Virus record (IMG/VR): IMGVR_UViG_3300037585_004313
Location: 1 to 43,526 of that record
DNA: 43,526 nt
Origin: a virus
Strand: one strand, 5' to 3'
The notes under the pieces were generated by a model, which saw nothing but the letters and a program-made list of their open reading frames with translations, was not told the DNA's origin and made no database searches. Shown here one piece after another: positions 1 through 43,526 of this stretch (within the stretch, counting starts at the first letter, position 1; every line of letters begins with the position of its first letter). The position numbers and the translations under genes were made by a program.

Positions 1-10
1 CGGAGTAACA

Positions 11-1147
11 ATGAGTGACAAATTTAAATACACAGCGGGATTAAATAACGTAGGTTCTTATCAGGTCTCAGGCAAGCCGTTCGTAACGGCTTCAACCATT
101 TCTGATGGTGTTGAGCAACAAATAGAATTCCCACAAGTTACAAACAATGTGACAGTTAAATTAGACTCTGCTTCTGGGACGGCTTATAATAGTCTACACC
201 TCAACGGACAGGTTGCTTTTACTAGTTCGTTAGAATTTGATGGGTCAGATTTAACACCAACGAGTTCTTTCAGTATCAGTTGGTGGGGCTTACAGGAGAC
301 TGCTTCGAGCGATACCAATGATATTCTCATGGGTTTTGGTCCCTCCAATGCTGTAACAAATGCTTTAAGAGTGACGTTCAATAACAGACTTCAGTTTCAA
401 GGTAGTAACACATCAACAGCTTTGAAATTTTTAGGATCTATTCCACAAGACGAAGCGTGGCATCATTTTGTTTTTACTCTAGAATCCAATGACAGTGGTG
501 CACACCACACTGGTTCGGTTTATGTTAATGGATCTCTGTCATCACATGGTACCAATGTGACAGAAGCTACTAACTCCCCTAACTTGCAATTAAACGAATT
601 TTCTAATTCTTTCTTTATAGGTGGGACAAGCACAAAAGATCCAGAACATTATTATAGAGACGTTATCCTATGGGATGGTCTTCTAAGTCCTTCTCAAGCA
701 AACGCTTTGTATCAAGCCAGTGCTTCTTATGGTGATGCAGCTTTCAGTCCTGCTGGTTTGAGAAAACTAATATGGGTGAAACCTACCGATGCAATTGCAG
801 CATCCGTAACTAGTCTAGCAAATTTGGGCGAAGCAGGAGATAGTACTTTGGGAGTTTTGTCTGTTGGCACAACTACAAACGATATCGTTTCAGACTCTCC
901 ATTTACAGACATTTCCGGAGGAGAACTTCGAGTCCACTTCAGATCAACCGGATCATCAAACGTCGAGACAAACAAACACTATTGGACCCTTGACGGACAA
1001 AACGAATCAATAACAATGAATGTAAAGTCAAAAGAGATCTATCTTTCAGCAGACGGAGGAGACATTGATTACTCTCTCCAAGCAGACTTAACAAACATGC
1101 CTTCTTCAAGAATGTATCAACATACAGGATCCGGAGTAGATGAATAA
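11..1147 (+). CDS. LamG/concanavalin-like virion protein (fibre or surface adhesin)
   Basis: This 378-residue protein is probably a tail-fibre or surface protein that binds glycans or positions the fibre. Residues about 85-240 look like a LamG/concanavalin A-like jelly roll: an aromatic-rich strand with SWWGLQE, then DEAWHHFVFTLES, SVYVNGSL and SFFIGGTS, and the ending YRDVILWDGLLSPSQANALY that is typical of such domains in phage structural proteins. The remainder is Ser/Thr/Gly-rich beta sequence. No signal peptide or catalytic motif is seen. The start is supported by CGGAG at the window edge, 5 nt upstream. The stop overlaps the next ATG in TAATG, so it is coupled to the long fibre gene. 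The fold assignment is made by eye; the ligand is unknown. Confidence 0.6.
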   Translation: MSDKFKYTAGLNNVGSYQVSGKPFVTASTISDGVEQQIEFPQVTNNVTVKLDSASGTAYNSLHLNGQVAFTSSLEFDGSDLTPTSSFSISWWGLQETASSDTNDILMGFGPSNAVTNALRVTFNNRLQFQGSNTSTALKFLGSIPQDEAWHHFVFTLESNDSGAHHTGSVYVNGSLSSHGTNVTEATNSPNLQLNEFSNSFFIGGTSTKDPEHYYRDVILWDGLLSPSQANALYQASASYGDAAFSPAGLRKLIWVKPTDAIAASVTSLANLGEAGDSTLGVLSVGTTTNDIVSDSPFTDISGGELRVHFRSTGSSNVETNKHYWTLDGQNESITMNVKSKEIYLSADGGDIDYSLQADLTNMPSSRMYQHTGSGVDE

Positions 1148-4100
1148 TGTCAAGATTTGGATGGGCAAATGTAGAAGGGGCATATGCCAAGGGTGTTTCT
1201 GGGTCTGTCCAGTATAAAGACGGAGACAGTCAGCACTTAGCTGGATCTTCTAAATTTGTATTTGATGAAAACACAGGACTTGTCGTAACAGGAAATGTTT
1301 CAATTTCTGGAACTTTGTCGGCAAATGAATACAGGGTTAATGTTGTCGATGAAACGATAACAAGACTTTATTCTCAAGGATCAAGCAAGTTTGGTAATTC
1401 AACAGATGATACTCACAATTTTGTTGGATCAACAGTTCTCTCAGGGGCATCAGATTCTGCTTTTATCTATCAAGTAACTTCTAGTATCTATTCTTCCTTA
1501 TCTTCAAGTCATAAAGCTGCGATTAGTGACCCAGGAACAGGACCTGCTTCATATTTTTATCTAACATCATCTGTTGCCCTTCACAGGGGTGTTCTGAATT
1601 ATACATACGATGCAGGTGGTGGGTCTAGTGGTAGTGTTGCCGATGTTGCGACATATGTCAGATCTATCAATCCAACATTGGTTGTTTCAGGTGCTGCGAT
1701 ATTCAAAAACCCTGTTTCTATTCAAGGTGGTTTATTTGGTGCCTCTCCTATCGATATTTATGCTCCACTAGCCTTCCAAAGAGATGATTTAACGGAAGTA
1801 ACATCTGATGATATAATGAAAATCCAACAAGGAAAGTTTGTTGGTAACGTAATCATTAGTTCATCAAATGATAACCATGGTCTTTGGATGGAAGGAGCTG
1901 GTTATTTCGTAATGAACTCTAAGAAAACTCTTTCTGATAATGAAAGAGCGCCCGAGATTGTTCTAAATAATAGAACATCAGATCAACAATCTTATTCCAT
2001 GATTGCACAAAGAAAAATGCAAGCTGTCCCTGTTGCTGAAAACCCTTATTTTATTAAAAGAAAAGGAGCTGGGCATATTATAGGCGAAACGAGATTCTCA
2101 ACCGAATTTCCAGTCTTAACTGGTTCTGACAGCAGCTCCGCTGCTCATTACCAAAGATATGATTATGACGTTGGTCGAATGATGGTTTCAACATCGCCAA
2201 GAAGAGGTGGAAACGCCTTTACATTCCAAATCCTGGATGCAAACTGGGATTCTGGGTATGAAGCCTTACATGCAGCAAACTCAGCTCAACTAAATGTTTC
2301 TGGTTGGGAAAAGCCAATAATTCTATCAGATAGTCCTCTTTATGATGCCAACAATCGTTCTGATCAGTATAGCTTAAACAATATTGCTATACTTGGAGGG
2401 TTTTCAAATCCCGGTCAAGGAAATGAATATGGTATGAAAAGAGGTATGCATCTCTATGGCAATCTTATGCCAGCAGGTTGGCCAAGCGGTGACGATGCTG
2501 GGTTTGAAGATCTAGATGCTAAAGACTGTACAATAGGTCACCCTGTTGCTCGTTGGGGTGATCTGTTTGTCCATGAAGATCGTTATATTAAGTGGGGAGT
2601 TACTGCCTTTGGGGCTGAAGGGACATATTATAAAGGATTTTATAATGATAATCCCCTAACTGCTTCTGCTAGAAACCAACATAATACTGTTACTTTGGGC
2701 TACAATTCATCATCAGCCTTTTTAGAAGTGTCTGGTGCTGCCTTATACGCTAAGCACAATATTAATTTACCAACTAGTGGATACTTTAACTTTGGAACAA
2801 CAAAAGGGACAGGTGGTTATGGTTTAAGAGACAATGGAGGAACTCTTCAAGTAAAGACACAAGCAGGTTCTTGGCAAAACCTTACTCCAACTCTACAAGG
2901 CATAATTTCTAATGGAAATGTTGCAACCAGTCCTATTACAGCATCAACACTGCGGCTAACAGCTTTAGCTGCTGGGACTGCTACAACATCTAGTTACCTT
3001 GCTTTAGACTCAAACAACAACATAGTACTTACATCTTCTTCGGGCGGAGGAGAAGATGATGGTGGAACAATCGGTGCTCCCGAAGATGGTAGTTATACAG
3101 ATGGACTGTTTACTGATTTTACAAACTCAACACCTGTTGGTACGCCAATAGATAGGTATAATGAAGTTCTTAAGATTCTAGCCCCAGCCCCAGCACCTGT
3201 ATTAAGTAGGATTGGTTATGATGACACAACAGTTGGAGTTGCAGCTAAACTATCTTTTGATGCATCGAATACAATAACAGGGTACACTGCTTCTTCAACA
3301 GCCGGCGGCTTCTCAGCTGTTACCAGAAACAATTCATATGAATTTGCCACTAGTGGTAATAATTTCAAACTAGGTACATACAACGGAACACAAGAAATAA
3401 CAGGAACTCTTAACTTTACAACAGGAGAATCAGTAACTAATGGCAATCTGTCTTATGCGTCTGGTGCATTTGGAAATGCTGAAACCGGTTCATTAAAATT
3501 AGAATTAAACGGAACTGTAATACATGAAGTCGTTCTGACTGGAGCTGTTGGAACAGGAAATCCGGCAACAGGGTCAGCCACTTCTTATACAAATGGGTCT
3601 GGCTTTACTCACTTATCAGTCACTGCTTCTTCGATTGATGGAAACGGCGCAGATTGGTACATATTCAAACATAGAACTGCTAAATACAAGATTCAAGCAA
3701 ATGACCAAAAAGTAGGATGGAATTATTTAAGAGTCATACACACGATAACCTCAACTAATAATGCAACAAATTATATTGAATGGATTAATGATGCAACCGG
3801 GGCAGGACAAGCGCTGTCTGTTTTGAGTCCTAGGATCACAAGTGTATCTCTAACTGGTTCTAAGTATCTTTCTGGTGTACAATATAACACAGGTCTTACT
3901 GCTAGCTATAGAGCCGATGTTACCAATATGTACAGAAACGTATACCCATCTACTTCTAATACAATCACATTCAATCCCACAAATGCTTCTACTATAACTG
4001 CTCAAAGTGTCCCAGCTATTGGAGGAGGAGAAAATGAAAACAAGTTATTACAACTAACTGCTAGTGTAGTGTATAATTCAAATTATTTGCTTAATGGAAC

Positions 4101-6636
4101 GATATCAACAACGCTTAGCGCAACTCATCCGTTAAAAGCAAACTTATCAGGAACCGGTAGTGCCTCAATAACAGGAATGTTAATCGACGCATCGGCCTCT
4201 ACTAATTCAAATATATTAGAAACCTTTGAAGATGAAGACTATCGAATCACTTCAGGATCTTATACTACTCAAAACTCAGTAACAGCAGGAGCTGCTACTT
4301 GGAGTTCTCAAAATCATATGACTTCTTCAGGAGCTGCTGGGCATGAAGATGGAATGTTATATTACAATAGAAGACTTTACTATCCAAAAGATGCTGATAT
4401 CCCAAATACTGGTAATTTCTCTACATTGGCAAATGTTAGCTCAGGACAGCCAAACTATAACGCAATTTCCGGAATAAGAACATATTATCGAAAAATTCAA
4501 AACACACTTCTAAAAGACATTAGAGATTTAAAAATCACATCAGAAAAAAATGGTTTTAAATATGCTTCGGACGCAACAGGACTTGATACAAATGATTCTC
4601 ATTTCTACGTTAAAATTCCTGGGTCCACTGGTTGGATGAATATAAGAGAAAACTTTACCTATGGGTCTACGTCTGATGGAAATGGTGGATTGATAGACGG
4701 AGCGGATGATAATTCAAGCACAACCGGAACTGGTGATTCTGTTCATTGTGTTACTTTTGGTACACAATCTGTCTCAAACAACGAATATGTTGTCGTAAAA
4801 ATAGAAACAAATGGGATGCAAGGCTATATATCTAAGCTTAACTTACAATTAGGAGCATCAGATGTAAGCGACCCAACAGAAGCTCCATTACTTGACGACA
4901 TAGATTTGGATGATGCTGCTGGAGCTACAGCAAAACTTTCTTTTGGAAGTTCAAATGCTGTAGATGGCTATACAGGCGTTACTGGCGGTAAAGGCTCAAT
5001 GGGTCCTGTTAATTCAAACGCAGCATATACTGATAATGGGGATACCAACAGAGGAGTATTCAAAACTATAGAGGTTATGAATGGAACCTTAAACGAAGAT
5101 GTTTCTTCCAATGGAGACAATTACGCAGCAAATTCATTTAAAAACGCCTATACAGGTTCATTACTTTTAATTGTAAATGATACAACAGCCAGTACCCTTA
5201 GTTTGGACAATTTAAACACTAATAATAATCTTTCTTCAGATACAGGGTTCAGTGTTGGTGCTGTGGCTTGGTCCACTACTACTGATGGTATACCTGATTA
5301 TAGAAAAACATATAGAACAGGAACATATGGTATTGGAACTTCTCAACAAAGATCTGGTTGGAACTATGCGAGAGTAATCCATAGAATCGGCGGAACAGAC
5401 ACAACTACTAATTACGTTCAATGGGTTATAGACACATCTGGTGCAGTTGATAACACAACTGTCTCAACACCAGTTATAAGTAACTTTAACCACCCAACTT
5501 CTTATTATCAATCTGGAATAAAATACTTTGCTTCTAATCCATCAGGTTCTTTCGCATTTACTGGTTCTAACTTTTACAACAATGTTCACCAAAGCGGATC
5601 AGCTATTTCTTTTCCAACTACAACTAACTGTGCTGTTTCTAATATAAGGGTTGTAGGATCTGGAATAACAACTTTTGATTCTGCTGCTTCTTCTTGTGAT
5701 ATGCCGGCTTTGAATAACAGTACGGATTGTGAATTAACAGACATCCAAGTTACAGGAACGATGTTGTATGATGGCTCCACTCCATCAATAAGTGGAGGAC
5801 TTGGGTTATTTACTGATCGGAATGTAACAGTAACTGGTAGAATCTTACACCCTCTTAAATCTGATAGGACGACAAACTCAGCTAGTAAAACTTCATTTAT
5901 GATTTACTCAGGCTCTATCGGTAGCACAACCCTTACAAACAATGAATATTTTAATACAGAAACATATAGGGTTGTTTCAGGCAACTATGCTGATCAAGCT
6001 GCTTTGACTTCTTCAAACAACACTTGGAACTCGCAAACAGTTATGAATAACGGTGGAACACACGATGATGGGATGGTTTCAGTTAATGGTTATGCACTGT
6101 CGCCATTTAAGATAGGAAATCTAGGAGACACAAGAAATGTTGCTGATGGTGGATCTCTACAAACACCAACAGGCAACCCAAATTATTCAACACTCACCAA
6201 CAGTACAAGAACATTTTACAGACAATTTAAATATACTAGTGCTTCCACAGTTGCTAGTTTTAATTTAAAAATATATGGAGACGCTAATTTGGCAGGTAAA
6301 TCAGGAACTTATGCTGCTTCTTTAGGAGAAAATAAAAACTGCTTTGTTGAACTTAAAATTCCTTATGATCCGAACTATCCTGGAGCTGATGATCAATCAA
6401 CCGATTGGGCTGATTGTGCCAAAATATTTGAATCTAGCGCACAACCAAATGTTTTAGGAGCAGGTATTAGAGCTGGGAGTTTTTCTGGTGAGGATCAAAC
6501 AATCGACGGAGACGGTTTAGACCTGTCTTTGACTTTGGGAACAAGAAGAATAAAGCAAAACCAATATTTTGTTGTAAAAATTTCAGTTGACGAAGACTGG
6601 ACAGGATATATTTCTAGAATACAGGTGACATATTAA
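1147..6636 (+). CDS. Giant tail-fibre-type structural protein with an internal tandem duplication
   Basis: This 1829-residue protein is the longest in the window. The N-terminal part has the phage-fibre pattern of GNVSISGTLSANEY and SSKFGNSTDDTHNFVGS, seen in many T4-type fibre and structural proteins. A short Ala-Pro hinge (APAPAP, near residue 679) separates it from two related halves of about 560-590 residues. Matching landmarks are GWNYLRVIH/GWNYARVIH, YRITSGSY/YRVVSGNY, RTYYRKI/RTFYRQF and the ends VVVKIETNGMQGYIS/VVKISVDEDWTGYIS. It overlaps the preceding stop (TAATG) and its own TAA overlaps the next ATG, so the three genes form one translational unit. A role in adsorption is inferred from composition and neighbours; no receptor can be deduced. 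Confidence 0.65.
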   Translation: MSRFGWANVEGAYAKGVSGSVQYKDGDSQHLAGSSKFVFDENTGLVVTGNVSISGTLSANEYRVNVVDETITRLYSQGSSKFGNSTDDTHNFVGSTVLSGASDSAFIYQVTSSIYSSLSSSHKAAISDPGTGPASYFYLTSSVALHRGVLNYTYDAGGGSSGSVADVATYVRSINPTLVVSGAAIFKNPVSIQGGLFGASPIDIYAPLAFQRDDLTEVTSDDIMKIQQGKFVGNVIISSSNDNHGLWMEGAGYFVMNSKKTLSDNERAPEIVLNNRTSDQQSYSMIAQRKMQAVPVAENPYFIKRKGAGHIIGETRFSTEFPVLTGSDSSSAAHYQRYDYDVGRMMVSTSPRRGGNAFTFQILDANWDSGYEALHAANSAQLNVSGWEKPIILSDSPLYDANNRSDQYSLNNIAILGGFSNPGQGNEYGMKRGMHLYGNLMPAGWPSGDDAGFEDLDAKDCTIGHPVARWGDLFVHEDRYIKWGVTAFGAEGTYYKGFYNDNPLTASARNQHNTVTLGYNSSSAFLEVSGAALYAKHNINLPTSGYFNFGTTKGTGGYGLRDNGGTLQVKTQAGSWQNLTPTLQGIISNGNVATSPITASTLRLTALAAGTATTSSYLALDSNNNIVLTSSSGGGEDDGGTIGAPEDGSYTDGLFTDFTNSTPVGTPIDRYNEVLKILAPAPAPVLSRIGYDDTTVGVAAKLSFDASNTITGYTASSTAGGFSAVTRNNSYEFATSGNNFKLGTYNGTQEITGTLNFTTGESVTNGNLSYASGAFGNAETGSLKLELNGTVIHEVVLTGAVGTGNPATGSATSYTNGSGFTHLSVTASSIDGNGADWYIFKHRTAKYKIQANDQKVGWNYLRVIHTITSTNNATNYIEWINDATGAGQALSVLSPRITSVSLTGSKYLSGVQYNTGLTASYRADVTNMYRNVYPSTSNTITFNPTNASTITAQSVPAIGGGENENKLLQLTASVVYNSNYLLNGTISTTLSATHPLKANLSGTGSASITGMLIDASASTNSNILETFEDEDYRITSGSYTTQNSVTAGAATWSSQNHMTSSGAAGHEDGMLYYNRRLYYPKDADIPNTGNFSTLANVSSGQPNYNAISGIRTYYRKIQNTLLKDIRDLKITSEKNGFKYASDATGLDTNDSHFYVKIPGSTGWMNIRENFTYGSTSDGNGGLIDGADDNSSTTGTGDSVHCVTFGTQSVSNNEYVVVKIETNGMQGYISKLNLQLGASDVSDPTEAPLLDDIDLDDAAGATAKLSFGSSNAVDGYTGVTGGKGSMGPVNSNAAYTDNGDTNRGVFKTIEVMNGTLNEDVSSNGDNYAANSFKNAYTGSLLLIVNDTTASTLSLDNLNTNNNLSSDTGFSVGAVAWSTTTDGIPDYRKTYRTGTYGIGTSQQRSGWNYARVIHRIGGTDTTTNYVQWVIDTSGAVDNTTVSTPVISNFNHPTSYYQSGIKYFASNPSGSFAFTGSNFYNNVHQSGSAISFPTTTNCAVSNIRVVGSGITTFDSAASSCDMPALNNSTDCELTDIQVTGTMLYDGSTPSISGGLGLFTDRNVTVTGRILHPLKSDRTTNSASKTSFMIYSGSIGSTTLTNNEYFNTETYRVVSGNYADQAALTSSNNTWNSQTVMNNGGTHDDGMVSVNGYALSPFKIGNLGDTRNVADGGSLQTPTGNPNYSTLTNSTRTFYRQFKYTSASTVASFNLKIYGDANLAGKSGTYAASLGENKNCFVELKIPYDPNYPGADDQSTDWADCAKIFESSAQPNVLGAGIRAGSFSGEDQTIDGDGLDLSLTLGTRRIKQNQYFVVKISVDEDWTGYISRIQVTY

Positions 6637-7640
6637 TGGCTAAAACTAATGTTACATTTACAAACTTTGCTGCTAAAAAGTTACTTGGTAAAACTCAAGT
6701 TCGCCCATCTTTAACAGATGCTGAAGAAGCTTATCCTTCGAATGTTTCTGTTCCTGGTGCTGGTGTGTTTGCGGAAACTATCCCAAGAGAACCCGGAACA
6801 GAATTTTTTACTTTGCATTCAGCCTCAGCTGGCTCTCCTGCTACTGTTGAAAGGGTTTACTTTGATTGTGTGGCTATTTCTGATGGGTACTATGATGCTG
6901 ATGCGGCTTCTGCTGACGGTGGAGACGAATCACAGTCTGCTGGAAATCACGCATATTATTTAAAATTACCTTCAAATTATCAAACAACTTCATCTAATCC
7001 TAGTAGAGGAACTGGTAGTTTTGTTAATAACAAAAGACTTTATTTATCTCGTGGAGGTTTGCAATTAATTCCTCCTTTTACAACTGATGCTGGTCTTCCT
7101 GGATCTAGTGGTAATAACAATTATTTTGTTGAGCTGTATAAAGGAGATCCGACAAACCCTTCAAACAAGCTTTCTGAAACTGATTCAATTGATTGGCAAT
7201 TTGATTATTATTCTGGTATAATTTTTATACAAGATTATGATGCTTCAAAAATACCTTTAACTGCGTCTGCTTACTTATATGTTGGAAAATATCTAGATGA
7301 AAAAATAACAGACCTGTCTTCATCGATTGGAAGTGGAGGTGGAGACGTATCTTATGGTAGAACAGCGGTTACTACAACTATCACAGCTTCAACTTCAGCA
7401 AAAACACTAGGTGTTTCAGCTTCCGCCGCACTAGATATAAGACTACCAGCAGCTAGTGGCTATAGCGCCGGTCAATATTTTACAATAAAAGACGAAGGCG
7501 GAAATTCACATACAAATAATATAACAATAAAAACAACCGGAGATGACAAAATTGATGGGCAAAACTCCATTATCCTAGAATCACCCTATGCGGCTGTTAG
7601 TGTTTATTCCGATGGTTCCTCGAAATTCTTTATTTATTAG
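6636..7640 (+). CDS. Virion structural protein with a shared C-terminal beta module
   Basis: This 334-residue protein is encoded directly after the giant fibre, with ATG overlapping the previous TAA. Residues about 75-225 resemble a structural domain giving an ordered list of parameters (YYLKLPSNYQ, FVNNKRLYLSRGG, NNYFVELYKG, DWQFDYYSGIIFIQDYD). The last ~75 residues form a compact module (DIRLPAASGYSAGQYFTIKD ... IDGQNSIILES ... VSVYSDGSSKFFIY) that recurs at the C-terminus of the protein at 7722-9719 and, more weakly, in the protein at 13781-14266. Such modules often mediate trimerisation or attachment. No enzymatic motif is seen. Probably a fibre or baseplate accessory protein. Confidence 0.55.
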   Translation: MAKTNVTFTNFAAKKLLGKTQVRPSLTDAEEAYPSNVSVPGAGVFAETIPREPGTEFFTLHSASAGSPATVERVYFDCVAISDGYYDADAASADGGDESQSAGNHAYYLKLPSNYQTTSSNPSRGTGSFVNNKRLYLSRGGLQLIPPFTTDAGLPGSSGNNNYFVELYKGDPTNPSNKLSETDSIDWQFDYYSGIIFIQDYDASKIPLTASAYLYVGKYLDEKITDLSSSIGSGGGDVSYGRTAVTTTITASTSAKTLGVSASAALDIRLPAASGYSAGQYFTIKDEGGNSHTNNITIKTTGDDKIDGQNSIILESPYAAVSVYSDGSSKFFIY

Positions 7641-7660
7641 GTCGATAGCTGAACTAGATT

Positions 7661-7667
7661 CTATTTA
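7661..7667 (+). promoter_or_regulatory. Candidate late promoter motif CTATTTA
   Basis: CTATTTA lies in the 81-nt gap ahead of the structural gene at 7722, with 54 nt between motif and ATG. The same motif, usually preceded by A or AAA, recurs in six other gaps between virion genes. Its function as a late promoter is inferred from position only. Confidence 0.4.
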
Positions 7668-7721
7668 AAATCCGAGGCACTATGTCTCGATTATAACATA
7701 TTTTCTATGGAGGATTATAAT

Positions 7722-9719
7722 ATGGCTTATAAATTTTCAATTGGGGACCAAGTGCTAAGTGGTTCCATAACAATGAAGCAAGGTCTTACCGTACCAGCAG
7801 GTGGTACTGTGGCTTTGGAAGACGATGCTCTTCAATTAACTGATGTTGATATCGATGGGGGTACGAACTATGGTGCCCAAACCCTACACAAAACTCAAGA
7901 CAAGTTTCCAATGAGTGATAACGGTACTAATAAATCTATCACATTTTCGGATCTTGAAGATTCTATCTTCGCTAATGTTTCCGGTGATGCAACTGTTGCT
8001 GGTGGTGGTGCTTTGACCATTGCTAACGATGCCGTTGAGCAAGCAATGATCGCAGACGATGCCGTCGGTGCAGACCAATTAGCTTCAAATGCCGTTGTTA
8101 ATGCATCTGTGGCTTCAGGTGCTGCGATTGCTTTGAACAAATTAGCTGCTGTAAATAGTGGAAACATTATTGTTGGTAATGCTTCAAACCAAGCTGCTTC
8201 TGTTGCTATGTCTGGTGATGTTGCTATTTCTAACGCTGGTTTGACCACTATTCAAGCTGGTTCTGTTGAACATGGAATGCTTGCTGATGATATTATTTCT
8301 GGTCAAACAGAGTTGGCTCACGCTGATATCGCTGATTCTAATGACATGATGATTCACGACGGTGGAGTTGTCAAGAAAGTTGGTGTTGACAGTCTTCAGA
8401 ATCATTACTTCGGCAAAGTTAGCGGTGACGCTACAATCGCTGATGGTGGTGCTTTAACTCTTGCCGGTGCTCAAACTAATATTAGTTCTCTTCTCCGCAC
8501 AGACATCAAAATCGGTGAAGATGATCAAACTAAGATCGACTTCGAAACTGCTGATGAGATTCACTTTTATGCTTCTAATGCTGAACAGGTTTATGTTGCT
8601 GATGGAATCTTTGGACCAGAAACTAACAATGACGTAGATCTTGGTAGTAGTGCTGTTAAATTCAAGGATCTTTTTCTTGCTGGAACAGCTTCTATTGCTG
8701 GTGATTTACTTGTTCAAGGTACTTTAGTAACTCTTGATGTTGCAACTGTAGGTATTACCGGTTCTTTCTCTTTTGAAGGATCTACAGCTGATGGTAATGA
8801 AACAGTTCTTGGTGTAGTTGATCCAACAGGTGACAATACTATTAATCTTGCTAACTCAAGTGGAACTTTGATTCCATTCGCTGTTGCTTCAACAACAGTG
8901 ATCAGTGCAACTCCTGCTGAAATCAACTATCTTGACAATGATAATTTGGAAGCTGCTGACTTTACTAAATTAGCAAATGTTACTGCTACTGCTACTGAAA
9001 TCAACTATCTTGACAATGATAATTTGGAAGCTGCTGACTTTACTAAATTAGCAAATGTTACTGCTACTGCTGGTGAAATCAACTATCTTGATATCACAAC
9101 TCTTGGTACTGCTGCGGCTTCTAAAGCTCTTACTATCAAAGGTGATAGCACTTGGACTGTTGCTGGTATGACTTGCGCAAACCTTGGAACTGTAACTACT
9201 ATTGATATCAATGGTGGTACAATTGACAATGTGACATTGGCTGGTACAAACACAGTTAATATCGGTGGTCTTGATATCGATGGAGCGGCTGACATTAACT
9301 CAGCTCTTGTTGATGCTGACTTGTTTATTGTTGATAATGGTGCTGGTGGAACTAACCAAAAATGTGCAATGTCACGTCTTAAAACCTACATTGGTGGTGG
9401 GACATTGTCTGTAAATCAATATAATACAGGTTCCGTTGCTCAAGACTTAAATGGAGCTCCCGGTCTTTGGTGCCCATCATCTGAAGATGCTTCTTCATCA
9501 AATGCAGTAAGCCTACATCTTTCAGGTTCGTGGTCAGATGGTGATAAATTAATCATTAAAGCCCCAGGAAATGCGGCTACAAATAATTTAACAATTTATG
9601 CTTCTGGTTCTGGAGAAGATGGACAGTTAATTGATGGCGAGTCACAACTTGTATTAGAATCTAATTTTGCAGCTGTTACTTTAGTTTATGCTGGAACAGG
9701 AAACTGGTTCATCTACTAA
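7722..9719 (+). CDS. Repeat-containing tail-fibre-type structural protein
   Basis: This 665-residue low-complexity beta protein is rich in A, D, G, T and N. It carries fibre-type segments such as VSGDATVAGGGALTIANDAV, repeated in part near residue 230, and the widespread phage-fibre phrase ATAxEINYLD. The phrase is amplified by a near-identical 78-bp tandem repeat at 8919-9074. The C-terminal ~75 residues share the module of the protein at 6636-7640 (LVLESNFAAVTLVYAGTGNWFIY). An ATG 15 nt further upstream exists, but its second codon lies in the GGAGG ribosome binding site at 7709-7713, so 7722 is the start. Likely a fibre or shaft subunit. Confidence 0.6.
   Translation: MAYKFSIGDQVLSGSITMKQGLTVPAGGTVALEDDALQLTDVDIDGGTNYGAQTLHKTQDKFPMSDNGTNKSITFSDLEDSIFANVSGDATVAGGGALTIANDAVEQAMIADDAVGADQLASNAVVNASVASGAAIALNKLAAVNSGNIIVGNASNQAASVAMSGDVAISNAGLTTIQAGSVEHGMLADDIISGQTELAHADIADSNDMMIHDGGVVKKVGVDSLQNHYFGKVSGDATIADGGALTLAGAQTNISSLLRTDIKIGEDDQTKIDFETADEIHFYASNAEQVYVADGIFGPETNNDVDLGSSAVKFKDLFLAGTASIAGDLLVQGTLVTLDVATVGITGSFSFEGSTADGNETVLGVVDPTGDNTINLANSSGTLIPFAVASTTVISATPAEINYLDNDNLEAADFTKLANVTATATEINYLDNDNLEAADFTKLANVTATAGEINYLDITTLGTAAASKALTIKGDSTWTVAGMTCANLGTVTTIDINGGTIDNVTLAGTNTVNIGGLDIDGAADINSALVDADLFIVDNGAGGTNQKCAMSRLKTYIGGGTLSVNQYNTGSVAQDLNGAPGLWCPSSEDASSSNAVSLHLSGSWSDGDKLIIKAPGNAATNNLTIYASGSGEDGQLIDGESQLVLESNFAAVTLVYAGTGNWFIY
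8919..9092 (+). repeat. 78-bp tandem repeat, two full copies plus a partial third
   Basis: Copies at 8919-8996 and 8997-9074 are identical except for the last codon (act versus ggt), and a third copy begins at 9075 and diverges after about 18 nt. The unit is in frame and encodes 26 residues beginning EINYLDNDNLEAADFTKLAN. Near identity at DNA level implies a recent duplication or recombination hotspot in the fibre gene. Confidence 0.95.
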
Positions 9720-9757
9720 TATATTTTTATTAAGATTATTATCTTATGTTCTCAAAG

Positions 9758-9790
9758 AAAGGTCGGGTATTTGCTCGGCCTTTTCTATTT
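9758..9790 (+). terminator. Intrinsic terminator after the 7722 fibre gene
   Basis: AAAGGTCGGG (9758-9767) pairs with CTCGGCCTTT (9774-9783) across a 6-nt loop, giving a 10-bp stem with two G-T pairs, followed by a T-rich run TTTTCTATTT. It falls inside the region that would be coding if the downstream gene began at 9746, which argues for the start at 9809. Confidence 0.8.
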
Positions 9791-9791
9791 A
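9785..9791 (+). promoter_or_regulatory. Candidate late promoter motif CTATTTA
   Basis: CTATTTA sits at the end of the U-tract of the preceding terminator and 17 nt before the ATG at 9809. The terminator-then-motif arrangement is repeated at 13682-13729, 14654-14703 and 22351-22401. The very short implied leader is a caution against reading it as a simple -10 box. Confidence 0.35.
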
Positions 9792-9808
9792 TTGAAAAGG
9801 AGATAGGT

Positions 9809-10696
9809 ATGTCATATAAATATTCAAAAGGTTCAACTGTCCAAGGTGATATAAAAGCAGCCGATGATGCCGAGAGAAATACTGTTATTGATTTTGGAGA
9901 AGACCAAATTGAATTCCAAACAAGCGGTTCAACAAGACTCAAGATCGAAAACCACGTTATAACAACAACCACAACTTTACACATAAGTGGCGCTGGTGGT
10001 GAATATGGAAATCCCTATCCATCAGAAGCTCTAGTAATTGGCAAGAGAGATGATAGGTATGCAGAAATTCAGTTTGAAAATGATGGACAAGATATGGCTT
10101 ATATTCAATTAAATTCCGGAGAAGGGTTTGCAATAGGGTGCCAATCAAGCCAAGATGATATATTGTTTTTTACTAACGACGGATCAGATACAGAAGCCAT
10201 GAGAATAACGCATGATAATCGGCTTGGAATCAATACTAACAGTCCCGACTATACGCTTGATGTAGCTGGTGACATTGGAGTTGACCAGAAGATTTATCAT
10301 AACGGTGACCCTAACACCTACATAAACTTTACTGATGACAATGTAAAATTTAATATCGGCGGAAAATTGATGTTTGAGATCGATGAAAACTCTTCTGCAC
10401 CTCACGAAATTACAATTAATGGTGGAGGAAATAATACTGATTTTATTGTCAAAGGTAACAGCAATAACCCCGGAATGAAATTTATCGGTGCTAGCAATCG
10501 ACTAGGTATTAACGGGGTAGGAGAGCCCTCTTGTGCTCTCGATATTGATTCGAATTCAATTCGCTTGCGAGACGATAAAACACCATCATCAGCATCAGAT
10601 ACAGGAGACCAAGGACAAATCTGCTGGGATTCAGATTATTTATATATCTGTGTTGCGTCAAATACATGGAAAAGAATAGCATTAAGTTCTTGGTAA
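9809..10696 (+). CDS. Tail-fibre-type structural protein
   Basis: This 295-residue protein has hallmarks of phage fibre or virion-surface proteins: the phrase RLGINTNSPDYTLDVAG and its echo RLGINGVGEPSCALDIDS, a common module in marine phage fibres, and the C-terminal DQGQICWDSDYLYICVASNT with WKRIALSSW, a frequent fibre ending. The ribosome binding site AAGGAGA precedes ATG 9809 by 6 nt. An earlier in-frame ATG at 9746 would overlap a strong terminator and lacks a binding site. The start MSYKYSKGSTVQGDI resembles the start of the 7722 protein (MAYKFSIGDQVLSGSI), so the two may attach to the same partner through related N-termini. Confidence 0.6.
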   Translation: MSYKYSKGSTVQGDIKAADDAERNTVIDFGEDQIEFQTSGSTRLKIENHVITTTTTLHISGAGGEYGNPYPSEALVIGKRDDRYAEIQFENDGQDMAYIQLNSGEGFAIGCQSSQDDILFFTNDGSDTEAMRITHDNRLGINTNSPDYTLDVAGDIGVDQKIYHNGDPNTYINFTDDNVKFNIGGKLMFEIDENSSAPHEITINGGGNNTDFIVKGNSNNPGMKFIGASNRLGINGVGEPSCALDIDSNSIRLRDDKTPSSASDTGDQGQICWDSDYLYICVASNTWKRIALSSW

Positions 10697-10773
10697 AATA
10701 TTCCGATGGTCAACTTAAAACAGGTACTATTGCTCTGTCTTGACAATGAATAGTTCTTTTCTCAATCATTAAA

Positions 10774-10780
10774 CTATTTA
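10774..10780 (+). promoter_or_regulatory. Candidate late promoter motif CTATTTA upstream of the scaffold gene
   Basis: TTAAACTATTTATTG lies in the 120-nt gap before the scaffold-capsid genes, 36 nt from the ATG. There is no convincing terminator in this gap, which weakens the idea that the motif is just part of terminators. Confidence 0.45.
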
Positions 10781-10816
10781 TTGTGATAAACGTTTATTTA
10801 GAATAGGAGATTATAG

Positions 10817-11869
10817 ATGTCATCTATGTTAGAACAAGCAATTGTTGATGCAAAGGCTTTAAAAGAGGCAGCTCTCAAGAATGCGGAGCAAGCAGTAATT
10901 GATAAATACTCCACAGAAATTAAAGCCGCTGTTGAGCAGTTGTTAGAGGGTAATGATACCCAAGAAACTATTAAGGAAGAAATGGATGTACCTTTTGCTT
11001 CCGATCCTAGTTTGGCTGATGATGAGCCGGTTGAAATGGAAATGGAATTTGAATTTAATCCTGAAGATTTCAGACTTGACTTGGAATCGATTAAACAACA
11101 AGCAGAAGCAGACCCAGAAAGCGGCGGAGAGCAACCGCAAGATACTGAATCTTTAGCATCTGATATTGGAATGGGCGGAGAAGAAGCCGCACCAGAAGCA
11201 CCTGAAGCAGGTGGAGGAGACTTAGGAGGCCTCGAAGGTCTTTTACAAGAATCTGATGACGCTGAGGATGATCTACTAAGTGAATTATTAGCTCTCTTAT
11301 CAGAAGAGGAAGAAGTGTTAGATGAATCTCTTGTTGTTGATATGGAAGATGTCAAGCACGGACACTTTGTAACAGATAACGGAGCAAGAAAGTACGATGC
11401 AGAAAAAGAATTAGCTGCACAAGAATCAACTGCTAACAAAGAAAGAGCAGATGAATTAGAAAAACAGGTTGGAGAACTAAACAGTTCCATCCTCATGTAT
11501 CAAGACAAACAAGATAAAATGAGATCTGTTCTTGATGATATGAAAGGTAAGTTAGAAGAAATGATTTTACAAAATGCTACACTATTGTATAGCAATAAAG
11601 TTTTAAGCGATACCTCCTTGAATGAGCGACAAAAGTCAAAAATTGTCGAAGCTATCGCACAGGCGGAGACTTTGAAAGAAGCAAAAGCTCTTTACACAAC
11701 TCTTAAAGAAACTACAGTGGGAACCAAACAAAAAGGTCCAAAATCACTTAGTGAGTCAGTACAGAGAAGACAGGTTCTTTCTGCACATCTGCCACGTCGC
11801 AAGCAAGAAAAGATTACAGAGGAGCTAGATTTTGCTTCCCGTATGAAAAAACTTGCAGGCTTAGACTAA
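10817..11869 (+). CDS. Prohead core scaffolding protein, gp22-like
   Basis: This 350-residue, very acidic and coiled-coil-rich protein lies immediately before the major capsid gene, the position of the T4 core protein gp22. An N-terminal helix (residues 1-50) is followed by a Glu/Asp/Gly-rich region (about 55-170), then a long heptad-like helix (EKELAAQESTANKERADELE onward). The C-terminal part NERQKSKIVEAIAQAETLKE and the ending FASRMKKLAGLD are typical of gp22-type and other head proteins of T4-like phages. It should form the inner core on which the capsid assembles and then be degraded by the prohead protease. That protease (gp21) is not in this window. Assignment rests on composition, end motif and synteny. 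Confidence 0.7.
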   Translation: MSSMLEQAIVDAKALKEAALKNAEQAVIDKYSTEIKAAVEQLLEGNDTQETIKEEMDVPFASDPSLADDEPVEMEMEFEFNPEDFRLDLESIKQQAEADPESGGEQPQDTESLASDIGMGGEEAAPEAPEAGGGDLGGLEGLLQESDDAEDDLLSELLALLSEEEEVLDESLVVDMEDVKHGHFVTDNGARKYDAEKELAAQESTANKERADELEKQVGELNSSILMYQDKQDKMRSVLDDMKGKLEEMILQNATLLYSNKVLSDTSLNERQKSKIVEAIAQAETLKEAKALYTTLKETTVGTKQKGPKSLSESVQRRQVLSAHLPRRKQEKITEELDFASRMKKLAGLD

Positions 11870-11893
11870 TTTTACAAAAAGGAGAAAAATATT

Positions 11894-13648
11894 ATGTCTA
11901 TAATTGAAAAATTATCAGAAGGCATTGTCAATCGTGATATGAAAAAAGAGGGACATGCTCTTCTTAACAAGTGGGCCGCAACTGGATTACTTGAGGGTTT
12001 AGAAACCCAACAACAACGCTCTACTATGGCGCGTTTGCTTGAAAATCAAGCTAAAGAACTTCTTCGTGAGTCTACTGGAATGCACGGTAGCCCTGGAGCA
12101 GTTGAAGGTTTTGCATCTGTTGCATTTCCTATTGTTCGTCGTGTATTCGCCGGACTTATTGCTAACGATCTTGTAAGTGTTCAACCGATGTCATTGCCAT
12201 CTGGTTTGATCTTCTTCCTTGATTTTACTTATAGTGATAACATCAACGCAAGTAGCTCTGTCGTTGATCGTTTTGGTAATGATGCTGGTGATTCCATCTA
12301 CGGTACTGACAAAGTTGGTTCTGGAATCGTTGACGGTGTAAGTATCGTTGGATCTTTAGGTGAAAATCTTTCTGGTCCTCGTCAAGCTACTGGTCTTGCT
12401 TGGTCATCACCTCAAACCCTTGCAGATATCACATCTTCTGCTGTTACTGTTGCGACAGATGCTGGGCTTATCTCTGGTCTTTCTGAAGACGATAGGAAGG
12501 TTATTAAATATGACCCAGATGTTTTAGCTGAAACTGCGTCTTATCTTCTAGAATTAACAATTCCAATTGCTAGTTTCACTAATCCAGATATCGACAATTT
12601 GTCAGCATTCAATATCTCAGGATCGGCTCTTACAGATATCGATACTGGTGCTGGTGCTTCAGATTCCAACTGTAAGCTGATTCGTCGTCTTACTTCTACA
12701 GATGGAACAAATATTAGTTTTAAATTCGTTGGACCGAGTGGTCTTAGTGGGTATGCTATTACTGCCGGTGAGTTATACTTACAAGTTGATCATCCAACAA
12801 AAGATTCTGTTGCTGCTGGATCTGCCCCTGCTGGTGGAATTGCAAACTACACAATGTTAATGGAAGGAACAGGTGATATACCTGAGATCGACATCAAAGT
12901 TGATTCAATCGCGATCACAGCTCAAACCAAAAAGCTTAAAGCTAAATGGACTCCTGAGTTAGGTCAAGACTTGAATGCTTATCACAACTTGGATGCTGAG
13001 GTAGAATTGACTTCTATTCTTTCTGAGCAAATTGCTCTTGAGATTGATCGTGAAATCCTTGCTGATCTTGTAAATGGTGCTAAAGCTGCAACATACTACT
13101 GGTCTCGTTCTCCTGGATTGTTCGTTAATCGTTCAACTGGTGCTGAACTTGGTGCTACTTCTGCTGCTCCTGATTTTACAGGTACAGTTTCAGAATGGTA
13201 TGAAACTCTTATTGAAACCATTAATGATGTTTCTGCACAAATCCACTTGAAAACACTTCGTGGTGGAGCTAACTATGTAGTTTGTTCTCCTGAAGTTGCT
13301 AATATCTTAGAATTTACTTCTGGATTCCGTGCTAATATTACAGCTGATGCTGACAAAGGTATGATCGGTGCTGTTAAGGCTGGTTCTTTGTCTCGTAAGT
13401 TTGACGTAATCGTTGATCCTTACTTCCCAAGAAATGCTATTCTTGTTGGACGTAAAGGCGGCTCATTCCTTGAGTCTGGATACGTTTATGCTCCTTATGT
13501 TCCACTACAAACAACACCTACAATCTTCGGTGTTGAGGACTTTGTACCCCGTAAAGGTGTAATGACTCGATACGCTAAGAAGATGGTTCGTCCTGATATG
13601 TACGGTCTTGTAATCGTTCGTGGTCTTCTCGGAGAAGCTGGTTCCTAA
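11894..13648 (+). CDS. Major capsid protein, gp23-like
   Basis: This 584-residue protein matches the T4 gp23 family. The N-terminal delta region is followed by VAFPIVRRVFAGLIANDLVS and VQPMSLPSGLIFFLDF, the conserved gp23 stretch, and the C-terminal half has LKAKWTPELGQDLNAYHNLD, LRGGANYVVCSPEVANILE and RKGVMTRYAKKMVRPDMYG. A gp21-type cleavage site (L/I-x-E) fits LLRE after residue 59, giving a mature protein of about 525 residues. It is somewhat longer than T4 gp23 (521). GGAG lies 8 nt upstream of the ATG. Arg codons here are mostly CGT while neighbours favour AGA, as expected for the most highly expressed gene. Confidence 0.93.
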   Translation: MSIIEKLSEGIVNRDMKKEGHALLNKWAATGLLEGLETQQQRSTMARLLENQAKELLRESTGMHGSPGAVEGFASVAFPIVRRVFAGLIANDLVSVQPMSLPSGLIFFLDFTYSDNINASSSVVDRFGNDAGDSIYGTDKVGSGIVDGVSIVGSLGENLSGPRQATGLAWSSPQTLADITSSAVTVATDAGLISGLSEDDRKVIKYDPDVLAETASYLLELTIPIASFTNPDIDNLSAFNISGSALTDIDTGAGASDSNCKLIRRLTSTDGTNISFKFVGPSGLSGYAITAGELYLQVDHPTKDSVAAGSAPAGGIANYTMLMEGTGDIPEIDIKVDSIAITAQTKKLKAKWTPELGQDLNAYHNLDAEVELTSILSEQIALEIDREILADLVNGAKAATYYWSRSPGLFVNRSTGAELGATSAAPDFTGTVSEWYETLIETINDVSAQIHLKTLRGGANYVVCSPEVANILEFTSGFRANITADADKGMIGAVKAGSLSRKFDVIVDPYFPRNAILVGRKGGSFLESGYVYAPYVPLQTTPTIFGVEDFVPRKGVMTRYAKKMVRPDMYGLVIVRGLLGEAGS

Positions 13649-13681
13649 TCTTTGATTTAGAATCATACTTTTCAAAAAATT

Positions 13682-13715
13682 CCCTCAAACTTTTGTTTGG
13701 GGGTTTTTTCTTTTT
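13682..13715 (+). terminator. Strong intrinsic terminator after the capsid gene
   Basis: CCCTCAAAC (13682-13690) pairs with GTTTGGGGG (13695-13703) across a TTTT loop, a 9-bp stem, followed by six T and a further T-run. It separates the capsid gene from the next transcript. Confidence 0.9.
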
Positions 13716-13722
13716 GGAGAAA

Positions 13723-13729
13723 CTACTTA
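13723..13729 (+). promoter_or_regulatory. Variant candidate late promoter motif CTACTTA
   Basis: GAAACTACTTATTATG follows the terminator by about 10 nt and precedes the start at 13781 by 51 nt. It differs from the other motif copies in one base (CTACTTA for CTATTTA). Confidence 0.3.
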
Positions 13730-13780
13730 TTATGAACAGGTCGTTAAGGACCTCAACTTTTTTAATTAAGGAGATATATT

Positions 13781-14266
13781 ATGTCAAGAGTTGCAAGAAG
13801 TGCTCGTGTTGCGAGTAGACAAAGAACAGAAACCATTACGGCTTCTAAAACAATCGCAAGCGCAGAGACCGGTGAGTTATATTTGGTCGATCAATCTGGT
13901 GGGGCTGTTGTTATAACACTGCCTGAAGTACAAGAAGGGGCCTATTTTAAGTTTCTCATCCCTACAGAACTGACTGCTTTCAACGCAAAGACTATCACCA
14001 TTCAGTCTGCGGGTGGATCCGTTGCTGGTGGCGAAATTGTTGGTTCTTGCTTGATCGTTCTAGATGGTGGAAGCACCGCTATGGGCGCCCATCAGGTAGC
14101 CGCAGTTGGCGATGACCATTTTCAATTTGTTATTGAATCCACTCACGCAGCGGACGATTTGTATGCTGGTTCTTATGTCGATGTTTATTGTGATGGCTCT
14201 AAATGGCTTATAACAGCAGAACTGAGAAATAATCAAGCCAGACTTATCGGTAAATTCCACGGATAA
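13781..14266 (+). CDS. Small head-associated structural protein (possible decoration protein)
   Basis: This 161-residue protein lies just downstream of the major capsid gene. It is a beta-rich protein (ELYLVDQSGGAVVITLPEVQ, EGAYFKFLIP, NAKTITIQSAGGSVAGGEIV, YVDVYCDGSKWLITAEL) that resembles the C-terminal module of the fibre proteins at 6636-7640 and 7722-9719: residues LPxxxxGxxFxI, xxITI, and VDVYxDGSxWxI correspond. The basic N-terminus (SRVARSARVASRQR) could bind the capsid. AAGGAG lies 9 nt upstream of the ATG. A decoration or head-fibre role is inferred from position and small size; no named family is recognised with certainty. Confidence 0.5.
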   Translation: MSRVARSARVASRQRTETITASKTIASAETGELYLVDQSGGAVVITLPEVQEGAYFKFLIPTELTAFNAKTITIQSAGGSVAGGEIVGSCLIVLDGGSTAMGAHQVAAVGDDHFQFVIESTHAADDLYAGSYVDVYCDGSKWLITAELRNNQARLIGKFHG

Positions 14267-14276
14267 TAGGTGACCT

Positions 14277-14615
14277 ATGGGACGTAAAGCAAAAAGAGCT
14301 AAAGTACTCGTACGACAAATGCGAATCACAGGACAAGAGATTGATCCTGTGGTTGCTCGTCGTAACGGTGTAGAAAAACAAAACCAACAACTCATTGACG
14401 CTAGAGAAGCTAAAGAAGCAGAAGCACGTCGTCTTGTTGAAGAAGCCGAACGCAAAGAGCGTGAAGCATTGGAAGCAAAACAAAAAGCAGAAGCAGAGGC
14501 AAAACGTAAGGCTGAGGAAGCAGCAAAACAAAAAGCAGAAGCCGCCAAGAAAAAGAAAGCCGCTGCTGCAAAAAAGAAAACTGCCCCGAAGAAAAAAACA
14601 TCTCCTGAAGAATAA
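14277..14615 (+). CDS. Small Lys/Ala/Glu-rich helical protein
   Basis: This 112-residue protein has a basic N-terminus (MGRKAKRAKVLVRQMR), then a long uninterrupted alpha-helix of Ala, Glu and Lys from residue about 40 (EAKEAEARRLVEEAERKERE), turning into a poly-Lys/Ala tail (KKKKAAAAKKKTAPKKKTSP). This resembles TolA-type or histone-like low-complexity helices. AGGTGA precedes the ATG by 4 nt and the gap to the previous stop is 10 nt, so it is cotranscribed with the small head protein. It could be a DNA-binding internal head protein or an assembly factor. Composition alone does not decide. The opposite strand is also open here as a codon artefact. Confidence 0.55.
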   Translation: MGRKAKRAKVLVRQMRITGQEIDPVVARRNGVEKQNQQLIDAREAKEAEARRLVEEAERKEREALEAKQKAEAEAKRKAEEAAKQKAEAAKKKKAAAAKKKTAPKKKTSPEE

Positions 14616-14653
14616 AAAACAATTAATTAACATATGTGTTAGTCCTCCGTTTG

Positions 14654-14688
14654 CCCCTTGCTCTCCAATTGCTTGGGGTTTTTCTTTT
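14654..14688 (+). terminator. Probable intrinsic terminator
   Basis: CCCC (14654-14657) pairs with GGGG (14675-14678), with a small internal loop and a GC pair inside, followed by a T-rich run TTTTTCTTTT. The stem is imperfect but the T-tract and position between transcripts support it. Confidence 0.6.
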
Positions 14689-14696
14689 GTGTAAAA

Positions 14697-14703
14697 CTAT
14701 TTA
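14697..14703 (+). promoter_or_regulatory. Candidate late promoter motif CTATTTA
   Basis: GTAAAACTATTTAAAAGG follows the terminator and precedes the start at 14725 by 21 nt. It is one of seven copies located before virion genes. Confidence 0.4.
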
Positions 14704-14724
14704 AAAGGAACGAGGATCCTATGT

Positions 14725-15972
14725 ATGTCATTACCCACTTTAACACCAACATCAACCCAATCAGCAATAGTATTGCCTGTAACAGGAACTCATTCTAGTG
14801 TTGCATCAGCTTGCCCTATGGGCATTTACACAGGATCAGCTGAATTCATAACAGGTGCCGTTGCTCAAGTAGCTTTTACTTACAAAAGACTCGGTGGTGA
14901 CGTATTAGATCTTGAAATAACAGAACAAAATGTTTATGCAAATTACGAAGAAGCGGTTTTAGAATATTCTTACCAAATCAATTTGCATCAAGCAAAAAAC
15001 ACCCTAGGACCAGCTCTTGGATCTCCAACCGCTTCATTTGACCACAAAGGTGAAAGAACAGCCGGTACAGATGGTGCATCTTTGAAATATCCTAAGTTCA
15101 CATTTGACTACGCTTTCAAAATGGGAGACAAGTTTGCAACTGAAGCTGGTATAGGTGGTACAGAGCCCATATATAGTGCTTCATTCGACAGTGTGACAGA
15201 CCAGCAGGATTACGACCTACAAAACATTGTAAGCGCTTCAGCAGTTGCTGGTGGCGTTCCATATGAAGGTTTAGTTGGTAACAAAAGAATTAAGGTAAGA
15301 AGAATGTATTACATCTCTCCCCAACAAATGTGGAGATTTTATGGATATTATGGTGGTTTGAACGTTGTAGGAGACCTACACAACTATGGACAGTATGCAG
15401 ATGAATCTACATTCCAAGTAATACCAGCTTGGGAAAATAAACTACAAGCGGTTTCATATGAGGATCATTTATATACAAGAACTTCACACTATTCATATGA
15501 AATTATTGATAATAAATTAAGACTATATCCCATACCATCATCTGTTTCACCAGAGAAGTTTTGGTTTAGATTTACAATTGAAACTAACTCACCATTTGAG
15601 GATGATGTTGATTCAGGACAAAACGGAGTCAATAATATGAACACGCTTCCATTCCAAAACATTCCTTATGAAAATATTAACTCAATTGGTAAACAATGGA
15701 TAAGAAGGTTCGCCCTAGCTCTCTCTAAGGAAACTCTCGGTCAAATAAGAGGTAAGTTTGGAGGTTCCATTCCTATACCCGGAGATAATATAACTCTAAA
15801 TGCGTCTGACTTGCTTAGTCAAGCAAAAGAAGAACAACAAGCACTAAAAGAAGAGCTCAAGAAATTACTTGAGGAAACAACATATGATAAACTCATAGAA
15901 ACTGATAAGAGTATGGTTGAAAACCAAAATGCAATAATTAATCACGCTCCTCTTGGAATATTTGTAGGATAA
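14725..15972 (+). CDS. Neck/head-completion protein, gp13-like
   Basis: This 415-residue protein is the first of three consecutive head-tail joining genes. It has an early helical segment (VYANYEEAVLEYSYQINLHQ) like that of T4-type gp13 connectors, a middle beta-rich core with the Tyr-rich RMYYISPQQMWRFYGYYGG, and a C-terminal helical tail rich in Glu/Lys (SQAKEEQQALKEELKKLLEE). T4 gp13 is about 309 residues, so this is longer. The assignment rests mainly on gene order (followed by gp14-, gp15-, gp18- and gp19-like genes). AAGGAACGAGGA lies upstream. ATG 14721 overlaps but its frame closes after about 20 codons, so 14725 is used. Confidence 0.5.
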   Translation: MSLPTLTPTSTQSAIVLPVTGTHSSVASACPMGIYTGSAEFITGAVAQVAFTYKRLGGDVLDLEITEQNVYANYEEAVLEYSYQINLHQAKNTLGPALGSPTASFDHKGERTAGTDGASLKYPKFTFDYAFKMGDKFATEAGIGGTEPIYSASFDSVTDQQDYDLQNIVSASAVAGGVPYEGLVGNKRIKVRRMYYISPQQMWRFYGYYGGLNVVGDLHNYGQYADESTFQVIPAWENKLQAVSYEDHLYTRTSHYSYEIIDNKLRLYPIPSSVSPEKFWFRFTIETNSPFEDDVDSGQNGVNNMNTLPFQNIPYENINSIGKQWIRRFALALSKETLGQIRGKFGGSIPIPGDNITLNASDLLSQAKEEQQALKEELKKLLEETTYDKLIETDKSMVENQNAIINHAPLGIFVG

Positions 15973-15976
15973 CAAA

Positions 15977-16468
15977 ATGGCAGACAATAAATGGTCAAAA
16001 CTTGATGCTCCTCCGCCTCCAATGTTTCTTGGAGAGAAAGAAAAAAATCTTGTTAAACAAGTAAATGACGAAATAATAGAAAGAGTTGCTGGACAGCAAA
16101 TACTTTACTTTCCAATTGACATTGAGCATACAGATTTTCACCCTTTATATGGCGAAGCAATAGAAAAAACATTTCTTCCACCCGTTAGAGTCTTTGCAAG
16201 AGTTGAATACCAAGGTGTTGAGACAAATGTTGTAGAGAATTTAGGTTTAGACAAGAAAACAGCTTTGAAAGTTATGTTTCACAAGAGAAGACTTACAGAA
16301 GACCAGAATCTCTTTGCCAGAGAAGGTGATTTTGTAAGATATGGTTCAATTTTTTATGAAATAGTTAAATTAAATGAACCAAAACACCTGTTTGGACAAG
16401 CAGACACACAGTTTGAGATCACCGCAGATTGTATAAGAGCAAGAGATGGAGTATTTAATGCAGAGTAA
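15977..16468 (+). CDS. Neck protein, gp14-like
   Basis: This 163-residue protein has features of the T4 gp14 neck family: an N-terminal helix ending in AGQQILYFPIDIEHTDFHPL, a central strand KTFLPPVRVFARVEYQG, and the characteristic LFAREGDFVRYGSIFYEIVK with an EPKHLFGQADTQFEIT strand. T4 gp14 is 256 residues, so this looks like a reduced version. It starts 4 nt after the gp13-like stop and its end overlaps the next gene. Its expected role is closing the filled head and docking the tail. Confidence 0.55.
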   Translation: MADNKWSKLDAPPPPMFLGEKEKNLVKQVNDEIIERVAGQQILYFPIDIEHTDFHPLYGEAIEKTFLPPVRVFARVEYQGVETNVVENLGLDKKTALKVMFHKRRLTEDQNLFAREGDFVRYGSIFYEIVKLNEPKHLFGQADTQFEITADCIRARDGVFNAE

Positions 16469-17264
16469 TGAGCCAATAAAGTTTCAAGCATCCTCTTTGG
16501 AGACCATTGACGTCGGTTTGTTCGACTGGTTGAACGATGGGATGAACTTACACACCAGAACCAACAAGGGAATGTACAAAGTACCTGTTTTGTGGCTTGG
16601 CGCTGAGAGGTCTTTCCAAGTAAAGAACGACGTAAGGTATAGAGATAAGGTAGGAAAGTTGATTTTACCTCTAATGTCAATTAACAGAGACTCTGTTGAT
16701 AAAGACCCTGCTTTTAAGGGCACGTTTCAAGCACACATCTTTGAAAACTCGGACCTCAAGGGAGGTGCTATCACTGTTGCTCGCCAGATTAACCAAGATA
16801 AGACACAAAACTTTCAAAATTCTCAAATAATCAAAAATAAAAAAGGTCTACAACAAACAGGACCAAATAAAGAGAATAACGAAATAGTATATGACAGCTA
16901 TGTGTCTCCGATTCCAACATATGTTAGGTTAATGTATACAATAACGTTGAGAACAGAGTATCAACAACAGATGAATGATTTATTAACCCCATTTATCTCA
17001 AGTTTTGGCCAAATACACACCTTTTTCTTTGAAAAAGATGGCCACAAGTACGAAGGATTCATTGAACAAGGTTTTTCAATGAACAATAACACAACAAATG
17101 TTGGAGAAGACGAAAGAATGTTTGAAACCAAAGTTCAAATAAAAGTTCTTGGCTATTTGATATCCGAAGGGTATAATAGACCAAGACCAGCATTAGCCAG
17201 AAGAGAAAACAGAGCTAAAATTCGTTTTCGCTCAGAAACAGTCTCTTCTGACAAAAAACTTTAA
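16458..17264 (+). CDS. Tail terminator/sheath-completion protein, gp15-like
   Basis: This 268-residue protein is close in length to T4 gp15 (272) and in the same place, between gp14-like and sheath genes. It has the gp15-type arrangement of KVPVLWLGAERSF and KLILPLMSINRDSVD near the N-terminus, then PIPTYVRLMYTITLRTEYQQ, a strand-helix that recalls T4 KMIYELSIFTRYEDDM. The C-terminus is KVLGYLISEGYNRPRPALAR. GGAG at 16448 precedes ATG 16458 by 6 nt; the in-frame ATG at 16446 lies upstream of that site, so 16458 is preferred. The gene overlaps the gp14-like stop by 11 nt. Confidence 0.6.
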   Translation: MQSNEPIKFQASSLETIDVGLFDWLNDGMNLHTRTNKGMYKVPVLWLGAERSFQVKNDVRYRDKVGKLILPLMSINRDSVDKDPAFKGTFQAHIFENSDLKGGAITVARQINQDKTQNFQNSQIIKNKKGLQQTGPNKENNEIVYDSYVSPIPTYVRLMYTITLRTEYQQQMNDLLTPFISSFGQIHTFFFEKDGHKYEGFIEQGFSMNNNTTNVGEDERMFETKVQIKVLGYLISEGYNRPRPALARRENRAKIRFRSETVSSDKKL

Positions 17265-17296
17265 CTACATAGTGGTGCTTTTAACCTTTCGTACTA

Positions 17297-17303
17297 CTAT
17301 TTA
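17297..17303 (+). promoter_or_regulatory. Candidate late promoter motif CTATTTA upstream of the sheath gene
   Basis: TACTACTATTTATAATGA lies 30 nt before the sheath ATG in a 69-nt gap. A TATAAT string follows (17310 region) without a TTGACA-type -35, so the CTATTTA match to the other late gaps is the main evidence. Confidence 0.45.
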
Positions 17304-17333
17304 TAATGATATAATATATAAGGAGAATTATAA

Positions 17334-20156
17334 ATGCCTACTAAGTTCGATTTTGTTTCGCCTGGTATTCAACTAAACGAAGTTGATGAATCAGTACTAC
17401 CAGCGGAAGTTGTAGATGAAGGACCTCTTCTAATAGGAACAGCCCTGAAGGGACCTGCTATGAAACCTATTAGAGTGTCAAACCTTCAAGATTTTTATAC
17501 CATATTTGGAGAACCTACAACAGGGAAAGCAAGTGGAGATAGAGATGTATGGAGAGAGGGTAATACCGTCAATCCCGGATATGCTCAATTTGCTGCTCAA
17601 GCACATTTAGCCTCAGAAACCACACCAATTACTTTTGTTAGACTTGTCGGAAAAGAAGCATCCGATAGAACTGCTTTAACAGGACAGGCTGGTTGGTATT
17701 TCCAATCAAATGGTGCTTCCGCTGTAGTAAATACTAGTGTTTCAGCTTATGGTTTATTCATTGTACAATCCGCATCAGCAGGAACTGCTGCTAGAACTGT
17801 TAATCATACTGGGTCTCTAGGGGCAATTTTTTACGTAACAGGTGGAGCTGTTTTATTAAGCGGTATTGATGGGCAAGGAAACGCTGCTCAAAAGAAAACT
17901 GCTGCTTTGATAAAGTCTTCAGGAGCGGGTGAGTTTACCTTAGTGGTTACTACATCAGCTGGTGAAGAAACTAAAACAATCTCATTTGATTCAACCTCTT
18001 CTAAATATATTAGAGGACAGTTTAACACAAATCCACAAAAATTACAAAATGCTAACAATTTTGGTGGAACAGATTCTAAAATATTCCTAGGAGAAACCTT
18101 CGAACAGGCAATTTTAGACGATGTTGGAGGAGGTTCGGCAGCAGGTGATCAATTTGGTATCATATTGGCTTTGCAATCCGGATCTGTTAACTCACAAAAC
18201 TTTTCTTACCACTTAAGCCCAGCAAGAGCGGCTAGAACTGGTTGGTTTATCAACAGAGGATCTGATGAAGATAGGTTATTTAGATTAATTTCTCACTTTG
18301 ATGGAGAATATGCTAACAAATCAATTTCTATACAGATCACAGATTTGAGATTAGGAAATACTGCAAATCCAGATTCTTCTTTTACTGTAAAAATATTAGA
18401 AAATGGTTCTATTGTTGAATCTTTCTCCGGTTGTAATTTGAATCCATCTTCAGCAGACTATGTTGGAAAGAAAATTGGTACCACGTATCAAAGTTGGGAT
18501 TCTACAAATAAAAAATGGAATGTTCGAGGTCTTTATCCTAACAAATCAGATTATGTTTATATTGAAATGGATGCAGCGGTAGAAAATCAAATCTTGTCTG
18601 ATACATCAGCCTTGCCTGTTGGTTTTTATGGTCCTTTGAGACACAAAGGTTTTTCTGTTATGTCGGGCTCTACAGGAGCACAGCAAAAATCAGATCTTCC
18701 AAAAATATCAAATGATATCATGCCGGCATATCTTCGAGCAAATAATAATATTCCAGAATCTTCTGGTTTAGCTGGAGAGTTTATCAGAGGTGTTGATCAG
18801 TACCAAACTGCTTCTTTCACCTTTCCTTCATTGAGACTAACCAATCAAAGTACCAATCAAGGGGCAAACTACCCTGTTAGGTCAATATTTGGAGTGAGAC
18901 ATATTCAAGGAAACTTAAAAAACAAAGATCCATCATATGGTGATATATTGAAATATAACCCAGCTATACCTGAAGCTGATGATGGGATTACAGTTTCTGA
19001 TCAATTTGAAAGATCTTTTGTGTTTAACTTACAAGAAGTGACTTGCTCATATGATACAGGCGAACCTCTATATTATTTTGATGAAAATCATTCCTCAGCG
19101 ACGCAAATTCCTCTACAAACTTTGATAAACGCTGGTGCAAAACAATTTGAGGCACCAATGGGTGGTGGGTTTGATGGAATAGATATTTTTAAAACTAATC
19201 CATTCTCTCCTAATCTTATTGGAACTTCTAGAAAAGCTTCATATGTCAATGAAACATTGCAATTCGCTTTAGATTCTGTTACCGATAAAGAGGTTGTGGA
19301 GTATGATACACTTTGTATGCCGGGTATGACTAATGAAACAATCACCAATAGAATGATTGACATTTGTGAGGATCGTGGAGATTCAATGGCTATTATTGAT
19401 CTTATAGGTGTTTATGAACAAACATGGGAAAATGGAGGTTCAGTCGATAACGGCTCTGTCTCTACAATAGTAACAACAGCTCAATCTAGAGTTCTTGACT
19501 CTTCTTATGCTGCTACATACTATCCTTCTGTTAAGCTTAGAGATACCGCTGGTGGAAATGGAGACGTTGTTATAGTGCCTCCATCTGTTGCTGCTATTGG
19601 CGCCATTGCCAAGTCACAAGGACTTTCAGAGCCATGGTTCGCCCCTGCTGGGTTTAATCGTGGTGGTATTAATCAACTTGGTGGATCCCAAGGACCTAGA
19701 GTTGTAGGAACCACAGAACATCTTTCGAAAGCAGATCGTGATGATTTGTATACAGAAAATATAAACCCAATTGCAAGATTCCCAGCTTCTGGTGATATTG
19801 TAATCTTTGGACAAAAAACACTTCAACAAAAATCATCAGCATTAGATAGAATCAATGTTCGTAGATTGTTGCTTTACCTTAAGAGAAGAATTGGAAAAGT
19901 TTCAGAAACTATTTTATTTGATCAAAATGTTAATGCAACTTGGAAGAGATTCAAAGCACAAGCTGATCGTATCTTGAGTGATGTTCAATCAAGATTGGGA
20001 ATTGTAGAATATAAATTAGTACTTGATGAAACAACAACAACTGCTGATTTAGTTGATAGAAACATTCTTTATGCCAAGGTTATGATTAAACCTGCTCGAG
20101 CAATTGAATACATCGTAGTGGACTTTGTGGTAACACGAAGCGGAATTGAATTATAA
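17334..20156 (+). CDS. Contractile tail sheath protein, gp18-like
   Basis: This 940-residue protein forms the contractile outer tube. Both family signatures are present. The N-terminus has FVSPGIQLNEVDES followed by GPLLIGTALKGPAMKPIRVS and FYTIFGEP. The C-terminus has RINVRRLLLYLKRRIGKVSE, FDQNVNATWKRFKAQADRIL and AIEYIVVDFVVT, the conserved sheath end that interlocks subunits. It is longer than T4 gp18 (659) because of extra beta-rich domains in the middle (about residues 110-420), probably on the outer surface. AAGGAG lies upstream of the ATG. Confidence 0.93.
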   Translation: MPTKFDFVSPGIQLNEVDESVLPAEVVDEGPLLIGTALKGPAMKPIRVSNLQDFYTIFGEPTTGKASGDRDVWREGNTVNPGYAQFAAQAHLASETTPITFVRLVGKEASDRTALTGQAGWYFQSNGASAVVNTSVSAYGLFIVQSASAGTAARTVNHTGSLGAIFYVTGGAVLLSGIDGQGNAAQKKTAALIKSSGAGEFTLVVTTSAGEETKTISFDSTSSKYIRGQFNTNPQKLQNANNFGGTDSKIFLGETFEQAILDDVGGGSAAGDQFGIILALQSGSVNSQNFSYHLSPARAARTGWFINRGSDEDRLFRLISHFDGEYANKSISIQITDLRLGNTANPDSSFTVKILENGSIVESFSGCNLNPSSADYVGKKIGTTYQSWDSTNKKWNVRGLYPNKSDYVYIEMDAAVENQILSDTSALPVGFYGPLRHKGFSVMSGSTGAQQKSDLPKISNDIMPAYLRANNNIPESSGLAGEFIRGVDQYQTASFTFPSLRLTNQSTNQGANYPVRSIFGVRHIQGNLKNKDPSYGDILKYNPAIPEADDGITVSDQFERSFVFNLQEVTCSYDTGEPLYYFDENHSSATQIPLQTLINAGAKQFEAPMGGGFDGIDIFKTNPFSPNLIGTSRKASYVNETLQFALDSVTDKEVVEYDTLCMPGMTNETITNRMIDICEDRGDSMAIIDLIGVYEQTWENGGSVDNGSVSTIVTTAQSRVLDSSYAATYYPSVKLRDTAGGNGDVVIVPPSVAAIGAIAKSQGLSEPWFAPAGFNRGGINQLGGSQGPRVVGTTEHLSKADRDDLYTENINPIARFPASGDIVIFGQKTLQQKSSALDRINVRRLLLYLKRRIGKVSETILFDQNVNATWKRFKAQADRILSDVQSRLGIVEYKLVLDETTTTADLVDRNILYAKVMIKPARAIEYIVVDFVVTRSGIEL

Positions 20157-20191
20157 TACTAGTTACAAAGAATATATAGGAGAATTAATAA

Positions 20192-20833
20192 ATGGCTGGA
20201 TTTTGGAGCACAAACAATATAGAACCAAAGAGAAATTATCGCTTTATGGTTCAGTTTACAGGACTTGCGGCACCCGGAGAACCTGATGTTCTTTACTGGG
20301 CTAAAACCGTAAATGTCCCAAATTATACAGTTACTTCGGTAACACATGATTTTTTAGATAATAAATATAACTTCCCCGGAAGAGTGGAGTGGCAAGACGT
20401 CAGTTTGGTTCTTGTAGACCCAATCTCTCCAAATGCTGTTACTCAAATTAATAGATTGATCGAAGCATCAGGATATGTTGTTCCCGCAGCAGCTCCTCCA
20501 ATGCCAGGTGCAGCTGGAGATATTAAGTTACAAACTATTTCAAAAATCAAAGAAGGTAGTAAGACCGCTGGACATAGTTCAACAACTGTTGATGGTGGTG
20601 CGTTAGGAGATATTATTATCTCTGTTATGGATTCAAATGGTAAGTCAGTTGAAGAATGGACTCTTAAAAATCCTTTAATCATGTCTGCCAAATTTGGTGA
20701 CTTAGATTACGCAAATGATGAGTTGAAAACAGTTGAGATGGCTCTCAAATATGACTGGGCTGAGTGTATAACTTATGACACTTCTCACGCTCCGTTATCT
20801 CCTGCTTCTACATCACACTTTGGTGTTAAATAA
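20192..20833 (+). CDS. Tail tube protein, gp19-like
   Basis: This 213-residue protein forms the inner tube. It carries the gp19 pattern FWSTNNIEPKRNYRFMVQF, LYWAKTVNVPNYTVTS, NFPGRVEWQDVSLVLVDP and, near the end, VEEWTLKNPLIMSAKFGDLD with LKYDWAEC. The size and position directly after the sheath gene match T4. A loop (about residues 95-130, PAAAPPMPGAAGD) is longer than in the paralogue that follows. ATAGGAGAATTAATAA provides the ribosome binding site. Confidence 0.9.
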   Translation: MAGFWSTNNIEPKRNYRFMVQFTGLAAPGEPDVLYWAKTVNVPNYTVTSVTHDFLDNKYNFPGRVEWQDVSLVLVDPISPNAVTQINRLIEASGYVVPAAAPPMPGAAGDIKLQTISKIKEGSKTAGHSSTTVDGGALGDIIISVMDSNGKSVEEWTLKNPLIMSAKFGDLDYANDELKTVEMALKYDWAECITYDTSHAPLSPASTSHFGVK

Positions 20834-20846
20834 TCTAGAGGTTTAG

Positions 20847-21338
20847 ATGACATTTTGGTCTGCAAATAACGTTGAGCCCACTCGCCAATACCGATTTACT
20901 GTTTCTGATGGTATGGGTGTTTGGTGGTGGGCTAAATCTATTGATAAGCCATCTTTTGATATAGACTCACAAGAACACAAACTTATCAATCACAAGTTTA
21001 AATACCCTGGAGTGGCTACTTGGAATGATATAAAGATATCAATTGTTGATGTAGGAGAGAAAGTAGATGATCTAAACACCCAGTTAGGATATAGTGGATA
21101 TGACCCAACTGGTGGTCTTTTTGTTGAAGGAATAAATAAGAAAGACGCATCAGAGGCGTTTAGAATCTCAGGTGAGTTGTCAATTCATCAACTAGATTCT
21201 CAAGGAAAGGTTTTAGAAGAATGGACTTTAGTGAACCCATGGATAAAGACCCTATCTTTTGGAAGTCTGGATTATAGTAGTGATGATCTAGTGGCTTTAG
21301 ACATTACTGTTACCTATGACTGGGCAAAATTAACATAA
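20847..21338 (+). CDS. Second tail-tube-fold protein (gp19 paralogue; possible tube initiator)
   Basis: This 163-residue protein is clearly related to the preceding tube protein: FWSANNVEPTRQYRFTV, VWWWAKSIDKPSFDID, YPGVATWNDIKISIVD, LEEWTLVNPWIKTLSFGSLD and TYDWAKLT align along the whole length, with a shorter central loop. It starts 13 nt after the first tube gene. In T4 the baseplate proteins gp48 and gp54 share the tube fold and nucleate the tube, so one explanation is an initiator or cap ring. Another is a second tube subunit mixed into or ending the tail. The sequence does not decide between these. Confidence 0.75.
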   Translation: MTFWSANNVEPTRQYRFTVSDGMGVWWWAKSIDKPSFDIDSQEHKLINHKFKYPGVATWNDIKISIVDVGEKVDDLNTQLGYSGYDPTGGLFVEGINKKDASEAFRISGELSIHQLDSQGKVLEEWTLVNPWIKTLSFGSLDYSSDDLVALDITVTYDWAKLT

Positions 21339-21353
21339 TTATAAGAGGTACAA

Positions 21354-22199
21354 ATGACAATAAAAAATGATTTAGAGAAAAATGGAGTTCGAGATATGCA
21401 CCAAGATTCTCCCCCACAAAAAAATTCAATACTAGATTTTGTTTCACCAACAGACTTTGTTGAATTACCATCGAAAGGATTGTTCTATAAAAAAGGACAC
21501 CCTTTACATAATAAAGAAGTCATAGAAATAAAGTATATGACAGCCAAAGAAGAGGATATCTTAACCAACGAGTCTCTCCTTAGAAAAGGATTGGCTATTG
21601 AAAGGTTTATGGAAAGTATTATACTTGATCCAAACATCAAAGCTCATGAATTATTGATTGGAGATCGAAACGCTATTTTGATTGCGGCTCGAATTTCCGG
21701 TTATGGTGAAAAGTATGAAACAAAAATGGCTTGCCCTGCTTGTGAAACACAAAATGACATCGTTTTTGACATTTCAAAACCAGAAGTGTTTCATCCAAAC
21801 CTAGAAGGATTGCGAACAATAAAGAAGAATGATAGAGGCAACTATGTTTTCAAACTTCCTGTTTGCAACTTTGATGTAGAGTGTAGGCTTCTTACTGGTA
21901 AAGATGAAAATGAATTAACAAAACAAGCACAAGCAAAAAAGAAACATAGACTTGAAGCTTCGAATGTAACAGATCAATTTAAAACGATGATTGTTTCCAT
22001 TGATGGAGTTAGTGATAGAGGCATTTTAAATAAGTTTATTGAAGTTATGCCGGCCTCAGATGCTAGGGCTCTTAGGAATGCCTATAAAGAAATTATACCA
22101 AATGTCAAATTAAAAGACACCTTCTCCTGTATCTCTTGCAACCATGAGCAAGAATTGGAGGTGCCTTTCGGGGCGGACTTTTTTTGGCCTGACCGATAA
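21354..22199 (+). CDS. Baseplate hub assembly protein, gp26-like (T4 baseplate family), zinc-ribbon type
   Basis: This 281-residue protein resembles the T4 baseplate protein family (gp26/gp51 type). After a short N-terminus comes DFVELPSKGLFYKKGHPLHN, EIKYMTAKEEDILTNESLLR and KAHELLIGDRNAILIAARIS, a highly typical set. Two CxxC knuckles follow, CPAC (about residue 125) and CISC (about residue 260), suggesting one zinc ribbon split by an insertion. The product is expected to help hub assembly rather than stay in the virion. AAGAGGT lies upstream of the ATG. The 3' end overlaps an open +1 frame that becomes the next gene, at a run of seven T. Confidence 0.7.
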   Translation: MTIKNDLEKNGVRDMHQDSPPQKNSILDFVSPTDFVELPSKGLFYKKGHPLHNKEVIEIKYMTAKEEDILTNESLLRKGLAIERFMESIILDPNIKAHELLIGDRNAILIAARISGYGEKYETKMACPACETQNDIVFDISKPEVFHPNLEGLRTIKKNDRGNYVFKLPVCNFDVECRLLTGKDENELTKQAQAKKKHRLEASNVTDQFKTMIVSIDGVSDRGILNKFIEVMPASDARALRNAYKEIIPNVKLKDTFSCISCNHEQELEVPFGADFFWPDR

Positions 22200-22203
22200 A
22201 TAT

Positions 22204-22371
22204 ATGGAAGCTATTTATGAACAATTCTTTCTCCTTAAACATTTTGGAGGATGGTCGTTCATTGAGGCTTATAATCTACCAATTGGTCTTCGAAATTGGT
22301 TTCTACATAGACTACAAAAACACTTCGAAGATGAAAAGAAAGAAATCGAAAAAGCTAAGCGTTCAAGATAA
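22204..22371 (+). CDS. Small gp51-like hub assembly factor
   Basis: This 55-residue protein, YEQFFLLKHFGGWSFIEAYN then LPIGLRNWFLHRLQKHFEDE, resembles small tail-assembly chaperone proteins and the short 'gp51' of marine T4-like phages, where a helix is followed by LPxxxRxWFxxRL. The ATG at 22204 lies 4 nt after the gp26-like stop and has no visible Shine-Dalgarno sequence, so expression probably depends on reinitiation or on a +1 (or -2) frameshift from the upstream gene. The frame stays open back to 22144. Its stop codon lies within the terminator hairpin loop. Confidence 0.55.
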   Translation: MEAIYEQFFLLKHFGGWSFIEAYNLPIGLRNWFLHRLQKHFEDEKKEIEKAKRSR

Positions 22372-22390
22372 CTCTTGGCTTTTGTTTTTT
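22351..22390 (+). terminator. Intrinsic terminator overlapping the end of the gp51-like gene
   Basis: AAAGCTAAG (22351-22359) pairs with CTTGGCTTT (22374-22382), 9 bp with one G-T pair and a 14-nt loop, followed by TTGTTTTTT. The upstream arm is coding sequence. Confidence 0.75.
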
Positions 22391-22394
22391 AAAA

Positions 22395-22401
22395 CTATTT
22401 A
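22395..22401 (+). promoter_or_regulatory. Candidate late promoter motif CTATTTA
   Basis: TTAAAACTATTTAATGAG follows the terminator T-run by 4 nt and lies 16 nt before the next ATG (22418). This is again the terminator-then-motif arrangement. Confidence 0.4.
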
Positions 22402-22417
22402 ATGAGAGGTGTTAATT

Positions 22418-22804
22418 ATGAAGATAGACTTTACAAATAAAAAGCAATTGCTTACGGAGTCATGGCTCCAATGGTTCGGAGAATGGAACAAAGAGTTCCT
22501 TAGATATGTTTACGGAAAAGATGTCAATATGACAGCTGATCTTGGTGCGCATAAAATGTTGACCAATTTAATGAAGGAGGAAGACGAAGAGGGGCCTAAA
22601 CTGAAGTTTGTTATACGAGGAGAGGTTGAAGATGTTAAAGCATATTCTAAGGCAATTATGGCGGAAAAGGAATATTTGGATCATTTCATCCGTTATGGTA
22701 AAGAACATCCTCGATCACAAAAATCAAAAGAATTATTAGACCAAGCTGTTGGACATTTTGAACAAACAACAGGCATTACTTGGCCGTTTAAAGATGAGGG
22801 TTAA
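22418..22804 (+). CDS. Uncharacterised conserved-looking tail-region protein
   Basis: This 128-residue soluble protein is not assigned to a named family. It is mainly helical: DFTNKKQLLTESWLQWFGEW at the N-terminus, a Glu-rich link, then KLKFVIRGEVEDVKAYSKAI, AEKEYLDHFIRYGKEHPRSQ and the ending HFEQTTGITWPFKDEG. It lies between the hub-assembly genes and the tape measure gene, so a tail assembly role (for example a chaperone for the tape measure) is a positional guess. GAGAGGTG precedes ATG 22418. A GTG four codons upstream (22409) lies inside that site and is not used. Confidence 0.6.
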   Translation: MKIDFTNKKQLLTESWLQWFGEWNKEFLRYVYGKDVNMTADLGAHKMLTNLMKEEDEEGPKLKFVIRGEVEDVKAYSKAIMAEKEYLDHFIRYGKEHPRSQKSKELLDQAVGHFEQTTGITWPFKDEG

Positions 22805-22807
22805 TAG

Positions 22808-25246
22808 ATGGGTGAAAAAATGACACCAGAACAAATGGCTGCAAGACTTGAGAAACTAGAAAAAGAAGCTGAACTTAGAGAGAAGAACAATAAACTAGAT
22901 AAAGAATCTGTTGAATATGCTAAAAAGAAAAATGAAACCGCAGATGAATATGTTAAAAGACTCTTAGAAGAACAAGATATCAAAGGTCGTGAAATACGAC
23001 TGGAGGTAGATAGAGCTGCTTTGGCCAATGATAGATTGGAAATGGAGAATCAACTTTTCATTCTTAAAGAAGAATATGAAAAGATGTCTCAAGCTGCTTT
23101 GACTGCTCAAGAAGAGGGTAATCATGAGCTATTTCAACAATACCAGAATAATATTGCAACGCATGAAGCTGAAATAGCTCTGCTTGAGGAAAAAGGAGTT
23201 ATTGCTAATAAATTAGCCAAATCCGATAAGAAAGCAAAGAAAGAATTGGAAGGAGCGTTAGGTTCGATTCAAAAAAAATCACTTTTCTTCACTCAAGCAG
23301 AAGGCACATTTGTCGGTACTTTTTTTAATATAGCTTCTGCTATGAAAGAAGCAAAAAACCCAACAGAGGTTCTAACAGCGTCTTTAGGAAAGTATTTTAA
23401 TTTACAAACTCTTGCAGTTTCTGTTGTAACAAAAGTAGTTGAATCAACATTGTATATGGCAAAAGCTTTAGATGAGTCAAATGCAAAATTCGCAGCTGCA
23501 ACTGGGCTTGGAAATAAATATATGGGCACTCTTTTGGAGATGAGACAAGAAGGAAACACCTTGGGTGTTACTTTTGAAAATGCTGGTAGTGCACTGGAAG
23601 GTTTGACTGAAAATATGGTTGGTTTCGTAAGGATGTCAAAACAAGCACAAGTTGAACTTAGTATGACTGTTGCAAGGTTTCAAAGAATTGGTATTGACGC
23701 AAACACTTCTGCTCAATCAATAAATAATTTTACCCTAAATATGGGAAAATCAGAAAAACAAGCTATGCAGATGTCAAAAGAGTTAGCCCTAATGGGTCAG
23801 TCTGCTGGTATTTCGGCTGGAAAAATGACCAAAGACTTTCAAACAGCCTTTAAGTCTCTTGCTGTTTATGGTGATAAATCAATTGAGGTGTTTCAAGGGT
23901 TGTCTTCTGCTGCCAGGGCTGCTGGTGTTGAGGTATCAACTTTAACCTCGTTGGCTGGTAAATTTGATACCTTTGCAAGTTCAGCAGAAACCGTTGGGAA
24001 ACTAAATGCTTTACTTGGATCTCAACTATCTTCAACAGAGATGCTAATGATGACAGAAGATAAAAGGGTAGAAACACTTGTACAGCAAGTTCAAGCCCAA
24101 GGCGTCAACTTTAAAGATATGAATAAATTCCAACAAATGGCAATCGCTAACGCTGCTGGAATAAGTGATATGAATGAGGCACAACGAGTCTTTGGTATGA
24201 ATATGAAAGATTATAAAAAATACCGCAAAGATATGGAAAGGCAAGAAAATATACAACAAAGGTTTAATGAAGCTATAGAAGCTACCATACCTCTACAAGA
24301 AAAAATGCAAATCTTTATGACCAATTTTGCCCAAGCAGTTATGCCATTGGTTGAAGGAATGGAAATGTTCTTGGACTTTATGATTTATATAACAAGTAAT
24401 AAAACTGTGATGGGATGGGTCTCACTAGCATCAGCAATAGGTTTGGTTGCTTTTGCAATTTGGGGAGGTCTCAAAGTAAAGAGGACTTACTTAGCAACAA
24501 CAGAAGCCTTAGCTGGAGCCAAGACACTATTAACACAAGCTTCACAAAGACAAGTAGCAGCTAATGTTGCTGAAGATGTACAACAAACAAAAAATATAGC
24601 AAAAGATATAGTAGAAACGCAGACAGAAACAGCCAACGCAGGAGCTAAAAACCTATCTGCTAATGGTTCTATGAATTTAGGACGATCATCAGCCCTAGGA
24701 GGCCAAATGGCAGGAGCAGGAGCTCTTGGTATGTTAAAGTTTGCTTTGGCGATACTGATGATTGGTGCTGGTATTTATCTTGCCGCTAAAGGCATTGGAT
24801 ATATGGTTTCTCAATTTATTGAATTAACTAATGTTGGAGACGGAGCCATTGGAACAATAATTAGCTTTGCTTTTGCTTTGTCCACGTTGATGGCTACTGC
24901 TGGTTTAATGGGAGCCGCAGGAGCTGGTGGTTTAATTGTTGCCATGGGCAGTTTTGCAGCTGGTTTATATATGATTTCTTCAATACTAGAAGATAATGAG
25001 GCTTTGCAAGAGGGGTTAGAGAATCTTGCTCTTGTAACAACAGGCCAAGGAGCAGCAGCGATGAAAAAAGGTGGCTCTAGATTAGCTGCTGATATCAAAA
25101 CCGCTGTTAGTGCTGCTATGACACAAAGAATGGAAGTAATAATCAAAATCAAAGATGAGGCTTTGAAAACAATGGTGGAAGATATTGTTGTCAATTCAAT
25201 TAGTAATGATGACAAGATAGCAAGAGCCATTGTCTCAATAGGATAA
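22808..25246 (+). CDS. Tape measure-type tail protein
   Basis: This 812-residue protein fits a tail tape measure (the role of gp29 in T4). An N-terminal coiled coil (about residues 1-160, rich in Glu/Lys/Ala) is followed by a long helical region with repeated Met, Gln and Ala. Several hydrophobic segments follow near residues 535-555 (MGWVSLASAIGLVAFAIWGG), 640-665 (FALAILMIGAGIYLAAKG) and 685-727 (Gly/Ala-rich). Such segments are typical of tape measures that insert into the host inner membrane at ejection. Position before the baseplate genes agrees. GAGGGT lies upstream of the ATG; an internal ATG at 22820 is also possible. Confidence 0.75.
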   Translation: MGEKMTPEQMAARLEKLEKEAELREKNNKLDKESVEYAKKKNETADEYVKRLLEEQDIKGREIRLEVDRAALANDRLEMENQLFILKEEYEKMSQAALTAQEEGNHELFQQYQNNIATHEAEIALLEEKGVIANKLAKSDKKAKKELEGALGSIQKKSLFFTQAEGTFVGTFFNIASAMKEAKNPTEVLTASLGKYFNLQTLAVSVVTKVVESTLYMAKALDESNAKFAAATGLGNKYMGTLLEMRQEGNTLGVTFENAGSALEGLTENMVGFVRMSKQAQVELSMTVARFQRIGIDANTSAQSINNFTLNMGKSEKQAMQMSKELALMGQSAGISAGKMTKDFQTAFKSLAVYGDKSIEVFQGLSSAARAAGVEVSTLTSLAGKFDTFASSAETVGKLNALLGSQLSSTEMLMMTEDKRVETLVQQVQAQGVNFKDMNKFQQMAIANAAGISDMNEAQRVFGMNMKDYKKYRKDMERQENIQQRFNEAIEATIPLQEKMQIFMTNFAQAVMPLVEGMEMFLDFMIYITSNKTVMGWVSLASAIGLVAFAIWGGLKVKRTYLATTEALAGAKTLLTQASQRQVAANVAEDVQQTKNIAKDIVETQTETANAGAKNLSANGSMNLGRSSALGGQMAGAGALGMLKFALAILMIGAGIYLAAKGIGYMVSQFIELTNVGDGAIGTIISFAFALSTLMATAGLMGAAGAGGLIVAMGSFAAGLYMISSILEDNEALQEGLENLALVTTGQGAAAMKKGGSRLAADIKTAVSAAMTQRMEVIIKIKDEALKTMVEDIVVNSISNDDKIARAIVSIG

Positions 25247-25250
25247 TAGT

Positions 25251-25913
25251 ATGAGTTTTAAAAATAAAAAATTAACAGATTTATTAAGTGATGTGGATGG
25301 CACTAATAACTATGCTCAAAAAACAGACTCTATCTTAAAGGTATATTCTCTAGTTTCTAACTTAGAAGTTGAGTTTAAAGCTTTTTTAACAGAATTGTCA
25401 GATAATTTTCAATCATCTTGGAACTCAGAGCAAGTTTTTGGTAGAATGGATCCTATGGGAACATTTCAAAATACAAAAAGGTCTGTGTCATTGGGTTGGG
25501 ATATTCCAGCTGGTTCCCTTGATGAGGCAAAATACAATATGGAAGCAATAAGCACTCTAACTTCAATGTTATATCCAGGATACTCTTCTAATCCCGTATC
25601 TTTAAAGGGAGAAGGAACATTCACAACAGCAAATTCTATATCTAGAAACCCTTTAGTTAGAATAAAGTTTGCTAATCTAATATCAGCTAATGATGATTAT
25701 ACAGCAAAAAAGGGTGGTCTTCTTGGTTGGATTGATGGTGTCAACATACAACCTCAAATTGATCAAGGTTTTATAATTGAAGGAAAAAAACACTATCCAA
25801 AATTATATAAACTAAGTTTAAACCTAAATGTTCTTCATGAGCACGATCTTGGGTTTGATAAAGATAATCAGTGGCTTGGAATCAACAATCCTAAATGGCC
25901 ATTCGGAGAATAA
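25251..25913 (+). CDS. Baseplate/tail-tube-cap-type protein (gp48-like position)
   Basis: This 220-residue protein has NEQV-like text SSWNSEQVFGRMDPMGTFQN followed by KRSVSLGWDIPAGSLDEAKY, STLTSMLYPGY and RNPLVRIKFANLISA, then YPKLYKLSLNLNVLHEHDLG. This strand-rich pattern recurs in uncharacterised tail proteins of T4-related phages and looks like the tube-fold family of baseplate caps (gp48/gp54). It starts 4 nt after the tape measure stop and is followed by the LysM protein 2 nt after its own stop. No catalytic motifs are visible. Family membership was judged by eye, so the role as tube cap is tentative. Confidence 0.5.
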   Translation: MSFKNKKLTDLLSDVDGTNNYAQKTDSILKVYSLVSNLEVEFKAFLTELSDNFQSSWNSEQVFGRMDPMGTFQNTKRSVSLGWDIPAGSLDEAKYNMEAISTLTSMLYPGYSSNPVSLKGEGTFTTANSISRNPLVRIKFANLISANDDYTAKKGGLLGWIDGVNIQPQIDQGFIIEGKKHYPKLYKLSLNLNVLHEHDLGFDKDNQWLGINNPKWPFGE

Positions 25914-25915
25914 TT

Positions 25916-26248
25916 ATGAGCAGATATAGTAAAAGAAAGATTGCAACAAACGATGTATATCAAGATGAAGATCTCTTTGAAAAAAGAAATGTCAAGGTTA
26001 TAGAACAATATACATCTCCAAAGTTTTCGAATCCCTCTGAGGAAGAGCTTCGAAAGATACCACATATAGAACATTATTATGTTGCAGGACAAAGGATGTT
26101 TAAGTTATCTCAAAAATATTATGGAGATCAGAAGTATTGGTACATAATTGCCAGATTTAATAATAAACCAACGGAGGCTCAAATAGAAGATGGGGAAATA
26201 CTAAAAATTCCAACAAACTTACAACAAGCACTTGAGGTTCTTGGATAA
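25916..26248 (+). CDS. LysM-domain baseplate wedge protein, gp53-like
   Basis: This 110-residue protein has a C-terminal LysM-like domain (about residues 50-105: HYYVAGQRMFKLSQKYYGDQ, KYWYIIARFNNKPTEAQIED, GEILKIPTN). T4 gp53 and related baseplate wedge or hub proteins carry this kind of domain, as do peptidoglycan-binding tail proteins. The ATG at 25916 lies 8 nt after CGGAG; an upstream in-frame ATG at 25895 sits inside the previous gene and before that site. The final TAA overlaps the next ATG (TAATG). Confidence 0.65.
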   Translation: MSRYSKRKIATNDVYQDEDLFEKRNVKVIEQYTSPKFSNPSEEELRKIPHIEHYYVAGQRMFKLSQKYYGDQKYWYIIARFNNKPTEAQIEDGEILKIPTNLQQALEVLG

Positions 26249-29200
26249 TGACGAAATATGGTATAAAAGAGTACTTAACAAGTAAAGTCAACTTTAATCG
26301 CGATAAATTAGATTTTTATTTTACAACCGATTTGGCTAATAGTCATGTCTACTTTCTTTCTATACCAGAAGATGTAGGATGGACCTCAGCAGGAGATGAT
26401 GATGATTACAGATTTATTAGTAATAAAGAATGGGTTGAAAATGGAACAGTTCCTGAAGACTTTACTAAATTCAGTGGTGATGAAGAAGGCAAATTAACAA
26501 CCTTTGGAGAATTATCAGCTTGGGCAAGATGGATATTACTCTCTTACACTCTGGGTTTTTCGACACCAACTGGCATAGTCGATTCAGCAGCCACTGTCTA
26601 TCAAGACGATGGTGATCTCAGAGAACTGTTAGGACCAGTTTTAAAAAACGAGGCCGTAACAAGATATACCAATAGCCCTTATGACGCGAATTTTATATCT
26701 GGTAGGTTGTTAGCAACATTCAAATTATTTAATGACAAGCTAGGTGAAGAGCAAACACTGGATGATATCGAGCTTGAATATTTTAAAATATATCACCCTC
26801 TTTGTAAAGATATTGATTTCGTAAAAAAATTAAGAATAAAGATAACTAAAACAACAGGAAAATCAGATTTTATTGCTGATCGTTTTGGTATAGAGAAACG
26901 ATTTGATTTTAATTCTTTTGCAGAAGAAGCACAAAAACTAACAACAGAACAATTGGCAAGAAAAGGAACAGAGACAGGAAAGCCAATATTGTATTCTAAA
27001 TACGATTCTGATGGGTGGTATTATTCTCCAAAACAAGGTGAAAAAATACAATACTCTATTGATGCAGCTGCCAAACATCCCAATTTACACAATAGACTCT
27101 TAGAAGGATCAAAAACAGGCGGTAAAGAATACTATGTTTCTAGAGAAAGATTAAGAGAATCACAAATAAACGACAACGCAGTATTCTTTGATGTTTTAGA
27201 GTTTTGGGACGAGTCTCTTAACTTTTATGAACTTGATCATAAGTTTGAAGATCCTGGTAGTGGAAAACTTGGAGATGTATATGACCCAACAACAGAGGTT
27301 GTTGATTGGGGGTTTGACAAAACCAACATTGCAACTGGTCCCGATGATGTTACTTTTGCATATTTCTTAAAGTTTATAGACTTAATAAGACTTGATATAC
27401 AAGACAATGAATTAGAAACTTCTCTAGGAAGTAGATTCACAAAATTAGCAACTCAAGCAAAAGAATATATATTGCCTAGACTTGTTCGAGTTTATGAAAA
27501 CAAAGTAAGAACAGAGATTGCTAGAGAGTTAGAAAGATGGACAAAAGCAAAAGATCCTCAAGATCTAGATGAAAATAATGTTTTAAATGATGCAGAAAAT
27601 GCAGCTATAGCAGATTTAGCCAATTTAGACACTTCAGAACTTGCTCAAGAAGACCTAACAGACGAAGATATATCAGATAGAGAAACAAAATACAAACAAT
27701 GTGTACTTCTTTTAAATCTACCAGAACTTGTTGCAGATTATAACAAAGAGGTAATGGATAAAAAGAAGAAAAAACACTCAATGCATTCCGATGGCTTATA
27801 TAACAAAAGATTTACTATGGTGAAAGATGGGTCAAACCCATCGGACCAAAATGGTATAATAAACAAGTTAATATTACCAAAAGCAGACAAAATAGAGCCG
27901 TTTCTAAATATGACAAATGAGTTATATGCTTATTTGAGTCCAAAAATTAGACTTTACAAGGTTTTCTTTGACCCAACTAATGAAAAAAACCCTCATGTAA
28001 CTCGAGAGATTCCTTTTAAAGCTCATACCACTACTGCTAGGGCAAAACTACTCTCAAAGGGAACTACGTTTGACAGAGGAGATGGCTTTGGAATAAAATC
28101 TTTTAATTTCTCATTCGATGGAGAGACTCCTGCTACTTCTACAAAATTTATTAAGGCAAAATTAGAATTATTTTTTCAAACTTTTTCTGATTTTACCAAA
28201 GAAAGAGAAGTGACGATTGAAGGAGACACTTATAAGTTTAGATATGTAGACCTATTCGTAAATACTAAATTTTGTCCTAGAATGGGAGCAAATGAAGGAG
28301 CGAATGTAAATTCACCTCTACATTATGACCCATCACACTACAGAATAAGAGCAGATGTAGGATGGGAATTTCCAGAAAGAGGGGTTCACGGAATAATGAA
28401 CAGGCCATCGGTAGTCAATGGTAAAAAACAATTAGAAGATGCATTAAATATAACAAACAAGTCATTTTACTTAAACCTCATTGATCATGATATTAGTATA
28501 AGCGACCAAGGCACTGTAACTATCAGTGCTGATTATATTGCTTATATAGAAGGAGCTACTGGTACTAGAATAATGAATGCTCTAAATTCTAAAGAAGCTA
28601 AAGAGTTTGAACAAAAACAATTAAAAACTTATGAAGAAGCCTTGCAGAATGAGTCTTGTGACGAAGCTCAATTATCAGAACTTAGAGCAGCAATTCAAGG
28701 CGCTAGAGTGCTTTCTAGAAAGAAACTCTATCAATCCTTAACAGAGAAGTTAATACTCAATGATTGTATGTATACTTGCTTTGTTGATAAATTTGATAGA
28801 AAAAGATTTTCTAATAATCAATTTTTTACAAAAAAGCCAAAGTTGAAACAAATACCTAAAGTAGAAACTATCAATGATAAAAAAACAGTTAAGAAAGTTT
28901 CAAATGAAATACCAAATAAAAGTGCAGAGAATGTAGAAGATAAGTGGAGCTATATTGTTTCAGAACATATGACTGATCCTGATCCTAGTCTGGGTACAAA
29001 AGTCAATTTTTTCTTTTTTGCTGATTTAGTTTATTTTTTACTAGATTCTTTATACAAAGAAAAAAATGAATTTTTTCCTGAAGTCGAAAACATCAAAGTC
29101 ATCTTAACTTCTTTTGTGTTAAATCTTTTAGGAGAAAATGAAGAATTGTTGGTTAATATAGGACAAATCCCAATTGATCTAGAAACTTTTATAGATTGGT

Positions 29201-30204
29201 ACAAGGTAGAAATATTAGATAAAGAAATAGAAGCTATTTCAATTATAGATTTTATAAAAAGATTTTTTCTATATCTTGTAAAAGATATTTTCCAAGAAGT
29301 TTGTGTTAATACCGCCCAGCATAAAAGATTATCATTCAAGACAATGAGTTTAATGGCTATTGATGAAACTAACCCCGGGAATGACCCTCTATATACGTTA
29401 GTAAGCAAGCAATTGACAGAAAAACCAGAGATTAAAACTCCTATCTTAAATTTGGCAACATATCATAAAGAAGGACTCTTGCCACTAAGAACTTCTTCGA
29501 TATCTAGAAAAAGCTCGTCTGCTTCAGATTTTATAAATTATATGACTATTTTTGTTCACTACAGGCCTGATAAATTTACAGGACTAGGGATAAAATCTGA
29601 TGATGAAACAAGAGGAGTTTATCATTTCTTTATTGGAGCAGACAAGGGTTTGGTAAAGAAGATAAGTTTTTCAAAATCAGATATACAATATATGAGAGAA
29701 TCTAGAATGATGAATCAAGGCACTAACAACCTCCTCCAGTTGTCTTCTCAATATAGATGTAATTTGACTATGGTAGGCAATACGTTATTATACCCTGGAA
29801 TGGAGATATTTGTAAACCCGTATGGTTTTGGAGGACCAGAGTTTGGACAACCTAATGACGGCCCTGGAACTGTTGATGTGCCCAATTTATCCAACATTAT
29901 GGGTATTGGAGGCTATCAGCAGGTAATAAAGGTCAATTCCACTATAACTCCGGGAAAATTCGAAACAACTATAGATGCCATATTTATTCATTCCGGAGAA
30001 AAAGAAGAAGAAACGTCTTCTTCAAGCCCAAGAAGAACAATACCTAATAATAAGTTAAAAGACCTATGTGCTATTAATGATAAAAAAGCAGATTCTGCAA
30101 CAACCGAGAATTCTACTCTTGATTGCACAGAGATTATAACAAATGTAGAAAATTTGCTATTAGATTACTCTAGAACTGGTACTATAGATGGAGATGAAGA
30201 ATGA
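26248..30204 (+). CDS. Large baseplate structural protein with hub-like C-terminal domain
   Basis: This 1318-residue protein is the largest of the tail region. The N-terminal half is a mixed alpha/beta region with FYFTTDLANSHVYFLSIPED near the start and helical blocks around residues 400-520 (rich in Glu, Lys, Asp). The region FYLNLIDHDISISDQGTVTI (about residue 745) begins a beta-domain. The last 250 residues include NLTMVGNTLLYPGMEIFVNP, NIMGIGGYQQVIKVNSTITP and GKFETTIDAIFIHSGE, reminiscent of baseplate hub beta-barrels that end with a sticky strand. It is coupled to the LysM gene before it and to the next gene (ATGA). No lysozyme motif is seen. It probably merges functions spread over several T4 baseplate proteins, but no one-to-one homologue is claimed. 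Confidence 0.55.
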   Translation: MTKYGIKEYLTSKVNFNRDKLDFYFTTDLANSHVYFLSIPEDVGWTSAGDDDDYRFISNKEWVENGTVPEDFTKFSGDEEGKLTTFGELSAWARWILLSYTLGFSTPTGIVDSAATVYQDDGDLRELLGPVLKNEAVTRYTNSPYDANFISGRLLATFKLFNDKLGEEQTLDDIELEYFKIYHPLCKDIDFVKKLRIKITKTTGKSDFIADRFGIEKRFDFNSFAEEAQKLTTEQLARKGTETGKPILYSKYDSDGWYYSPKQGEKIQYSIDAAAKHPNLHNRLLEGSKTGGKEYYVSRERLRESQINDNAVFFDVLEFWDESLNFYELDHKFEDPGSGKLGDVYDPTTEVVDWGFDKTNIATGPDDVTFAYFLKFIDLIRLDIQDNELETSLGSRFTKLATQAKEYILPRLVRVYENKVRTEIARELERWTKAKDPQDLDENNVLNDAENAAIADLANLDTSELAQEDLTDEDISDRETKYKQCVLLLNLPELVADYNKEVMDKKKKKHSMHSDGLYNKRFTMVKDGSNPSDQNGIINKLILPKADKIEPFLNMTNELYAYLSPKIRLYKVFFDPTNEKNPHVTREIPFKAHTTTARAKLLSKGTTFDRGDGFGIKSFNFSFDGETPATSTKFIKAKLELFFQTFSDFTKEREVTIEGDTYKFRYVDLFVNTKFCPRMGANEGANVNSPLHYDPSHYRIRADVGWEFPERGVHGIMNRPSVVNGKKQLEDALNITNKSFYLNLIDHDISISDQGTVTISADYIAYIEGATGTRIMNALNSKEAKEFEQKQLKTYEEALQNESCDEAQLSELRAAIQGARVLSRKKLYQSLTEKLILNDCMYTCFVDKFDRKRFSNNQFFTKKPKLKQIPKVETINDKKTVKKVSNEIPNKSAENVEDKWSYIVSEHMTDPDPSLGTKVNFFFFADLVYFLLDSLYKEKNEFFPEVENIKVILTSFVLNLLGENEELLVNIGQIPIDLETFIDWYKVEILDKEIEAISIIDFIKRFFLYLVKDIFQEVCVNTAQHKRLSFKTMSLMAIDETNPGNDPLYTLVSKQLTEKPEIKTPILNLATYHKEGLLPLRTSSISRKSSSASDFINYMTIFVHYRPDKFTGLGIKSDDETRGVYHFFIGADKGLVKKISFSKSDIQYMRESRMMNQGTNNLLQLSSQYRCNLTMVGNTLLYPGMEIFVNPYGFGGPEFGQPNDGPGTVDVPNLSNIMGIGGYQQVIKVNSTITPGKFETTIDAIFIHSGEKEEETSSSSPRRTIPNNKLKDLCAINDKKADSATTENSTLDCTEIITNVENLLLDYSRTGTIDGDEE

Positions 30205-31376
30205 AATATAAAGGATCAAAAGATACAGAATCAACAAAGCAACTAGTCTCAGAGAGAGTAAAATATAAACTAGATCCCTTTAGAGATATAAGTAATGTTA
30301 TAGACTATAACTTTTCAGATAGAGTTTATTATGGTAGGATAAACAAGAATTATAATTCAATGTATGTTAATGAAGAAACCTTATCAGGTATTAATAATTC
30401 TATGAACCCACATAGTGCACCTAGGTGTGTTAATTTTGTAGCTGATGCTTTGCATGCATTTTTAAGAAAAATGGATCAAGCAAAACTCATGGGGAGAATC
30501 GATTCAGATTCTTTCTTTAACAACCTAAGAGTGCATAAAGCATATGAAAACCCACAAGAACTTTACGTATCTTTTGTAAATGAATACCTGAGTAGTTTTA
30601 ATAATTTAGTTAACAAAGAAAAAATAAATAATTTTAAGGATTGGATGGCTGGGTTAATAGACTGGAATACTAAAAATGGTTCAAATTTTCCATTAACCTT
30701 TTCTGGTTTTCAGAAATCTAAAAGATCTAATATTTTTACCTCTGGAATGGCTATAAGCTTCTCAAGTGAATCAGCTGATGATGATTCAATGAAAGAGAAG
30801 ATGTTTTTAAATGACAAACAACTAGAATTTTATTTAAGCGCTGCTAAACAATATGGATTCAATGTTCATCAAAATGCTCCATGGATTATTGTAGCAGATA
30901 TAAATTCACCAGCTATGTCATTATACACTAAAAAATATGATCTGTCAACAGAAAATGAAATATTTCTTAATAATTTTTCTTTATGTTATGAAAGAGATAT
31001 TGATTTATTAAAAAAATTATTACAACACAATTGGAAATTATATATAAGTAAAAATAAGAAAATAACTTTATTAGATACTAAATGTAATAAGACAAAAGTA
31101 AGCAATATATATATAAATAATAATATTAATATTAATAATATATATTATATAATAAATTATATAAATATAAGAAACACGGAAGAATATGGAAGGTATTCAA
31201 AACCAGAATTAGACAGAATAATTAAAAAAGCAATATTTTTTGAGAAAAAACTTGACAAATCTAAATCCATCAGTTATATTAATGAACAGTTTAGAGTTTT
31301 GAGCGTAAAACGACCCGGAACCTTAAATGATAAAATTAATATCACTCGGAGGAAAAATGATATTTCAGATAATTGA
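30201..31376 (+). CDS. Uncharacterised virion structural protein of T4-like marine type
   Basis: This 391-residue protein has a recognisable conserved pattern of uncharacterised structural proteins of T4-like phages: NFPLTFSGFQKSKRSNIFTS, GMAISF, KEKMFLNDKQLEFYLSAAKQ, YGFNVHQNAPWIIVADINSP. It overlaps the baseplate gene (ATGA). From residue about 298 the sequence becomes Asn/Ile/Tyr-rich (SNIYINNNININNIYYIINY), encoded by a nearly pure A+T stretch at 31093-31175, likely a low-complexity insertion. The 3' end carries a sigma70-like promoter (31252-31280) and overlaps the DNA polymerase start by 20 nt. Confidence 0.55.
   Translation: MKYKGSKDTESTKQLVSERVKYKLDPFRDISNVIDYNFSDRVYYGRINKNYNSMYVNEETLSGINNSMNPHSAPRCVNFVADALHAFLRKMDQAKLMGRIDSDSFFNNLRVHKAYENPQELYVSFVNEYLSSFNNLVNKEKINNFKDWMAGLIDWNTKNGSNFPLTFSGFQKSKRSNIFTSGMAISFSSESADDDSMKEKMFLNDKQLEFYLSAAKQYGFNVHQNAPWIIVADINSPAMSLYTKKYDLSTENEIFLNNFSLCYERDIDLLKKLLQHNWKLYISKNKKITLLDTKCNKTKVSNIYINNNININNIYYIINYINIRNTEEYGRYSKPELDRIIKKAIFFEKKLDKSKSISYINEQFRVLSVKRPGTLNDKINITRRKNDISDN
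31252..31280 (+). promoter_or_regulatory. Sigma70-type promoter inside the 3' end of the structural gene, driving the polymerase operon
   Basis: TTGACA (31252-31257), 17-nt spacer, TATATT (31275-31280), in the context AAAAAACTTGACAAA and GTTATATT shared with the other early-type promoters of this window. The predicted start is about 70 nt before the polymerase ATG. The sequence is simultaneously coding. Confidence 0.65.
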
Positions 31377-32532
31377 TGATAAGAAAGAGTGTCAAGGTTA
31401 TTTTGCAAATGGAAGATTAAGATTAAGAGATTTACCAGAGATCTTAGAAGCTACTTGGGACTGGTCTCCAATGATTGGAGATAAAGATGTCAAATTAGCA
31501 AGATTGTTTGCTCTCGGTCAAACGATACACCAAGCTTGTCCCGATCACCTAAAAGAGAGATTGGAGATAAGAGAACGAAAGATAAAGGCTCACCTAAAAT
31601 CTTTCATCTCATCTAAAGTAAATCTATCGGATGTTTGTTTTTATAAACTTGTTCCTGAGAGGGACATCCAACACTACTACAGTCTTTTAAACGAGATTAC
31701 CAAATGGATAATTGAGAATAACCAAAAACCTCAAAACTATCGCTTGATGCACAATATTAATATAATGTGTAAAGAACTTTCTCAACAAGAAATTCGCTTC
31801 AACCGACACAGATGGAAACAACATGCAAAAACAGATCAGAAAGCAATGTATCTTGTTAAGTCTCATTGGGAAGGAAAGTCTTTTGTTGATTATAACCCTT
31901 GGGGAACCGTTACTGGACGTTTAGGACTCAACCAAGGGTCTTTTCCTATTCTTAACCTTAAGACCTCACTAAAGGACATTATAGAGCCTAAGTGGGATTG
32001 CTTTGTAGAACTTGACTTTAATGGTGCCGAGTTGAGGACCCTACTACACCTCTCCGGACACCCACAACCCACAGGAGATATCCATGATTGGAATCAAAAT
32101 AACATTTTTAATAATTCTATTGAACGAGCTGATGCTAAGAAGAAGATTTTCGCATGGCTTTATAACCCAACTTCAACAGCAGTTGACACTGACTACTATG
32201 ATAAGTCAAAGGTCTTGGAGAAGCACTATGAGGAGGGAGTTGTCACTACTCCGTTTGGAAGAACAATACCTTCAGATGATTTCCATGCGCTTAACTACCT
32301 TATCCAATCTACATCTTCAGACAATTTCCTTGACAGAGCCTGTGCAATCCACAAATACTGTAAAAGACTCAAAACAAATGTAGCATTTCTTGTGCACGAT
32401 TCAATTGTATTAGACGTGCCACTTGATGAGAAGAACAGAATAAAAGAAATTGTTGAGATCTTCGAGAACACTAAGTTAGGAAAGTTCAAAGTCAATATCA
32501 ATGTTGGAAAGAACCTTGGAGAGTTGAAATGA
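31357..32532 (+). CDS. Family A DNA polymerase, polymerase domain only
   Basis: This 391-residue protein should extend DNA primers at the phage fork. The family A motifs are present in order: NPWGTVTGRLG (about residue 183), motif A ELDFNGAELR (about 219) with the metal-binding Asp, motif B RADAKKKIFAWLYN with the fingers Arg and Lys, and motif C LVHDSIVLDVP, where HDE of most members is HDS. Length corresponds to the Klenow polymerase part alone; no 3'-5' exonuclease domain is present, nor is a separate one visible in the window. T4 itself uses a family B polymerase, so this gene marks a different replication lineage; the far-T4 phage RM378 is reported to have a similar arrangement. CGGAGG lies 4 nt before ATG 31357; the upstream in-frame ATG (31327) lacks a site. 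Confidence 0.85.
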   Translation: MIFQIIDDKKECQGYFANGRLRLRDLPEILEATWDWSPMIGDKDVKLARLFALGQTIHQACPDHLKERLEIRERKIKAHLKSFISSKVNLSDVCFYKLVPERDIQHYYSLLNEITKWIIENNQKPQNYRLMHNINIMCKELSQQEIRFNRHRWKQHAKTDQKAMYLVKSHWEGKSFVDYNPWGTVTGRLGLNQGSFPILNLKTSLKDIIEPKWDCFVELDFNGAELRTLLHLSGHPQPTGDIHDWNQNNIFNNSIERADAKKKIFAWLYNPTSTAVDTDYYDKSKVLEKHYEEGVVTTPFGRTIPSDDFHALNYLIQSTSSDNFLDRACAIHKYCKRLKTNVAFLVHDSIVLDVPLDEKNRIKEIVEIFENTKLGKFKVNINVGKNLGELK

Positions 32533-33347
32533 TAACAATTGGACTTGGAAACGCTGGAATAAACATATGCCGTAAGCTTTCAAATTTGGGCAAATACAAG
32601 ACGATAGAGTTGCACGGCGGCAAAGGGTTGCCTGAATGTCAAACACATGAAGAATACGAAGCTAGCGTCCCTAAATTAGGAAACAAGCTACGACTTGGGA
32701 AAGACCAAGATATTTGGTTGATTGTATGTGGAGCTGCAAGAGTTTCTGGAACAACCTTAACAATTTTAGAACAAATCAAAGATCGTGAGGTTAAAGTAAT
32801 GTACATTGTGCCTGATTCTTTTTTTATGTCTGCAACACAAAAGAAACAACATAGAGTCGTTTTCAACGTTCTGCAAGAATATGCAAGATCTGGAATGATC
32901 CATTCACTTTGGCTTATTGATAACAAAGAGGCAACAAAAATAGTTGGAGAAGGCGCCCTTGGTTCATACTATGATAACACCAATTCAGCAATAGCAAACT
33001 TCCTTGCGAACTATAATTGGTTTAATAACACAGATCCAATTGTTGGCAATTTACATGAGCCAAAAGAGATATCAAGAATTCGTACCGTATCAATCGGAGA
33101 CATAGAAGAAAATGAAGAAAAGTTGTATTTTTTACTTGACAACATTATAGAATCATGTTATTATTATAGTATAAGTTCTGAAACAAAAGAGAACGATAAT
33201 AAACTTCTCTCAAGAATCAGATCTTATTTAGAAACAAAAGAACAAACAACTTTTGGAATTTGGGAAAACGCATCTAACCGTTCGTTTTTCTATTCTATAA
33301 AATTTACACATTATATACAGGAGAACATATGTCATACAAACCAATAG
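32529..33347 (+). CDS. Divergent FtsZ/tubulin-like protein
   Basis: This 272-residue protein reads like the GTPase half of FtsZ/tubulin. MITIGLGNAGINICRKL fits the first strand and glycine loop (IGVGGxGxN). DIWLIVCGAARVSGTTLTIL (residues 61-80) occupies the tubulin signature position (FtsZ: GGGTGTG) but is degenerate. VMYIVPDSFFMSATQKKQHR (90-109) fits the beta strand with the GKKR-type helix, and HSLWLIDNKEATKIVG with YYDNTNSAIANFLANY (147-162) fits the IPN strand and nucleotide-contacting helix. The short C-terminal part is not recognisable. The start overlaps the polymerase stop (ATGA) and the end overlaps the next gene by 19 nt. It is either a cytomotive filament (as TubZ/PhuZ) or a non-GTPase relative. 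The fold is judged by eye. Confidence 0.55.
   Translation: MITIGLGNAGINICRKLSNLGKYKTIELHGGKGLPECQTHEEYEASVPKLGNKLRLGKDQDIWLIVCGAARVSGTTLTILEQIKDREVKVMYIVPDSFFMSATQKKQHRVVFNVLQEYARSGMIHSLWLIDNKEATKIVGEGALGSYYDNTNSAIANFLANYNWFNNTDPIVGNLHEPKEISRIRTVSIGDIEENEEKLYFLLDNIIESCYYYSISSETKENDNKLLSRIRSYLETKEQTTFGIWENASNRSFFYSIKFTHYIQENICHTNQ
33136..33164 (+). promoter_or_regulatory. Sigma70-type promoter inside the tubulin-like gene, ahead of the GHKL ATPase
   Basis: TACTTGACAA with TTGACA at 33136-33141, 17-nt spacer, extended -10 TGTTATTAT with TATTAT at 33159-33164. It matches the promoter at 38360 over much of its length. Start would be about 160 nt before the GHKL ATG. It is within coding sequence. 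Confidence 0.5.
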
Positions 33348-35164
33348 TACCATCAAAAGAAAATCAAAAATCAGTCTTAACTGGCGTTATTGACTTATTA
33401 GCCGTTGGGATACCATTTCCATATGGACTAAGAGAGTTGATCCAAAATGGAATTGAATCTAACAATAGGAACAAACAAGACTCACTTAGTGAGGTCATAA
33501 TAACCACAGACCATAGGGAAGAATACAAAGACAAAATCTGTATAATAAATCGTGGTGGAGACACTTTGACTGAAGAAAAGTTTGATAGACACTTGTTGGA
33601 CCTTGCCAACTCAGGTAACAAGTTAGTGGTTGGTTCTAACCAGAAGCACGATGTAAACAAGGGAGTTGGTGCAAAACCGGGAGTTTGGCCTTTTCATAGA
33701 AAAGGGGTTTGCTACAATTCTACCAACAAAGACTATTTGTTTGATGACGATGGGGTCGATCTCCAGTATGGAATTAAAACTACAATTAGTAAAGAAAACA
33801 AAGATAATCTCTATTGCCAAGTTCAAGATTTTTGTGAAGAAGAACAGGAGGCAAGCTACTATCCTCGCTCAACAGACATTCACCCTTTGCTAAAAGGACA
33901 GTCTGGCACTTCTGTAACAATATATGGAAATACCGATGAAGAGGATACTTTTAAAAGATATGATAAGGCTTGTTCTTTGCAAGGTAGTTCTGGCGGTTCC
34001 GGCTACAGTATAGCAAAGTGGATAGACCACAGATATTTTACTATCGATCAAATAGTCAAAGTTGAACAAAAAGGTAAAGAGGATGGTGTGCATAAGGGCT
34101 GGTTGTATTGTAAAGGCATGAAGGATATTTTGCAAAACTATTCTTATGTGCATAATAACAAAAGACTTTACGGCACCACAGACTTAATTCACAAAGGTAT
34201 TAAAATTAAAGCACATTGGGCTGCAATTTATTTAGAAAAAGATGGCAAAGGGTATAATTCTAACAAAATATCTCACGGATTTACCGCACTGTGCTTTAAA
34301 GAAGAGCTCTATCATGACTATCATCGTGATAAAGGCAGCAAAACATCTGAAACAAAACGAACTGGATTATTAATTGAACCACAAAGGTATGTTGTCATTT
34401 ATGAGTTTCCAAGTGATTGTGACTTAAAAACAGATGTCAAAAGAACTGACTTATATTACAACGAACAAGAAAAAATAGATATTGAACAATTGCACAATCT
34501 TTTTAGCATGAACATACCTGTTGAGCTGAAAGAGTTTATGGCGAGTTTGTACGACCCATCTAGTCAAACTTCTATTGAAGATTTTATGAAAGACCAAATG
34601 AAAAAACTCAACAAACTCAACATGGGTGGTAGCGGTGTTGTCAAAAAGAAATTTGAAACAAGAAAAAGGGGCAATGGTAAAAAGAAGACCCCTGATCCTG
34701 ATCCAGATAGAGTCATTCAGCAACGTGAAAGAAGAAAGAAAAAAAACACTGGTAATACCGGAAACAAGTCTTTAAGAGATAAATTGAAAGACCTTGACCC
34801 ACCACAAGTCATTCCAGTTCAAGAATCTGAGTGGTTGGTTGATTTTACCACTAATGGTGACAATTATTCTATTTCTATTGGTGTTAATCACCCTGTCTAC
34901 TTAAATAGAAAAAAAGAAATTGAAAATGAGTATGGTCAAGTTCCTGATGAAATATCTGACTTGGTCATACAGGGTTATTTAGCCACTGCTGTCTTAAAAA
35001 GAGCAGTGGAGCTTGACAAATATTGCCCGACAAAACAAGAAATACAAGATAAGCTACAACCTGAAAAATTAGAAGCTCTTTGTAACTATGATCTAGGTGT
35101 CAAGATTGTCAAGTATGTGTCCAAACAGATTGAAAAGTACAATGCGATTAATATCGCAGCATAA
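33329..35164 (+). CDS. GHKL (Bergerat-fold) ATPase
   Basis: This 611-residue protein has the Bergerat ATP-binding fold of gyrase B, Hsp90, MutL and MORC proteins. The N box is RELIQNGIESNNR (Glu36, Asn40), the second box IINRGGDTLTEEKF (residues 72-85; Asn where Asp is usual), and the lid loop NKGVGAKPGVWPFHR (110-124). A transducer-like beta/alpha region follows (about 150-400), then a Lys/Arg-rich linker (GKKKTPDPDPDRVIQQRERR, about 450) and a helical C-terminus. No topoisomerase, kinase or endonuclease motif is evident. CAGGAG precedes the ATG. The gene overlaps the tubulin-like gene by 19 nt, so the two are likely translationally coupled. A role in DNA handling or chromatin-like remodelling is possible but not shown. 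Confidence 0.75.
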   Translation: MSYKPIVPSKENQKSVLTGVIDLLAVGIPFPYGLRELIQNGIESNNRNKQDSLSEVIITTDHREEYKDKICIINRGGDTLTEEKFDRHLLDLANSGNKLVVGSNQKHDVNKGVGAKPGVWPFHRKGVCYNSTNKDYLFDDDGVDLQYGIKTTISKENKDNLYCQVQDFCEEEQEASYYPRSTDIHPLLKGQSGTSVTIYGNTDEEDTFKRYDKACSLQGSSGGSGYSIAKWIDHRYFTIDQIVKVEQKGKEDGVHKGWLYCKGMKDILQNYSYVHNNKRLYGTTDLIHKGIKIKAHWAAIYLEKDGKGYNSNKISHGFTALCFKEELYHDYHRDKGSKTSETKRTGLLIEPQRYVVIYEFPSDCDLKTDVKRTDLYYNEQEKIDIEQLHNLFSMNIPVELKEFMASLYDPSSQTSIEDFMKDQMKKLNKLNMGGSGVVKKKFETRKRGNGKKKTPDPDPDRVIQQRERRKKKNTGNTGNKSLRDKLKDLDPPQVIPVQESEWLVDFTTNGDNYSISIGVNHPVYLNRKKEIENEYGQVPDEISDLVIQGYLATAVLKRAVELDKYCPTKQEIQDKLQPEKLEALCNYDLGVKIVKYVSKQIEKYNAINIAA

Positions 35165-35211
35165 AAAAAAATAAAAAAAATACTTGACAAACTTTTAAAA
35201 CGTGTTATATT
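35163..35211 (+). promoter_or_regulatory. Sigma70-type promoter with UP-like A-tract
   Basis: A9-T-A8 (35163-35180), then TACTTGACAAA with TTGACA at 35184-35189, 16-nt spacer and extended -10 TGTTATATT (TATATT 35206-35211). The first 29 nt are identical to the promoter at 35539. It lies just after the GHKL stop and drives the small gene at 35241. Confidence 0.85.
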
Positions 35212-35240
35212 AAAAATACATTCAAACCAAGGAGGTAAAC

Positions 35241-35426
35241 ATGAGTGAAAAAGAACAACTAAGAAAAAATGAACGAGATCTTCGTTTAACTGCTTTTCAT
35301 ATGGCAAGAGAAATCTTAACAGAACAAACCCATATGTTAATTCAAACTGGAACTAAAACAACAGCTCCAACTACAGAGCAGATTCAAAGCGAAGCAGAAA
35401 AGATTTTAACTTTTTTAAAAAAATAA
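35241..35426 (+). CDS. Small uncharacterised helical protein
   Basis: This 61-residue hydrophilic protein (MSEKEQLRKNERDLRLTAFH ... AEKILTFLKK) is predicted to be helical and has no recognisable domain, signal peptide or membrane segment. It has an excellent ribosome binding site (AAGGAGG, 5 nt before the ATG) and its own strong promoter, so early, abundant expression is likely. Genes of this type in phages often target host proteins, but nothing in the sequence shows a target. Confidence 0.75.
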   Translation: MSEKEQLRKNERDLRLTAFHMAREILTEQTHMLIQTGTKTTAPTTEQIQSEAEKILTFLKK

Positions 35427-35427
35427 C

Positions 35428-35456
35428 TTGACAAACTTTCAATAGTATGTTATAAT
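35428..35456 (+). promoter_or_regulatory. Perfect sigma70 promoter with extended -10
   Basis: TTGACA (35428-35433), 17-nt spacer, TG-T-TATAAT (TATAAT 35451-35456). All twelve core bases match consensus. It fires into a region without an ORF before the next promoter. Confidence 0.9.
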
Positions 35457-35462
35457 ATAAAT

Positions 35463-35555
35463 ACAATAAAACAAAAACCTTTATTAAGGTAGCTCTTATC
35501 CTCTCACTTTTGTGAGAGGACCCTTACATCGCCGGAAGAAAAAAAAATAAAAAAA
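35463..35555 (+). ncRNA. Candidate structured non-coding RNA or leader
   Basis: Downstream of the perfect promoter there is no ATG before the next promoter at 35560. The predicted transcript contains a hairpin ACCTT-TATT-AAGGT (35477-35490) and a perfect 9-bp stem TCCTCTCAC-TTTT-GTGAGAGGA (35499-35520); TAAGG (35485-35489) can alternatively pair with CCTTA (35522-35526), giving two exclusive folds. No terminator follows, only an A-tract, so the RNA probably reads into the gene at 35673 unless processed. Whether it is an independent sRNA or a long leader is unresolved. Confidence 0.45.
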
Positions 35556-35588
35556 ATACTTGACAAAATGTTGAGAACATGTTATACT
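35539..35588 (+). promoter_or_regulatory. Sigma70-type promoter with the same UP-like A-tract
   Basis: A9-T-A8 (35539-35556), TACTTGACAAA with TTGACA at 35560-35565, 17-nt spacer and extended -10 TGTTATACT (TATACT 35583-35588). The block 35539-35567 is identical to 35163-35191. It drives the gene at 35673 with a leader of about 78 nt. Confidence 0.85.
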
Positions 35589-35672
35589 AATAACACGATG
35601 GTTGTTTCGAGATTCAACCGAAATTCAAATCTCAAAAATTTAACTAATGACAATCAAAATCTAGGAGGATAT

Positions 35673-35936
35673 ATGTCTACAAATAAATTCACACTCAATG
35701 CTAACGTTTACACCGGAAGCTTCACAAAGAAAGATGGAACTACAAGAACAATGCGTTTCTTGAAAGAGAATGCTGTTCCCAACTCTCTTCGAGGATCTGG
35801 AGTGAAACCACGTTATCTTGATTCTAAGCATGAAGTAGTGTTTGATCTTGACCAAAATGGTTGGAGAGTTTTTAATCACAATACTGTAATTGAAAAGCCT
35901 TCATTTTCAAGACAAGAAGTAACTATCAACGGATAG
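35673..35936 (+). CDS. Small uncharacterised protein, possibly SH3-like
   Basis: This 87-residue protein has alternating strands: TLNANVYTGSFTKKDGTTRT, MRFLKENAVP, then HEVVFDLDQNGWRVFNHNTV. The pattern of KKDGTxRxMRF plus VxDLDxxGWRxFN is seen in small phage proteins with an SH3-like barrel, but no named family is claimed. AGGAGG lies 5 nt before ATG 35673. The frame stays open upstream to 35568, yet that start lies inside the promoter and has no binding site, so the short form is correct. It probably acts early. Confidence 0.7.
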   Translation: MSTNKFTLNANVYTGSFTKKDGTTRTMRFLKENAVPNSLRGSGVKPRYLDSKHEVVFDLDQNGWRVFNHNTVIEKPSFSRQEVTING

Positions 35937-36006
35937 TCCCTCTTAAACACTAATTTCAATTTAAAAAAAATATACGTAAGTTTTAATAACTTCCTCCGTG
36001 TTGTTT

Positions 36007-36118
36007 GCCAAGATCACCAACCTGAAAAAAAACTTGGCCCTCTTTATCTTCCTATTACAAGGACTGTAAATGGAAGCGATTTCGGTTGAGATACAAAGTA
36101 TCTTTGCCTTAGACAGTT
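36007..36118 (+). promoter_or_regulatory. Structured leader of the gp32-like gene
   Basis: The 213-nt gap before the SSB gene holds GCCAAG (36007-36012) pairing with CTTGGC (36033-36038), hairpin GAGATAC-AAA-GTATCTT (36088-36104; an alternative CAAAG-TAT-CTTTG overlaps it), and an enclosing GACTGT (36062-36067)/ACAGTT (36113-36118) pair, followed by an unstructured A-rich stretch leading to the AAGGAG site. T4 gene 32 is autoregulated through a leader pseudoknot followed by an unstructured region; the layout here is similar but a pseudoknot cannot be established by eye. No consensus sigma70 promoter was found in this gap. Confidence 0.4.
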
Positions 36119-36120
36119 AA
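36070..36120 (+). CDS. Possible 16-codon leader peptide
   Basis: An ATG with AAGGA at 36059-36063 (6-nt spacing) opens a frame MEAISVEIQSIFALDS that ends 30 nt before the gp32-like ATG. The reading frame coincides with the hairpin region of the leader, so it may be translated and couple ribosome passage to SSB expression, or be chance. Confidence 0.25.
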   Translation: MEAISVEIQSIFALDS

Positions 36121-36149
36121 GTCAATAATAACAACAAAGGAGTTAAATT

Positions 36150-36902
36150 ATGGCACTAAATCTAGAAGCGATGCGAGAAAAATTAAATGCATCAAAGAAC
36201 GGTAACAAAAAATCTAATGATACCAAATGGAAACCTGAACAAGGTGACCAAACAATCAGAATCCTTCCTACTAAGGATGGTGATCCGTTTAAGGAATACC
36301 ACTTTCACTATAATGTTGGGAAAAATCCCGGCATCATGTGTCCAAAGCGTAACTTTAATGAGGAGTGTCCAATTTGTGACTTTGCCTCTTCGCTCTGGAA
36401 AGAAGGTGTAACCAATAACGACGATACCGCTAAGCGTGAAGCAAAGAAGCTATTTGTTCGCAAGCGTTATTATTCACCGATCTTGGTTCGTGGAAGAGAG
36501 TCTGAAGGCGTCAAGATTTGGGCTTATGGAAAACAAGCTTATGAAACAATTCTAGGCTATGTTTGTGATCCCGATTATGGAGACATAACCGATGTTGAGT
36601 CTGGAACTGATATGGTATTAAATTACAATATCCCCGGAACTCCTGGATCTTTCCCTAAGACCATTCTTAAGCCACGTCGTCGTCCATCTGCTCTCTGCGA
36701 TGATGATGTTGCGGACTGTGAAGCCCTACTTGAATCTATACCTGATATAGGCGCACAGTTTGACCGCAAAACAACAGCTGATGTTCAAGCTTTATTGAAC
36801 GAAGCCCTTGCCTCTGACACTGGTGGTGGATCCTCCGAAACACACAAGTACGGTGGTGAGAAAGATGCTGTTGATGCAGCCTTTGATAAACTCACAGGCT
36901 AA
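36150..36902 (+). CDS. Single-stranded DNA-binding protein, gp32-like
   Basis: This 250-residue protein coats single-stranded DNA during replication and recombination. The basic N-terminal arm (MALNLEAMREKLNASKNGNK) supports cooperative binding. The zinc site is visible as a His (H51 or H53) followed by C64-x8-C73-x2-C76 (MCPKRNFNEECPIC), as in T4 gp32. The core continues with AKKLFVRKRYYSPILV and KIWAYGKQAYETILGYV, and the C-terminus is acidic with the ending DAVDAAFDKLTG. It is shorter than T4 gp32 (301). AAGGAG lies 8 nt upstream of the ATG. The gene is bounded by a structured leader and a strong terminator, consistent with its own regulation. Confidence 0.9.
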   Translation: MALNLEAMREKLNASKNGNKKSNDTKWKPEQGDQTIRILPTKDGDPFKEYHFHYNVGKNPGIMCPKRNFNEECPICDFASSLWKEGVTNNDDTAKREAKKLFVRKRYYSPILVRGRESEGVKIWAYGKQAYETILGYVCDPDYGDITDVESGTDMVLNYNIPGTPGSFPKTILKPRRRPSALCDDDVADCEALLESIPDIGAQFDRKTTADVQALLNEALASDTGGGSSETHKYGGEKDAVDAAFDKLTG

Positions 36903-36913
36903 GAGAGTCGGTT

Positions 36914-36940
36914 GCCCTCTCCGTTATGAGGGCATTTTTT
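36914..36940 (+). terminator. Strong intrinsic terminator after the gp32-like gene
   Basis: GCCCTC (36914-36919) pairs with GAGGGC (36928-36933), then A and six T (36935-36940). No new promoter is seen before the next two genes, which may rely on readthrough or on an unrecognised middle promoter. Confidence 0.9.
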
Positions 36941-36961
36941 AATCAACTAAAAGGAGACAAA

Positions 36962-37096
36962 ATGATTAATTTATTTTTAATAACTTTTCTCGCATGTGGC
37001 GATGATGAAGAAACAGATACTTCAAAACTAGAAGTTGAGAACCCTCAAGAAGAGGTTGTAGAAGAATCCACAGAAGAAGTGGTTGTAGAAGAATAG
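36962..37096 (+). CDS. Small predicted lipoprotein
   Basis: This 44-residue protein begins MINLFLITFLACGDDEETDT: a short hydrophobic signal with a FLAC lipobox (cysteine at residue 12) followed by Asp/Glu, then a strongly acidic Glu/Val tail without other features. It would be cleaved and lipidated before the Cys, leaving a 33-residue acidic lipopeptide. The signal lacks the usual Lys/Arg start. AAGGAG lies 7 nt before the ATG. It sits alone between the gp32 terminator and uvsX. Phage lipoproteins of this size include superinfection-exclusion proteins and Rz1-type spanins, but the sequence fits neither clearly (it has no proline-rich stretch). Confidence 0.65.
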   Translation: MINLFLITFLACGDDEETDTSKLEVENPQEEVVEESTEEVVVEE

Positions 37097-37124
37097 TTTG
37101 TTGAATGTTACAAACAGCAGGCTC

Positions 37125-37153
37125 GGGAGTCTCCTGTGTTGAAAATGACTCCC
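37125..37153 (+). promoter_or_regulatory. Hairpin in the uvsX leader
   Basis: GGGAGTC (37125-37131) pairs perfectly with GACTCCC (37147-37153) across 15 nt, without a T-tract, ending 11 nt before the AAGGA site of uvsX. It could be a translational control or mRNA processing site. Confidence 0.4.
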
Positions 37154-37174
37154 ACTCTAACAACAAGGACAACA

Positions 37175-38296
37175 ATGGCAAAAGTAATACACATGGCCCA
37201 AGTAAAACCGGGCAAGATCTCAATTAAAGATCTCAAAAAATCAATGAACAAGGCAATGGGCATCGATGCAGCATATGATCTCACAAAGGAGAGTCCAACC
37301 GAAGTAAAAGAATGGATACCTACAGGATCTCGATGGCTTGATTCAATTATATGTAAAGGTAAGATGGGAGGAATTCCTGTTGGTAAAATAACAGAAATCG
37401 CTGGACTCTCATCAGTTGGTAAGTCCTACTTGGCAGTTCAGATAGCTGCGCAAGCACAGAAGCAAGGAAAGTATGTAGTTTATTACGATGCAGAATCAGC
37501 AATCGATCCTGTATTTTTATTGGATGCTGGAATTGATTTGAACGGAAACTTTCTTTATGTCCAAGCAGTCTCAGTTGAGAAAGTACTTAAAGGAATTGAA
37601 GACACCATGAATGATTATCCGGGAATGCAATTTGTGTTTATCTGGGATTCAATAGCAGCAACGTCTGCTGAGAAAGACTTAGAAGGTGATTTCAACCCTC
37701 AATCTTCAATGGCAGTTAAGCCAAGAATCTTTTCAAAAGCCTTTCCAAAACTAACAATTCCTTTGGCTAATGGACAGCACACTTTGATTCTTATAAATCA
37801 GTTAAAAGATAACATTACATCAAACATAGCAGAAAAATTAACAAATCCTTACAATGCACCCGGAGGCAAGGCTCTTGAGTACTTCAGTTCTCTACGAATC
37901 TGGCTAACAGGTCGTAAGTCAAAACAATCATTTGTCTTTGATGAATCAGGAAGACGAGTTGGTTCTGAGGTCAAAGCAAAGATCAAGAAGTCTCGTTTTG
38001 GAACCCAAGATAGAATGGCAGTGTTTCAGATCCGTTGGGGTGATAACGTAGGGATCATGGACGAAGAGTCTTGGCTTGAGGTGATAAAGCAATCATCCAA
38101 TTATCGTGTTGGTGGTGGATGGTGTTACTTCAAAACAAAAGATGGTAAAGAACACAAGTTCCGTCAAAAAGAATGGATGGAAAAACTAAAAGATAAAAAG
38201 TTTAAAGAAATGGTGATTGATATCATGGATGAAGAACTAATAAAGAAATTTGAATCTTCTGGATCAAACATAGTACCAGAAGGGATAGAAGAATAA
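37175..38296 (+). CDS. uvsX: UvsX-type RecA family recombinase
   Basis: This 373-residue RecA/Rad51-superfamily ATPase pairs strands in recombination-dependent replication and repair. Walker A GLSSVGKS is at residues 77-84, preceded by ITEIA; Walker B is FVFIWDSIA (about 148), and the following DLEGDFNPQSSMAVKPRIFS is the loop 1 region. LILINQLKDNI matches the T4 UvsX stretch. Length is close to T4 UvsX (391). AAGGA precedes ATG 37175 by 5 nt; an upstream in-frame ATG at 37136 lies inside the leader hairpin. It functions with the neighbouring gp32-like SSB. No UvsY or UvsW is in the window. Confidence 0.9.
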   Translation: MAKVIHMAQVKPGKISIKDLKKSMNKAMGIDAAYDLTKESPTEVKEWIPTGSRWLDSIICKGKMGGIPVGKITEIAGLSSVGKSYLAVQIAAQAQKQGKYVVYYDAESAIDPVFLLDAGIDLNGNFLYVQAVSVEKVLKGIEDTMNDYPGMQFVFIWDSIAATSAEKDLEGDFNPQSSMAVKPRIFSKAFPKLTIPLANGQHTLILINQLKDNITSNIAEKLTNPYNAPGGKALEYFSSLRIWLTGRKSKQSFVFDESGRRVGSEVKAKIKKSRFGTQDRMAVFQIRWGDNVGIMDEESWLEVIKQSSNYRVGGGWCYFKTKDGKEHKFRQKEWMEKLKDKKFKEMVIDIMDEELIKKFESSGSNIVPEGIEE

Positions 38297-38319
38297 TGAT
38301 AAGCACACTCCTGTTGTTG

Positions 38320-38349
38320 GCCCCTGACATTCGTTGGGGGCTTTTTTTT
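38320..38349 (+). terminator. Strong intrinsic terminator after uvsX
   Basis: GCCCC (38320-38324) pairs with GGGGC (38337-38341), followed by eight T (38342-38349). It directly precedes the next sigma70-type promoter. Confidence 0.9.
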
Positions 38350-38359
38350 ATCTTTTTAC

Positions 38360-38388
38360 TTGACAACTTTGGAGAATTGTGTTATAAT
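38360..38388 (+). promoter_or_regulatory. Perfect sigma70 promoter with extended -10, upstream of uvdE
   Basis: TTGACA (38360-38365), 17-nt spacer, TG-T-TATAAT (TATAAT 38383-38388). All core bases match consensus. The start is predicted about 17 nt before the uvdE ATG, leaving just room for the GGAGG site. Confidence 0.9.
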
Positions 38389-38411
38389 ATAAATATATCT
38401 CGGAGGATATT

Positions 38412-39344
38412 ATGAACAACTATAACTTAGGTTATGCTTGTATAAACAAGAGCTTCTCAGAACGCTCTAAGAAACAACGCATAACAACAAATCGTGGTAT
38501 GATAAGACGTACTTTTCTTGAGAAAGGTTTGTCTTATGTATCAGAACTGGCTTTGGCTAATTGCCAAGACTTAAAGAAAATACTAGAATGGAATGCAGAA
38601 CATGACATACACTTCTTTCGTATGTCATCTGGTTTGTTTCCATGGGGTTCGGAGTATGCATTTGAAGATCTACCAGACTACGAAGCAATTGCTGAAATCC
38701 TATTCGAATGTGGTCTATTTGCTGAGGAGAATGATATTCGTATCACAACTCACCCAGATCACTTCAACAAACTCACGTCTCCCAAGGAGTCTGTGATACT
38801 AAACACAATTAAAGACTTAGAACTACATGGTCGCATGTTCGACCTTCTATGTCTTGATAGAACACCTTACGCCAAAATCAACATACATGTAGGAGCAGCT
38901 TATGATGACAAACCTATGGCCCTTGATAACTTTTGCAAGAATTTTCAAAGATTATCAGAAGCAGTAAAAAGTAGACTAACAGTGGAGAATGACGACAAAA
39001 CGTCACTATATACTACAGAGGAACTGTACAATGATATCCATAAACGGATTAATATCCCTGTGGTATTTGACTACCATCATCACGATCTTCACCCTGGAGG
39101 GCAAACAGAGCGTGAAGCTCTGGACATGGCTCTTACTACTTGGCCTGTGGGCATCCGTCCTGTGGTGCATTACTCTGAATCCCGATCTGATGAATATGGG
39201 GATTCTAGAATCAAGCCACAAGCTCATTCTGATTCTTATGTTCGGCCCGTAAATACTTACGGATTGGAAATGGACATTATGCTAGAGGCTAAACACAAAG
39301 AGTTAGCTCTCTTTAAAATGCGTGAACTTATGGAGGATAAATAA
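38412..39344 (+). CDS. uvdE: UV damage endonuclease (UvdE/UvsE family)
   Basis: This 310-residue TIM-barrel endonuclease should nick DNA 5' of UV photoproducts and start repair of the phage DNA. Family features are present: LGYACINKSF at the start, FFRMSSGLFPWGS, ITTHPDHFNKL, KINIHVGAAYDDK, RLTVENDDKT with the metal-binding Glu, VVFDYHHHDLHPGG with Asp and His ligands, and RPVVHYSESR. Length matches bacterial UvsE (about 300). T4 uses the unrelated DenV instead. GGAGG lies 4 nt before the ATG. The gene leads an operon with its own strong promoter. Confidence 0.9.
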   Translation: MNNYNLGYACINKSFSERSKKQRITTNRGMIRRTFLEKGLSYVSELALANCQDLKKILEWNAEHDIHFFRMSSGLFPWGSEYAFEDLPDYEAIAEILFECGLFAEENDIRITTHPDHFNKLTSPKESVILNTIKDLELHGRMFDLLCLDRTPYAKINIHVGAAYDDKPMALDNFCKNFQRLSEAVKSRLTVENDDKTSLYTTEELYNDIHKRINIPVVFDYHHHDLHPGGQTEREALDMALTTWPVGIRPVVHYSESRSDEYGDSRIKPQAHSDSYVRPVNTYGLEMDIMLEAKHKELALFKMRELMEDK

Positions 39345-39345
39345 C

Positions 39346-39444
39346 ATGGATTTTACAAACTTATGGATAGCTTTTGGTATCGTCTTTATTGTACTACCAA
39401 TAATTGGATCAATAGCACTACACTGGAGGCCAAATGGAAAATAA
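39346..39444 (+). CDS. 32-residue single-pass membrane peptide
   Basis: ATG 39346 starts 2 nt after the uvdE stop, behind GGAGG (39332-39336, 9-nt spacing). The peptide MDFTNLWIAFGIVFIVLPII then GSIALHWRPNGK has one hydrophobic span of about 20 residues and a basic end, so the positive-inside rule predicts the C-terminus in the cytoplasm. The last 11 nt overlap the start of the exonuclease gene, so translational coupling is likely. Function unknown; holin-like, inhibitor and exclusion roles are all possible. Confidence 0.6.
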   Translation: MDFTNLWIAFGIVFIVLPIIGSIALHWRPNGK

Positions 39445-40396
39445 AAGATTACTGATAATTGACGGATTGAATATGTTTCTTAGAAATTATGTTATCAATC
39501 CAACCCTCGCTCCAACTGGACATCCCATAGGAGGCTGTATTGGCTTCCTGAAGAGCCTGCAAAAGGTTTCTGGTATGTTCGCACCGGACGAGATTATAAT
39601 AGCGTGGGACGGTCATTCTGGTTCCGCTAAACGCAAAGAGATGAATAAAGATTATAAGGCAGGTAGAAAACCTGTTAGGTTCAACAGACGCATGGTCGAG
39701 TTAAACGAAGATGAACAAGTGATTAATAAAGCAGAACAATATGTAAAACTCGTGGAGTACTTAAATGAAACACCTACAATACAAATCGTTGTGGATTATG
39801 TGGAAGCCGATGATATTATCGCTTTTGCTTGTGGACACAATAAATATAGAGAATGGGATAAATATATTATCTCAAGCGACAGAGACTTTTTCCAACTCAT
39901 CAATGACAGAGTCTTCTTGTACAGACCAATCCAGAAAAAACTTGTGGATGAACCTAGTCTCTTGGCTGAACATGGTATTCATCCCAATAATTTTGCCCTT
40001 GCTAGAGCCATTGCAGGAGATAAATCAGATAACTTACCAGGCATACCTCGCGCTGGGCTTAAAACAATTAAAAATCGTTTTCCTTTTATGGGTGACGAAG
40101 CGATACAAACTGTTGAGTCGCTTGCAGAGCATTGCAGAAACGTGGTCAAACCGGTTAAACTTCACACAAACATACTTGCTGGGTTGGATCTTATAGAAAG
40201 CAACTATGATATCATGCAGTTATATAAGCCTGTGATTTCACATACATCTAGGCAAGTAGTCAAGTTTGCAATAGAAGAATTTGAACCAGAGTGGAAGAAG
40301 ATAGAATTTCAAAAGCATTTGATGCGTGATGGACAAATAACTGTAAATTTTGATAAACTATATGCAAGTTTTAATAAAATAATACTTGACAAATAG
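39434..40396 (+). CDS. rnh: 5'-3' exonuclease / RNase H (FEN family), T4 Rnh-like
   Basis: This 320-residue protein should remove RNA primers and 5' flaps on the lagging strand. The metal-binding acidic clusters are in order: LLIIDGLNMFLRNY (Asp10), IIAWDGHSGSAKRKEMNKDY with the Lys/Arg helical arch, DYVEADDIIAFA, IISSDRDFFQL, and the H3TH DNA-binding region IAGDKSDNLPGIPRAG. T4 Rnh is 305 residues and has the same layout. GGAGG lies 5 nt upstream of the ATG. It matters more here because the DNA polymerase lacks any 5'-nuclease domain. Confidence 0.88.
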   Translation: MENKRLLIIDGLNMFLRNYVINPTLAPTGHPIGGCIGFLKSLQKVSGMFAPDEIIIAWDGHSGSAKRKEMNKDYKAGRKPVRFNRRMVELNEDEQVINKAEQYVKLVEYLNETPTIQIVVDYVEADDIIAFACGHNKYREWDKYIISSDRDFFQLINDRVFLYRPIQKKLVDEPSLLAEHGIHPNNFALARAIAGDKSDNLPGIPRAGLKTIKNRFPFMGDEAIQTVESLAEHCRNVVKPVKLHTNILAGLDLIESNYDIMQLYKPVISHTSRQVVKFAIEEFEPEWKKIEFQKHLMRDGQITVNFDKLYASFNKIILDK

Positions 40397-40413
40397 AAAT
40401 AATAGGTTATACT
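40386..40413 (+). promoter_or_regulatory. Sigma70-type promoter upstream of the helicase
   Basis: TTGACA (40386-40391), 16-nt spacer, TATACT (40408-40413) in GGTTATACT. The -35 overlaps the last codons of the exonuclease gene (ACTTGACAAATAG). Confidence 0.8.
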
Positions 40414-40435
40414 TATAAAACATTCGGAGGATAAT

Positions 40436-41791
40436 ATGCATAAGGATAAGGATACATTTGTCGGCTACGGCAAGAACTTTCAAGAGAGCGTTGCTCGATT
40501 GATGATGGAGGATAGGCCATTTTGTGATCAAATTGAGGAGGTTTTAGAATTAGAGTTTTTTGATTCTTCTTATTTAAGAGCCTTTGTTGAGATCATACTG
40601 GACTATAGAGAAAAATACGAACAGCACCCACATTTCGCAACCTTACACACAGAAATAAAGAAAGGTAGTAATAAATATGATGGTGCAGTTAACAAACAGT
40701 TAAGAGATTTTGTTGTAAGAATTCAAACAGAAGATGTTAATGACAAACAATATATAAAAGATCAAGCGATTGATTTTTGCAAGAAACAATGCCTAAAGAA
40801 AGCAATCCTTCAGTCTGCCAATCTAGTAAAGAAAGGAGATTACGACTCAATAACAAAGATCATCAACGAAGCTTTAACTAGAGGTAATGACCAAAACTTT
40901 GGTCACGATTGGTTTATGGATGTGGATGAACGCTATGTTAAACAATCTAGAAAACCTATCACAACTGGTTGGCATCGTATGGATGAGATAACTAAAGGTG
41001 GCATTGGTGCTAAAGAGCTGGCTGTTGTCATCGCTCCAACCGGCGCTGGTAAATCTATGGTTCTTGTTCATCTTGGAACACAGGCATTGAAGTTAGGAAA
41101 GAAAGTTGTTCATTACACTTTGGAATTGGCAGATACTGTTGTTGGCTTACGTTACGACTCTTGCTTATCTAAGGTTGATCTTAAAGACATAATGGAATCA
41201 AAAGAAATTGTAAAAGAAAAAATCCAAGACATTCCGGGAAAACTAATTATCAAAGAATATCCAACCAAGTCTGCTTCAACCAAGTCGATAAAGAATCATT
41301 TAGAGAAGTTAAAAAAGCAAGGCATTTTGCCCGATGTAGTCATTGTTGACTATGCTGATTTACTCCGCCCTGTTTCTTCATCAGCAGAAAAGAGACATGA
41401 CTTGGAAAGCATATACGAAGAATTACGAGGCATGGCTACTGAGTTTGAATGCGCTTTCGTAACAGCATCTCAAACAAACCGTGGAGGTCTTAATGCAGAA
41501 GTTATCACAATGGAGTCTATATCAGAGGCTTTTAACAAGTGCTTTGTTGCTGACTTTATCTTCTCATTATCAAGAACTCCGCAGGATAAGCAAGCTAATT
41601 CGGGGCGGATATTTATTGCTAAAAACAGGAATGGACCAGATGGACTGGTATTTCCTGCTGCCGTTGATTGGTCAACTGTTTCAATAGACGTGCTAGAAAG
41701 ACAAGGTGACGAAGAACCTCCACAGCTGACTCCCAAAGAGCAGTTGTCCAATCTTCAAAAGTATTACACAAAACTATCAGGATCAAAATAA
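40436..41791 (+). CDS. Replicative DnaB-like helicase, gp41-like
   Basis: This 451-residue RecA-fold hexameric helicase unwinds the fork. The N-terminal helical domain (about residues 1-160) is followed by the linker TTGWHRMDEITKGGIGAKEL, Walker A APTGAGKS (200-207), Walker B DVVIVDYADLL (about 300), the sensor FECAFVTASQTNR and ISEAFNKCFVADFIFSLSRT. Length and order match T4 gp41 (475). A separate primase (gp61) is not in the window. CGGAGG lies 6 nt before the ATG and a promoter just upstream. Confidence 0.9.
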   Translation: MHKDKDTFVGYGKNFQESVARLMMEDRPFCDQIEEVLELEFFDSSYLRAFVEIILDYREKYEQHPHFATLHTEIKKGSNKYDGAVNKQLRDFVVRIQTEDVNDKQYIKDQAIDFCKKQCLKKAILQSANLVKKGDYDSITKIINEALTRGNDQNFGHDWFMDVDERYVKQSRKPITTGWHRMDEITKGGIGAKELAVVIAPTGAGKSMVLVHLGTQALKLGKKVVHYTLELADTVVGLRYDSCLSKVDLKDIMESKEIVKEKIQDIPGKLIIKEYPTKSASTKSIKNHLEKLKKQGILPDVVIVDYADLLRPVSSSAEKRHDLESIYEELRGMATEFECAFVTASQTNRGGLNAEVITMESISEAFNKCFVADFIFSLSRTPQDKQANSGRIFIAKNRNGPDGLVFPAAVDWSTVSIDVLERQGDEEPPQLTPKEQLSNLQKYYTKLSGSK

Positions 41792-41806
41792 ACAAAGGAG
41801 TAAAAG

Positions 41807-43526
41807 ATGGCTATAGAAAACAACATACTATCGGACATAACTGTCCATATGAAATACGCTCGTTATCTTCCAGAGCTAGAGAGAAGAGAAAACTGGGAAG
41901 AATTAGTTACCAGAAACAAGGAAATGCACATCAAAAAATTTCCCAGTTTAAAAGACACAATTGACTGGGCTTATCAATATGTCTATGATAAGAAAGTATT
42001 GCCTTCAATGCGATCAATGCAGTTCGGAGGTAAACCTATAGACGTGTCGCCTAATAGAATATTCAACTGTGCTTATGCTCCGATAGATCATATGAAAGTG
42101 TTTGGAGAAATTATGTTTCTTCTTCTCGGAGGAACTGGTGTAGGTTATTCTGTACAAAACCATCATGTCGAGAAACTTCCTGCAATCCACAAACCTTCGG
42201 GGAAAAGAACAAGACGATATCTTATTGGAGATTCAATTGAAGGATGGTCTGATTCTGTTAATGCACTGATGAAGGTCTATTTTACTGGTGGCTCTAAGTT
42301 ACGATTTGACTTCTCAGACATCCGACCAAAGGGTGCAAGACTAGTTACTAGTGGAGGCAAAGCTCCCGGCCCACAGCCTTTGAAAGAATGTCTCCTTAAA
42401 GTACAAGGAATTTTAGATGGAAAAGAAAATGGTGACCAACTTACCACAATTGAAGTCCACGATATTATCTGCTACATCGCAGACGCTGTATTGGCCGGTG
42501 GTATTCGCAGGGCTGCTCTCATTAGTTTATTTAGTGCTACTGATCAACATATGCTTAGTGCTAAATCAGGTAAATGGTATGAAACAAACCCCCAACGTGG
42601 AAGAGCAAACAACTCGGTAGTTATAATGAGACACAGAATAGACAAGGATACATTCCTTGACCTCTGGGATCGTGTAAAAGCTTCCGGTGCTGGAGAACCA
42701 GGGTTCTATTTTACAAATGATAAAGACTATGGTTGTAACCCATGTTGTGAGATATCTTTAAGACCGTTTCAGTTCTGCAACCTCACAGAGATCAATGTTT
42801 CTGATGTTGAAGACCAAGATGATCTAGACAACAGAGCACAAGCAGCTGCTATCATAGGAACGTTACAAGCAGCCTACACTGACTTTCACTATCTTCGTCC
42901 CGTTTGGAAAAGAAACACAGAGAAAGATTATTTGATCGGAGTTTCAATGACAGGCATAGCATCAGGGAAAGTCCTTGAGTTAGATATGTCAAGAGCAGCA
43001 AAGTGTGTGAAAGAATTAAATGCACAAGTAGCTAAAGAGATTGGAATAGGTCCTGCTTCACGTTGCACAACAGTTAAGCCAGCAGGAACAACATCACTTA
43101 CTTTAGGAACATCATCGGGAATTCATGCGTGGCATAACGACTATTATCTACGCAGAATCCGCGTAGGAAAGAGTGAATCAATTTATACATATCTCCAAGT
43201 AAATCATCCAGAGTTAATCGAGGATGAGTTCTTCAGACCTCACGACACTGCTGTGATCTCTGTACCACAGAAAGCACCAGAGGGATCAATTACTCGCCAC
43301 GAATCAGCATTGGATCTCTTGGAGAGAGTAAAGAAAGTCCATCTCGAATGGGTAAAAGTAGGACATAGAAAAGGTCAAAACACTAATAATGTATCGGCCA
43401 CTATTACTATCAAACCTGACGAGTGGCAAGAGGTTGGAGACTGGATGTGGGATAACAAGCATAACTATAATGGTTTGTCTGTTCTTCCTTATTCAGACCA
43501 CTCTTACAAGCAAGCTCCTTTTGAGG
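41807..43526 (+). CDS. nrdJ: Class II (B12-dependent) ribonucleoside-triphosphate reductase, partial
   Basis: This open frame runs off the window end after 573 codons (3' truncated by the window). It should make deoxynucleotides for replication, with adenosylcobalamin as radical source. Family features: PSMRSMQFGG, IFNCAYAPID (Cys88), FLLLGGTGVGYSVQ, NPCCEISLRPFQFCNLTEIN (radical-site and redox Cys), and KPAGTTSLTLGTSSGIHAWH (nucleotide-binding). The pattern is that of monomeric RTPR, about 740 residues long. T4 uses class I NrdAB. AAGGAG lies 7 nt before the ATG, 15 nt after the helicase stop. Confidence 0.88.
   Translation, partial: MAIENNILSDITVHMKYARYLPELERRENWEELVTRNKEMHIKKFPSLKDTIDWAYQYVYDKKVLPSMRSMQFGGKPIDVSPNRIFNCAYAPIDHMKVFGEIMFLLLGGTGVGYSVQNHHVEKLPAIHKPSGKRTRRYLIGDSIEGWSDSVNALMKVYFTGGSKLRFDFSDIRPKGARLVTSGGKAPGPQPLKECLLKVQGILDGKENGDQLTTIEVHDIICYIADAVLAGGIRRAALISLFSATDQHMLSAKSGKWYETNPQRGRANNSVVIMRHRIDKDTFLDLWDRVKASGAGEPGFYFTNDKDYGCNPCCEISLRPFQFCNLTEINVSDVEDQDDLDNRAQAAAIIGTLQAAYTDFHYLRPVWKRNTEKDYLIGVSMTGIASGKVLELDMSRAAKCVKELNAQVAKEIGIGPASRCTTVKPAGTTSLTLGTSSGIHAWHNDYYLRRIRVGKSESIYTYLQVNHPELIEDEFFRPHDTAVISVPQKAPEGSITRHESALDLLERVKKVHLEWVKVGHRKGQNTNNVSATITIKPDEWQEVGDWMWDNKHNYNGLSVLPYSDHSYKQAPFE

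Follow-up and report, generated by a model that had tools for sequence, protein, structure and literature searches.

A divergent tubulin/FtsZ-fold protein encoded beside the DNA polymerase in a Far-T4-like lineage of uncultured phages

Results

A replication cluster with three overlapping genes

The window analysed here is the whole 43.5 kb of an IMG/VR record, and encodes a gp23-type capsid protein whose nearest deposited relatives come from the uncultured 484-kb phage LR756508, Microcystis phage Mel-JY01, the Flavobacterium immuto phages and RM378, which places it in the Far-T4 neighbourhood described previously (PMC4360716). The window's replication genes follow an order common to its relatives, namely polymerase, tubulin-like gene, gp32, uvsX, exonuclease, helicase and ribonucleotide reductase (RNR), and the features that concern us are the following.

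31252..31280, + strand, promoter-like site TTGACA-17-TATATT before the polymerase gene, inside the upstream gene (consensus match)
31357..32532, + strand, family A DNA polymerase, polymerase domain only, 391 aa (Pfam DNA_pol_A, 1e-13)
32529..33347, + strand, tubulin/FtsZ-fold protein, 272 aa, core gene of the lineage (AlphaFold model, Foldseek)
33136..33164, + strand, intragenic promoter-like site TTGACA-17-TATTAT inside the tubulin-like gene (consensus match)
33329..35164, + strand, GHKL-type ATPase, 611 aa, outside the conserved module (distribution in relatives)
36150..36902, + strand, gp32-like ssDNA-binding protein, the next conserved cluster gene (Pfam gp32, 2.3e-15; synteny)
37136..38296, + strand, UvsX/RecA-like recombinase (Pfam RecA, 2.9e-38; phrog_97, 1.2e-60)

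Around these genes lie a UvdE UV-damage endonuclease gene (38412-39344; Pfam 1.5e-62), found in few of the relatives inspected, and a gene for an RNR large subunit with a B12-dependent (class II) insertion domain, which extends past the end of the window (41807-43525). The gene before the polymerase (30201-31376) evolves fast, with dN/dS values of 0.39-0.67 and 28-48% identity where neighbouring genes share 79-99%.

Reading the DNA directly bears out the three open reading frames and both overlaps reported in the initial annotation, of 4 nt and 19 nt. The polymerase starts at ATG 31357, just downstream of the ribosome-binding site cGGAGGaaaa; a longer start at 31327 is absent from the related locus L003. 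The ATG of the tubulin-like gene (32529) overlaps the polymerase stop within the four letters ATGA, and that of the GHKL gene (33329), which stands behind aGGAGaacat, overlaps the stop of the tubulin-like gene by 19 nt. Because four-nucleotide gene overlaps are frequent in phages, the first of these proves little by itself. Evidence beyond chance comes from conservation across loci, and it holds for the polymerase and the tubulin-like gene only. No open reading frame fusing the two was found.

The polymerase was correctly named: in addition to the Pfam match, all three family A motifs, A, B (RxxxKxxxFxxxY) and C, are present, and residues R257, K261, F265, Y269, D220 and D348 are invariant in an alignment of its relatives. 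Read from its motif, the enzyme appears to be of the Phe762 type in a published scheme (PMC6302109).

A shrunken relative of tubulin and FtsZ

Neither Pfam nor PHROG holds a family for the protein encoded downstream of the polymerase, and no sequence match to it was found in deposited phages. The label "tubulin-like" that it had been given is nonetheless confirmed by structure prediction. An AlphaFold (AF2) model built from 71 sequences has a pLDDT of 91.8 and contains the elements of the superfamily fold (N-terminal GTPase domain, H7, C-terminal domain), and its 50 best Foldseek matches among solved structures are all FtsZ, CetZ or tubulin, with E values of 1e-10 to 1e-8, a probability of 1.00 and a TMq of about 0.7 over the full length. 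Given this model confidence and these matches, the assignment to the tubulin fold is as secure as a confident prediction allows. The Pfam Tubulin profile reached at best 0.003 against the relatives, in 5 of 71, and weak collinear matches to CetZ and FtsZ fall in the pocket segments. In a search of 24 whole records no Tubulin match rose above the cut-off, and hence no second canonical tubulin was detected; the weak matches fell on the tubulin-like gene itself.

The nucleotide pocket and the catalytic motifs have fared differently, as seen at the following positions.

32541..32564, + strand, T1 loop GLGNAGIN, residues 5-12 (G5, G7 and G10 invariant, 71/71)
32727..32750, + strand, T4 or tubulin signature position CGAARVSG, residues 67-74 (aligned to FtsZ GGGTGTG; G68 invariant)
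32922..32924, + strand, N132, aligned with the FtsZ IPND asparagine, a guanine contact (invariant, 71/71)
32982..32984, + strand, N152, in helix H7, a guanine contact (invariant, 71/71)
33027..33077, + strand, region replacing the T7 loop and helix H8, residues 167-183 (DSSP of the model: no helix; no NxDxx[DE])

The positions of FtsZ and CetZ to which N132 and N152 align are guanine contacts. The canonical GGGTG[STA]G motif occurs in none of 71 family members, which carry a CGxGxxSG-like stretch instead; an NxDxx[DEK] motif occurs in one, the position of the T7 catalytic acid is acidic in none, and the model of the window protein lacks a helix equivalent to H8 after H7. Since the pocket residues are kept while the T4 and T7 motifs and H8 are lost, nucleotide binding is predicted to be likely and canonical hydrolysis between subunits is not; a treadmilling, PhuZ-like motor is likewise unlikely, because both GGGTGSG and the catalytic acid of the T7 loop are absent.

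The protein forms a family of its own, reduced in size relative to tubulin and FtsZ, with which it shares the fold. The family is present in more than 570 viral contigs. A scan of 84,980 prokaryote species with one pattern returned no cellular homologues. No description of the family was found in the full-text literature searched, and an earlier one may exist.

The tubulin-like gene is inseparable from the polymerase gene in its lineage

In searches that started from the tubulin-like gene, the polymerase was the nearest recognised upstream gene in 84 of the 85 loci with more than 400 nt of upstream sequence, the sole exception being a truncated locus. In searches that started from the polymerase, a tubulin-like gene lay downstream in 75 of 80 loci and the remaining five stop after no more than 281 nt, so that every locus with enough downstream sequence (75/75) carries it. 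The loci scored were drawn from searches of limited size, in which at least 447, at least 571 and at least 548 relatives were confirmed, each time among about 600 pattern matches listed. They are not independent: among the matches listed, all have the same replication-gene backbone and belong to the same polymerase clade. The conservation in unrelated backbones that the initial annotation had named as support for a functional module was not seen. What it had said of a filament-type protein tied to a polymerase stands for the genetics, as an invariant linkage in one phage clade, and for the fold. The phages that carry the gene are uncultured relatives of T4 and make up a large, Far-T4-like lineage.

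Within this lineage the tubulin-like gene is single-copy in five records of 120-192 kb, and is under purifying selection (dN/dS 0.06-0.17) close to that on the polymerase (0.08-0.12). The pair is kept even where other genes, including HNH-type endonucleases, have been inserted between or after its members. Tight translational coupling is not universal, since many members of the family have one or more small genes between the two. HNH/homing-type endonuclease genes sit exactly between polymerase and tubulin-like gene at 4172-4639 of locus L002 and at 7546-8004 of locus L022, and a glutamine-synthetase-like gene (622-1725; Pfam 7.8e-22) adjoins the tubulin-like gene in L007.

The GHKL gene lies outside the conserved module

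The initial annotation had placed the polymerase, the tubulin-like protein and the GHKL ATPase in a single module, a proposal of which the first two members survive (75/75 and 84/85 loci) and the third does not. The name of the GHKL protein itself is partly upheld: the window protein has no direct match to HATPase_c_3, whereas its 52%-identical homologue in L022 matches that profile at 2.4e-6 and 5.5e-4, both below the curated cut-off, which makes the label probable. Across 50 records, HATPase_c_3 gave any match in 8 and a match above the curated cut-off in 6, and one of the other two, in record G046, was set aside as spurious; among nine large records the gene was found in one.

Most relatives lack a GHKL gene. 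The sole orthologue of the window type that was found, at 6775-8595 of the L022 contig, lies about 27 kb from the tubulin-like gene of that contig (35259-36095) and adjoins an adenosine deaminase gene. GHKL proteins of two further groups occur after the tubulin-like gene (L003) and between gp32 and uvsX (L007, L010, L023 and L026). Across relatives the GHKL gene is therefore mostly apart from the pair, an outcome named beforehand as the mark of a chance neighbour, and its adjacency in the window is best read as accidental. Some of the GHKL proteins between gp32 and uvsX, of about 550 aa (L007, 4372-6018; L102, 277-1917; L103, 340-2004), have a D...ExK stretch in the C-terminal part that, judged by eye, may be nuclease-like.

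PADLOC returned nothing for the window-type protein and, for the other GHKL types, only weak MzaB, TmtA and REase_II ATPase-domain matches; no homologues of the GHKL proteins were found among solved structures. The gene is probably exchangeable, recently gained cargo with an rIIA-like role in counter-defence. The rIIA group, poorly understood and thought to act in counter-defence, combines a GHKL domain with a highly variable C-terminus (PMC7824862), and the window's protein would resemble T4 rIIA in its probable N-terminal GHKL domain and variable C-terminus. The likeness, which concerns this neighbour only, is one of description, and no sequence match was established.

Promoter-like sites frame the pair

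All promoter-like sites here are based on consensus matching. Of 65 relatives, 52 have a site similar to that at 31252 no more than 220 nt upstream of the polymerase, compared with 10% of random stretches, and a comparable intragenic site is present in 77 of 95 tubulin-like genes, mostly about 600-640 nt into the gene, although these counts come from related loci and are not independent. Of 40 cases of LDN or LDT at the intragenic site, 39 are encoded with CTTGACA; this retention at synonymous sites suggests selection on the DNA. The site is also found in relatives that have no GHKL gene there. On this reading, polymerase and tubulin-like protein would form one unit, and the cargo or gp32 that follows would start from the intragenic site. 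Sites of the form TTGACA-16/17-TATAWT recur on the + strand of the window at 31252, 33136, 35184, 35428, 35560, 38360 and 40386, several of them with TG before the second hexamer, and are probably the phage's host-sigma promoters, judging from their match to consensus.

Sister phages carry a different gene after the polymerase

A search seeded with the Mel-JY01 polymerase identified phages that have polymerase, gp32, UvsX, exonuclease and helicase in the same order and lack the tubulin-like gene. In a polymerase tree, 63 carriers of the gene and 67 non-carriers form completely separate groups. In the non-carriers, a conserved protein of about 130 aa (p130), unrelated to the tubulin-like protein, follows the polymerase, as in these sister phages without the tubulin-like gene.

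L212, 6282-6674, p130
L018, 1346-1801, p130
L017, 7813-8256, p130

It was present in all non-carrier records tested (G051, G052, G056, Mel-JY01, immuto and LR756508), and 20 or more carrier records yielded no credible match. A match in G022 (0.0035) was disregarded on account of an in-frame stop, and one in RM378 (0.0099) as a fragment only. The AlphaFold model of p130 is confident, and searches of Pfam, PHROG, PDB sequences and Foldseek gave nothing convincing, so p130 was dropped as a recognisable accessory factor. An attractive reading of the gene orders is that p130 and the tubulin-like protein may replace one another as polymerase-adjacent factors; their complementary distribution could instead mark lineage. 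No T4 sliding clamp (PF02916) was found in ten records from either lineage, a weak negative, as no control genome scored above the cut-off either.

Discussion

This protein invites comparison with PhuZ and the phiKZ-type TubZ of nucleus-forming jumbo phages, which likewise bring a tubulin/FtsZ fold into large tailed phages; the BFVD matches of our model include PhuZ of phage Noxifer. The protein described here differs from them in having no sequence match to them, in lacking the T7 catalytic acid, H8 and the C-terminal assembly tail, and in being encoded always beside a family A polymerase, in phages with T4-type capsids. The best solved structures matched are those of FtsZ and archaeal CetZ (1w59 and 4b45, E 1e-10), with which the pocket asparagines align, yet the phage protein has neither GGGTGSG nor NxDxxD and shares only about 9-16% identity with them in structural alignments. 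Among the Far-T4 phages, Mel-JY01 and the immuto phages share the replication gene order, but like RM378 they lack the tubulin-like gene, and in Mel-JY01 and the immuto phages p130 follows the polymerase.

We regard it as an even call that the protein acts as a GTP-bound scaffold or adaptor at the replication machinery. Such a protein would be made together with the polymerase through translational coupling, would be predicted to bind GTP (or GDP) without canonical hydrolysis-driven treadmilling, and would keep the polymerase or the replicating DNA anchored; its task may be the one that p130 has in the sister phages. It is gene order alone that points to possible contact between the two proteins. 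A narrower idea, to which we give about half that credence, is that the fold serves as a dedicated accessory subunit of the phage DNA polymerase (in processivity, anchoring or GTP-gated control), a use for which no description was found in the literature searched.

The initial annotation had named positioning or segregation of replicating phage DNA among several possible roles, and a dynamic, cytomotive filament of the PhuZ/TubZ type whose altered T7 geometry still polymerises is a possibility that we hold at a similarly modest level. The fold is the same, the gene lies in a replication cluster, and the roles known for phage tubulins are to centre DNA or to partition the phage genome (PMC13282480, PMC3678025, PMC7824862). 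The proposal is weakened, however, by the loss of the catalytic acid throughout the family (71/71), of NxDxx in all but one of 71 members, and of H8 in the model; in addition, the protein ends near residue 265-290, short of the C-terminal helix and tail with which PhuZ assembles (PMC3678025), and whereas PhuZ is dispensable in many nucleus-forming phages (PMC13282480), the tubulin-like gene is universal in its own clade. The same asymmetry, in which the nucleotide face is kept and the opposite longitudinal face (T7/H8) is lost, means that a host filament could be terminated by the protein; lambda Kil (PMC3961180) is a known case of a phage inhibiting FtsZ. That the protein is a decoy, stopping division by capping or poisoning the FtsZ ring of the host, is nevertheless unlikely, as takeover genes are usually variable and early, while this one is invariant, keeps its place in line with the polymerase and evolves under strong purifying selection, and its similarity to E. 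coli FtsZ is too low for contact to be predicted.

Slightly less probable still is plain operon inheritance of a GTP-sensing or nucleotide-pool protein without a direct role at the polymerase: the cluster also includes RNR and all occurrences come from one lineage, but the neighbourhood of the polymerase has been kept despite frequent insertions between or after the pair. As for a three-part machine of polymerase, tubulin-like protein and GHKL ATPase, which the overlapping genes of the window would seem to announce, we consider it very improbable, given that most relatives lack a GHKL gene, that the orthologue lies about 27 kb away and other GHKL types elsewhere, and that the intragenic promoter-like site occurs also where no GHKL gene follows.

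What the known phage tubulins move is DNA, or entire phage nuclei. The distinct family described here, which has the tubulin fold and has kept the nucleotide pocket but lost the catalytic loop, is a core gene beside the polymerase in a widespread lineage of uncultured T4-like phages. Should the protein indeed act at the replication fork or at the replication centre, the tubulin superfamily would gain a task other than that of a motor, and the protein would provide a handle on how replication is organised in phages whose family A enzyme consists of the polymerase domain only.
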